Assembly: GCA_017432665.1 (NCBI GenBank)
Contig: JAFRIS010000036.1
Span: 1 to 49,061 of the forward strand
Direction: 5' to 3'
Origin: Bacilli bacterium
Lineage (GTDB): Bacteria > Bacillota_I > Bacilli_A > RF39 > UBA660
DNA length: 49,061 nucleotides
This document shows positions 1-49,061 of this stretch, in pieces (the stretch's first letter is position 1; each line of letters opens with the position of its first letter). Under the pieces are notes generated by a model. That model was not told where the DNA came from. It ran no database searches and saw only the letters and a program-made list of their open reading frames with translations. Both the position numbers and the translations under genes were made by a program.

Positions 1-1
1 T

Positions 2-1021
2 GCTAAGAGATTATTTCCTAACTTCTCATTCTTAGATTCTACTTTCAATAAACAATTCTATGTTAAAGGAGATTACAATACTGAAGTTGGATACATGGGA
101 TGTAGAACAAGAGTTCTTGCTAATGTATGTGGACCAAGTGTTACTCCAGGAAGAGGTAATTTAAGCTTTACTTCTATCAATTTACCAAGAATTGGTATTA
201 AGCATGGTATCGCTTTAGGAGAAAGAAAGAAAGCTGATATGAAAGGTTTCTATGAGGAATTAGATGAAGTAATGGAATTAGCAAAAGGACAATTACTTCA
301 AAGATTTGAATGTCAATGTTCTAAATCAAAAGCTAACTTTAAATTCCTATTAGGAAGCCATGTGTGGTTAAATAGTGAGAAATTAGATGATGGACATTCT
401 AAGATTAGAACTGTATTAAAACATGGAACATTATCTATTGGATTTATAGGTTTAGCTGAAACACTAAAAGCATTAATTGGAGAACATCATGGAGAAAGTG
501 AAAAAGCTCAAAAACTAGGCCTTGAAATAGTTAAACATATGAGAGAGAAATGTGATGAATTTACTAAAGAATATAACTTAAACTTCACTTGTCTTGCTAC
601 ACCAGCTGAAGGATTAAGTGGTAGATTTGTTGGAATAGATACTTCTATTTATGGAAAATTAAAAGGAATTACTGATAGAGATTATTATACTAATTCATTC
701 CATGTACCAGTTTATTATAAAACTTCAGTTAAACATAAAATGGAAGTTGAAGGACCTTATCATAACCTAACTAATGCTGGACATATTTCTTATGTTGAGT
801 TAGATGGTGATACTGTTAATAATGTTGATGCATTTGAGCAAGTAGTTCGTATAATGCACGATAATAATATTGGATATGGAGCAATAAACCATCCAGTTGA
901 TAGAGATCCGGTATGTGGTTATGTAGGTGTTATTAAGGATGTATGTCCTAGATGTGGACGTCGTGAAGGTGAAGGCGTAGACATGCAAAAAGTTAATTGT
1001 TACGACTGTTGTGGTCGATAA
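2..1021 (+). CDS. nrdD: Anaerobic (class III) ribonucleoside-triphosphate reductase, large part, 5'-truncated by window edge
   Basis: The reading frame is open from base 2, so the gene starts outside the window; 339 residues are visible. The product reduces ribonucleotides to deoxyribonucleotides in the cytoplasm without oxygen, using a glycyl radical made by NrdG. Seen here: the GCRTRV motif near base 98, whose Cys is the likely thiyl-radical residue, and at the C-terminus two Cys pairs (CPRC and CYDC) that form the family's zinc site. In the usual enzyme the glycyl-radical loop follows that zinc site in the same chain. Here the frame ends with TAA at 1019-1021, directly after CYDCCGR, and the loop lies in the next ORF. 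That ORF is in the same frame, seven codons after the stop. Family assignment is firm; the split is discussed separately. Confidence 0.93.
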   Translation, partial: AKRLFPNFSFLDSTFNKQFYVKGDYNTEVGYMGCRTRVLANVCGPSVTPGRGNLSFTSINLPRIGIKHGIALGERKKADMKGFYEELDEVMELAKGQLLQRFECQCSKSKANFKFLLGSHVWLNSEKLDDGHSKIRTVLKHGTLSIGFIGLAETLKALIGEHHGESEKAQKLGLEIVKHMREKCDEFTKEYNLNFTCLATPAEGLSGRFVGIDTSIYGKLKGITDRDYYTNSFHVPVYYKTSVKHKMEVEGPYHNLTNAGHISYVELDGDTVNNVDAFEQVVRIMHDNNIGYGAINHPVDRDPVCGYVGVIKDVCPRCGRREGEGVDMQKVNCYDCCGR

Positions 1022-1042
1022 GAAAAAAAGGAGGAAATAAAA

Positions 1043-1192
1043 ATGGAAAATAAAAAAGTTAAAACAGTTGGTGAAGGAGTAGGATTCGACAGAATCAGAA
1101 GAATCACTGGATACTTAGTTGGAACTCTTGATAGATTTAACAATGCTAAGAAAGCAGAAGTTAATGATAGAGTAACTCATGGAACAAAGTAA
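1043..1192 (+). CDS. Free-standing glycyl-radical segment of class III ribonucleotide reductase (49 aa)
   Basis: This small ORF encodes the part missing from the preceding nrdD frame: an RRITGYLVGT motif followed by DRFNNAKKAE and DRVTH, the pattern of the class III NrdD C-terminus. By alignment with RVCGYL-type motifs, the radical Gly is residue 23. An AAGGAGG box 8 bases before the ATG gives it an excellent ribosome binding site of its own, which argues for separate translation rather than a chance nonsense mutation. It lies 21 bases after the nrdD stop and its end overlaps the nrdG start by 14 bases, so the three are co-transcribed. The expected role is to dock onto the NrdD core and carry the radical, much as YfiD/GrcA supplies a spare glycyl-radical domain to pyruvate formate-lyase. 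A sequencing error or pseudogenisation remains the alternative. Confidence 0.85.
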   Translation: MENKKVKTVGEGVGFDRIRRITGYLVGTLDRFNNAKKAEVNDRVTHGTK

Positions 1193-1748
1193 AGAATATA
1201 TTAGATTAGCTGCCGATTTACAAAGTGATAGTATTGTAGATGGACCAGGGCTTAGAACTGTTATTTGGACACAAGGCTGTGCTCATCATTGCAAAGGCTG
1301 TCAGAATGAACAAACATGGGATTTTAATGGAGGAGGACTTGTTCCTATTCCTATGGTATTAGAAGCTATTGATGAATTAGAATGTCAAACAGGTATAACT
1401 TTTAGTGGAGGAGATCCAATGTTTCAACCAGAAGCTTGCAATGAAATAGCCAAATATTGTAAAAGTAAAGGTTATAATATTTGGGTTTATACTGGTTATA
1501 CTTTTGAAGAACTAATGAAGTTAGCTAAGAAAAATCCTGTTTATTTAGAATTTTTATCTAACACAGATGTATTAGTTGATGGAAGATTTATTCTAGAAGA
1601 AAGAGATTTAAGTCTATTATTTAGAGGTTCTAGAAATCAAAGATTAATTGATATACCTAAGACTTTAGAGTCAGGAAAAGTTGTATTGTTAGATGAATAT
1701 GAATATAATGAAGAGAAATCTTTTGAGAGAGTACCAATGTTTGTTTAA
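1179..1748 (+). CDS. nrdG: Anaerobic ribonucleotide reductase activating protein (radical SAM)
   Basis: A radical S-adenosylmethionine enzyme that installs the glycyl radical on NrdD. The CxxxCxxC motif for the 4Fe-4S cluster is visible as CAHHCKGC (Cys 34, 38, 41). It is followed by the family-typical QNEQTWDF and a TFSGGDP stretch that contacts SAM. The length of 189 residues is normal for NrdG. The ATG at 1179 lies inside the end of the glycyl-radical ORF (14-base overlap) and has only a weak ribosome binding site, so translation is probably coupled. The immediate linkage supports the assignment of both upstream pieces as working parts of one reductase. A strong hairpin terminator follows directly. 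Confidence 0.95.
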   Translation: MEQSKEYIRLAADLQSDSIVDGPGLRTVIWTQGCAHHCKGCQNEQTWDFNGGGLVPIPMVLEAIDELECQTGITFSGGDPMFQPEACNEIAKYCKSKGYNIWVYTGYTFEELMKLAKKNPVYLEFLSNTDVLVDGRFILEERDLSLLFRGSRNQRLIDIPKTLESGKVVLLDEYEYNEEKSFERVPMFV

Positions 1749-1773
1749 AGACTACTTAAAGTAGTCTTTTTTT
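1747..1773 (+). terminator. Rho-independent terminator after nrdG
   Basis: A nine-base-pair stem (AAAGACTAC / GTAGTCTTT) with a five-base loop is followed by a run of T. It overlaps the nrdG stop codon and closes the nrd operon. Confidence 0.9.
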
Positions 1774-1891
1774 GTATATGAAAAATACACAAAAAGGTTA
1801 TCTTTAATCTGTAAATGTGATATGATATAAGAGAAAGGAGAGAATTCCCAAAACAAATATTTGATAAATTCTATATTATCGCTGAAAATAC

Positions 1892-1920
1892 TTGAAATTT
1901 GTAGACAAAAGTGTTATAAT
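1892..1920 (+). promoter_or_regulatory. Promoter of the adhesin-sortase operon
   Basis: TTGAAA at 1892-1897 and TATAAT at 1915-1920 are separated by exactly 17 bases. The predicted transcript begins about 25 bases before the ATG at 1951, leaving room for the GAGGGGG ribosome binding site. The 118 bases between the nrdG terminator and this promoter show only a weaker -10-like element near 1819 and no gene. Confidence 0.8.
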
Positions 1921-1950
1921 ATAGCCAATTTATTGAGGGGGAAATATTTT

Positions 1951-3498
1951 ATGAAAACAAAAGTTAAAAAAATATTAACAGCAATGATTGTTTTGGTGTT
2001 AACATTAACATCAATCACAAGTGTTAGTGCCGTTGCTAATAGTATCCAATTAGGAAAGGCTACTAAAACAAATGCTTACATTGCAGGAGTAAGCTTTAAC
2101 CACAAGAGAACAACTGATGGAAAAGATTTATACTGTTTATCTAGACATAAAAATTTAGCTCAAAATATTAAAGCTAATCTAGTTAGTAACAGTAAATATG
2201 TTGATGGAGGAGTAACTTACATCTTAATGAATGGTTATCCTAATAAGTCTATTACTGGGGATAATGCAAAAGACTACTATATAACTCAAACTGCTGTATG
2301 GTGGTACCTAGATAAGGCTAAAGGACATTCAAATTTAGACTCTAGCTTTAAACAAAATGGTTCAGATAAATATGGACTAAGAAAATATGTTAAGAGTTTA
2401 ATGGAAGAAGGATACAAACATAGAAATGATAGTAAAACAATTTCTGTAAAAACAAATTTTGCAGTAACTGCTACTGATACTTCTATGGCATTAAGTGATT
2501 CATACTATATATCTAATGATATTAAAATATCATCTAGTATGACAGATGCTAAAACTGTTACATTAACTGGAGCACCTGCTGATACAAGAATTATTAAAGC
2601 AGATGGAACAGAAATGAATTATACAGGAGCATTTAATATGGGTAATGGAACATTTAAAGTAAAAGTTCCAGCTAGTTCATTAGAAGATACTACTACACAA
2701 TCAATTAAGATTAGTGTATCAGGAGTTGAATCTACTGAATATACTTCTAATGATTATCAACCAACTGATAGTAAAATGCAAAATGTAGCATTATTTGAAT
2801 CTAGTACTAAGAAAGGTACTAAAGAAGTAACATTACAAATTTCATCTACTAAAGTATCAATCTTAAAAGTAGATGCTAAAACTGAGCAACCATTAGCAGG
2901 AGCAGTTTTAGTATTAAAAGATTCAAAAGGAACTGTTCTTGCTGAATGGACATCTACAGTAAATGAACATATTATTAGAAACTTACCACTTGGTAATTAT
3001 CTAATTGAAGAAAAAAGTGCACCAGCTGGATATAGAATAGCTGAATATTCTGTACCATTCACTATCAGTGATATGGACAGAAATGTACAAATTAAATTCA
3101 AAAATACAGCTCAAAAAGCAGTTGTTAATATTGTTAAGGTTGATCAAGAAACTAATCAACCGCTAGCAGGAGCAGAATTAATAGTTAGAGATTCTGCAGG
3201 AACTCAAATTGCTAGATTCTTTACAACTACTGAAGCATATGTTTTAACTGATTTAGAAAATGGAACATATACAGTAGAAGAAGCTAGTGCACCTGCTGGA
3301 TATATTAAAAGTAGTGAAAAGATTACATTTACAATTGATGATGATCATTTATCTCATCAAGTAATATTTGTAAATGCTAAAGAAGTAATTGTACCTGATA
3401 CAGCTTCTATACCTTCTGGAATAATGATTATGATTGGAGTAATCACTATATTATCTGGAATTTACTACGTAAGTGGAAATGCAAGAAAAGTTAAATAA
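1951..3498 (+). CDS. Surface adhesin with thioester domain, two CnaB-like domains and sortase signal
   Basis: A secreted, wall-anchored protein of 515 residues. A signal peptide (about residues 1-27, ending SVSA) is followed by a thioester-type domain: Cys62 in DLYCLS and Gln113 in ITQTAVWWY match the Cys-Gln pair that forms an internal thioester in Gram-positive adhesins. Two SpaA/CnaB-like modules follow (about 301-390 and 391-478), each with the KVD, EE and APAGY landmarks. The C-terminus has a noncanonical sorting motif, VPDTA (481-485), then a membrane segment and a basic tail (RKVK). The start is set at ATG 1951 because of the GAGGGGG box and the signal peptide; a longer in-frame extension to TTG 1861 would run through the promoter. 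The sortase gene overlaps its 3' end. The expected role is covalent attachment to host or neighbouring surfaces; the ligand is unknown. Confidence 0.88.
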   Translation: MKTKVKKILTAMIVLVLTLTSITSVSAVANSIQLGKATKTNAYIAGVSFNHKRTTDGKDLYCLSRHKNLAQNIKANLVSNSKYVDGGVTYILMNGYPNKSITGDNAKDYYITQTAVWWYLDKAKGHSNLDSSFKQNGSDKYGLRKYVKSLMEEGYKHRNDSKTISVKTNFAVTATDTSMALSDSYYISNDIKISSSMTDAKTVTLTGAPADTRIIKADGTEMNYTGAFNMGNGTFKVKVPASSLEDTTTQSIKISVSGVESTEYTSNDYQPTDSKMQNVALFESSTKKGTKEVTLQISSTKVSILKVDAKTEQPLAGAVLVLKDSKGTVLAEWTSTVNEHIIRNLPLGNYLIEEKSAPAGYRIAEYSVPFTISDMDRNVQIKFKNTAQKAVVNIVKVDQETNQPLAGAELIVRDSAGTQIARFFTTTEAYVLTDLENGTYTVEEASAPAGYIKSSEKITFTIDDDHLSHQVIFVNAKEVIVPDTASIPSGIMIMIGVITILSGIYYVSGNARKVK

Positions 3499-4129
3499 TA
3501 CTGAAAAGAAAAGAATATCTCCCTATGTAACAGCCTTTATAGGCGCTACTATTACATTGATTGGAGGATTCTTTCTTTCGTATAACTATGTACAAGCAAA
3601 AAAAATAATTGCTTATGATTATATGGCTAATGCCTTCTATAATGGTGAAGAAGTAATTAATATTACTGAAGAAGAAAAAACAAAGAAACCCGTAGAAGAG
3701 ACTAAATTACCAGAAGAAGTTACTAATGAATACATTGGTTATTTAATCATACCAAAGATAAATTTAACGAAAGGATTTTTGGATGTTCGTTCAACCGAAA
3801 ATGATGTTGAAAAGAATATCTTAGTAGTAGAAGGTTCTAATTATCCAGATACTGACAGAGGTAATTTAATCTTAGCAGGACATTCTGGTACCGGTTGGAA
3901 AGCATTCTTTAATGAATTATACCAACTACAGGTGAATGATACTGCATATGTTACATATAAAGGAAAAAAATATGTTTATAGAATAACTAATATTTATAAA
4001 CAACCAAAGACTGGTAAATTAGCAATATATAGAAATTATGATAAGAATACATTAACATTAATTACATGTACAAATAATGATTCTTTAACTCAAACTATTT
4101 ATATTGCTGAATTAGTAAGTGTTGAATAA
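3473..4129 (+). CDS. Sortase, probably dedicated to the upstream adhesin
   Basis: A membrane-anchored transpeptidase that cleaves sorting signals and links proteins to the wall. The N-terminal membrane segment (about residues 17-38) precedes the sortase core with IPKINL, the catalytic His in LAGHS (His137) and the catalytic Cys in LITCTNND (Cys199). The Arg normally found about 8-12 residues after the Cys is not visible: the equivalent place reads LTQTIYIAEL, with Gln207. The gene begins inside the end of the adhesin gene (GTG 3473, with ATG 3479 as an equally possible start), so the pair is translationally coupled and probably works as enzyme and substrate. The VPDTA signal upstream loosely resembles the LPNTA used by class D sortases, but the class is not certain. 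Confidence 0.9.
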   Translation: MEMQEKLNNTEKKRISPYVTAFIGATITLIGGFFLSYNYVQAKKIIAYDYMANAFYNGEEVINITEEEKTKKPVEETKLPEEVTNEYIGYLIIPKINLTKGFLDVRSTENDVEKNILVVEGSNYPDTDRGNLILAGHSGTGWKAFFNELYQLQVNDTAYVTYKGKKYVYRITNIYKQPKTGKLAIYRNYDKNTLTLITCTNNDSLTQTIYIAELVSVE

Positions 4130-4155
4130 AAATTAAAAAAAGGGGGGGTGAAGAT

Positions 4156-5010
4156 ATGAGTAAATTATCATTTTTTGATAAATTAAGAATATTATTAGAT
4201 GTTTCTATAAGTTCATCATTATATTTGATTGTCTTAATCTTATTACTAGTAGTGGGATATATATTTCTAACTACAACTAAGAAGACAGCTAAAAGAAATA
4301 AAATTATTTATTTACTTATCTCTATCTTCATCATAGCCTTATTAATAGTTACATACCATGGATCTTTAAGTAAGATGTTTGATTATATGATGAATAACTT
4401 TTTCATCGCACTTTACTTTCCTAATTTAGCTATTTATTTAGCAGCTATTATAATTACTAATATTATTGTATGGATAAGTATCTTTAGTTTTAAAACAGAT
4501 AAACTTGTTAAGAGATTAAATATAGCAATCTATATAATTATGAATTATTTATTAGCTTTAATATTAAGTGTCATAAATACTAATAAATTAGATATCTTTA
4601 ATCAAGAAGCAATCTATGGAAATAAAAAAGTAACAGCTTTAATAGAATTATCAAGTGGTATCTTTATTGCTTGGATTATCTTTTTAATTCTATATAAAAT
4701 TATTTTGATTTATCTGAAGAAAGATTATAAACCTAGAGTTAAGAAAGTAATAGTTAAAAAACCAGTAAAGAAATTACCTGTTAATTTTGAACCTAAACAA
4801 ATGCCAGATTATTTATATGGTAATGTTCCAAAGAAACAGGTAGAAGAAATAATTATTACTCAAGAAAAAGAGGTTAAAGAAGATATCTTTACTAAAGATG
4901 ATTATTTGTTATTATCTAAATTACTTAGTCAACAAAAAGAGAAAATCAGACAAGAAAAAGAACAAAGTAAAATAGAGGAATTACAAGCAATGTATAGAAG
5001 CGTTAAATAA
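4156..5010 (+). CDS. Polytopic membrane protein of unknown function with charged C-terminal tail
   Basis: A 284-residue protein with about five hydrophobic membrane segments in the first 190 residues. A Lys-rich cytoplasmic tail follows, whose last 50 residues are rich in Lys, Glu and Gln and could form a coiled coil. I do not recognise a family. A strong GGGGGGG-type ribosome binding site precedes ATG 4156. It lies 26 bases after the sortase gene with no terminator between, so it is probably the third gene of the adhesin-sortase operon. A role in surface assembly is only a guess from position. Confidence 0.75.
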   Translation: MSKLSFFDKLRILLDVSISSSLYLIVLILLLVVGYIFLTTTKKTAKRNKIIYLLISIFIIALLIVTYHGSLSKMFDYMMNNFFIALYFPNLAIYLAAIIITNIIVWISIFSFKTDKLVKRLNIAIYIIMNYLLALILSVINTNKLDIFNQEAIYGNKKVTALIELSSGIFIAWIIFLILYKIILIYLKKDYKPRVKKVIVKKPVKKLPVNFEPKQMPDYLYGNVPKKQVEEIIITQEKEVKEDIFTKDDYLLLSKLLSQQKEKIRQEKEQSKIEELQAMYRSVK

Positions 5011-5019
5011 CGCTTTTTT
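4999..5019 (+). terminator. Terminator of the adhesin-sortase operon
   Basis: The AGCGTT / AACGCT stem with a four-base loop overlaps the stop codon at 5008-5010 and leads into a T run. Confidence 0.8.
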
Positions 5020-5021
5020 AT

Positions 5022-5050
5022 TTGTTTTAAAAGTATAATTACGGTATAAT
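5022..5050 (+). promoter_or_regulatory. Promoter of pcrA
   Basis: TTGTTT at 5022-5027 and TATAAT at 5045-5050, spaced by 17 bases, lie just after the preceding terminator and 23 bases before the pcrA start. Confidence 0.7.
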
Positions 5051-5073
5051 AAATTACTGAGGATGTTGGTAAG

Positions 5074-7170
5074 ATGGATTTAAAAGAACTTAATGATAAA
5101 CAAAAAGAAGCAGTCTTATATAATGATGGACCTCTATTAATAATAGCAGGAGCAGGAGCAGGAAAAACAAAGACTTTAACAGCTAAGATAGCTTATTTAA
5201 TAGATGAACTAGGAGTAAGTCCTTATAGTATTCTAGCTATTACTTTTACTAATAAAGCAGCAAAAGAAATGAAAGATAGAGTTTATGCTCAAGTAGGAGA
5301 TATAGCTAAAAAGATGATTGTTTCTACTTTTCATAGTTTTGGATTAAGAATACTAAGAGATAATTGTAATATTTTAGGTTATGATCGAAACTTTGTAATT
5401 ATGGATAGTGATGATTCTCTAACAGTAGTTAAAAAGATTATTAGAGATATGGGTTATGATCCTAAGATTTATAATCCTAAAGCTATTAGAAATAAAATAA
5501 GTAGTTGTAAAAATGAAATGACTAGTCCAAATATGTATGAAAAATATGCTGTAAGTGAATATGAAAAGATAGTTTGCGAAGTATATCGTAAATATGAAGA
5601 CAAGTTATTTAAAAATAATTCAGTAGACTTTGATGATTTATTATTATTACCAATTAAGTTATTTAAAAACCATCCAGAAATATTAGAAAGATATCAAGAT
5701 TATTATCAATATATATTAGTAGATGAGTATCAAGATACTAATGAAGCTCAATACATTTTAACTAAAATGTTAAGTGCTAAAAACAGAATGTTAACTTGCG
5801 TAGGAGATGATTCTCAAAGTATTTATAGTTTTAGAGGGGCTAATTATAAGAATATTTTAAATTTTGAAAAAGATTATAAAGATGCTAAAACTATTCTTTT
5901 GGAACAAAATTATCGTTCAACTAGTACTATTTTAGATGCTGCTAATGATGTTATTAAAAATAATAAACAAAGAAAAGATAAAAAATTATGGACAGCTAGA
6001 GGAGTAGGAGAAAAGATTAAGTATTATCGTTCTTATAATGAGCGGGATGAAGCGCAGTATGTAATAAGAAAGATAAAAGAATTATTAAATAGAGGTACTG
6101 CATATAAAGATATCGCAGTTCTTTATAGAACTAATGCCCAATCACGTGTTATGGAAGAAGAAATGTTAAAAGAGAATTTACCATATCGTGTTGTAGGCAG
6201 TTTCTATTTCTATTCAAGAAAAGAAATTAAAGACTTAATTGCTTATCTTCGTTTGATTCATAATTCTAAAGATAATGTTTCGCTACTTAGAGTAATTAAT
6301 GTTCCTAAGAGAGGTATTGGGTTAAAAACTATTGAGAATTTAACTACTAAAGCAGATTCTGAAAATACTAGTATTTATGAAGCAATAGATAGTGGTAAAG
6401 AATTAGCTTTTAAAGAAATGATGGAAAAACTAAAAGAAATAGCTAATGAATTAACTCTTACTGAATTAATAGATAAAGTATTAGATGCTACTGGTATGAA
6501 AGAAGATTTAGAGAGTGAAAAAACACTTGAAGCAGAAGTTAGATTAGAGAACTTAGAAGAATTTAAATCTATTACTAAGTCATTTGAAGAAAGAGAAGGA
6601 TTAATATCTTTAGAAGACTTTTTACTTGAAATTAGTTTAATTAGTGATGTAGAAGATTATAATGATGATCCTAATCGTATTAGTTTAATGACTATTCATT
6701 CAGTTAAAGGACTAGAGTTTGATCATGTATTTGTAATAGGTTTAGAAGAAGGGTTATTTCCACATATGAATTCATTAATGGAAAATGCTGATATTGAGGA
6801 AGAAAGAAGATTGATGTATGTAGCTATAACGCGTGCTAAAGATGATTTGCACTTAGTTAATGCTCGTAGAAGAACTTTATTTGGTAAAGAACAAATTAAT
6901 CCAGTTAGTAGGTTTATTAATGAAATAAATACTAGTTTAATTGAATCTAATGTTAAAGATGAACCTAAACAAGTAGAAGAAAAAATTGAAATGGATGATA
7001 TGTTTAGAGAAGAAGATGTTGATTACCAAGTAGGGGATTATGTTTATCATGAAACTTTTGGTGCTGGTAAAGTAGTAGAAGTTACTAATACATTAGTAAG
7101 TGTTGCTTTTAAGCATCCCCATGGTATTAAAAAGTTAATGAAAAATCATAAGAAACTATCAAAAGTATAG
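5074..7170 (+). CDS. pcrA: ATP-dependent DNA helicase PcrA/UvrD (superfamily 1)
   Basis: A 3'-5' DNA helicase used in repair, plasmid replication and removal of RecA filaments. All SF1 motifs can be read in order: Q motif LNDKQKEAV, Walker A GAGAGKTKT (about residue 26), motif Ia TFTNKAAKEM, Walker B LVDEYQDTN, motif III VGDDSQSIYSFRGA, motif IV LEQNYRST, motif V TIHSVKGLEF and motif VI LMYVAITRAKDDL. The C-terminus has the family's Tudor-like region (VGDYVYHETFGAGKV). At 698 residues it is of usual size. Its position two genes before ligA and ahead of gatCAB matches the Bacillus gene order, which favours PcrA over RecB-type relatives. Confidence 0.96.
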   Translation: MDLKELNDKQKEAVLYNDGPLLIIAGAGAGKTKTLTAKIAYLIDELGVSPYSILAITFTNKAAKEMKDRVYAQVGDIAKKMIVSTFHSFGLRILRDNCNILGYDRNFVIMDSDDSLTVVKKIIRDMGYDPKIYNPKAIRNKISSCKNEMTSPNMYEKYAVSEYEKIVCEVYRKYEDKLFKNNSVDFDDLLLLPIKLFKNHPEILERYQDYYQYILVDEYQDTNEAQYILTKMLSAKNRMLTCVGDDSQSIYSFRGANYKNILNFEKDYKDAKTILLEQNYRSTSTILDAANDVIKNNKQRKDKKLWTARGVGEKIKYYRSYNERDEAQYVIRKIKELLNRGTAYKDIAVLYRTNAQSRVMEEEMLKENLPYRVVGSFYFYSRKEIKDLIAYLRLIHNSKDNVSLLRVINVPKRGIGLKTIENLTTKADSENTSIYEAIDSGKELAFKEMMEKLKEIANELTLTELIDKVLDATGMKEDLESEKTLEAEVRLENLEEFKSITKSFEEREGLISLEDFLLEISLISDVEDYNDDPNRISLMTIHSVKGLEFDHVFVIGLEEGLFPHMNSLMENADIEEERRLMYVAITRAKDDLHLVNARRRTLFGKEQINPVSRFINEINTSLIESNVKDEPKQVEEKIEMDDMFREEDVDYQVGDYVYHETFGAGKVVEVTNTLVSVAFKHPHGIKKLMKNHKKLSKV

Positions 7171-7180
7171 TTTCTTTTTT
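7150..7180 (+). terminator. Terminator after pcrA
   Basis: A ten-base-pair stem (AAGAAACTAT / ATAGTTTCTT) with a seven-base loop and a T run. The left arm and part of the right arm lie within the last codons of pcrA. Confidence 0.85.
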
Positions 7181-7194
7181 ATTTAGAGAAAGTA

Positions 7195-7203
7195 TGATAT
7201 AAT
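7195..7203 (+). promoter_or_regulatory. Extended -10 promoter of the nucleotidyltransferase gene
   Basis: TGATATAAT is an extended -10 element; no good -35 box is seen at the expected distance. It lies 38 bases before the ATG at 7242. Confidence 0.6.
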
Positions 7204-7241
7204 GTGCTTACAAATAACTTAAATATCAGAGGAGGAATATA

Positions 7242-10209
<2,968 letters not shown>

Positions 10210-10212
10210 AAC

Positions 10213-10241
10213 TTTACAAAATAATGAAAATGTGTTATAAT
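10213..10241 (+). promoter_or_regulatory. Promoter of the membrane protein gene after ligA
   Basis: TTTACA at 10213-10218 and TATAAT at 10236-10241 with a 17-base spacer, immediately after the ligA stop. It shows that the next gene starts at ATG 10275, not at the upstream in-frame ATG 10224, which lies inside the promoter. Confidence 0.8.
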
Positions 10242-10274
10242 ATAGCGCATGAAAAGGGGATAAGAGGTGTTAAT

Positions 10275-11018
10275 ATGAAATATGCAAAAAGAGAACATAA
10301 AAAAATAGATGAAGCTATTGACTTTTCTGCAGAAGAAAAAGAAAAAGAAATAGTAGAATCATTCGAAGATAAGATGGATGATGCTATTGAAAATGCTATT
10401 AATGATGCTGTTGATGAAGTATATGACAGAGAGAGAAATATTAGAAGAGGAAAAATAATAATCAATATTATTTTCTCTATTATAGTACTTTTAATCATTA
10501 TGGTAGCTACAGATATAATCTGTGTATCTAGATTTGATAAAGGACCATTCTTTGCTATACCAACTCGTACTTATAAAGACGGTGGTACTAAGGAATACTA
10601 TGGTTTAGGTTATAAAGTAATCAAATATAATCAAATACAAGGTAGAAGAGATAAAGTAATAGGTAAATGGTCATTAAAATATAATGTAAATCCAGTTACT
10701 ATTCAAGATGTAGATATGGCTATTAATTTTAATGATAATCCTATTAAAACTTATGATGAATATTATAAGAAATTTGTAAGAATTATATCTACAATGAAAA
10801 AAGTAGATAAGAAAAATCACAGTATAACTATTGGATACAGTGATGAAGGTGGAAAATATTCTTTAGATATTAAATGTGACATTGTACCAGATCAAACAGA
10901 AATAGATTTTAAAGAAGGTAAAGAAATCACAATTATCGGTACAATGACAGATTTTAAACCAAGAACTGATAAAACACCAAATACTATCTACATATCAAAC
11001 TGTTTTGCAGAACAATAA
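10275..11018 (+). CDS. Single-pass membrane protein of unknown function
   Basis: A 247-residue protein. The first 55 residues are acidic and Lys/Glu-rich, probably helical and cytoplasmic. One membrane segment follows (about 57-80), then an extracytoplasmic domain with IPTRTYKDGGT, YYGLGYKVIKYN and a C-terminal beta-rich part ending YISNCF. That last part resembles small OB-like modules of conserved Bacillota membrane proteins, but I cannot name the family with certainty. ATG 10275 has an AAGAGGTG ribosome binding site. It takes the place held by the CamS/YerH lipoprotein between ligA and gatCAB in Bacillus, but no lipobox is present and no similarity to CamS is apparent. Confidence 0.75.
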   Translation: MKYAKREHKKIDEAIDFSAEEKEKEIVESFEDKMDDAIENAINDAVDEVYDRERNIRRGKIIINIIFSIIVLLIIMVATDIICVSRFDKGPFFAIPTRTYKDGGTKEYYGLGYKVIKYNQIQGRRDKVIGKWSLKYNVNPVTIQDVDMAINFNDNPIKTYDEYYKKFVRIISTMKKVDKKNHSITIGYSDEGGKYSLDIKCDIVPDQTEIDFKEGKEITIIGTMTDFKPRTDKTPNTIYISNCFAEQ

Positions 11019-11042
11019 GAGCTAAAAAGCTCTTCTTTTTTT
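11017..11042 (+). terminator. Terminator before gatC
   Basis: AAGAGCT / AGCTCTT stem with a four-base loop, followed by C and seven T. Confidence 0.88.
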
Positions 11043-11061
11043 GTTATAAAGTATGTATTTA

Positions 11062-11070
11062 TGATATAAT
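11062..11070 (+). promoter_or_regulatory. Extended -10 promoter of gatCAB
   Basis: TGATATAAT ends 27 bases before the gatC ATG and follows the preceding terminator; the -35 region is weak. Confidence 0.6.
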
Positions 11071-11097
11071 AAATACAGCAAAAAGGGAGGCCTTGAT

Positions 11098-11406
11098 ATG
11101 AAGAATAAATTGACTAAAGAAGAAGTATTACACGTTGCTGATCTTGCTCGTATTAAAGTTACTGAGGAAGAGATAGAAAAGTATCAAGTAGAATTAAAAA
11201 AGTTATTAGATGATGTAGAAAAAGTTAATGATGTAGTAGGTTATGATGATGAGATATTAATAGCCCCTTGGGATCATAATGCTGATTTAAGAAATGATAG
11301 TGATACTAGAATGTTAGAAGCAAAAGAAATATTAAAAAATGCTCCTAATCATACTGGTAATTATATAACTGTACCAGTAGTTATTGGTGAAAGTGAAGGT
11401 GCCTAA
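11098..11406 (+). CDS. gatC: Asp/Glu-tRNA amidotransferase subunit C
   Basis: The small 102-residue belt subunit that holds GatA and GatB together in the complex converting Glu-tRNA(Gln) and/or Asp-tRNA(Asn) to the correct amide form. The N-terminal VLHVADLARIKVTEEE helix region and the LRNDSD segment are typical. AGGGAGG provides a strong ribosome binding site. Its stop overlaps the gatA start by one base (TAATG). Confidence 0.94.
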   Translation: MKNKLTKEEVLHVADLARIKVTEEEIEKYQVELKKLLDDVEKVNDVVGYDDEILIAPWDHNADLRNDSDTRMLEAKEILKNAPNHTGNYITVPVVIGESEGA

Positions 11407-12854
11407 TGAAGTATTTAGAGAAGAGTATTAAAGAGATAAATGACTTACTAAAAAAGGGTACTATTAAACCAATAGATTTAGTAGAAGAAGCTTTTGAAAG
11501 AATAGAAGCTGATAAAGATTTGAATGCCTACATTACTTTAAATAAAGAAGAGGCTTTAAAACAAGCTAAAGAATTAGAAACTAAAGAAGTAAATAACTTA
11601 TTATTTGGTATTCCTATTGCGATTAAAGATAATATTTTAACTAAAGATTTACGTACTACTGCAGCTTCTCATATATTGGATAATTTTATACCTATTTATG
11701 ATGCTACTGTAGTAGAGAAGATAAAAGCTCACAATATGATTATTGTTGGCAAAACTAACATGGATGAATTTGCGATGGGTTCAAGTTCAAGAACCTCATA
11801 TTTTGGTGCGCCTAAAAATCCTTGGAATAATAATAAAATATCTGGAGGATCAAGTGGTGGTAGTGCAACAACAATTGCTGCTCGACACGTACCATTTGCT
11901 TTAGGTAGTGATACTGGTGGTTCTATTAGACAACCAGCTTCATACACAGGTATTGTAGGTATGAAACCAACTTATGGAAGAGTATCACGTTATGGAGTTA
12001 TTGCTTTCGCATCTTCCCTAGATCAATTAGGTCCAATGACACAAAATGTTTTAAATAATGCCTTATTATTAAATGTTATTAGTGGACATGATCCAAGGGA
12101 TATGACTTCTTCACATAGGGAAGTAGAAGACTATACAAGATTAATTGGAAAAGATATTAAAGGTAAGAAAATTGCAGTACCTAAATTCTTAATGTCTGAT
12201 ATTGTTGATTCTGAAATAATTAAGACAATTGAAGGCGTAATTGAAGTGTTAAAAGAAAATGGAGCAACTGTTGATTATATTGATATGAAATATTTAGATA
12301 ATGCTGTTACTTTATATCAAATTATTGCCATGGGAGAAGCTTCATCTAATTTAGCTAGATTTGATGGTATTAGATATGGCTTATCTCATAAAGATCCAAA
12401 AAGTCATGAAGATTTATATTTAGAAACTAGACGTGAAGGATTTGGTAAAGAAGTAAAAAGAAGAATCATGGTAGGATCTTACTTACTAAGTGGGGATAAT
12501 GCTAAGACATATTATAATAAAGCTTTATCAATTAGAGATGACATGGCTAAAGAATTTGATAAAGTATTTAAGAAATATGATTATGTAATAGGCCCTACAA
12601 CAACTACAACTGCTTATAACTTAGATGATCCAATGGATGATCCGTCTAAGAGCTTTATGGACGATGTCTTAGTTATTCCAGTTAATATGGCAGGTCTTCC
12701 AGGACTTGGTATTCCAGTAGGATTTGATAAGAATCATATGCCTATTGGTATGCATATCATTGGAAATAAATTTGAAGAAGCTGAAATGTATCGTTTAGGT
12801 AGTTTCATTGAAGATAAATTAAACTTAGATTTAAATCCGAAAGGAGGAGAATAA
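11406..12854 (+). CDS. gatA: Asp/Glu-tRNA amidotransferase subunit A (amidase)
   Basis: The glutaminase subunit that releases ammonia for transamidation. The 482 residues contain the amidase signature region with GGSSGGSAT and GSDTGGSIRQPAS; the catalytic Ser lies in GGSIRQ, the cis-Ser in GGSSGG and the Lys in AIKDN. It is translationally coupled to gatC (one-base overlap) and gatB begins one base after its stop, so the three are made together. Length is normal. Confidence 0.96.
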   Translation: MKYLEKSIKEINDLLKKGTIKPIDLVEEAFERIEADKDLNAYITLNKEEALKQAKELETKEVNNLLFGIPIAIKDNILTKDLRTTAASHILDNFIPIYDATVVEKIKAHNMIIVGKTNMDEFAMGSSSRTSYFGAPKNPWNNNKISGGSSGGSATTIAARHVPFALGSDTGGSIRQPASYTGIVGMKPTYGRVSRYGVIAFASSLDQLGPMTQNVLNNALLLNVISGHDPRDMTSSHREVEDYTRLIGKDIKGKKIAVPKFLMSDIVDSEIIKTIEGVIEVLKENGATVDYIDMKYLDNAVTLYQIIAMGEASSNLARFDGIRYGLSHKDPKSHEDLYLETRREGFGKEVKRRIMVGSYLLSGDNAKTYYNKALSIRDDMAKEFDKVFKKYDYVIGPTTTTTAYNLDDPMDDPSKSFMDDVLVIPVNMAGLPGLGIPVGFDKNHMPIGMHIIGNKFEEAEMYRLGSFIEDKLNLDLNPKGGE

Positions 12855-12855
12855 T

Positions 12856-14277
12856 ATGAGTAAATATATTCCAACTATTGGTATTGAAGTACACGTAGAA
12901 TTAAAGACTAATACTAAGATATTTTCTCCTTCAATTAATGGATATGGTCAGATGGCTAATTCATTAACAAATGAGATTGATTTAGGTTATCCAGGAACAT
13001 TACCTACATTAAATGAAGAAGTAATTAATTTAGGCATTAAAGCTGCTACTATTCTTAATTGTAAGATTAGAAAGCAAATGTTCTTTGATCGTAAGAATTA
13101 TTTCTATCCAGATAATCCAAAAAATTATCAAATTACTCAAAATAGAACACCTATTGGTTATGATGGTTATGTAGAAATAGATGATAATGGTGTTAAGAAA
13201 AAGATTTATATTGAAGAAATGCATATAGAAGAAGATACTTGTAAGAGTACTCATAGAAAAGATAAAACTCTTCTAGATTTCAATAGAGCAGGAGTACCTC
13301 TTATTGAGATAGTTACTAAACCATGTATGACTACTAGTACTGAAGCTAAGTTATACTTAGAAAAACTAAAAGAATTATTATTCTATGCTGATGTATCTGA
13401 TTGTAAGATGGAAGAAGGTTCAATGAGAGCAGATGCTAATGTATCTATTCGTAAGAATGAATCTGATCCATTTGGTACTAAAGCAGAAATTAAAAATATT
13501 GGATCTATTTCTAATGTGGGATTAAGTATTGAAAAAGAGATAGAAAGACAAGCTAAATTATATGATGAAGGTAAGACTTTTAAAGAACAAACAAGACGTT
13601 TTGATTCTAAATTAAATGATACTGTTCTAATGAGAGTAAAAGAAACAGGAAATGACTATCGTTATTTCCCTGAACCAGATATTCCTTTTGTTGTAATAAC
13701 TGATGAAATGATTGAGAATGTTAAAAAGACTATTCCAATGCTTCCAGATGAAAGAAGAGAAACATATAAAAAACTTGGAGTATCAGATATTAATACTACC
13801 AAGTTAGTTCAAAATAGAAGTTTAAGTGATTATTTCAATGAATTATTAGCTGAAAAAACTAATTTTCAAATCGCAAGTAACTTATTATTAGGTGATATTT
13901 CTGCTTACCTAAATATGCATGAAAAACTTATTGCTGATACTACTCTTACTAAAGAAAGATTCCTAGATTTAATTAAATTAATGGAAGATAAAACTCTAAC
14001 TAGTAAGAATTTAAAAGATATCTTAGATGATGTCTTAGAAAGTAAGAAAAGTATTACTGAAATTATGAAAGATAAAGGTATTGAAAACATCACTGATGAT
14101 AAAGAAATTAGAGAGGTTATTAAGAAAATAATTACTGAAAATCCTGATAGTGTTAATGATTATAAAAATGGTCATGATCGTGCGATTAAATTCCTTATGG
14201 GACAAGTGATGAAAGAGACAAAAGGCAAAGTAAATCCACAAGTTGCAATGGAAATTTTAACTGATGAATTACACTAA
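12856..14277 (+). CDS. gatB: Asp/Glu-tRNA amidotransferase subunit B
   Basis: The tRNA-binding kinase/transamidase subunit of GatCAB. GIEVHVELKT at the N-terminus, DRKNYFYPDNPKNYQITQ, the DFNRAGVPLIEI motif and the EMKxxxS-like GSMRADANVS region are hallmarks. The C-terminal helical YqeY-like tail (from about residue 325) binds the tRNA D-loop. Length (473) is normal. The ribosome binding site AAAGGAGG lies in the end of gatA. Confidence 0.96.
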   Translation: MSKYIPTIGIEVHVELKTNTKIFSPSINGYGQMANSLTNEIDLGYPGTLPTLNEEVINLGIKAATILNCKIRKQMFFDRKNYFYPDNPKNYQITQNRTPIGYDGYVEIDDNGVKKKIYIEEMHIEEDTCKSTHRKDKTLLDFNRAGVPLIEIVTKPCMTTSTEAKLYLEKLKELLFYADVSDCKMEEGSMRADANVSIRKNESDPFGTKAEIKNIGSISNVGLSIEKEIERQAKLYDEGKTFKEQTRRFDSKLNDTVLMRVKETGNDYRYFPEPDIPFVVITDEMIENVKKTIPMLPDERRETYKKLGVSDINTTKLVQNRSLSDYFNELLAEKTNFQIASNLLLGDISAYLNMHEKLIADTTLTKERFLDLIKLMEDKTLTSKNLKDILDDVLESKKSITEIMKDKGIENITDDKEIREVIKKIITENPDSVNDYKNGHDRAIKFLMGQVMKETKGKVNPQVAMEILTDELH

Positions 14278-14284
14278 TTGTAGA

Positions 14285-14313
14285 TTGAAAATGATTAGTA
14301 CATAGTGTATAAT
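14285..14313 (+). promoter_or_regulatory. Promoter after gatB
   Basis: TTGAAA at 14285-14290, 17-base spacer, TATAAT at 14308-14313. It begins right after the gatB stop with no terminator between, so read-through from gatCAB is also possible. Confidence 0.8.
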
Positions 14314-14336
14314 AAAATAGACTAGGATGTGAGAAA

Positions 14337-14783
14337 ATGGAATTTATAAAGAAACATACAAGTTTGGTAGTAGCTATTGGTATATTTATTCTTGCTTTTA
14401 CCGGATTTCTTATTTTAAAAAGTGTTTTCTTCCCAAGTGAAGCAAAAGCTATTTATGGAGATCGTTTAAAAGGAAGAGATAAAGTAATTATTTCTGATGC
14501 TACTAAGAATAAGGTAAAGACAAATTTAAGTGATAGTACTTCTAAAGTAGATGTTAGAGTAGCAGGAAAAATTATTTATATAGATATGACAGTAACTGGA
14601 AATGTTAATGTTGCTGCTGCTAAAGATCTTGCTAATAAAGCTTTAGAATCTTTTTCTGATCAAGAAAAAGCCTTTTATGATATCCAAGCAATTATAAGTA
14701 GTGATACAGATACTACTCATTTTCCAATTATTGGATATAAGCATCATGCTAAAACAGCTTATTCATGGACTAAAGATAGATAA
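14337..14783 (+). CDS. Small membrane-anchored protein of unknown function
   Basis: A 148-residue protein with one N-terminal membrane segment (about 9-30) and an extracytoplasmic domain of about 115 residues. The domain has an alternating beta/helix pattern (VRVAGKIIYIDMTVTG, then a long Ala/Leu-rich helix). No family is recognised. It is followed 15 bases later by the GGDEF receptor gene and probably shares its transcript. A periplasm-like sensing or assembly role would be guesswork. Confidence 0.7.
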   Translation: MEFIKKHTSLVVAIGIFILAFTGFLILKSVFFPSEAKAIYGDRLKGRDKVIISDATKNKVKTNLSDSTSKVDVRVAGKIIYIDMTVTGNVNVAAAKDLANKALESFSDQEKAFYDIQAIISSDTDTTHFPIIGYKHHAKTAYSWTKDR

Positions 14784-14798
14784 GAGCGGAGAGTTAAT

Positions 14799-16838
14799 AT
14801 GAAAAAGAGATTAATGATAATTATTCCTATCGTTATAGCTGCAGTCGCTTTTTTCTTTGTTTATCGTTACTATAACAAGGAAGATAAAACGACTACATTA
14901 ACTGTAAGTGAAAAACGATGGATAGAAAAGAATAAAGATCAAGCTTATGATTTCGAAGTAGTAAATGACTATCCGTTATATGGAACTAATGGAGAAGGAG
15001 TTCTCTTCGATTTCTTAGATGATTTTGAAAAGAAAATAGGAGTTACTTTTAATAGAATTCCTTATTTAAAAGCATCTAATCCTACTAGTGAAGCTTTTAG
15101 GATTAGAATACTTAGTAATGATGAAAAACTTACTACTAATGATTTATTCTTATTTAATGATAATTATGTTGCTGTAGGTAAAGAGTATCAAAGAATTAAT
15201 CATATTAGTGATATGAAAAATATTACTTTTGGTGTCTTTGAAAAAGATTCAGAAGAAATAGGTTTTTATTTAAAAAGTGGAACTAATTTATCGTATAAGA
15301 CATTTACTAGTATTGAAGACTTATATAAAGCTTTAGATGCTGGTAACGTTAATATGATAATTGTTCCAAATATAATGTATTTGGATTATACAATTCAAAA
15401 AGATAAGTATCATATTAATTATTATTTTACTGAAATTAAGAAGCAAATAGTATTAACTTTAAGTAAAGATGATAAAGAACTAAATACTATTGTTACTAAG
15501 TATTATAATAAATGGAGACAATTAAATTATGTTGAGGAATATAACAACGCTTATCTTAATTATTACTTAGATAAAAACAAATTGAGTGCTAAAACAAAGG
15601 CTAAATTAATATCTAAGAATTATGTTTATGGATATGTTGAAAATCCTCCATATGAATTAAAAGTAAATGGTCATGTTGCTGGTATAGCTGGAGAATACAT
15701 TGATCGTGTATCAAGACTAGTAGATATTAATTTTAAATATGTTAAATACAATAGTAAGAAAGAATTAAAGAAAGATGTAGAAAAAGGAAAAGTAGATGTT
15801 TATTTTGACTATTATAATTACAGTAATGATAAATATTTACCTACAATATCTACATTTGTAGAAGATTATGTAGTACTTGGTAGACAAGAAGATAATCATA
15901 TAGTTAATTCATTTGAAAGTTTAAAGAATCAAAATATAGCTATGTTAAATGGTGATTCTTTATACAACTATTTTTCTAATAATTCTAGAGCTAATATTAA
16001 GGAGTATAGTAATCTAGATAGTTTAATAAAGAATGCAGAAAATAGAATGATTGTTGTTGATAGAGAGATTTATGCTTACTATCAAAATAATAAGTTTAAG
16101 AAATTAAAATTATTGTATGAAGATACTATGATGAATGATTATAAATTCATGGTTAAGAATAATAATACTGCTTTCTATGACTTGTTTAATTATATTATTA
16201 ATACTAATTCTTATTATAATTATCGTAATTCTGGAATAGAGAATTTAAGTGCTTCTCTTTTAGAAGAATCAAGTTTAGAACAAGTATATACAATAGTCTT
16301 AATACTTATCTTTGTACCAATAATTATATTATCTTTAATTTGGTTATTCTTTAAAAAGAAAAATCAAAAGAAGAAAGTTAAGATTACAGATAGACAAAAA
16401 TACACTGATATGTTAACTTCGCTAAAGAATAGAAATTATTTAAACGCTAAGATGCACGAATGGGAAGAATGTGAAGTGTTCCCTCAATCAATAGTTATGG
16501 TTGATTTAAATAATGTTAAGTATGTTAATGATAATTATGGTCATGAAGAAGGAGATCAATTAATTATTAAGGCAGCTAGTATATTAGTAAATACTCAATT
16601 AGAAAATAGTGAAATTATTAGAACTGATGGTAATGAATTCTTAATTTACTTAATCGGTTATAGTGAAAGACAAATTAGTACTTATACTAAGAAACTATCT
16701 AAGGAAATGAAAGGATTACCTCATGAGTTTGGAGCAGCTGTTGGATATAGTATGATTACTGATGAAATTAAGACACTAGATGATGCTATTAATGAAGCTA
16801 CTCTAGAAATGATTACTAATAAAGAAGATTATAAATAA
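14799..16838 (+). CDS. Membrane receptor with two solute-binding-like domains and a degenerate GGDEF domain
   Basis: A 679-residue protein. A membrane segment (about 4-23) is followed by two tandem extracytoplasmic domains resembling bacterial type 3 solute-binding domains (about 30-255 and 270-485). A second membrane segment (about 497-520) and a cytoplasmic GGDEF-family domain (about 530-679) complete it. The GGDEF core is visible in VMVDLNNVKYVNDNYGHEEGD, but the signature reads DGNEF (610-614) instead of GGDEF: the first Gly and the metal-binding Asp/Glu are changed. Diguanylate cyclase activity is therefore doubtful, and the domain may instead bind nucleotide or signal through contact. 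It shares a transcript with the preceding small gene and the following YihY-family gene. No other cyclic-di-GMP gene is seen in the window. Confidence 0.85.
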   Translation: MKKRLMIIIPIVIAAVAFFFVYRYYNKEDKTTTLTVSEKRWIEKNKDQAYDFEVVNDYPLYGTNGEGVLFDFLDDFEKKIGVTFNRIPYLKASNPTSEAFRIRILSNDEKLTTNDLFLFNDNYVAVGKEYQRINHISDMKNITFGVFEKDSEEIGFYLKSGTNLSYKTFTSIEDLYKALDAGNVNMIIVPNIMYLDYTIQKDKYHINYYFTEIKKQIVLTLSKDDKELNTIVTKYYNKWRQLNYVEEYNNAYLNYYLDKNKLSAKTKAKLISKNYVYGYVENPPYELKVNGHVAGIAGEYIDRVSRLVDINFKYVKYNSKKELKKDVEKGKVDVYFDYYNYSNDKYLPTISTFVEDYVVLGRQEDNHIVNSFESLKNQNIAMLNGDSLYNYFSNNSRANIKEYSNLDSLIKNAENRMIVVDREIYAYYQNNKFKKLKLLYEDTMMNDYKFMVKNNNTAFYDLFNYIINTNSYYNYRNSGIENLSASLLEESSLEQVYTIVLILIFVPIIILSLIWLFFKKKNQKKKVKITDRQKYTDMLTSLKNRNYLNAKMHEWEECEVFPQSIVMVDLNNVKYVNDNYGHEEGDQLIIKAASILVNTQLENSEIIRTDGNEFLIYLIGYSERQISTYTKKLSKEMKGLPHEFGAAVGYSMITDEIKTLDDAINEATLEMITNKEDYK

Positions 16839-16850
16839 AAAGGTGATAAA

Positions 16851-17699
16851 ATGAAAAAAGCAAGGGAACTAGTAGGAAAAGTATTCAATTTACTGATGAA
16901 ACCAGAAATGAGAATATTACCAGGTCATCTTGCTTTTTATCTTGTTATGACAATTATTCCATTACTTGCTTTATTAGTAACTTTAGCCGCAGCTTTATCC
17001 ATTTCAACTGAAACAATTCGTATAACTTTAGCAGATACTATTCCTGCTGAAGTACTAAGTGTTTTAGATGTTATAGTTGCTGGTAATGGAATTAACTTTA
17101 ATATCGTAGTATTTTATTTTTCAGCTTTCTTATTAGCTTCTAATGGTACTTATTCAATGATTAATATTTCTAATGAGATATATAAAGTTGAACCAAGAGA
17201 TGCTATTTCTAGAAGATTAAAAGCGATATTAATGATCTTTATCTTAGTGGGATTATTCTTATTTTTAATAGTAGTTCCAGTATTTGGTAGTACACTATTT
17301 GAAATAATTAGAGCTAGCACTGGTAGTGCTGGGACTGTTACATTCTTTCAAAAGATGTTAATTATTTTAAAATATCCGTTAATATTAGTGGTTTTATACA
17401 TTAATATTAAGGCAATGTATGTAATAGCCCCTGATCGAGATGTTCCATCTAGTTCGACAAAGATAGGGGCGGCATTTACTACTATTGGATGGATATTAGC
17501 TACTGAGATATTTGCTTTCTATATTGAAAGATTTGCTAGATATGATGTTTTCTATGGAAGTATTTCAAATGTCTTGGTATTACTATTATGGGTTTATTTA
17601 TTAGCTTATATCTATGTTTTTGGGATGGTTATAAATGCTAGTGAATATAAGAATGAAATGAAGAAAGAAGAAAAGAAAGAATTAAAAAAAGAAGATTAA
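16851..17699 (+). CDS. YihY/BrkB-family polytopic membrane protein
   Basis: A 282-residue membrane protein with about six hydrophobic segments. It shows the family landmarks: GHLAFYLVMTIIPLLALL near the start, SNGTYSMINISNEIY in the middle and LLLWVYLLAYIYVFGMVINA near the end. The family was once called ribonuclease BN in error; its function is unsettled, with transport proposed. A Lys/Glu-rich tail follows the last segment. AAAAAGGTGAT lies before ATG 16851, 12 bases after the receptor gene. Confidence 0.88.
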   Translation: MKKARELVGKVFNLLMKPEMRILPGHLAFYLVMTIIPLLALLVTLAAALSISTETIRITLADTIPAEVLSVLDVIVAGNGINFNIVVFYFSAFLLASNGTYSMINISNEIYKVEPRDAISRRLKAILMIFILVGLFLFLIVVPVFGSTLFEIIRASTGSAGTVTFFQKMLIILKYPLILVVLYINIKAMYVIAPDRDVPSSSTKIGAAFTTIGWILATEIFAFYIERFARYDVFYGSISNVLVLLLWVYLLAYIYVFGMVINASEYKNEMKKEEKKELKKED

Positions 17700-17708
17700 T
17701 TCTTTTTT
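17676..17708 (+). terminator. AT-rich terminator after the YihY-family gene
   Basis: AAAGAATTA pairs with TAATTCTTT across a 12-base loop and leads into a T run. The stem is weak because it is AT-rich. Confidence 0.55.
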
Positions 17709-17760
17709 GTTGGTTGCTTTAAATGTTAGCTCAATGTATACTTGTGGTAGGAGAATAGTT

Positions 17761-18786
17761 ATGAAAAGGACAATGAGAAAAACTAAATTGTTATTACTAT
17801 TAACAGTATTATTTATTAGTATAGGATATGCAATATTACAAACTAATTTGAATATAACAGGAACAGCTAATATGAATAATCCTACTTGGGATATACATTG
17901 GAATAATGTTCAAGTAACAACAGGTAGTGTAACAGGTTCAAATGTTACAACAGCAGCTAATATAGATAGTGCAAAAACAACAGTAAGTTATAGTATAAAG
18001 TTACCTAAACCAGGGGATTATTATGAATTTACTGTAGATGCAGTAAATGGTGGAACTATCGATGCAATGATAGATGTAGTTAGTTCTAAATTAAATGGAA
18101 CTGAAATAACTACCTTACCAGATTATTTGAACTATAGTGTTACATATGTCGATGATATTCCAATAGAAACAAATCAAGAATTAAAAGCCGGAGTAACTGA
18201 AACATATAAGGTAAGAATAGAATTTAAAAAAGATATAGAAAATTCCCAATTTCCTGCAGGAGTAATAAGCTTAAATATGGATTTTAACATTATATATAAA
18301 CAAGCTACTGAGGATTCTAAAAAAGTAAGAGACTATTTATATAGTATAGCAACTGATAAAGTGAGTATAGGAGACAATATATCAACCATAGGAACAACAT
18401 ATACATCATATAATGACAGTGGATTAACTTATTTAACTTTTTTAAGACACAGAATACATAATAATCAAGTTGCTCAAAATGATATAGGTTTTATTTATAG
18501 CAATAATGTATACTATTTAAAAGGTGGAGGAGCTACATATAATTCATCGACTAATAAATATAATTATGATAGCCCTTATTATGAAGAAAATAAGGGGATA
18601 CTATTGGAAGTGTTCGGAACTAGTAATTGTTCTAGTTATTCTAATGAAACCAGATGTGTGAAAGGTAGGTATGATATAACTATCAGAAGAGATGGTTACG
18701 TAGATGCTGTGTGTTATATTTGGTCATCAATTGTATTTACTGATGGTGGGGCCATGTGTATACCGGCAGCAACACCAGAAGGCTAA
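17761..18786 (+). CDS. Secreted or anchored protein with TasA/pilin-like N-terminus, unknown function
   Basis: A 341-residue protein. The N-terminus (KRTMRKTK then a hydrophobic stretch ending GYAILQTNL) is a signal or anchor. The next 160 residues look like an Ig-like beta domain (ITGTANMNN, WDIHWNNVQV, VDAVNGGTIDAMI) reminiscent of TasA/camelysin-type fibre proteins. The C-terminal part has FLRHRIHNNQV, NDIGFIYSNNVYYLKGG and four Cys (CSSYSNETRC, CYIW, CIPA) suggesting disulfides. ATG 17761 is chosen for its AGGAG box; an in-frame TTG at 17707 lies in the terminator region. The family is not recognised with certainty; a surface fibre or adhesin subunit is the best guess. No sorting signal or dedicated SipW-type peptidase is nearby. 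Confidence 0.75.
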   Translation: MKRTMRKTKLLLLLTVLFISIGYAILQTNLNITGTANMNNPTWDIHWNNVQVTTGSVTGSNVTTAANIDSAKTTVSYSIKLPKPGDYYEFTVDAVNGGTIDAMIDVVSSKLNGTEITTLPDYLNYSVTYVDDIPIETNQELKAGVTETYKVRIEFKKDIENSQFPAGVISLNMDFNIIYKQATEDSKKVRDYLYSIATDKVSIGDNISTIGTTYTSYNDSGLTYLTFLRHRIHNNQVAQNDIGFIYSNNVYYLKGGGATYNSSTNKYNYDSPYYEENKGILLEVFGTSNCSSYSNETRCVKGRYDITIRRDGYVDAVCYIWSSIVFTDGGAMCIPAATPEG

Positions 18787-18819
18787 TTTAATGATTTAAA
18801 AATAGAAAGCAAAGGTTTT

Positions 18820-18850
18820 AAGCAACTTATTTAAGTTGCTTTTTATTTTT
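18820..18850 (+). terminator. Terminator after the TasA-like gene
   Basis: A nine-base-pair stem (AAGCAACTT / AAGTTGCTT) with an ATTT loop, followed by a T-rich tail. Confidence 0.88.
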
Positions 18851-18878
18851 CTAATTTATGTACTATAATGTGAATTTG

Positions 18879-18887
18879 TGGTATAAT
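18879..18887 (+). promoter_or_regulatory. Extended -10 promoter of the LTA synthase gene
   Basis: TGGTATAAT lies 20 bases before the ATG; a second TATAAT occurs at 18864-18869. No clear -35 box. Confidence 0.6.
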
Positions 18888-18907
18888 TATTAAGCGAGGT
18901 ATGGATT

Positions 18908-20992
18908 ATGAAAATAGTTAAAAATGCGTACAAGAATTTGAAAAAAAATATTAAAAATAGAATTAGAGTTATTAAGAGAGATCATCTAGTGAGAGAATAT
19001 TTTAAAAACAATGTACTGTTTATAGCATTTGTAATAACAGGAGTTTTAAATTCAACAATTTTAAGATTCTTATGCATGCATTCATTAGAAAATTATCTAT
19101 CAATAAAAGCTATCTTAGCAGATACTATTGTAGTTACTACAATAGGAGCTTTTGGATATTTATTTAAGCCTAAAGATCGTTTTGCCTATTATTTTGGATT
19201 TTGTATCTTTTTAACTGCAATTTGTATGATTAACTCAGTATATTATACTTTCTATACATCATTTGCTTCTGTTTCAATGTTATCTTTAACACAATATGTA
19301 ATAGATGTAGGTGATGCGGTAGTAGAAAATGTATTACAAATAAAAGATTTAGTATATATATTAAGTCCTTTAGCTTTATTAGCCATTCATTTACGTTTAA
19401 AGAAAAAGAATTATTATAAAAAAGTTGATTTAAAATCTGAAAGAAAGAAGAAAATGCTTGGTACTTTAAGTTTTTCCGGACTTTTATTAATTATCTTCTT
19501 AGTTACTTTAACATCATTGGATGTATCAAGATTCTTTAAACAATGGAATAAAGAGTATATTGTCATGAGATTTGGTATTTATGTATATCAAGCTAACGAC
19601 TTAGTAGCTTCAGTACAGCCAAAAGTTAATTCTATGTTTGGTTATGATAAAGCCAGTAAGGAGTTTAATGATTATTTTGCTGATGCTAAAGAAAGGCCTG
19701 ATACTAATCAGTATACTAATATTTTTGAAGGTAAAAACGTTATTGTTATTCATGCTGAAAGTATGATGACAAATACTATTGATTTAAAATTTAATGGGGA
19801 AGATGTAGCTCCTAATCTTAGTAAATTAGCTCATGAAGGAATGTTTTTCTCAAACTTCTATTCACAAGTTAGTGTTGGTACTAGCAGTGATTCAGAATTA
19901 ACATATAACACTTCATTGATGCCTACTAAGAGTGGAACAGCTTTTGTATCTTACTATAATAGAGATTATATTAGTATACCTAAATTACTAAATGAAAAAG
20001 GTTATTATACATTTAGTATGCATGCGAATAATGCTGATTTCTGGAATAGAAGGGCTATGCATAAAAGTTTAGGATATAAAAGATTCTATAGTAAAACAGA
20101 TTATGAAATTGATAAAGAAAAGTTCGTTGGATTAGGTTTATCAGATGAAGAATTCTTTAGACAATCAGTCGATAAGATTGAGAAAATTAATAATAAGCAT
20201 GATAAATGGTATGGTTTATTGATTATGTTATCTAATCATACCCCTTTCTCAGATGTGGAAAAATATGGGGAATTCCCAGTTGATATAAAAGAAACTGTTA
20301 CTAATGAAGATGGAACAACAGAAGAAGTAGTATATCCATATATGGAAGGTACTAAATTGGGTAATTACTTTAAATCAATGCATTATGCTGATGGCGCTTT
20401 AGGACAATTCATCGCAGGTTTAGATGAAAAAGGACTACTTGATAATACTGTAATAGTTTTATATGGAGATCATGATGCTAGATTACCCAAGAAAAACTAT
20501 AATAGATTATATAATTATGATAAAGAAACTGATGATGTTTTAGATGAAGAAGATCCTAATTATAAAGAATATGATTCATATCAATATGAATTAGGAAGAA
20601 AAGTTCCATTCATTATTTGGACTAAAGATATGAAAGGCACTAAATTAAACTTTACTGATACTAATACAATGGGTATGTATGATGTAGCTCCAACTTTAGG
20701 TAATATGTTTGGTTTCTATAATAAATATGCTCTTGGACATGATATATTTAATATTAAAGAAAATAATTTAGTATGTTTCCCTAATGGTAACTGGGTAAAT
20801 AATAAGATGTATTATAATAGTCAAAAAGCTGCTTATTTACCATTAACTGAAGAACCAATTAGTGAAGAAGAAATTGCTCAAAATAATGAATATACAAATA
20901 AATTATTAGATGTTTCAAATAATATAATTGTTTTTGACTTATTAAATGATGAAAAGAATAAGGAATTAAAAGAGGTGATTGATAACAAATGA
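18908..20992 (+). CDS. ltaS: Lipoteichoic acid synthase family protein (sulfatase fold)
   Basis: A 694-residue membrane enzyme of the family that polymerises glycerol phosphate from phosphatidylglycerol on the outer face of the membrane. About five membrane segments in the first 205 residues are followed by an extracytoplasmic sulfatase-type domain. The metal ligand Glu284 in VIHAES and the nucleophile Thr325 in GTSSDSE are visible, as are NNADFWNR and YGDHDAR further on. Length is close to Staphylococcus LtaS. It could instead be a related phosphoglycerol transferase. It ends with TGA, overlapping the next gene's ATG (ATGA). Confidence 0.92.
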   Translation: MKIVKNAYKNLKKNIKNRIRVIKRDHLVREYFKNNVLFIAFVITGVLNSTILRFLCMHSLENYLSIKAILADTIVVTTIGAFGYLFKPKDRFAYYFGFCIFLTAICMINSVYYTFYTSFASVSMLSLTQYVIDVGDAVVENVLQIKDLVYILSPLALLAIHLRLKKKNYYKKVDLKSERKKKMLGTLSFSGLLLIIFLVTLTSLDVSRFFKQWNKEYIVMRFGIYVYQANDLVASVQPKVNSMFGYDKASKEFNDYFADAKERPDTNQYTNIFEGKNVIVIHAESMMTNTIDLKFNGEDVAPNLSKLAHEGMFFSNFYSQVSVGTSSDSELTYNTSLMPTKSGTAFVSYYNRDYISIPKLLNEKGYYTFSMHANNADFWNRRAMHKSLGYKRFYSKTDYEIDKEKFVGLGLSDEEFFRQSVDKIEKINNKHDKWYGLLIMLSNHTPFSDVEKYGEFPVDIKETVTNEDGTTEEVVYPYMEGTKLGNYFKSMHYADGALGQFIAGLDEKGLLDNTVIVLYGDHDARLPKKNYNRLYNYDKETDDVLDEEDPNYKEYDSYQYELGRKVPFIIWTKDMKGTKLNFTDTNTMGMYDVAPTLGNMFGFYNKYALGHDIFNIKENNLVCFPNGNWVNNKMYYNSQKAAYLPLTEEPISEEEIAQNNEYTNKLLDVSNNIIVFDLLNDEKNKELKEVIDNK

Positions 20993-21612
20993 GATTGAAA
21001 AAGAAAACTAAAAGAGTATTAATAATTATCTTGCTTATCTTAGTAGTTGTATTAGGTTTTCTTACGTATCAAAACTTGTTTAAGACTAAGGAAGTAAAGG
21101 AAGCTAAAATAGTTAATGAAATAAAGGAATATGGCTATAAGTTGAAAGATAATAAACCTGCTGCCTATAAGAAGATGTTTGAAGAATTAAAAGAGATATT
21201 AGAGGCAGATAAAGTAGATGAAGAAGCCTATGCTAAAAAGATATCTGAGATGTTTGTATATGACTTCTATTCATTAAACGATAAGGTTTCTAAGACAGAT
21301 ATCGGTGGAGTAGATTTTGTTCATAAAGATATCTTAGAAAACTTCTTACAAAATGCTCAAAGTACATATTATAAATATGTTGAGAATAATATTTATGGTA
21401 ATCGTAAGCAAGCTTTACCAGTTGTATCTAACATTAAAGTGAATAGTGTAAAACAAGAAAGTTTTAAATATGGTGATGAGACTGATGAAGAAGCTTATAT
21501 AGTTAATATGAGTTGGTCTTATACAAATGGTCAATTCGCGGATTATCAAAAAGAAGGAAAACTAGTATTTGTCCATGATGGAAATAAACTAAGTTTAGTA
21601 GAACTACAATAG
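20989..21612 (+). CDS. Single-pass membrane protein of unknown function, coupled to LTA synthase
   Basis: A 207-residue protein with a basic N-terminus (MRLKKKTKR), one membrane segment (about 9-27) and an extracytoplasmic domain. The domain begins with a Lys/Glu-rich helical part and ends in beta strands (NMSWSYTN, KLVFVHDGNKLSLVEL). The overall pattern resembles NTF2-like secreted modules, but I do not recognise a family. The ATGA overlap with the LTA synthase gene argues that the two products are made together, so a role in lipoteichoic acid synthesis is a reasonable but untested inference. Confidence 0.75.
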   Translation: MRLKKKTKRVLIIILLILVVVLGFLTYQNLFKTKEVKEAKIVNEIKEYGYKLKDNKPAAYKKMFEELKEILEADKVDEEAYAKKISEMFVYDFYSLNDKVSKTDIGGVDFVHKDILENFLQNAQSTYYKYVENNIYGNRKQALPVVSNIKVNSVKQESFKYGDETDEEAYIVNMSWSYTNGQFADYQKEGKLVFVHDGNKLSLVELQ

Positions 21613-21625
21613 TAGTTCTTTTTTT
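21600..21625 (+). terminator. Terminator of the ltaS operon
   Basis: AGAACTAC / GTAGTTCT stem with an AATA loop and a seven-base T run; it overlaps the end of the preceding gene. Confidence 0.88.
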
Positions 21626-21630
21626 GCACT

Positions 21631-21660
21631 AAAAAAGAGCTTTATATAAGCTCTTTTTTT
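21631..21660. terminator. Bidirectional terminator between convergent genes
   Basis: AGAGCTT / AAGCTCT with a five-base loop, flanked by six A on the left and seven T on the right. It can stop transcripts from both the ltaS side and the minus-strand LCP gene. Confidence 0.85.
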
Positions 21661-21661
21661 A

Positions 21662-23635
21662 CTATGGTGTAGTTTGAGTATTTTCTTGAGTAGTAGTATC
21701 TCCACCTTCAGGAGGAGTAACATTTCCAGAACCTTCACCTTGATCCTCAGTTTTTTCTTCTGGCTGATCCTCAGTTTTTTCTTCAGGCTCTTCTTCCTCT
21801 TTAACTTCTTCTTTCTTAGAACCACCTAGTGTTAAAACTAAACTCTTACTCATTAAATCAAGACGTTTATGATCAGGTTGACTTTGAGCAATAACATATC
21901 CATCTCCACCAGTAAAGGTAACAGATATACCATATCTAGCGGCTAAAGATCTAGCTTGAGCCTCACTTAAACCAATGAAACTTGGTAATAGTGTATAACC
22001 ATAACCTGTACTATATGGACCTTGTCCAATAACTTTCTTTTCATAAGGTTTATTAATAGAGAAATGGAATTCTTTAATAACATCATGCTTTTCTAATTCT
22101 AAGTTTTCTTTCATCGCTTGAACTATATCATCGCGACTATCTTTATTAGGAACATAATCCCATAATACCATTCTAGCTCTTTCATCATAAATCATTTGAC
22201 CATCGCCATCTAAGAATAATTGTTGGATATTAATTAGATCAGCATCTTCAGAACTTAAACCTTTTTTAATAATATCTTTTGCTATATTATAGAATGATAA
22301 TATTTGTTTAGTAGTTAAGTTAGTATCTAAGTTATTAGAAACTGTATTTAGAATATCCATAAATTTAGATACATCTTTAATAGTTTTCATCTTATTAATT
22401 AATGCCATAATTATTTCTTGTTGATGTTGTTCTCTACCAAATGTACCATTAGCAAGTTGCTTTCTATTTCTAGCAAATACTAGAGCTTGTTCTCCATTAA
22501 GTACTTGTCTTCCGGCTTTAATACAAATTTGAGCACCACGAGAAGAATCATCAGTACATAATGTCTTAGGAACATCTACTTCAACACCACCTACAGCATT
22601 AACAAGTTTAACTAATCCTTTGAAATTAATCTTAGCATAATAATCAATATCAACATCGAAGTAATCTTGAATAGTATTAATCATACAATCATTACCATAT
22701 GCAGCTGCATGAGTAATTTTGTTTTCAGGATTACCGCTCCAACAAGAGATTGGTACGTAACTATCTCTTGGGATAGATAACATTGTAGCATTTAATGTCT
22801 TAGGATTAAATGTAATTAATATTAAAGTATCCCCATTCGCAATTGCATTCTTAGTAAGAACTTCATCAGTTGAATCAATTCCCATTAATAGAATTGTAAA
22901 AGGTTCAGTAATATTCTTACCAGATGAAGAAGTTTCAAATTTAGAAGTAGCTGATTTTTTCATCTTTTTCTCTTTACTAGTAATTACCTTAGTATCAGTA
23001 GAAATATTTTCAAATCCTGTAATACCGGAGAACATTGATACATAACTGTCACTTACAAACATTGCATCTAATTCATCAGCATACATGTCTACTAACATAC
23101 TAGTATAATCATCATACTTCTTAATTGTATTATCATCTTCTAATTTGTTTTCAGCGATAATTTCTTGTGGAATAATATATCCTTCAGGACTTTTTTTATC
23201 ACTAAGAATACCTATATCCATATCTTTGATATCTTTAATATCAGTAGCTTTATTCTTACTCATTACTAATAAATCAGAAGTATAAGTAACATAGTCTTTA
23301 TTGATTCCACTTAATTGTCCATAGATAATAAAGATTATTCCTCCTATAGTTCCGCAAATAATAGAATAGATAAATAGGATAAGAATAAATAATTTCTTTT
23401 TAGGTCTTTTACTTCTTTTATTGTATCTACCTTTAATATATTTCTTGGTCTTTAAAATGAAGAATATATCTATTAAAACAAGTAATCCCATTACTATGTA
23501 TCTTATTAAATTTTCTATTGAACTAAGTAGTGCGATTTCAAATATTGCGAAAGCAGAAGTAGCTAAAGCAATAATTAGAAAAAATACTACTATCATATTC
23601 ATTGTTTTCTTATTGTTGTTTTTTTCTCTAGTCAT
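21662..23635 (-). CDS. LytR-CpsA-Psr (LCP) protein with C-terminal PASTA-like domain
   Basis: A 657-residue membrane protein of the family that moves polyprenyl-linked glycopolymers onto peptidoglycan. About three membrane segments (12-32, 43-62, 81-105) are followed by a 130-residue extracytoplasmic region (DMDIGILSDKK, DELDAMFVSDSYVSMF) that resembles a solute-binding lobe. The LCP domain spans about 245-420, with LLMGIDS, SIPRDSYV (Arg290), KINFKGLVKLVNAVGGVEV and ALVFARNR. A PASTA-like module lies about 545-604. The tail is acidic and Thr-rich with an eight-residue tandem repeat (EEKTEDQP). GGAGGAATT precedes the ATG. PASTA on an LCP protein is unusual and hints at muropeptide or polymer recognition. 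Confidence 0.9.
   Translation of the reverse strand: MTREKNNNKKTMNMIVVFFLIIALATSAFAIFEIALLSSIENLIRYIVMGLLVLIDIFFILKTKKYIKGRYNKRSKRPKKKLFILILFIYSIICGTIGGIIFIIYGQLSGINKDYVTYTSDLLVMSKNKATDIKDIKDMDIGILSDKKSPEGYIIPQEIIAENKLEDDNTIKKYDDYTSMLVDMYADELDAMFVSDSYVSMFSGITGFENISTDTKVITSKEKKMKKSATSKFETSSSGKNITEPFTILLMGIDSTDEVLTKNAIANGDTLILITFNPKTLNATMLSIPRDSYVPISCWSGNPENKITHAAAYGNDCMINTIQDYFDVDIDYYAKINFKGLVKLVNAVGGVEVDVPKTLCTDDSSRGAQICIKAGRQVLNGEQALVFARNRKQLANGTFGREQHQQEIIMALINKMKTIKDVSKFMDILNTVSNNLDTNLTTKQILSFYNIAKDIIKKGLSSEDADLINIQQLFLDGDGQMIYDERARMVLWDYVPNKDSRDDIVQAMKENLELEKHDVIKEFHFSINKPYEKKVIGQGPYSTGYGYTLLPSFIGLSEAQARSLAARYGISVTFTGGDGYVIAQSQPDHKRLDLMSKSLVLTLGGSKKEEVKEEEEPEEKTEDQPEEKTEDQGEGSGNVTPPEGGDTTTQENTQTTP
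21741..21788 (-). repeat. 24-base tandem repeat in the tail of the LCP gene
   Basis: Two adjacent 24-base units, at 21741-21764 and 21765-21788 and nearly identical, encode the EEKTEDQ repeat of the acidic C-terminal tail. Confidence 0.8.
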
Positions 23636-23668
23636 ACAATTCCTCCAAACAAAAATTGTTACTATAAA

Positions 23669-23697
23669 ATTATACCTAAAATTAGTATTTTTTTCAA
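23669..23697 (-). promoter_or_regulatory. Promoter of the LCP gene
   Basis: On the minus strand, TTGAAA (23697-23692) and TATAAT (23674-23669) are separated by 17 bases, 34 bases before the LCP start codon. Confidence 0.78.
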
Positions 23698-23760
23698 GTT
23701 ACAATCCAAGATATTCAAAATAAGTTTATATTGCGTAAAATATTGTCAAATAAAGAAAAA

Positions 23761-23805
23761 ATCAAGTAAATAAGGTGTCAAACAAAAGCGTTTGCTTGAT
23801 ATAAT
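23761..23805 (+). promoter_or_regulatory. Promoter of the glucosaminidase gene with inverted repeats
   Basis: The extended -10 TGATATAAT lies at 23797-23805. Just upstream, ATCAAG (23761-23766) matches CTTGAT (23795-23800) and CAAAC (23780-23784) matches GTTTG (23790-23794) as nested inverted repeats over the -35 to -10 region. This could be an operator, but the arms are short. Confidence 0.5.
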
Positions 23806-23836
23806 ATAGTTAGGAGAATAGGGAAGGAGGTATATT

Positions 23837-26800
23837 ATGAAAAAAAGACTATTAATGTTTAGTATATTAATATTGTTTTTTATGTCTGTAAAAGATGTTT
23901 ATGCCTTTGACTCTAGTAATTATAAAAATAGAGCTTTATGCGGAAACTTTGAAGTAGCTAAGTTTGAAAGTAATGGAACTATTACTAAAGTGGGCTGTTA
24001 TGGTAATTATAGTGAGGCTAAAAACTTTATGAAGTCTAATGGTGCTAATAATTTAGCTATTATGACTAAAGTATCTGGTTCTACTAAGATTATTGATGCT
24101 AATGTGGCTTTACTTGATTTATCAGTTAATCCAGAGCAATTAACATATTTCTATACAAATAGTAATTTAACTGGTTCTTCATATACATATATGGATACTG
24201 GTTCATTATATGGAGGAGTAGATGGAGTTTTAATGGATGCAACATACTCTAATACTGCTAATGTATGGGTAGCCAAAGTAAGAATAGGTAACTTTACTGG
24301 CTGGATTAGACAAACTGCTTATGAAGTAGTACCTCTTACTTGGGTTAAATCATCTAGTTCATATACTGTAACTAATACTGACATTAGACATAATTATGTT
24401 GCTAAGATTCAAAATACTTATAGTGGATCAAGCGGTAGAACTATTGGACCTAAACCAGATATGTTAAGTACGGGTAAATATTATAGCTATGATGGACATT
24501 ACTTTTATAGTGACTTAACTACTTTAATTAAAGACTATAAAAATGGTAATTATAATAACTCAGTAAACAAAAACAATCCATATTATAACTATTATATGTA
24601 TTTGTCTAATCATACTAAAACGGCTTATTCAAGTAGTAACATAGATGAATATATTAGAAATAATTTAGGTTATAAGAAAAATGTTTATGGTAATGCAGCT
24701 AGTAGTGGAACATCTCGCCTTTATGGTTCTGGAACATTCTTCTATTATGCTCAAGAAAAATATGGAGTAAATGCTATTCTATCACTTAGTTTAAGTAGAA
24801 ATGAAACTGGTAATGGAACTAGTAATTTAGCTATTAATAAAAATAATGGGTTTGGACTTAATGCAGTAGATTCTAATCCAACACAAGCAGCTAATTGGTA
24901 TCCAAGTTTTGCTAGTAGTATCTTAGGATATGCTTCTAAATGGATTACTTATGGTTATGCTCATCCAAGAGATTGGAGATACTTTGGTCCACAATTTGGA
25001 GATAAATGGATTGGAATGAATGTTAAGTATGCTTCTGATACTTATTGGTCAGAGAAAATGGCATCTAACTATTATTCTTTAGATAAAGCTTTAGGAATGC
25101 AAGACTATAACTATTATCAATTAGGTGTAGTAAATGGACCAACTATTGCTTATAAAGATCCAAATACTTCTTCTAAACAAATTTATACTTATCCAGAAAA
25201 AGAAGATGCTGTAGTTATTGTTGGAGAAGTAACAAGCAATAACGAAAAATGGTACAAAGTAGTAAGTGATTTAAATATTGACTCTAATTATAATGAAAAG
25301 ACATCAGGAGATTATAACTGGAATTCTACCGTTTATGTAAAAGCATCTCAAGTTAGAAAGATTAATACTGGTAAGAAAGGTAATGTTAGTCCTACTAGTG
25401 TTTATGCTTATCAAGATAAGACTTATACATATGACTTATATGATGCTAATGCTACTCTAAAACCAAAGGTAGCTATTACACTTAAGAATACACCATATTA
25501 TTATAATTCTACTTTAACTACTAAGACTGGTAAGACAGTACTAAAAGATCGTTATGTAATGGTATATGCAGCTGCATTTAAGAATGGTAATCCAGTAGCT
25601 TACTTAGTAACAAGTGATTATTGGTATGATCAAAAAGAATGGGTAAGTGCTGATTCTTTAAGATTTACTACTGATAGTTATGGTAAAGTAAGTGTTACTG
25701 TATCTGGTAATCAATATACTTGGGTTAACTACAATACTGAAGATGTCCAATCTACTTTAATTAGTGGATTATATACTAATTCATATGTACCAGTACTTGA
25801 AAGTAGAAAAGTAGGTTCTAATACTTGGTATAAAGTACCAGTTAATCTAACTGGAACAAGTAATGTTTATGGATATACTTTAGCTAGTGCTCCTGGAGTA
25901 AGTATTACTTTATCTAAGTCAGTACAAACTAATAATAAACCAGTAATTAATGCTAGTGATAAAACTATTTATGTAGGAGATAGCTTTGATCCAAAAGCAG
26001 GAGTGACTGCTAGTGATGCAGAAGACGGTAATATAACTAATAAGATTACTGTTACTGAAAATACTGTTAATACTAGTGTTGCTGGTACTTATAAAGTTAC
26101 ATATAAAGTTATTGATAGTAATAGTAATACAACTACTAAGACAATAAATGTAGTAGTTAAAACAAATAGTGCTCCAGTAATTAATGCAAGTAATAAGACT
26201 ATTTATGTAGGAGATAATTTTGATCCAAAAGCAGGAGTTACTGCTAGTGATGCAGAAGACGGTAATATAACAAATAAAATTATAGTAACTACTAATACAG
26301 TTAATAATAAAGTAGTTGGTACGTATAAAGTTATTTATAGTGTTACTGATAGTAAAAATAAAACTACTACTAAAGAAATAAAAGTAGTAGTACAAGAAAG
26401 AGTAACTGTAGATTTAGATGATATTGATATTACTGATTTGAAAATTACTGAAAGAGAATCTATTTATTACTTTGATTATTTAAAAGAAGTAAATGGTAAA
26501 TTAGAATTAAAAGGATATAATGCAATTAAAGGTATTAATAATACTTTAGATAAAGAAATAGTTTATATCTTAGCTCTTGAATCATTAAATAGTGATGCGA
26601 TATATACTCTTGAAATGCAAAGAATTACTAATAAGAATGAGATGACAAGACCGGTATATTCTTCGGATGGTAAAGATTATACTTATTCATGGTTCAAAGG
26701 AGAAATAAATACTACTAATATACCTGATGGAGATTACCAATTATCTATCTTCTCAGTTAGTGAAGATTCATACTCATATTCAGTAGTTAATAATAAGGTT

Positions 26801-27376
26801 TTAAAACCACAAGTAGCTTCTTATAAGAATAGTAAATATATTACTACTAGAAATAATTATCTAGATGATAATTTACCATTAGAATTAATAATTAGAAGTG
26901 AAAAAATAGGGGATAAAACCGCTAGTAGTACTTATAATATTTATAATCAATATCGTGCTTTAGAATTTACTAATAATAAATTACATCTTAAAGGAACATC
27001 ATATTCATATGGTATGAACTTAGGTACAAGTGCTCAAGTAGAAAGAAAAGTTGTATTTGAAAATACTTCTAATTATAGTAAATATAGTTATAATCTAGGA
27101 AGTATTACTAATGGATTATATGCAGTAGGTGGTACTTTAGGTGATAAGTTAGATAAGACTAGAGCTTGGTTTGATAATACAATAGATATTTCCAATATTC
27201 CTAAAGGTAATTATGCTATTTATATTACTAATAAAGCTAATATTAGTGATTATGGTGAATTAAATGAAATCTTAGGAAGAGATTTATCCAATGTTAAATT
27301 AACTATTAATAATAAAAACTATACATTTAGTATTAATAAAGATAATAGATATCGTATTGAATTAAATGTTAAATAA
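23837..27376 (+). CDS. Secreted endo-beta-N-acetylglucosaminidase (GH73-like) with two DUF5011/Ig-like domains
   Basis: A 1179-residue peptidoglycan hydrolase. A signal peptide (about 1-24, ending VYA) is followed by SH3-like beta regions and a glucosaminidase domain (about 210-430) with SRNETGNGTSNLAI, where Glu323 is the likely catalytic acid, and NNGFGLNAVDSNP. Further SH3-like segments follow, then two tandem 78-residue Ig-like (DUF5011-type) repeats (about 702-853), each with INAS-KTIYVGD and ASDAEDGNIT. The last 310 residues have no recognised domain. AAGGAGG lies before ATG 23837. The gene is divergent from the LCP gene, and its protein probably remodels the wall during growth or division. 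Confidence 0.88.
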   Translation: MKKRLLMFSILILFFMSVKDVYAFDSSNYKNRALCGNFEVAKFESNGTITKVGCYGNYSEAKNFMKSNGANNLAIMTKVSGSTKIIDANVALLDLSVNPEQLTYFYTNSNLTGSSYTYMDTGSLYGGVDGVLMDATYSNTANVWVAKVRIGNFTGWIRQTAYEVVPLTWVKSSSSYTVTNTDIRHNYVAKIQNTYSGSSGRTIGPKPDMLSTGKYYSYDGHYFYSDLTTLIKDYKNGNYNNSVNKNNPYYNYYMYLSNHTKTAYSSSNIDEYIRNNLGYKKNVYGNAASSGTSRLYGSGTFFYYAQEKYGVNAILSLSLSRNETGNGTSNLAINKNNGFGLNAVDSNPTQAANWYPSFASSILGYASKWITYGYAHPRDWRYFGPQFGDKWIGMNVKYASDTYWSEKMASNYYSLDKALGMQDYNYYQLGVVNGPTIAYKDPNTSSKQIYTYPEKEDAVVIVGEVTSNNEKWYKVVSDLNIDSNYNEKTSGDYNWNSTVYVKASQVRKINTGKKGNVSPTSVYAYQDKTYTYDLYDANATLKPKVAITLKNTPYYYNSTLTTKTGKTVLKDRYVMVYAAAFKNGNPVAYLVTSDYWYDQKEWVSADSLRFTTDSYGKVSVTVSGNQYTWVNYNTEDVQSTLISGLYTNSYVPVLESRKVGSNTWYKVPVNLTGTSNVYGYTLASAPGVSITLSKSVQTNNKPVINASDKTIYVGDSFDPKAGVTASDAEDGNITNKITVTENTVNTSVAGTYKVTYKVIDSNSNTTTKTINVVVKTNSAPVINASNKTIYVGDNFDPKAGVTASDAEDGNITNKIIVTTNTVNNKVVGTYKVIYSVTDSKNKTTTKEIKVVVQERVTVDLDDIDITDLKITERESIYYFDYLKEVNGKLELKGYNAIKGINNTLDKEIVYILALESLNSDAIYTLEMQRITNKNEMTRPVYSSDGKDYTYSWFKGEINTTNIPDGDYQLSIFSVSEDSYSYSVVNNKVLKPQVASYKNSKYITTRNNYLDDNLPLELIIRSEKIGDKTASSTYNIYNQYRALEFTNNKLHLKGTSYSYGMNLGTSAQVERKVVFENTSNYSKYSYNLGSITNGLYAVGGTLGDKLDKTRAWFDNTIDISNIPKGNYAIYITNKANISDYGELNEILGRDLSNVKLTINNKNYTFSINKDNRYRIELNVK
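25940..26400 (+). repeat. Tandem 234-base repeat encoding Ig-like domains
   Basis: Two copies with a period of 234 bases (78 residues) begin at about 25940 and 26174 (CCAGTAATTAATGC in each). They encode the two Ig-like domains of the glucosaminidase. Confidence 0.85.
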
Positions 27377-27399
27377 AAAGGCAAGTAATTGCCTTTTTT
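27375..27399 (+). terminator. Terminator after the glucosaminidase gene
   Basis: A ten-base-pair stem (AAAAAGGCAA / TTGCCTTTTT) with a GTAA loop and T run, directly after the stop codon. Confidence 0.88.
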
Positions 27400-27428
27400 G
27401 GTGTATAATAATAATGGAGGGATAATAA

Positions 27429-28658
27429 ATGACACTACAAGAAAAATACGCAAGAGTATTATTAGAATCATGTTTAAAGGTAGAAAAGAATCAACCTTTA
27501 TTTGTTAGTTATAATGTTGAAAGAAAGGACTTTGTTGATATAGTAACTGAAATAGCTCATTCGTTAGGAATAACAGATATTTACTATGATGAGTCTAATC
27601 CTTATGAAAAGCATGATGCTTTATTAAAGTATGATGTAGAAGAGTTAAAGAAATTACCTTACTGGAATAAAAAGATGTGGGATGAATATGCTTTAAAAGA
27701 TGCGGCTTATTTAATGTTAGCTAGTGAAACACCAGGTTTAATGAAAGATGTAGATCCTAAAAAGATGAGTGCAATGACAAAGTTTGCTCAAGAAACTAGA
27801 AGAGGTTTTGATGCTCGTCGTGATAAATCAGAATTAGCTTGGTGTATAGGTGCAGTACCCACAACAGCTTGGGCTAAAGAATTATTCCCAAATAGTAATG
27901 ATCCAGTAGAAGAATTATGGAATAAAATCTTTGATATTTGTAGCATTAAGGAAGATGATCCAGTTGCTATCTGGAATGAAAAAGTAAGAAAATTAAAAGA
28001 AAGAGGAAAAAAGTTAACTGATTACCAATTTAAAACTTTAAAATATAAAAGTTCTAATGGAACTGATTTCAGAGTAGATTTACCAAAGAATCATATTTGG
28101 GCATCAGGAGAAGAAAAACTAGCTAATGGTAAAGAAGTATTAGTAAATTTCCCAACAGAAGAAATATTTACTTCACCTGATTGTATGAGTGCTAACGGAA
28201 TAGTTTATTCATCTAAACCATTATCATATCAAGATGTTTTAATTGATAATTTCAATATTAGATTTGAAAATGGTAAAGCAGTAGAAGCTCATGCTGAACA
28301 TGGAGAAGAAACATTAAAGCAGATGATTAGTCTTTGTGAGAATTCTGACAGGCTAGGAGAAGTAGCTCTAGTACCATATGATTCTCCTATCTCTAATACT
28401 AATCAAGTGTTCTTAGAAACATTATTTGATGAGAATGCAGCTTGTCATATAGCCCTAGGTGATTCATTCCCAGAGTGTGTAGTAAATGGTCCAACTATTG
28501 ATAAGAAAGTATTATTGAATGAATATCATTTAAATAACTGTGATTCTCATGTTGACTTCATGGTCGGTAATAAAGATATGAATATTACAGGTATTACTGA
28601 AGATGGAAAAGAAGTCCCAATCTTTGTAGATGGAAATTTCTCAGAAGAATTTAACTAA
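27429..28658 (+). CDS. M29-family aminopeptidase (AmpS/aminopeptidase T-like)
   Basis: A 409-residue cytoplasmic metallo-aminopeptidase that trims N-terminal residues from peptides. Family landmarks are visible: NFPTEEIFTSPD (first metal Glu), a conserved Glu in the HGEETL region, HIALGDSFPE (metal His and Glu) and NNCDSHVDFMVG (His and Asp). The length is standard for M29. The ribosome binding site is GGAGGG. It is a one-gene unit between two hairpins and looks like housekeeping among wall genes. Confidence 0.93.
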   Translation: MTLQEKYARVLLESCLKVEKNQPLFVSYNVERKDFVDIVTEIAHSLGITDIYYDESNPYEKHDALLKYDVEELKKLPYWNKKMWDEYALKDAAYLMLASETPGLMKDVDPKKMSAMTKFAQETRRGFDARRDKSELAWCIGAVPTTAWAKELFPNSNDPVEELWNKIFDICSIKEDDPVAIWNEKVRKLKERGKKLTDYQFKTLKYKSSNGTDFRVDLPKNHIWASGEEKLANGKEVLVNFPTEEIFTSPDCMSANGIVYSSKPLSYQDVLIDNFNIRFENGKAVEAHAEHGEETLKQMISLCENSDRLGEVALVPYDSPISNTNQVFLETLFDENAACHIALGDSFPECVVNGPTIDKKVLLNEYHLNNCDSHVDFMVGNKDMNITGITEDGKEVPIFVDGNFSEEFN

Positions 28659-28685
28659 AAAAAGATACTATTTAGTATCTTTTTT
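28658..28685. terminator. Bidirectional terminator between convergent genes
   Basis: AAAAAAGATACT / AGTATCTTTTTT forms a hairpin with an ATTT loop and A and T runs on both sides. It serves the aminopeptidase gene and the minus-strand PASTA gene. Confidence 0.85.
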
Positions 28686-30738
28686 AATTATTATTAACAA
28701 TTACTAAGCTAATAGTCTCACAAGTACTTTTAGTTTTTTCATCAATACTACCAGCATTCTTTAACATACCATTAGATAGTCCACTATCTTTTACATAATT
28801 ACAACTAAATTTAAGTTTAGGATAAGCTCCTTTAATATTAGAACATGTTGTACTTGGTACATTAGAAATTAAATCAGGGTAGATATATACAGTTACATTA
28901 GTACAATTATTAACTGGTGGTTTAGGAGTAGTATTGTTATTACTATTATTGTTACTATGATTATTAGTATTTTCTTTTCTTTCTTCTACATAACTATCTT
29001 CTTCACCGGTACTAATTGTAAGAGTTATTGTAGTACCACTAGATATTTCGCTACCAGCACTTATAGATTGATCTATTACTTTATTTTTACTATGACTACT
29101 ATTGGCATAAACAAAGCTGTAATTTAAATGAGCTTTTTCTAATTTAGCAATAGCCTCACTTTTAGTAAGTCCAATTACATTAGGAACAGTTTGTTTCTCA
29201 CCATCACTAATGAATACTGTAATAGTATCATTATTTTTAATTGTTTCTCCAGTTTTATATGAAAATTTAATTATTTCTCCAGCTTTAACAGTATCACTGA
29301 ACTCATGCTTTTCTTCATAGTTAATATTATATTTATTAGCCCAATTATAGAAATCAACTAATGATTTAAACTTAGGCATTGTTAGAGCCCCGCGAGAAAC
29401 TACTACTTTAATTACAGTTCCTTGTTCTACAACAGATCCAACTTCTTGATTAACACTTATAATATCATTTTCTTTAACATTTTCATCATATTGATCAGTA
29501 AATGTTAATTTAACTTTATTCTTAATAGCCCATTCAGTAATTTCTTCTAAACTCATGCTTTTTAAATCGGGTATTTTTACTTTAGGGCCTTTACTAATAG
29601 TAACTCCAATTATTTCTCCATTAACATGGACAGTCTCACCAGCCGCAATTGTTTGCTTCATAGCTAATCCACGTTTAATCTTTTTAGAGAAGTCACTATC
29701 AAATTCATATAATAATTGGTGTTGTTTCATATAGAATTCTACTTCAAATTTACTCTTGTTAGTAAAATCAATTAAAGTAACTTCAGAAAATCCTAATTCT
29801 TCTCCAAAAGAGAATGTTAATTTTAATTCATCACTTCTTTTTAAATTACCACTAGCACTTTGTTCAATAACTGTATCTTTTGCTTTATCGCTTTCTACAA
29901 ATTCTACAATTACATTACTTAGATAATTGTCTTTAACGAAATCAATAACTCTTTCATCATCCCAAGTAAGCATACTAGGTACAATAATTTCTTTATTAGG
30001 ATTTGGTCCTTCACTAACCGCAATAGTAATCTCTTTGACTTTATTTAGATTAGTACCGCTCTTAACATCTTGACTAATGACATTATACTCTTCAATCATG
30101 TCACTATATTCATACTCTTGATTAATCTTAATATTATTTTTACTAGCCCATTTAATTACATCAGTAATACTTTTTCCTTGAAAGTTTTCTACTGTACTAA
30201 TAGGAGTACTAACAATATTAACATGATTATTAAGATTTAATAAGAAATAAGCGAGTAATAATAATCCACTTATAAAGATAGTACTTTTACTTTTACGATG
30301 ATAACTAATAGAAATAGTTACGAAGAAAATAGTAAATATTGTTAGAATTAAACCGCTAATTAAATCATAAATACTATTATTTTTATCTAAGACATTTATT
30401 ACAAAAGAACCTAAGGCAACTAATAATAGGATTATTAGGAAAAAGTGTACTAATGGATGTTTCTTAACTTTAGTTTTTTCTTCTTTTGAAACATCTTCTC
30501 CAAGCAATTCTTTTATTTCATTGGTATTCATTGTCTTAGTAGTAGATTCCGTTTTTTTATTTTCAACTTTTTCTATTTTTTTAGTATTCTCAGAAGCTTT
30601 TTTCTTAGTAGTTTTCTTTTTCTTTTCTTCTACAAAGTCAGTTGATATATCATTTTCTTTTTCAATTTTTACTTCTTTTTTAGGCTTACTAGTAGTAGTC
30701 TTTTTAGAAGTACTTTTAGTATTCTTTTTGTTGGCCAT
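28684..30738 (-). CDS. Membrane protein with six PASTA domains and no kinase domain
   Basis: A 684-residue protein. The first 90 residues are a Lys/Thr/Glu-rich cytoplasmic stretch with no kinase motif. About three membrane segments follow (95-117, 123-145, 152-168). Six PASTA-like modules can be read (about 178-243, 249-312, 318-382, 385-448, 452-512, 515-576), with the sixth the clearest (VPNVIGLTKSEAIAKL). After an Asn-rich linker, the last 75 residues hold four Cys (612, 632, 646, 673) that could form disulfides. PASTA domains usually sit on Ser/Thr kinases or penicillin-binding proteins and contact peptidoglycan, so this may be a wall-sensing or scaffold protein. GGAGGTG precedes the ATG. 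Confidence 0.87.
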   Translation of the reverse strand: MANKKNTKSTSKKTTTSKPKKEVKIEKENDISTDFVEEKKKKTTKKKASENTKKIEKVENKKTESTTKTMNTNEIKELLGEDVSKEEKTKVKKHPLVHFFLIILLLVALGSFVINVLDKNNSIYDLISGLILTIFTIFFVTISISYHRKSKSTIFISGLLLLAYFLLNLNNHVNIVSTPISTVENFQGKSITDVIKWASKNNIKINQEYEYSDMIEEYNVISQDVKSGTNLNKVKEITIAVSEGPNPNKEIIVPSMLTWDDERVIDFVKDNYLSNVIVEFVESDKAKDTVIEQSASGNLKRSDELKLTFSFGEELGFSEVTLIDFTNKSKFEVEFYMKQHQLLYEFDSDFSKKIKRGLAMKQTIAAGETVHVNGEIIGVTISKGPKVKIPDLKSMSLEEITEWAIKNKVKLTFTDQYDENVKENDIISVNQEVGSVVEQGTVIKVVVSRGALTMPKFKSLVDFYNWANKYNINYEEKHEFSDTVKAGEIIKFSYKTGETIKNNDTITVFISDGEKQTVPNVIGLTKSEAIAKLEKAHLNYSFVYANSSHSKNKVIDQSISAGSEISSGTTITLTISTGEEDSYVEERKENTNNHSNNNSNNNTTPKPPVNNCTNVTVYIYPDLISNVPSTTCSNIKGAYPKLKFSCNYVKDSGLSNGMLKNAGSIDEKTKSTCETISLVIVNNN

Positions 30739-30760
30739 AAAACACCTCCATACTATAATA

Positions 30761-30789
30761 ATTATATAATAAATAACTAAAAATATAAA
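30761..30789 (-). promoter_or_regulatory. Probable promoter of the PASTA gene
   Basis: On the minus strand, TTTATA (30789-30784) and TATAAT (30766-30761) are spaced by 17 bases. The region is very AT-rich, so chance matches are easy. Confidence 0.5.
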
Positions 30790-30846
30790 TAAATCGCGAC
30801 TTCTATCTGTAAAGAACTGTCTATTATAGAAATAAAAAGGGAAGTA

Positions 30847-30855
30847 TGCTATAAT
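30847..30855 (+). promoter_or_regulatory. Extended -10 promoter of the glycopolymer locus
   Basis: TGCTATAAT lies 31 bases before the first ATG of the locus; no strong -35 box is seen. Confidence 0.6.
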
Positions 30856-30886
30856 TTTGATAGAAAAGAACGAATAGGATGATAAT

Positions 30887-33196
30887 ATGACTAATTTTAT
30901 TAAAAAGAATATAGGCCTAATAATCGCAGTGTTTATTGTACTAGGCCCAGTTATTGACTTACTAACTGGTTTATGTCTTCATATGTTAAATATTAATCTT
31001 ACATTAGGTATTATTCTAAGAGTATTATTTCTATTATTTATTTGTTATACTACAGTTTTTATTTATCATAAAAGGAAACTATTATGGCCATATTTATTAA
31101 TAGGTATTTATGGAATATTTTATGTGATAGGAATCATTTGTTATAAAAATGGAGTAGGTTTATTTTCTGAAATACAAGGATTAGTTAAGGTGTTTTATTT
31201 CCCAATTTTATTCTTATCTTTATATAGTATTAGAGATGAAATTAATATTAGTAAGATGACCTTGTTCACGACACTATTTTTATATTTAATTTTTATATTT
31301 GTACCAATCTTATTAGGAGTAGGTTTTGAAACTTATAAGATTACTAAAGCAGGTACATTAGGTTTTTATAATTCAGCTAATGAAATAAGTGGAATTATCT
31401 CTCTATTAACTCCAATTATGTTTACTGTTTTAGTATCTTCTAGAAAGATAGTTCCTAAAATGTTATTAGGTTTAATGTACTTCGTTGTTATATTAATGAT
31501 AGGTACTAAGACACCTTTAATATCATTAACTATCACAGTTATGGCTATTATCATATATTTATGGCGAGATTACTTTATAAAAAAACAATATAAAAAAATT
31601 CTTATCTCAGTCATAGTATTATTAGTGGGAGTAAGTGCTTTATTAGTAATAATTCCTAAAACTAATTTTTATAAAAATATTGAGACCCATTTAAACTATT
31701 TAGAATTAGAAAATGTAGGAGAAGTATTTGAAGATGAAGAATTAGTGGATCATTTTATCTTTAGCCAAAGATTAACCTTCTTAGATAGAAAAGCCACTTT
31801 ATATCGTAAAGCAAATGTTTATCAAAAACTATTTGGAATAGGTTATTTAAAGAAAAATGGTAAACCTACTAAGTTAATAGAAATGGATTACTTTGATATT
31901 TTTTATAATCATGGAATAATTGGATTCTTAATCTTCTTTAGTATAACTTTATATGTATTATGGAAAGTATTAAGAAAAGAAAAGACTCTTAATTTTGAAA
32001 GTTATATGACTTTTATTAGTTTATTATTAATTATTTTCTTATCATTCTTTACGGGTCATATTATTACTGCTCCAGCAGTAAGTTTAATTGCAATTATATT
32101 AATTCTAGGGTTTCCTAAACGTAAGAAGAAAAGACTATTATTTACTTCATATAGTATGGATGTAGGTGGAATAGAGAAAGCTTTATTGAATTTAGTTAAT
32201 AGAATAAATACTGATAAATATGATGTAACTATTGTTTTAGAAAAGAAGCATGGGGTTTTCTTAGATAAAATTAAAGATGAAGTTAGAGTAGAAGAGTGCA
32301 AAGTAAGTAATAATAAAAATGTCTTATTAAGAAAATTAATTAATGGTACTCATAAACTAGTATTTAAAATATTTGAATATCATAATTATGACTTTAGTTG
32401 TTGTTACGCAACATATAGTTATAGTAGTTCAAAACTAGCGTTAATGTCTTCTAAGAATACGGCTTTCTATGTTCATAATGACTATCGTACTATTTATAAG
32501 AATGATGCAGACTTCTATGAATTCTTTAATAGTAGAGAGATAAATAGATATAAAAATATTATCTTTGTATCTAATGAAAATAGAGAAGGTTTTGTTAAAA
32601 AGTATCCTGAATTAAAGAAGAGATGTAGAGTCTTTAATAATTTTATTAATACTGAAGAAATTATTAAACAGAGTCAAGAAAACATCAAGGAGAAAAAAGA
32701 TAAGAAACACACATTATTTATGTTTGTTGGAAGATTAGATGATGATGCAAAGAAAATTTCTCGTCAAATTAATTTAGTAAAAGAAATAGATGATATTGAT
32801 TTATGGATCATAGGAGATGGTCCTGATCGTCACAAATATGAAAAAGAAGTTAAAGATAATAAATTAGAGAAAAGAGTAACTTTTATGGGTAAAAAGTCTA
32901 ATCCATTCCCATATATGGCTCAAGCAGATTATGTAATTTTAACTTCTGATTATGAAGGTTTTCCAGTAACTTATTTAGAAGCAATTACTCTAAATAAAGA
33001 TATTATTACGACATTCCCAACTAGTGATGATCAAGTTGATATTCATGAATATGGCTATGTTATTAGTAAAGATCAAACTAAGATGGTTAAAGAAGTAAAA
33101 GATATCTTAAAAAAGAAAAAATCTAGACTAGAAATTGATTTGGAAGCTGGTCAAGTAGAAAGAATGAAACAATTAGAAAAAATATTTAATGAATAG
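30887..33196 (+). CDS. O-antigen ligase-like membrane protein fused to a GT4 glycosyltransferase
   Basis: A 769-residue protein in two parts. Residues 1-410 hold about ten to twelve membrane segments with a large outer loop (about 265-345), the layout of the O-antigen ligase/polymerase (WaaL/Wzy) family. Residues 416-769 form a cytoplasmic GT-B glycosyltransferase of family 4, with SYSMDVGGIEKAL, FVGRLDDDAKK, LWIIGDGPDRH and the donor-binding SDYEGFPVTYLEA. A polymerase/ligase and a cytoplasmic transferase in one chain is uncommon. It would tie chain building inside to transfer outside. It is first in the locus; the GT2 gene starts 9 bases after its stop. Confidence 0.86.
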   Translation: MTNFIKKNIGLIIAVFIVLGPVIDLLTGLCLHMLNINLTLGIILRVLFLLFICYTTVFIYHKRKLLWPYLLIGIYGIFYVIGIICYKNGVGLFSEIQGLVKVFYFPILFLSLYSIRDEINISKMTLFTTLFLYLIFIFVPILLGVGFETYKITKAGTLGFYNSANEISGIISLLTPIMFTVLVSSRKIVPKMLLGLMYFVVILMIGTKTPLISLTITVMAIIIYLWRDYFIKKQYKKILISVIVLLVGVSALLVIIPKTNFYKNIETHLNYLELENVGEVFEDEELVDHFIFSQRLTFLDRKATLYRKANVYQKLFGIGYLKKNGKPTKLIEMDYFDIFYNHGIIGFLIFFSITLYVLWKVLRKEKTLNFESYMTFISLLLIIFLSFFTGHIITAPAVSLIAIILILGFPKRKKKRLLFTSYSMDVGGIEKALLNLVNRINTDKYDVTIVLEKKHGVFLDKIKDEVRVEECKVSNNKNVLLRKLINGTHKLVFKIFEYHNYDFSCCYATYSYSSSKLALMSSKNTAFYVHNDYRTIYKNDADFYEFFNSREINRYKNIIFVSNENREGFVKKYPELKKRCRVFNNFINTEEIIKQSQENIKEKKDKKHTLFMFVGRLDDDAKKISRQINLVKEIDDIDLWIIGDGPDRHKYEKEVKDNKLEKRVTFMGKKSNPFPYMAQADYVILTSDYEGFPVTYLEAITLNKDIITTFPTSDDQVDIHEYGYVISKDQTKMVKEVKDILKKKKSRLEIDLEAGQVERMKQLEKIFNE

Positions 33197-33205
33197 AGGT
33201 GTAGT

Positions 33206-34126
33206 ATGCCTAAATTTAGTATAGTTATTCCTGCTTATAATGTAGAACAATACATTGGTAGATGTTTAGAAAGTGTTTTTAATCAAACTAGTAAAGACTA
33301 CGAAGTTATTGTCGTTGATGATGGTTGTACTGATAAAAGTATTGAAATTGCCAAAGACTATGATGTAAAGATTGTTACTAGTAAGCATGTAAGTGTCAGC
33401 GAAGCTAGAAACCTTGGCGCTAAGAAAGCTAAAGGAGAATACTTACTATTCTTAGATAGTGATGATTATTGGGATAAAGACTTGTTAAAGGAAATAAAAA
33501 AATCATTAGATAATAATCCTGATTTAGTAAGATTCCAAGTGCGAACAGTTACTAATAATTATGAAACTGTAGATTATGAAGAAACTACTTTTAAAGGAAA
33601 AACAGGAGTAGAAGCATTTGCTATTATTTCTAGATTTCATTTTGTTGAAAGTGTTTGGTGTTATGCCATAAAACGAGAATATTATGAAAAAGAAAAGTTT
33701 AGTTTTGCTAAAGGTAAGGTTCACGAAGACTTTGGTTTAACTCCATTAATAATTATTAAAGCTGGTAAAGTAAACTCAATTAATTATATTGGTTATAATT
33801 ATTATCGTCGTCAAGGTAGTATTATGAATCAACCTGATTATGAATGGACTAAGCATAAAGTAAATGATTTTTATAATCACTATTTGTTTTTAAGTAAAGA
33901 AATAAATAAGACTGATTTAGATAGTAAGCTATTTAAAAGTTTTATTGCGAATAGTTTGATTTTAAAAATATGTGAATTAAAAGGAAAAGATTATTTAGAA
34001 TATAAAAAGAAATTAAAAGAACATCGAGTTTATGATTATTTATTAACTAATACTTTTGGTAGAAAAATAAAGAAATTATTGTTCATGATAAGTCCAAAAT
34101 TTACCAACAAATTAATTAACAAGTAG
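33206..34126 (+). CDS. GT2-family glycosyltransferase
   Basis: A 306-residue cytoplasmic glycosyltransferase with a GT-A fold. The N-terminal IVIPAYNVEQYIGRCLESVFNQT, the VVDDGCTDKS nucleotide-binding motif and the LFLDSDDYW DxD motif are typical. The acceptor region is EDFGLTPLII and the C-terminus is helical. The sugar transferred cannot be read. AGAGGTG lies before ATG 33206. Operon spacing to both neighbours is 9-12 bases. Confidence 0.92.
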   Translation: MPKFSIVIPAYNVEQYIGRCLESVFNQTSKDYEVIVVDDGCTDKSIEIAKDYDVKIVTSKHVSVSEARNLGAKKAKGEYLLFLDSDDYWDKDLLKEIKKSLDNNPDLVRFQVRTVTNNYETVDYEETTFKGKTGVEAFAIISRFHFVESVWCYAIKREYYEKEKFSFAKGKVHEDFGLTPLIIIKAGKVNSINYIGYNYYRRQGSIMNQPDYEWTKHKVNDFYNHYLFLSKEINKTDLDSKLFKSFIANSLILKICELKGKDYLEYKKKLKEHRVYDYLLTNTFGRKIKKLLFMISPKFTNKLINK

Positions 34127-34138
34127 AAAGGAAACAAT

Positions 34139-36226
34139 ATGATTAACGGATATGATTTTGATGAAACAATTTATGATGGTGACTCTTCAGTAGACTTTTA
34201 TAAGTATTCTCTAAAGAGAAATAAAAAAGTATTATTACAACTTCCAATACAAATATTTGGAGTAATGTTATATATACTAAAGATAATTGATAAAACCAAA
34301 TTTAAAGAGTATGTTTTCTCATTTTTAAAGAGAATAGATAATGTAGATGATTATATTAAAGACTTTTGGAAGAGTCATTATAAAAATATAAAACCTTGGT
34401 ATTTAGAACAAAAACAATCTACCGATGTGATAATATCTGCTTCTCCTGAATTTTTATTAAAACCCTTAGAAAAGAAATTAAAGGTAAAAGTAATTGCGAG
34501 TAGAGTAGATAAAAAAACAGGAAAGTTCTTATCTAAAAACTGTCATGATCATGAAAAAGTAAAAAGATTTCATGAAGAAGAAAAGAATAAAAAGTTAAAG
34601 GCTTTCTATTCTGACTCAATGGTTGATAAACCAATCATGGACATCTCGAAAGATGCTTATCTTGTAAGAAAAGATATTGTTTATAATTTAAAAGAAGATA
34701 GAGAAGGTAAGATTTCTAAATATTTAAAAATTGACAAGAAATTGTATAAAGCCGTAATTCTATTCTTAGTAATTCCAATAATAATTCAATTGTTTTTTTG
34801 GTACAATAGATTGATATCAATACCAGGTATTATTTTGTTGTTAATCGCAACATATCTTGTATTTAAAAAATATAAAGTTTTAGATTTTGATGATTATTAT
34901 AAAATATTTAATAAGAAAAAGATTATTATTTTAATACTATTAATTGTAATAATAAATGTATTATCTGGAGCTGGAGGAATCTTTCCTCAAAACTGGGACT
35001 ATCATAGTCGTAATGCTATATTTAGAGATTTAATTGAAAGTTCTTGGCCTGTTAGATATGATTATTCATCTCTTCCATTTGAACAAAGTAAAATTGGTAA
35101 TAGTGGAATATTAAATTATTATTTTGCTTTTTGGTTACCAGGTGCCATAGTTGGTAAAATTACTAATTTTAAAATAGCAAGTTTATTTATGCTATTGTGG
35201 CAAATAATAGGAGTAACTTTATTCTTCTATTACGTTTGTCGTTTCTTTAGAAATACAAAGTATAGATATTATTTCATATTTATTGCATTTGGTGGATTAA
35301 ATGTAATTGGATATATAATAATGAATAAATATTGGGGATTTCCAATACATCCAATAGGAAGTACACATATTGATACAAGTATGGGATTATTTTGTATGTC
35401 ATCTTTTGTTACTCAACTATTCTGGGTATTTAATCAAAGTATTCCTGCTTGGATAGTGGTGATGCTATTTTTGCAAGAAAAAGACTATCGAATATGTGGT
35501 TACTTATTTGCTTTATTAGTTCCCTTTGCTCCATTTCCAATGGTTGGATTTTTATACATAATAATGTGTATGATAATCTTTGGAAAGAATTTAGATAAAA
35601 TTATTGATTTGAATAGAATCAAAGAACTAATTTCTATAGAAAACATTTTTGGTTGTTTAGCAGTATTACCAATGGTTTTTATGTATACTTTAAATAAGTC
35701 TAGTAAAGGAAGTTATATATTATATGCTATGGAAAGTGGTCGAGAGAAAGAACTAATATTTAGCTATATAATGTTTGTTTTACTAGAATTTCTTGTATAC
35801 ATAGTAATTATTAATAAAAAGAATTATAAGTATATTATTATGTGTTTTGCTTTCTTTACTGTTATCTCATTATTCTATATCGGAGGAGCTGATTTAGGTA
35901 ATAGAGCAACAATTCCATTATTAATTGTTTTATACTTGTTAGTATGTGATAGATTAAATATTATTGATAAAGTAAATAAAAAGGAAATGCTTGTTCAGAA
36001 AGCAACAATTGTAATACTTTTAGTTGCTTCAGTTACAAATTTTAATGAGATATATAGATCAGTAGAAAATGAAATATCATATCGTAAAATCAATAAATCT
36101 AATTTCGCAGATTCATATTATTCATTTAAGACATTTGAAGGTAAAGAATGTGCTAGATTTATAACTAATTTTATAGTTAAAGATGATAAAACAAATAAAA
36201 AATTACAATGGCTTATGAGAAAATAA
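34139..36226 (+). CDS. HAD phosphatase fused to a GT-C-like polytopic membrane protein
   Basis: A 695-residue protein. Residues 1-195 form a complete HAD phosphatase: motif I DFDET (Asp6, Asp8), motif II IISASPEF, the motif III Lys near HEKVKRF and motif IV YSDSMVDKP (Asp159, Asp163). From about residue 204 there are ten or more membrane segments with a GT-C-type first outer loop, NWDYHSRN (Asp287), as in enzymes that use polyprenyl-phosphate sugars. Two genes downstream is a UbiA-family enzyme of the phosphoribosyl-polyprenol type. The HAD part is therefore a candidate for removing the 5-phosphate of polyprenyl-phosphoryl-phosphoribose, with the GT-C part using the product. Domain calls are firm; the pathway is inferred. 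Confidence 0.85.
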   Translation: MINGYDFDETIYDGDSSVDFYKYSLKRNKKVLLQLPIQIFGVMLYILKIIDKTKFKEYVFSFLKRIDNVDDYIKDFWKSHYKNIKPWYLEQKQSTDVIISASPEFLLKPLEKKLKVKVIASRVDKKTGKFLSKNCHDHEKVKRFHEEEKNKKLKAFYSDSMVDKPIMDISKDAYLVRKDIVYNLKEDREGKISKYLKIDKKLYKAVILFLVIPIIIQLFFWYNRLISIPGIILLLIATYLVFKKYKVLDFDDYYKIFNKKKIIILILLIVIINVLSGAGGIFPQNWDYHSRNAIFRDLIESSWPVRYDYSSLPFEQSKIGNSGILNYYFAFWLPGAIVGKITNFKIASLFMLLWQIIGVTLFFYYVCRFFRNTKYRYYFIFIAFGGLNVIGYIIMNKYWGFPIHPIGSTHIDTSMGLFCMSSFVTQLFWVFNQSIPAWIVVMLFLQEKDYRICGYLFALLVPFAPFPMVGFLYIIMCMIIFGKNLDKIIDLNRIKELISIENIFGCLAVLPMVFMYTLNKSSKGSYILYAMESGREKELIFSYIMFVLLEFLVYIVIINKKNYKYIIMCFAFFTVISLFYIGGADLGNRATIPLLIVLYLLVCDRLNIIDKVNKKEMLVQKATIVILLVASVTNFNEIYRSVENEISYRKINKSNFADSYYSFKTFEGKECARFITNFIVKDDKTNKKLQWLMRK

Positions 36227-36250
36227 ATAAAAAAAGAGAGTAGTGAGAAT

Positions 36251-37939
36251 ATGAAAAAAGAGTTTTTTAAATTGAAAAATAAATCAATGACTTTGTTTTT
36301 TATGTTATGTATGTATTTCTTATGCATCTTAGTGTTATACTCTATATTTCAAATATTGAATATTAATAGTGTTTTACCACTAATTGGCATAGTATCTATC
36401 GTTATTCCAATTATATATATTTTGAAAAAAGAAAGAAATATTGCTTTAGCTATAATCTTTTTATTAATAGTGACTATTATACCTTTTTTAAGTACTAAAA
36501 TATATGATTTGTCAATTGATGGTAATTCATACCATAAAACTGCTATTGCTTATATAAAGAATGGTTGGAATCCATTATATGAAAACGCTAGAGATTTTCA
36601 AAAGCATAATTCTAATGTTATTCCAATTGATAAGAAATCAAAGGTAGATGTTTGGATTGAACATTATCCAAAAGCATCTTGGATTTATGCTGCCACAATG
36701 TATAGTTTAACTGGTTGTATAGAAGCAGGAAAAGCCTTAATTATTATACTAAGTATTATGTTAATAATTATTACTTATAACATATTAAGAAAAATATTAG
36801 ATAAAAATTGGAGTATAGTATTTACTGCTTTCTTAGCTTTAAATCCAATTGTTTTATCACAAATATTTACATATTATGTCGATGGAATTATGGGAATATG
36901 TTTCTTAATTCAATTACTATTATTATTCATGGTTGATCCAAAGAAGAAACCAGATATTCCATTGTGGATTTCTATTGTATCAATATGTGCAATTTTCTGT
37001 AATTTGAAATTTACTGGATTAATGTGTTCAGGAGTAATAGCTGCAGTATTTTATTTCTATTGGTTAATAAGATATAAAGATATAAAAATATTTAAGAAAT
37101 TAACTATTTTATTCTCAATTGTATATATAGTATCAGTATTTCTTGTAGGATCTAATTCATATGTTAAGAATACAATTGATCATATGAATCCGTTATATCC
37201 ATTAATAGGTAAAAATAAGATTGATATTGTTACTACCATGCAACCAAAAGATTTTGCTAAAATGAGCAAGTTTGAAAAATGGTATTATTCTATGTTCTCT
37301 AAAACGGAAAACACAAATTATTATCAAAAGAGGCCTACTCTAAAGAATCCATTTATGATATATAAATCAGAACTTGATGCTTTATATATACCAGATACTA
37401 GAATAGGTGGATTCGGACCTTTATTTGCATTATCTTTTATCTTGTCGCTCATTGTATTTATTCCAATGTTTATTATATTTATGAAGAAAGAAAAAAAGAA
37501 TTTACAATACATTCTAATACCTATCGGTACTACTTTAATAACAATGCTATTACTAGGTGAGAGTTGGTGGGCAAGGTATGTTCCTCATTTCTATTATTTA
37601 GTTATAGGAAGCTTTATATTAAGTGTTTATTTGAAAAAATACATTAAACATTCTAAGTTTCATATGACAATTAACATAATTTGTTTATTAGTAGTATTTA
37701 TTAATTTATGTATCTTTGGGAGAATAGTAAAAGATAGTATAATAGTAGCTTATAAAAATAATAAAGATTTAGCGGAGTTAAAGTATACTGATGATTTAAA
37801 AATATATTTTGATGATGAAGAGTATGGATACCAATATCTTCTGAATGATAAGGGAATAAAATATACTAAAGTAGAAATGGATAATCAAAAGAATTTTGAA
37901 TACAAATTTAGTTGGAGACTTGAGGTGAAAAGAAAATGA
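36251..37939 (+). CDS. GT-C-like polytopic membrane glycosyltransferase
   Basis: A 562-residue membrane protein with about eleven hydrophobic segments. A first outer loop contains YDLSIDGNSYH (Asp86, Asp90), and a long loop later holds WIEHYPKASW. This arrangement matches GT-C enzymes, which transfer sugars from polyprenyl-phosphate donors outside the membrane, although no precise family can be named. The C-terminal 60 residues are soluble. It ends in TGA overlapping the ATG of the UbiA gene (ATGA), so it is tightly coupled to the presumed donor-making enzyme. Confidence 0.72.
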   Translation: MKKEFFKLKNKSMTLFFMLCMYFLCILVLYSIFQILNINSVLPLIGIVSIVIPIIYILKKERNIALAIIFLLIVTIIPFLSTKIYDLSIDGNSYHKTAIAYIKNGWNPLYENARDFQKHNSNVIPIDKKSKVDVWIEHYPKASWIYAATMYSLTGCIEAGKALIIILSIMLIIITYNILRKILDKNWSIVFTAFLALNPIVLSQIFTYYVDGIMGICFLIQLLLLFMVDPKKKPDIPLWISIVSICAIFCNLKFTGLMCSGVIAAVFYFYWLIRYKDIKIFKKLTILFSIVYIVSVFLVGSNSYVKNTIDHMNPLYPLIGKNKIDIVTTMQPKDFAKMSKFEKWYYSMFSKTENTNYYQKRPTLKNPFMIYKSELDALYIPDTRIGGFGPLFALSFILSLIVFIPMFIIFMKKEKKNLQYILIPIGTTLITMLLLGESWWARYVPHFYYLVIGSFILSVYLKKYIKHSKFHMTINIICLLVVFINLCIFGRIVKDSIIVAYKNNKDLAELKYTDDLKIYFDDEEYGYQYLLNDKGIKYTKVEMDNQKNFEYKFSWRLEVKRK

Positions 37940-38808
37940 AGAAATATATCAAATTAATTAGAGTAAAACACTGGATAAAAAACTTATTAGTATTTTTACC
38001 GATATTTTTCAGTATTAATATTTTTAATATGGATTTATTAAAAATATCGTTCTTAGCTTTTGTTGTATTTTGTTGTACTTCTAGTATCGTTTATATTATT
38101 AATGATATGAGTGATATTGAAAAAGATAGATTACATCCAATTAAAAAACTTCGTCCTTTAGCAAGTGGAGAAGTTTCTAAAAAACAAGCTAGAATAGTAT
38201 TAGTTATATTAGGAATAATAGTAATATCTCTAATGGCTTATTTCTATATAAAATTAAAGAATATTGGAGTTTTCTTAATACCTATAATTTATATTGTATT
38301 AAATATCCTATATAGTAAAGGATTAAAAAATATACCTATTATAGATATCGTAATTCTAGTATCTGGCTTTGTATTTAGAGTAATGTATGGTGGAGTAGTA
38401 ACTGATATTGAGGTTTCTAAGTACTTATACTTAATGATTATTTTTGGAGCGTTCTATCTAGGTTTTGGTAAAAGACGTAATGAGATTATTAAGAATGGTA
38501 ATAAATCTAGAAAAGTATTATCCTTATATAGCAAAGATTTTCTTGATAAGAACATGTATGTAATGGTAGGTCTAGCAATTGTTTCATATACATTATGGAC
38601 AGTTGATGCTGCTACAATTGCGAGAGTAGGTAATGATTACTTATTCTGGACTATTCCATTATTAATAGTTACTTTATTACTATATAGTTTGAATATAGAA
38701 GGAAATTCTCATGGGGATCCAATTGAAGTAATCTTATCAAATAAATTACTTATTGGAACATGTCTATTCTATGGAGTAGTAATGTTTATAATACTTTATA
38801 TTATTTAA
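37936..38808 (+). CDS. UbiA-family prenyltransferase resembling decaprenyl-phosphate phosphoribosyltransferase
   Basis: A 290-residue membrane enzyme with about eight to nine membrane segments. RVKHWIKNLLVFLP at the N-terminus and the ND-x2-D-x3-D-x2-HP-x-K-x2-RP motif (Asn56 to Arg73) are those of the subgroup that contains mycobacterial Rv3806c, which joins phosphoribose from PRPP to decaprenyl phosphate. A second region with LGFGKRRNEI lies in the middle loop. The likely reaction is formation of polyprenyl-phosphoryl-5-phosphoribose; with the HAD domain two genes upstream this would give a pentose donor. No DprE1/DprE2-type epimerase is seen in the window. It is the last gene before a strong terminator. 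Confidence 0.87.
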   Translation: MKKYIKLIRVKHWIKNLLVFLPIFFSINIFNMDLLKISFLAFVVFCCTSSIVYIINDMSDIEKDRLHPIKKLRPLASGEVSKKQARIVLVILGIIVISLMAYFYIKLKNIGVFLIPIIYIVLNILYSKGLKNIPIIDIVILVSGFVFRVMYGGVVTDIEVSKYLYLMIIFGAFYLGFGKRRNEIIKNGNKSRKVLSLYSKDFLDKNMYVMVGLAIVSYTLWTVDAATIARVGNDYLFWTIPLLIVTLLLYSLNIEGNSHGDPIEVILSNKLLIGTCLFYGVVMFIILYII

Positions 38809-38828
38809 AGAGACTATGTCTCTTTTTT
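38807..38828 (+). terminator. Terminator after the UbiA gene
   Basis: AAAGAGAC / GTCTCTTT stem with a three-base loop and T run, overlapping the stop codon. Confidence 0.85.
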
Positions 38829-38833
38829 ATTTC

Positions 38834-38862
38834 TATACAAATAATTAAAAATTAGATATAAT
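38834..38862 (+). promoter_or_regulatory. Promoter of the gtrB-type operon
   Basis: TATACA at 38834-38839, 17-base spacer, TATAAT at 38857-38862, 22 bases before the ATG; AAAGGAG lies between. Confidence 0.65.
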
Positions 38863-38884
38863 TAATTAAGAAAGGAGTATTAAT

Positions 38885-39838
38885 ATGAATAAAAAAGAAA
38901 TGATTACTCTAATTATTCCTTGCTTTAATGAAGAAGAAGCAATTCCTCTTTTTTATACTGAAACTGATAAAGTAACAAAGAAAATGAAAAATTTAGATTT
39001 TGAATTTTTATTTATAGATGATGGTTCTAATGATAAAACATTAGAAGTTTTAAGAAAATTATCAAAAAAAGACTCTCGAGTAAGATATATATCTTTTTCT
39101 AGAAATTTTGGTAAAGAAGCTGGTATGTTTGCCGGTCTTGAAAATAGTAAAGGTGATTATGTAGCTATTATGGATGTTGATCTACAAGACCCTCCAGAGA
39201 AATTAATTGATATGTATCATGGAATTAAAGAAGAAGACTATGACTGTGTAGCATTATATACTAAGACTCATGAAGGATATAGTTTTATAAGAAAAGGGCT
39301 TACTAATCTTTGGTATAAATTAGTTGATAAAATGTCTAAATCAAAACAGATGCCAGGTGCTAGAGACTTTAGATTAATGACTAGACAAGTAGTAGATGCA
39401 ATTATCGCTATGCCTGAATATAACCGTTATACTAAAGGTATGTTTGGTTTTGTTGGGTTTAAAACTAAATGGATTGAATATGAAGCACCAAATCGTGCTG
39501 TTGGGACTTCAAAATTTAATTTAAGAAAACTAATTAAATATGCATTAGAAGGAATAGTAGCTTATTCAACATCTTTACTAACATTGTCTGCATATATTGG
39601 TTTATTATTTTGTTTAGTAGCCTTTATTACTATAGTTATAATTGTTATTAAGACATTAATTTGGGGAGATCCAGTTAGTGGTTGGCCATCATTGGCCTGT
39701 TTAATAGTATTCTTGGGAGGAATACAATTATTCTTTTTAGGAATTATTGGTATGTATTTATCTAAAATATACTTAGAGGTAAAACATCGTCCAATATATA
39801 TTGTAAAAGAAACTGAGGGGACAAAAAATGAAAAGTGA
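38885..39838 (+). CDS. GtrB/DPM1-type polyprenyl-phosphate glycosyltransferase (GT2)
   Basis: A 317-residue GT2 enzyme with a C-terminal pair of membrane segments (about 228-300), the layout of GtrB/YkcC proteins that make undecaprenyl-phosphate-glucose or a similar hexose donor. Motifs: IIPCFNEEEAIPLF, FIDDGSNDKT, SFSRNFGKEAGMFAGL, MDVDLQDPPE and the RNYRY-like YNRYTKGMFGF. The donor would be flipped and used by GT-C enzymes. No GtrA-type flippase is recognised in the window. It ends in TGA and overlaps the following GT2 gene by 11 bases. Confidence 0.92.
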   Translation: MNKKEMITLIIPCFNEEEAIPLFYTETDKVTKKMKNLDFEFLFIDDGSNDKTLEVLRKLSKKDSRVRYISFSRNFGKEAGMFAGLENSKGDYVAIMDVDLQDPPEKLIDMYHGIKEEDYDCVALYTKTHEGYSFIRKGLTNLWYKLVDKMSKSKQMPGARDFRLMTRQVVDAIIAMPEYNRYTKGMFGFVGFKTKWIEYEAPNRAVGTSKFNLRKLIKYALEGIVAYSTSLLTLSAYIGLLFCLVAFITIVIIVIKTLIWGDPVSGWPSLACLIVFLGGIQLFFLGIIGMYLSKIYLEVKHRPIYIVKETEGTKNEK

Positions 39839-40799
39839 TATAAGTATAATTGTACCTATTTATAATGCTGAAGACTATGTTGAAAATTGTATTAATTCTT
39901 TGATTAATCAAACTAAAACTGAAATAGAAATAATTCTTATAAATGATGGATCTACTGATTCTACTGATGGGATTATTAGAAAGTATAGCGATAAAAGAAT
40001 TAAATATTTTTCTAATAAAAATCAAGGAATAGGTAAAACCAGAAATTTTGGTATTTCTAAAGCTACTAGTAACTATATTATGTTTTGTGATAGTGATGAT
40101 TACTATGAACCTAACATGTGTGAAATTATGTATGATACTGCTAAAAAAGAAGATTTAGATTTAGTAATATGTGATTTTTATAGAGAATATGAAAATGGTA
40201 AAGTAGAACCAGAACATTTACCAACATTTAAGTATACTAATTTAGAAGAAATGCCTTCTCTTATTAGAACTATTAATTTAGCGCCATGGAATAAACTATA
40301 TAAAAAGTCTTTATTAATAGATAATAATATCTATTTCGAAGAAAATTTAAAATATGAAGACACACCATTTGTAGCTAAAGCGATAGGTTGTGCTACAAGA
40401 ATAGGTAAAGTTGATAAATGTCTAAATCATTATCTAATCCGTGAACAAAGTGAGACTACTGTGCGTGATAGACGTTGTTTTGATATCATTAAAATAATTG
40501 ATATTGTTAGATCTTACTATAAAGGAAAAAGATATCTCAAAGAAGACTTAGATAAATTAACAGTTAGAGTATTAACTAATTATACTATTCAACAACGTGT
40601 TCAAATAGATCCAAAAGTTGCGGATGAGTTTATAGATGAAGCTTTTGCTTATCTAAAGAAAGAAGTTCCAGACTATAAGAATAAAAAGTATTATGAAAAT
40701 CGTAGTGCTTTTAAAAGAAAGATTGAAAAAAGTAAGTTCTTAACAAAACTTTATTGTAAGACTTATCAAACTACAAAAAGAAAGGAATCAAAAAAATGA
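39828..40799 (+). CDS. GT2-family glycosyltransferase
   Basis: A 323-residue cytoplasmic GT-A enzyme: IIVPIYNAEDYVENCINSL, LINDGSTDSTDG and the FCDSDDYYEP metal motif, then APWNKLYKK and KYEDTPFV typical of cell-surface polysaccharide transferases. The C-terminal 60 residues are basic and helical. The start lies within the gtrB-type gene and the stop overlaps the next gene's ATG (ATGA), so three genes are translationally chained. Sugar specificity is unknown. Confidence 0.92.
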   Translation: MKSDISIIVPIYNAEDYVENCINSLINQTKTEIEIILINDGSTDSTDGIIRKYSDKRIKYFSNKNQGIGKTRNFGISKATSNYIMFCDSDDYYEPNMCEIMYDTAKKEDLDLVICDFYREYENGKVEPEHLPTFKYTNLEEMPSLIRTINLAPWNKLYKKSLLIDNNIYFEENLKYEDTPFVAKAIGCATRIGKVDKCLNHYLIREQSETTVRDRRCFDIIKIIDIVRSYYKGKRYLKEDLDKLTVRVLTNYTIQQRVQIDPKVADEFIDEAFAYLKKEVPDYKNKKYYENRSAFKRKIEKSKFLTKLYCKTYQTTKRKESKK

Positions 40800-42274
40800 A
40801 ATTCCTCCAAAAAACCGTACCAATAATATTTATATTGATGTTTAGTTATATCATAGTACTATTAGTTTTCTTTTCGAGTATGAAATATGTCGGTAAAGAA
40901 ACATTTATGTTACCAAATATCATTATTATTCCTATATTTGTATTGGTTCTTTTTGGCCTTGTTAAACTACCTAAGAAAAAAGATATTACTCGTAAAAAGT
41001 ATTATAAATATATAATAATTATTTCGATAGTGATTTATCTAATTCAATTATTAATTCAGCTATATGGAGCATTTAAAACTGGTTGGGATGCAGGATATGT
41101 TAATTTTTTATCTGATTGTTTTATTGAGAATAATAATAAGCTCTGTGAAACGGCTTATTTAACAAGATATCCTAATAATATAATGATTACTTTTATATTG
41201 ATTGTATTAAAAAAGATAACTTATCCAATTTTGGGAAAAAGATTAATTTTAGTATTAGCTGTTAATGCTTTATTAGTAAACTTATCAGGAGTTTTTGCAT
41301 CTTTAGTAGTAGATAATATAACTAAGAATAGAAGATTAGCTTTATCTACATATTATCTTAGTATACCATTAATATTATTATCTCCTTGGATTTTTGTTGC
41401 ATATACTGATACTTTTGCAATTATTTTCCCAATATTAATAGTTTATTTATATACTAAAAAAGATAGAAATAAATTAGATTTCTTCTTAATTGTCTTTTTA
41501 TCTATCTTTGGTTATTTTATTAAAGCAACGGTAGCTATAGTCCTTATAGCGATATTTATAATTGAAATATTTAATTTTAACAAAGCTAAGTTGAAAAAAA
41601 TTGGTTATAAACAATTAGCTATATACAGTATGCTATTTGTATTTGGTATAATAACACCTTTTCTTATAAAGAACTGTGCTCTTAGAATAATGCATTTTGA
41701 GAAAGATAATAGTGTTCCAGAATTCACTTTAGTTCATTATTTAGCTCTGGGTCAAAACAATGAGACTAATGGTGCATTTAGTGGAGATGATATGTACTAT
41801 TCATTAAATAATGGTATGGGTAATAATTATAATAGATTTAAAGAAAGATTATTTGGAAGAACGCCAAAAGAGCAAGTTGTATTTTTCTCTAAAAAAACGT
41901 TGTTGAATTTTAACAATGGAGCATTTGCCTATGGAAGAGAAGGATCATTCTATAGTGAAGTAAGAATTACTAGTGATAAAAAAGTTATCTTTGTTCGTAA
42001 TCTTTTCTATAAACAAGGTAAGTACTATAAGTATATATTACAAATACAACAATATTTATGGTTATTAGTAATTTTATTTATACCGTTTATAGTAAAAAAG
42101 AAAAATACAAAAGAAGAATTATTATTAATGACAGCTATAATTGGAATAACTCTATTCTTAGCAATATTTGAAGCTCGATCTAGGTATTTATATTGTTATG
42201 CACCGTTATTTGTAGCCTCAGCTGTTATGGGGATTAGTAATCTAAAAAAACGACTAATTAAAACGATTGATTAA
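40796..42274 (+). CDS. GT-C/GT39-like polytopic membrane glycosyltransferase
   Basis: A 492-residue protein with about eleven membrane segments. The first outer loop carries KTGWDAGYV (Asp98), the acidic motif expected for the catalytic base of GT39-like enzymes, followed by LTRYPNN. A large outer loop near residues 300-400 contains LGQNNETNGAFSGDD. It is coupled to the GT2 and gtrB-type genes, which makes it the natural user of the hexose donor made by the gtrB-type product. Annotation as a GT39 relative rests on topology and motif only. Confidence 0.78.
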   Translation: MKFLQKTVPIIFILMFSYIIVLLVFFSSMKYVGKETFMLPNIIIIPIFVLVLFGLVKLPKKKDITRKKYYKYIIIISIVIYLIQLLIQLYGAFKTGWDAGYVNFLSDCFIENNNKLCETAYLTRYPNNIMITFILIVLKKITYPILGKRLILVLAVNALLVNLSGVFASLVVDNITKNRRLALSTYYLSIPLILLSPWIFVAYTDTFAIIFPILIVYLYTKKDRNKLDFFLIVFLSIFGYFIKATVAIVLIAIFIIEIFNFNKAKLKKIGYKQLAIYSMLFVFGIITPFLIKNCALRIMHFEKDNSVPEFTLVHYLALGQNNETNGAFSGDDMYYSLNNGMGNNYNRFKERLFGRTPKEQVVFFSKKTLLNFNNGAFAYGREGSFYSEVRITSDKKVIFVRNLFYKQGKYYKYILQIQQYLWLLVILFIPFIVKKKNTKEELLLMTAIIGITLFLAIFEARSRYLYCYAPLFVASAVMGISNLKKRLIKTID

Positions 42275-42276
42275 TA

Positions 42277-42307
42277 AAAATACAAGTATAGTTTACTTGT
42301 ATTTTTT
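42277..42307 (+). terminator. Terminator after the GT-C gene
   Basis: A twelve-base-pair AT-rich stem (AAAATACAAGTA / TACTTGTATTTT) with a five-base loop and T run. Confidence 0.85.
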
Positions 42308-42319
42308 GGTACTAATTAG

Positions 42320-42325
42320 TATAAT
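42320..42325 (+). promoter_or_regulatory. -10 box of the exporter operon
   Basis: TATAAT with a poor -35 (TTGTAT, 17 bases upstream, inside the terminator). It lies 45 bases before the exporter start. Confidence 0.45.
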
Positions 42326-42370
42326 AAATATAGATGGAAAGTCGAGATATATACGAAAAGAGGTATGAAT

Positions 42371-43114
42371 GTGGAGAAGAATATTGCAATAAAAGTATCA
42401 CATGTCTCAAAAGATTTCAAATTATATTACGATAAGGCACATACTCTAAAAGAGAAAATATTATTCTTTTCTAAAAAGAATAAAAGTAAGAATGATATTT
42501 TACATGTACTTAAAGATATAAATTTAGAAGTTAAAAAAGGAGAAACAGTAGCTTTAATAGGTACTAACGGAAGTGGGAAGTCTACGTTATTAAAACTTAT
42601 GACTAAAATTATTTATCCTAATAAAGGAACTATTACTACTGATGGTAAATTAACTTCTCTTCTAGAATTAGGAGCAGGGTTCCATGAAGATTTTACTGGA
42701 AGAGAAAATATTTATTTTAATGCTTCTATATTTGGTTTGACAAGATCAGAAATAGATAAGAGAATTGATGATATCATTGAGTTCTCAGAACTAGGGGATT
42801 TTATTGATAATCCTGTTAGAACTTATTCTTCAGGAATGTATATGCGTCTAGCTTTTTCTGTTGCGATAAATGTTCAAGCAGAAATAATTTTAATAGATGA
42901 AATTTTAGCTGTTGGAGATCAACATTTTCAAGACAAGTGTTTTAAGAAGTTAATGGAATTAAAGGAATCAGGAAAAACGATAGTTATAGTTACTCATAGT
43001 ATGAATCAAGTAAGAAGTATTTGTGATAGAGCTGTATGGCTATATCAAGGTGAAATCAGGATGGATGGAAAAGTTTCAAAAGTTCTTGATGAGTATTTGA
43101 AGGTGTGTGGTTAG
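42371..43114 (+). CDS. wzt: ABC transporter ATP-binding protein for polysaccharide export (Wzt/TagH-type)
   Basis: A 247-residue ATPase that energises export of lipid-linked glycopolymers. Walker A GTNGSGKST (64-72), the signature YSSGM, Walker B ILIDEILAVGD and the switch His in VTHSM are intact, and the GAGFHEDFTGRENIY segment is specific to Wzt/TagH/RfbB ATPases. The start is placed at GTG 42371 because AGAGG lies 8 bases before it; the ATG at 42365 is in frame but only 3 bases from that box. The protein lacks the C-terminal carbohydrate-binding extension of some Wzt proteins. The permease gene follows with no gap. Confidence 0.93.
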   Translation: MEKNIAIKVSHVSKDFKLYYDKAHTLKEKILFFSKKNKSKNDILHVLKDINLEVKKGETVALIGTNGSGKSTLLKLMTKIIYPNKGTITTDGKLTSLLELGAGFHEDFTGRENIYFNASIFGLTRSEIDKRIDDIIEFSELGDFIDNPVRTYSSGMYMRLAFSVAINVQAEIILIDEILAVGDQHFQDKCFKKLMELKESGKTIVIVTHSMNQVRSICDRAVWLYQGEIRMDGKVSKVLDEYLKVCG

Positions 43115-43888
43115 ATGAAAGTATTTAAAGAATTATATAATTATCGTGAACTTCTAAAAACAACTATTAAGAAAGAGATAAGAGGTAAATATAAAGGCTC
43201 ATGGTTAGGTGTATTATGGACTTTCTTGAATCCATTATTAATGTTAGCTGTATATGCTTTTGTATTCCCATATATTTTAAGAGTAAATGTTGAAAACTAT
43301 ACTATCTTTATGATTGTAGCACTTATACCTTGGACATTCTTCACAACTGCAGTACAAACAGGTACTGGTTGTGTAGTAGCTAATGGTAATATTTTGAAGA
43401 AAGTTTATTTTCCAAGAGAAATAATTCCTATTTCTATTACTACATCACAATTAGTTAATTTCTTAATTACTTGTTTAATTATGTTTGTATTTATACTTGT
43501 TAGTGGAGTGGGTTTTACAAAACATGCACTTTTATTACCAGTTATAATAATAGTTCAATATGTTTTAACACTAGCAATTAATTTTCTATTATCGGCAATT
43601 ACAGTATTTGTTCATGATGTAGATCACTTTGTAAGTGTGGCTTTAACACTAGGATTTTATGCAACACCAATTGTTTATTTATCATCTATGTTACCTGCTA
43701 AATTCCAATGGGCTATGGTTGTAAATCCAATGGCAGTATTGGTAGAAGCTTATCGTGCAATTCTTTTCTACCACAAGATGCCGGATTTTCGCTTATTTGG
43801 TATTTGGGCAGTATTAAGTTTTGTTTTATTAGTAATTAATTATTTGATATTTAAGAAATTAGAAAAGAGTTTTGTAGAAGAATTATAA
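43115..43888 (+). CDS. wzm: ABC transporter permease for polysaccharide export (Wzm/TagG-type)
   Basis: A 257-residue ABC-2 type permease with six membrane segments. The N-terminal amphipathic gate helix region (KKEIRGKYKGSWLGVLWTFLNPLLML) and the TPIVYLSSMLPAKFQWAMVVNPM stretch are diagnostic for Wzm/TagG/RfbA. It begins on the base after the ATPase stop codon, so the pair is co-translated. It should form a channel for the glycopolymer built by the surrounding transferases. Confidence 0.94.
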   Translation: MKVFKELYNYRELLKTTIKKEIRGKYKGSWLGVLWTFLNPLLMLAVYAFVFPYILRVNVENYTIFMIVALIPWTFFTTAVQTGTGCVVANGNILKKVYFPREIIPISITTSQLVNFLITCLIMFVFILVSGVGFTKHALLLPVIIIVQYVLTLAINFLLSAITVFVHDVDHFVSVALTLGFYATPIVYLSSMLPAKFQWAMVVNPMAVLVEAYRAILFYHKMPDFRLFGIWAVLSFVLLVINYLIFKKLEKSFVEEL

Positions 43889-43908
43889 GATACATTACAT
43901 CTTTTTTT
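43887..43908 (+). terminator. Weak terminator-like hairpin after the exporter genes
   Basis: AAGAT / ATCTT with a seven-base loop and a seven-base T run. The stem is short, so partial read-through to the following gene is likely. Confidence 0.4.
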
Positions 43909-43953
43909 CATTAAATATTTATATTTATTGATATCATGAAGGTGAGGTTTGTT

Positions 43954-46260
43954 ATGAATTTTAAGAAAATACCAGGACAAAAAATAAAAAAGTATGGAGA
44001 TTTAATAAATAAAGAGAAACCAACAATAAGTATTGTTACACCGTATTACAATGGTGGAAAAACGATTGATGAAACATTTAATTCAGTAATGAATCAAACA
44101 TATCCATACTTTGAATGGATTATTGTAAACGATGGTTCAAAAGATGAAGAATCTAATAAAAAAATAAAAGAAGTAGTAAAGAGAGATTCTCGTTTAAAAT
44201 ATTTTGAAAAAGAAAATGGGGGACCAGCTCAAGCAAGAGATTTTGGTATTAAGAAATGTAGCAAAGATACTAAATATGTCTTTTTCCTAGATGCTGATGA
44301 TCTAATTGATCCAACTATGTTGGAATGTTTATATTGGACATTAGAAACTCATCCAGATGCTTCTTTTGCATACACAGCATTAATTAATTTTGGAGATGAA
44401 GAATATCTATGGGAAAAATACTTAACAATTGAACAAGAAAAAGAAGAAAATCTTATTAACATTACATCATTAGTAAGAAAAGCGGATTTATTAGAAGTTG
44501 GTTGTTTTGGTATCAAAGAAAAAGCTATGTATGAAGACTGGAATCTATGGTTAAAATTACTAGCTGCTGGTAAAAAACCATTACGTGTTAGTGCACCATT
44601 ATTTTGGTATCGTAGGCAAGGGGTAAGTGAATTGTCTAGAGCTAATAATAATAAAACACAAGCTATGAAATATGTTACTGAAACAGCTAGTAAAGTTGCT
44701 GATGATATAGTAGAACCTATTCAATATCCAAGATATGGCGATAATCATGCAACATGTAAAGAATATGATTTAATAGTTCCTGATTATAATAAAGATAAAA
44801 GAAAAACTATTCTTTATATATTTCCATGGATGGCAATAGGAGGAGCTGATTTCTTTAACTTAGAATTAATAAAGAGATTACCTCAAGATAAATTTCGTGC
44901 GATAGTTTTATTGACAACCCCAAATAGAAATCCATTGCGTCAAGATTTTGAAGATTATGCAGAAGTTTATGATATGTCATCATTCCTAGATAGAATAGAC
45001 TATCAAACTTTTACAGATTATATTATTTCTTCTAGAAAAGTAGATTTAGTGGTTGTTTCAAATACTGAATATGGATATTATATGGTTCCATATTTAAAAG
45101 CTAAGCATCCAGAAACACCATTTATTGACTATATTCATTCTGTAGATCATGCTGATCCAAGAAAAGGGTTTGGAAGATGCTCAAGGGATGTTGATCAATA
45201 TTTATATGGTACATATTGCTGCAATAGTTTTACTAAAAAGCAATTAAAAGAGGATTTTCAAAAGAAAAAAGTTGATACTGTATATATAGGTACTAATGAA
45301 GAAAAATTTAATCCAACTAAATTTAACAAAGAAGAATTAAAAGAAAAGTATGGATTACCAAGAGACAAAAAAATAATTTCTTTTGTTGCAAGAATGTCAG
45401 AAGAAAAAAGACCATTGATGTTTATAGAAATTGCTAAAAGAATTTATGCAAAAGACTCTAATACATTCTTCGTAATGGCTGGAAGTGGACCATTAATGTC
45501 TGAAGTAAAAGCAGCCGTAAATGATAATTTTAAATTGTTAGGAATGATAAATAAAACAGAAGAAGTATATGCCGTTAGTGATTTAACAATTAATTGTTCT
45601 TCTTTAGAAGGATTAGCATTAACTTCATATGAATCTTTAGCAATGTCTGTTCCTGTTGTATCAACCGATGTTGGAGGACAAACAGAATTAATAGATGAAA
45701 CTGTTGGCGGTATTGTTCATTATAATAAGAATTGCAGTAAAGAAGTTTTCCAAAAAGAAATTAATCAATATGTTACAGAGACAATTAGAGTATTAAATGA
45801 TTTACCAAAAATCAAAAAGAATTGTCGTAATAAAATACTAGAGGGATTTACTTTAGATATAATGAAAAATAATATGGAGAAAATCTTTAATGAAGCAATT
45901 TCAAGCAATTTAAAAGAGGAAAAATATAACATTGATACTACAACTTATGAATTAGCTTGTGAATCGTTTAATGGATTATATTATAATTATACAAATGATT
46001 ATTATGAGACTAATTTAGGAGTTTATTTAACTGCTACTGCTAGTAAACATCAAAGACTATATCGTCATATTAGAACAAGATTAGAAGGCTTTGGTGCAGT
46101 AAAAGAAGGTAAAGAAATAATTGAATTTATTAGATCATTTAAAAAGACAAGTATCGATGTTGGAAAAACATTTATAAAATTCTGTAAGGCATTTGTTGCC
46201 GGAATAAGAGTATTATTAAAAATGCTTAAAAGGATTATTACTAAACCTTTTAGGAGATAA
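43954..46260 (+). CDS. GT2-GT4 fusion glycosyltransferase
   Basis: A 768-residue protein with two catalytic domains. The GT2 domain spans about 20-250: IVTPYYNGGKTIDETFNSVMNQT, VNDGSKDEESN, FLDADDLIDP and EDWNLWLKL. The GT4 (GT-B) domain spans about 285-660: WMAIGGADFF, SFVARMSEEKRPLMFIEIAK, MAGSGPLM and the donor motif CSSLEGLALTSYESLA. The basic helical tail (about 730-768) could bind membrane. The start is ATG 43954 because AAGGTGAGG lies just upstream; the ATG at 43936 precedes that box. Two transferases in one chain suggest sequential addition of sugars to the same acceptor. Confidence 0.9.
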   Translation: MNFKKIPGQKIKKYGDLINKEKPTISIVTPYYNGGKTIDETFNSVMNQTYPYFEWIIVNDGSKDEESNKKIKEVVKRDSRLKYFEKENGGPAQARDFGIKKCSKDTKYVFFLDADDLIDPTMLECLYWTLETHPDASFAYTALINFGDEEYLWEKYLTIEQEKEENLINITSLVRKADLLEVGCFGIKEKAMYEDWNLWLKLLAAGKKPLRVSAPLFWYRRQGVSELSRANNNKTQAMKYVTETASKVADDIVEPIQYPRYGDNHATCKEYDLIVPDYNKDKRKTILYIFPWMAIGGADFFNLELIKRLPQDKFRAIVLLTTPNRNPLRQDFEDYAEVYDMSSFLDRIDYQTFTDYIISSRKVDLVVVSNTEYGYYMVPYLKAKHPETPFIDYIHSVDHADPRKGFGRCSRDVDQYLYGTYCCNSFTKKQLKEDFQKKKVDTVYIGTNEEKFNPTKFNKEELKEKYGLPRDKKIISFVARMSEEKRPLMFIEIAKRIYAKDSNTFFVMAGSGPLMSEVKAAVNDNFKLLGMINKTEEVYAVSDLTINCSSLEGLALTSYESLAMSVPVVSTDVGGQTELIDETVGGIVHYNKNCSKEVFQKEINQYVTETIRVLNDLPKIKKNCRNKILEGFTLDIMKNNMEKIFNEAISSNLKEEKYNIDTTTYELACESFNGLYYNYTNDYYETNLGVYLTATASKHQRLYRHIRTRLEGFGAVKEGKEIIEFIRSFKKTSIDVGKTFIKFCKAFVAGIRVLLKMLKRIITKPFRR

Positions 46261-46273
46261 TAGGTGTATGGAA

Positions 46274-47212
46274 ATGAAAAAGAAAAATGAAGCTTTAGTA
46301 TCAGTAATTATTTCTACTTTTAATCGAAAAGATTATATTGGAAAAGCAATTGATAGTGTTTTAATGCAAACTTATAAAGAAGTAGAAATTATTATTATTG
46401 ATGATTATTCAAGTGATGGAACAGGAGATTATATTAAGGAAAATTATAATCTTCCTAATATTCATTATTATCGTAACGAAAAGAATTTAGGGTGTGGAAT
46501 AAGTCGTAAAAAAGCTATGACTTATGCCAAGGGTAAATATATTAATTTCTTGGATGATGATGACCGATTCATTGATAAGACATATTTTGAAACAGCAGTA
46601 AAAAGATTAGAAAAAGAAAAAAATTTAGCTATCGTCTGTGGTTCACATATTGTTTATGATGTTATTAATGAAGTACGAACAGAAAAAAAATTTCCTTATA
46701 AAGACACCGTTGATAAAAGAGAATTATTTATTCATTTTTCTGATTCTGAATATCCAAAACCAATTATTAGTGTAGCTATAATTCGTAGAAAGGCTCTAGA
46801 AAAAGCTAAATACGAAGAAATGAAAATATTAAATGATACAACTATCTTCTTAAGAGTAATACTTTTTGGAGATATGGGCTTTATTAAAAAGCCACAAGCT
46901 GAATATCTAGTTCATGGAAATAATATTTCCTTCAATTGTAAGACGGATTTTATTATTGATAATTTAGATGAAAAATATAAAGTCTTTAAAATAGTAGAAA
47001 ATAGCAACAAGTATACAAAAGAAGAATTAGATAAATGGTTAGAAAAACAATTGGATATAACTATTATTTACTTTATAAATGGTTCTAAACCCAACTATTT
47101 TAATTTTAGAAAGATAATTAAATGGTATAAGAATAATGTGGGTAATAGTGAAAAAATAAAAGAATTTAAAAAAATATATAAAGAGGGGAAAAGAAAATCT
47201 AAAGAAATATAA
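46274..47212 (+). CDS. GT2-family glycosyltransferase
   Basis: A 312-residue GT-A enzyme with VIISTFNRKDYIGKAIDSVLMQT, IIDDYSSDGTGD and FLDDDDRF. The NDTTIFLRV acceptor region is present and the C-terminus is Lys-rich. The start is placed at ATG 46274, seven bases after AGGTG; ATG 46268 is too close to that box but is in frame. It follows the GT2-GT4 fusion by 13 bases and the pyruvyl transferase gene follows 22 bases later. Substrate unknown. Confidence 0.9.
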   Translation: MKKKNEALVSVIISTFNRKDYIGKAIDSVLMQTYKEVEIIIIDDYSSDGTGDYIKENYNLPNIHYYRNEKNLGCGISRKKAMTYAKGKYINFLDDDDRFIDKTYFETAVKRLEKEKNLAIVCGSHIVYDVINEVRTEKKFPYKDTVDKRELFIHFSDSEYPKPIISVAIIRRKALEKAKYEEMKILNDTTIFLRVILFGDMGFIKKPQAEYLVHGNNISFNCKTDFIIDNLDEKYKVFKIVENSNKYTKEELDKWLEKQLDITIIYFINGSKPNYFNFRKIIKWYKNNVGNSEKIKEFKKIYKEGKRKSKEI

Positions 47213-47234
47213 ACTAATGGAAAGGGAAATAGTT

Positions 47235-48317
47235 ATGAAAAGTTGCTTAGTAATAGGGTATATGAATGCTAACTTTGGTGATGATTTATTTTTCAAAATA
47301 CTATTTGAAAGATATAAAAAAGTTAAGTTCTATTTCTTTCCACCATCTGAATTATTAAAACAGTATAAAAGAACATTTAGACATAATAGGAATGTTATCT
47401 TTTATGATCAAGATGAATTCTATCTTAGATCAAAGGAAGAAGTGGGGGATGACTCTGTTCCCATTTATCTTTTCCCAATGATCTTAGAGAAAGCAAAAGA
47501 AGCGGACTTCTATATTAATATAGGGGGCAGTATCTTTATTCAAAATCCAGATTGGAAAGAAGATGACCGCTTTAAAATAAAAGAAGCATTAGGGAAAAAA
47601 CCATCATTTATTGTTGGCTGTAACTTTGGACCTGGAGATAAAGAATATCATGATTATTTTGAAAAATGGTTTAAAAATTTTGATGATGTTTGCTTTAGAG
47701 ATAAAAAATCTTATAAACAATTCAATAATTTGAATAATACTCGTATTGCGGATGACATTGTCTTAGTTGGTGCGAATAAAAACAAAAAAAGTCCAATGAA
47801 CAAGAAGACAATAGGTATTTCTGTTATTGATGTTGAGAATTATCCTGAAATAGCTAAAAGCAAAGAAAGTTATTTAAAATTTATAACTAATATTATTAAA
47901 ATTTATCAAGAAAAAGACTATAAAATATCTTTATTTTCATTCTGCAAAAAAGATGGAGATTTAAAAACTATATATGAAATACTTGAAAGAATTGATGATA
48001 ATAAAAATATTAAAGTTGTTTCTTATGAAGGTAATATTAATAGAGTAATATCTGAGTGGAAAAGTAATAAATATATTATTGCTACAAGATTTCATGCAGT
48101 AATATTGGCCCTTAAATATAAGCAAATATTTTTACCATTAGTGTATAGTGATAAAACAAGTGATTACTTAAAAGATATTGATAGAAGTATTAGAACAGTT
48201 GATATTAATAGTTTGAAAAATATTAATATCAACAAATTAACTTTTGTGGAAATAAACAAAAAATATAATTCCGAAGAACAATTTGAAAAAATAGACAAAT
48301 ATTTGAAAGGAGAATAG
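47235..48317 (+). CDS. Polysaccharide pyruvyl transferase family protein (WcaK/CsaB-like)
   Basis: A 360-residue protein of the family that adds ketal-linked pyruvate from phosphoenolpyruvate to sugars of surface polymers. Visible: GYMNANFGDDLFF at the N-terminus, NIGGSIFIQNP, FIVGCNFGPG, CFRDKKSY, ADDIVLVG and, near the C-terminus, the family-typical ATRFHAVILALKY. ATG 47235 is chosen for the AAAGGGA box; the upstream in-frame ATG 47217 has none. In Bacillus, CsaB pyruvylates the secondary wall polymer that S-layer-homology proteins bind; here the next gene encodes a wall-binding repeat protein, a suggestive parallel. Confidence 0.88.
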   Translation: MKSCLVIGYMNANFGDDLFFKILFERYKKVKFYFFPPSELLKQYKRTFRHNRNVIFYDQDEFYLRSKEEVGDDSVPIYLFPMILEKAKEADFYINIGGSIFIQNPDWKEDDRFKIKEALGKKPSFIVGCNFGPGDKEYHDYFEKWFKNFDDVCFRDKKSYKQFNNLNNTRIADDIVLVGANKNKKSPMNKKTIGISVIDVENYPEIAKSKESYLKFITNIIKIYQEKDYKISLFSFCKKDGDLKTIYEILERIDDNKNIKVVSYEGNINRVISEWKSNKYIIATRFHAVILALKYKQIFLPLVYSDKTSDYLKDIDRSIRTVDINSLKNININKLTFVEINKKYNSEEQFEKIDKYLKGE

Positions 48318-48318
48318 T

Positions 48319-49061
48319 ATGAATAGAAAAATTAGCATTTTAATTGTTGCATTAAGTGTTTTTATGATTACTTTTGATGTTCATGCAGAAGGCTGGAAAG
48401 AGAAAAATGGTTATAAATACTATGAAGATGCCGAAGGAAATATTTTGACTGGTTTTCAAGAAATAGATGGAGAAACTTATTTCTTATCTAGAGATACAAC
48501 TAGATTAGGAGCTATGAGAACTGGTATGTTAACTATTGGTGATCAAATATATTATTTGAATCCGTATTTAATAAAAGGACCTTTTAGCTATGGAGGTAAA
48601 GAATATTTTGCTAATAGCGAAGGTGAAATTCAAGTGGGATTTCAAACTGTTAATGGCAAGATATATTTTTATAGTAGATCTAAAGCTATGTATGGTGCTA
48701 AAAAGACGGGAATGATTACTGTTGGGGATACTAATTATTATTTAAACCCTGATGCCAAAACAGGTTGGTTTACTTATAAAGGAAATGAGTATTATGCCAA
48801 TAGTGAAGGGGCAATTCAAGTAGGATTTCAAACTATAGATAATAAGATTTATTTCTTATCAAGAGATAGAACAAAATATGGAGCTAAAAAAACAGGAATG
48901 CTTACAGTAGGAGGCACTAATTATTATTTAAATCCTGATGCTAAAACAGGTTGGTTTACTTATAAAGGAAATGAGTATTATGCCAATAGTGAAGGGGCAA
49001 TTCAAGTAGGATTTCAAACTATAGATAATAAGATTTATTTCTTATCAAGAGATAGAACAAA
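48319..49061 (+). CDS. Secreted cell-wall-binding repeat protein, 3'-truncated by window edge
   Basis: The frame stays open to the last base; 247 residues are visible. A signal peptide (about 1-23, ending DVHA) is followed directly by choline-binding-like (CW_binding_1-type) repeats: WKEKNGYKYYEDAEGNI, then three 62-residue units containing GKEYFANSEGE or GNEYYANSEGA, IQVGFQT and IYFLSRDRT. The aromatic/Gly pattern is that of wall-polymer-binding repeats. Any catalytic domain would lie beyond the window. AAAGGAG, inside the end of the pyruvyl transferase gene, serves as ribosome binding site, so the two are co-transcribed. Its ligand may be the polymer made by this locus. Confidence 0.88.
   Translation, partial: MNRKISILIVALSVFMITFDVHAEGWKEKNGYKYYEDAEGNILTGFQEIDGETYFLSRDTTRLGAMRTGMLTIGDQIYYLNPYLIKGPFSYGGKEYFANSEGEIQVGFQTVNGKIYFYSRSKAMYGAKKTGMITVGDTNYYLNPDAKTGWFTYKGNEYYANSEGAIQVGFQTIDNKIYFLSRDRTKYGAKKTGMLTVGGTNYYLNPDAKTGWFTYKGNEYYANSEGAIQVGFQTIDNKIYFLSRDRT
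48525..49061 (+). repeat. Tandem 186-base repeats in the wall-binding protein gene
   Basis: Units with a period of 186 bases (62 residues) are marked by GGATTTCAAAC at 48637, 48823 and 49009. The stretch 48943-49061 is identical to 48757-48875 (119 bases), which points to a recent duplication. The array continues past the window. Confidence 0.9.

Follow-up and report, generated by a model that had tools for sequence, protein, structure and literature searches.

Can a phosphatase domain and a membrane domain that share one polypeptide, encoded close to a UbiA-family protein, belong to a single pathway for a lipid-linked sugar, and if so, which sugar would be transferred and on which side of the membrane would it be dephosphorylated? 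This question is raised by a stretch of DNA of 49,061 nucleotides (contig JAFRIS010000036.1, hereafter the window) from a low-GC (27%) Bacillota, represented by a MAG of 1.19 Mb that is 71% complete. A first-pass annotation had proposed that the genes could make, dephosphorylate and use a polyprenyl-phosphate pentose outside the membrane. We find that a carrier-linked pentofuranose pathway served by UbiA, HAD, flippase and GT-C is the best explanation of the locus as a whole and, judged from sequence, a probable one. The host is described as a gut-type Bacillota bacterium.

The three genes lie in the middle of a surface-polysaccharide cluster

The cluster spans positions 30887-48317 of the window, and all genes described here are encoded on the plus strand. 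It starts with an O-antigen-ligase-like domain fused to a GT4 (30887..33196; Pfam PF13425 and PF00534), followed by a GT2 glycosyltransferase (33206..34126; Pfam PF00535) that ends 12 bp 5' of the fusion gene. The fusion gene (34139-36226) encodes a protein of 695 aa. Residues 1-190 (34139..34708) constitute a HAD-IB phosphatase domain, recognized by Pfam HAD, TIGR01490, catalytic residues and fold, and residues 191-695 (34709..36223) a GT-C-like membrane domain and candidate pentosyltransferase, which we term GTCf. After 24 bp follows the gene for GTC2 (36251-37939), a GT-C glycosyltransferase of 562 aa with 13 predicted TM helices, and then the gene for a UbiA-fold polyprenyl-phosphate phosphoribosyltransferase (PPPRS) of the Rv3806c type with 290 aa (37936-38808). 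The fusion gene, GTC2 and UbiA are co-directional, and the GTC2 and UbiA genes overlap by ATGA, as read from the sequence. The three-gene set seen by the first-pass annotation, with its plus-strand coordinates, overlap, fusion and UbiA family match, was thus confirmed.

Directly 3' of the UbiA gene we found a probable intrinsic terminator (38807..38825) with an 8-bp stem, a 3-nt loop and a T-rich tail (fold -7.7 kcal/mol, z -2.85). Downstream of it are encoded a PgfS-like GT2 with TM anchor (38885..39838; NCBIfam PgfS, 292 bits, below the cut-off of 500), which probably makes a second polyprenyl-phosphate sugar donor, a further GT2 (39828..40799; Pfam PF00535, 1.8e-39) and a third GT-C-like protein (40796..42274; TIGR03766-like, NCBIfam TIGR03766 109 bits, below the cut-off of 500). 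An ABC exporter pair composed of a TagH/Wzt-like ATPase and a Wzm-like permease (42365..43888) probably exports the backbone polymer. The cluster closes with more glycan genes, namely a GT2-GT4 fusion, a GT2 and a polysaccharide pyruvyl transferase (43936..48317).

The UbiA protein belongs to the Rv3806c-type phosphoribosyltransferases

The best curated family of the UbiA protein is the NCBIfam decaprenyl-phosphate phosphoribosyltransferase (7.9e-59). The protein scored 199.5 bits against NF008977, which is below the model's own cut-off of 234, and 198.2 bits against NF008978, compared with 38 bits against ubiA_proteo and 25 bits against heme o synthase. It also matched the solved structure of Rv3806c (PDB 8j8j; 2.9e-37), aligned over 4-273. 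Rv3806c is the biochemical precedent for the UbiA step (PMC10994848). From this enzyme we mapped R22, K28, Y70, N73, D77, D81, K87, R90, Q135, Y138, K143, Y157, K191 and K208. Apart from D81, added as a further conserved motif aspartate, these residues bind PRPP, Mg or the lipid phosphate (PMC10994848). Identity was found at 12 of the 14 positions, which agrees with the Rv3806c motif set noted in the first-pass annotation. The two non-identical sites are Q135, replaced by N123, and Y157, replaced by F145; a Phe at the latter site is also present in some mycobacteria. By family and active-site residues, we assign the gene to the Rv3806c-type PPPRS.

Since the protein belongs to Pfam PF01040, the family it shares with quinone, heme and aromatic prenyltransferases, it could in principle be one of these enzymes, with neighbors unrelated to it. 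Grouping with the quinone or heme enzymes had been named at the outset as the observation that would speak against a phosphoribosyltransferase, and it was not found: the family scores given above rule out a quinone or heme prenyltransferase identity. Moreover, the PRPP-site residues are conserved, the gene is part of a glycan cluster, and HAD and GT-C genes accompany its relatives. A prenyltransferase of this kind is extremely improbable.

GTC2 adopts a GT-C fold in the predicted model

The AlphaFold model of GTC2 had a pLDDT of 82.6 and a pTM of 0.89. ArnT came first in its list of structural matches (VIA list; Z 16.7 over 370 residues), and GT-C-type proteins followed down to Z 7.9, with the next row at 4.7. 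AftA, AftD, AftB and Emb enzymes were among the matches. By this model GTC2 has a GT-C fold, and an invariant DGNxYH motif is located in the loop after TM3. GTC2 falls outside the Pfam glycosyltransferase families; the single match of the window protein was to an acyltransferase family below the cut-off, and a relative from locus L058 had no Pfam match. The earlier description of a GT-C-like gene coupled to UbiA therefore holds, both for the ATGA overlap and for the modeled fold.

A complete HAD domain is joined to a complete membrane protein

In the fusion protein, residues 5-167 match Pfam HAD (1.7e-14), and the domain also matches TIGR01490 (1.9e-13). The catalytic set is complete at all seven positions (D6, D8, T10, S100, K140, D159, and D163). 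The predicted fold matched HAD phosphatases, with 3fvv as best match (Z 18.0 over 188 residues). The HAD phosphatase domain is thus as complete as the first-pass annotation had stated, and it probably acts as a phosphatase on polyprenyl-phosphoryl-5-phosphoribose. The domain lacks a signal peptide, and the topology predicted from loop lengths and charges puts it in the cytoplasm and the GT-C motif loop outside. Because the HAD domain is predicted on the cytoplasmic side, dephosphorylation should precede flipping. Consequently, the core of the originally proposed pathway is retained, and its dephosphorylation step is moved from the outside to the cytoplasmic face.

The GTCf half contains about 12 predicted TM helices and, in the long loop that follows TM3, an invariant QxxD...RNA motif; D287 of the fusion is an invariant Asp, situated in NWDYH. 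Stand-alone homologues without HAD are encoded in other genomes and have 484-518 aa, and we conclude that the fusion consists of a complete membrane protein joined to a complete HAD. Among the structural matches listed for GTCf, the GT-C enzyme ALG12 was a weak one (Z 8.8 over 283 residues, obtained with a low-confidence model), and a profile match to GTC2 was found with E 7.7e-5 and a probability of 62%. The fusion was modeled from the smaller alignment A5; the combined alignments A2 and A4 misaligned stand-alone GT-Cs onto the HAD domain. In the resulting model the GT-C half was poor (pTM 0.54), and its fold is for that reason less firmly assigned. GTCf is probably, not firmly, a GT-C enzyme. 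The first-pass description of a GT-C-like domain joined to HAD is therefore correct as regards a full-length membrane half, and probable as regards its GT-C nature.

The same HAD-GT-C gene is present in a second, independent MAG (L053) with 72% DNA identity over 34138-36209, and the junction was aligned without a break. This colinearity excludes that the fusion is an assembly artefact. Neither a sequence search of solved structures nor a scan of viral contigs with the fusion returned a match.

HAD genes accompany UbiA genes in related genomes

An alignment of five UbiA sequences, used to scan 84,980 species genomes, yielded 80 loci, 79 of them usable. Being the top-scoring hits of this query, the loci do not form a random sample, and the genes of the relatives are mechanical open reading frames. 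A HAD was located at most two genes from UbiA in 45 of the 79 loci, and just three more HADs appeared out to ten genes. In these 45 loci the HAD was free in 33 (about 185-220 aa), fused to GtrA in 7 and fused to a GT-C in 5 (6 proteins); GtrA was confirmed by Pfam in the fused tails examined. GTC2 was the commonest recognized GT-C neighbor of the Rv3806c-type UbiA across the 79 loci. Among 392 genomes of the phylum, GTC2 was present in 6, UbiA in 7 and both in 5 (Fisher p 1.7e-9, with no correction for relatedness; query sequences had come from four of these five genomes). The co-occurrence that the first-pass annotation had suggested counting is thus seen for HAD and GT-C genes.

On the other side, 32 of the 79 UbiA loci had no HAD in the stretch examined (8 of which lie close to a contig end). 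Among the genomes checked, those of L061, L109, and L084 yielded no HAD at all, so that the step may depend on a different phosphatase in these cases. Members of the HAD family are also encoded in genomes without a UbiA of the Rv3806c type, and homologues of GTCf are found near GT2 genes in three near-complete genomes without such a UbiA. Neither family is therefore specific to the pathway by itself. UbiA, HAD and GTCf form a trio with the same gene order in L120, L106, and L112, and at L120 no other recognized glycan gene adjoins. These trios tie GTCf to the donor made by UbiA. A relative of Ruminococcus is among the carriers of such a trio.

Two donor-making enzymes (UbiA and the PgfS-like GT2) and three GT-C genes occur together in the window, hence the pairing of donors and transferases is tentative. 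The donor of UbiA and HAD might be used by GTC2 only, with GTCf using a hexose donor from the PgfS-like GT2; the fusion would then be a by-product of recombination that keeps both activities uncoupled. Such an arrangement would fit the GTCf homologues near GT2 genes in genomes lacking UbiA, the frequency of GTC2 beside UbiA, and the mosaic HAD sequences described below, if these are taken as a sign of recombination and not of designed coupling. However, the trios in L106, L112, and L120 are without a PgfS-like gene in the stretch examined, HAD fusions recur independently and the terminator at 38807-38825 stands between UbiA and the PgfS-like gene. We consider this division of labor unlikely and prefer a pathway in which GTCf, GTC2 or both use the UbiA-derived donor.

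The operon would transfer a lipid-linked pentofuranose, most likely ribofuranose

In the preferred pathway, the operon would build a pentofuranose on polyprenyl phosphate, ribofuranose being the likeliest, and use it for decorating a surface polysaccharide. At the cytoplasmic face, UbiA would move 5-phosphoribose from PRPP onto a polyprenyl phosphate, probably undecaprenyl phosphate, and the cytoplasmic HAD domain would take off the 5-phosphate. A flippase would then turn the lipid over, and GTCf and/or GTC2 would pass the pentose to the polymer that the neighboring ABC transporter exports. The HAD-GT-C fusion would thereby hold the second and the last enzyme on opposite faces of one protein. 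Window ORFs of at least 100 aa gave no match to the MATE or GtrA families; two GtrA genes are located elsewhere in the window genome, and a GtrA-type protein encoded there is a candidate for the flippase.

A DprE1-type oxidase (PF04030, ALO domain) was absent from the window genome (71% complete) and from 22 relatives in family searches, on which the absence statements for the genome rest; the Corynebacterium control was positive. There is also no epimerase gene adjoining UbiA in the window. Given no DprE1-type oxidase in 23 genomes and no adjoining epimerase, ribofuranose is the likeliest sugar, ahead of arabinofuranose. This extends to the genome and its relatives what the first-pass annotation had noted in the window, namely a lack of DprE1, and favors the ribofuranose it had preferred. 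Carrier-linked ribose might still be epimerised to xylofuranose or arabinofuranose by an SDR or another oxidoreductase encoded elsewhere, since epimerised variants are documented (PMC11127046) and the window genome is just 71% complete. Set against the missing epimerase gene next to UbiA and the missing oxidase domain in all 23 genomes, a final sugar other than ribose seems quite unlikely, and we retain ribofuranose.

HAD fusions are recurrent and their HAD sequences are mosaic

In a maximum-likelihood tree of the HAD sequences, those of the window, L051, L071, and both copies of L053 formed one clade (98/92). Four types of GT-C are fused within this clade: GTCf (window and L053a), GTC2 (L051), a fourth type (L053b) and a PMT_2-like protein (L071). 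A HAD fused to GTC2 in L074 falls into the other main HAD clade, and the HAD-GtrA fusions require several changes on the tree, in which several forks are weak. On these grounds a single origin of all HAD fusions was rejected as the simplest reading. The joining of phosphatase and transferase is thus unusual, as first noted, but it is not unique to the window, since similar fusions, to several GT-C types and to GtrA, are found in relatives. Because relatives have the same HAD as a free protein or joined to GtrA or to other GT-Cs, it is best read as an interchangeable pathway module.

Window and L051 share a colinear sequence (82% DNA identity) as far as 34618 and once more from 36266 onward; L051 is without the intervening GT-C module, and its HAD is joined directly to GTC2. 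L053 has two HADs in tandem, which show 4 differences within their first 420 nucleotides and diverge thereafter. The window HAD has its nearest relative in L051 (82%) before residue 146, and in L053a (60%, compared with 37% to L051) after it. The HAD of L051 switches to L054 and L053b past the break. These comparisons indicate that the HAD sequences of the clade are mosaics with a break near residue 146. It follows that the transferase and the HAD end travel together and are exchanged behind a shared HAD start. This exchange may reflect active switching or slow evolution.

Catalytic residues have been lost in two fused HADs, the one joined to a GT-C in L071 and the one joined to GtrA in L065. 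A further HAD match with an open frame is present on the same contig in the L065 genome; in the L071 genome the dead HAD is the only one found. The dead HADs, in two cases only, hint at a non-catalytic role such as docking. We tentatively suggest that the HAD could be a shared docking and exchange module that binds UbiA on the cytoplasmic side and brings its fused partner, one of several GT-Cs or a GtrA flippase, into one complex. By recombining within the HAD gene, a cluster would then be able to swap its transferase while the donor supply is kept. If this is true, the dead HADs of L071 and L065 would be kept for docking alone.

Relation to known glycosylation systems

The pathway type was already described in 2024, in a system that the first-pass annotation did not name. 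The three-component pentofuranosylation system of Citrobacter youngae O1/O2 offers a precedent, established biochemically, for every enzymatic step (Kelly et al., 2024, PMC11127046) and consists of a HAD-UbiA fusion, a MATE flippase and a GT136 GT-C with CBM. Both systems encode an Rv3806c-type UbiA, a HAD phosphatase and a GT-C together in a surface-glycan cluster, the key residues are intact, and ribose needs no DprE1. In contrast to Citrobacter, the HAD is fused to a GT-C in the window, and to GtrA in relatives, instead of to UbiA; the window GT-Cs match no Pfam glycosyltransferase family, the window is without a flippase gene and the host is a Bacillota and not Gram-negative. Since no dedicated flippase is encoded in the cluster, we class it as a variant working like the three-component system and not as a full member.

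The mycobacterial decaprenyl-phosphate arabinose pathway (Rv3806c, Rv3807c, DprE1/E2, Emb/Aft) has the same first enzyme and GT-C end enzymes of a common fold, as AftA, AftD, AftB, and Emb match GTC2. It differs in that the DprE1-type oxidase is absent here and the phosphatase here is a HAD, which the mycobacterial one is not (PMC11127046). Bipartite PRPP-dependent ribofuranosyltransferases, composed of a gPRT and a HAD PRP domain (Kelly, 2022, as summarized in PMC11127046), likewise pair a HAD phosphatase domain with a phosphoribosyltransferase; according to that summary they put ribose directly on the glycan in the cytoplasm without a lipid carrier, unlike the window system. Extracytoplasmic glucosylation by GtrA/GtrB/Gtr(type) shares the lipid-linked donor, a GtrA-type flippase (in relatives) and a GT-C-type end enzyme. 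Here, however, the donor would derive from PRPP by UbiA and a phosphatase is needed, and GtrA is fused to this phosphatase in some relatives.

The 2024 pathway is thereby extended to many uncultured Bacillota, which suggests lipid-linked pentofuranose decoration in surface polymers of unknown sugar chemistry. We found no description of HAD-GtrA or HAD-GT-C fusions in the open-access literature (subscription journals and supplementary files lay outside the search), and the HAD-GT-C fusion together with the recurrence of the same HAD on different partners appears to be new. One pathway phosphatase has repeatedly been fused to membrane components, to UbiA in the published case and to GtrA and several GT-Cs here, and this points indirectly to a physical complex that reaches across both faces of the membrane. 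An independent gene-fusion hint at the flippase step, for which the 2024 paper had no direct experimental evidence (PMC11127046), comes from the HAD-GtrA fusions. Finally, the HAD mosaics offer a testable route by which surface-glycan clusters may change their terminal sugar transferases.

Fusions of the HAD Phosphatase Domain in Other Genomes

In the related locus L053, two genes encoding fusions of a HAD phosphatase domain to a GT-C membrane domain lie in tandem (L053:9790-13973). While the GT-C modules differ between the two genes, their HAD domains are nearly identical over the first 420 nucleotides, which points to a very recent event, either duplication or gene conversion. A GtrA-type domain is joined to the HAD phosphatase in L060, L068, L072, L096, L114, L127, L128, and L030, and these proteins are possibly phosphatase-flippase fusions. 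Near UbiA, we also observed HAD domains that have lost catalytic residues, one still fused to a GT-C (L071:11886-13877) and one still fused to GtrA (L065:10863-11780). Close HAD relatives are carried by genomes without an Rv3806c-type UbiA (L027, L029, L033-L040), where some of them adjoin housekeeping genes.

Other Open Reading Frames of the Window

Two further glycosyltransferase ORFs are single fused frames, combining an O-antigen-ligase-like domain with GT4 (30887-33196, 769 aa) and GT2 with GT4 (43936-46260, 774 aa). Following the pyruvyl transferase gene, a cell-wall-binding-repeat-like ORF (48318-49061) is incomplete, being cut by the contig end. At 1861-4129, the gene for a surface protein that contains a thioester domain and SpaA repeats is immediately followed by a sortase gene, and this surface protein is probably a covalently anchored adhesin.
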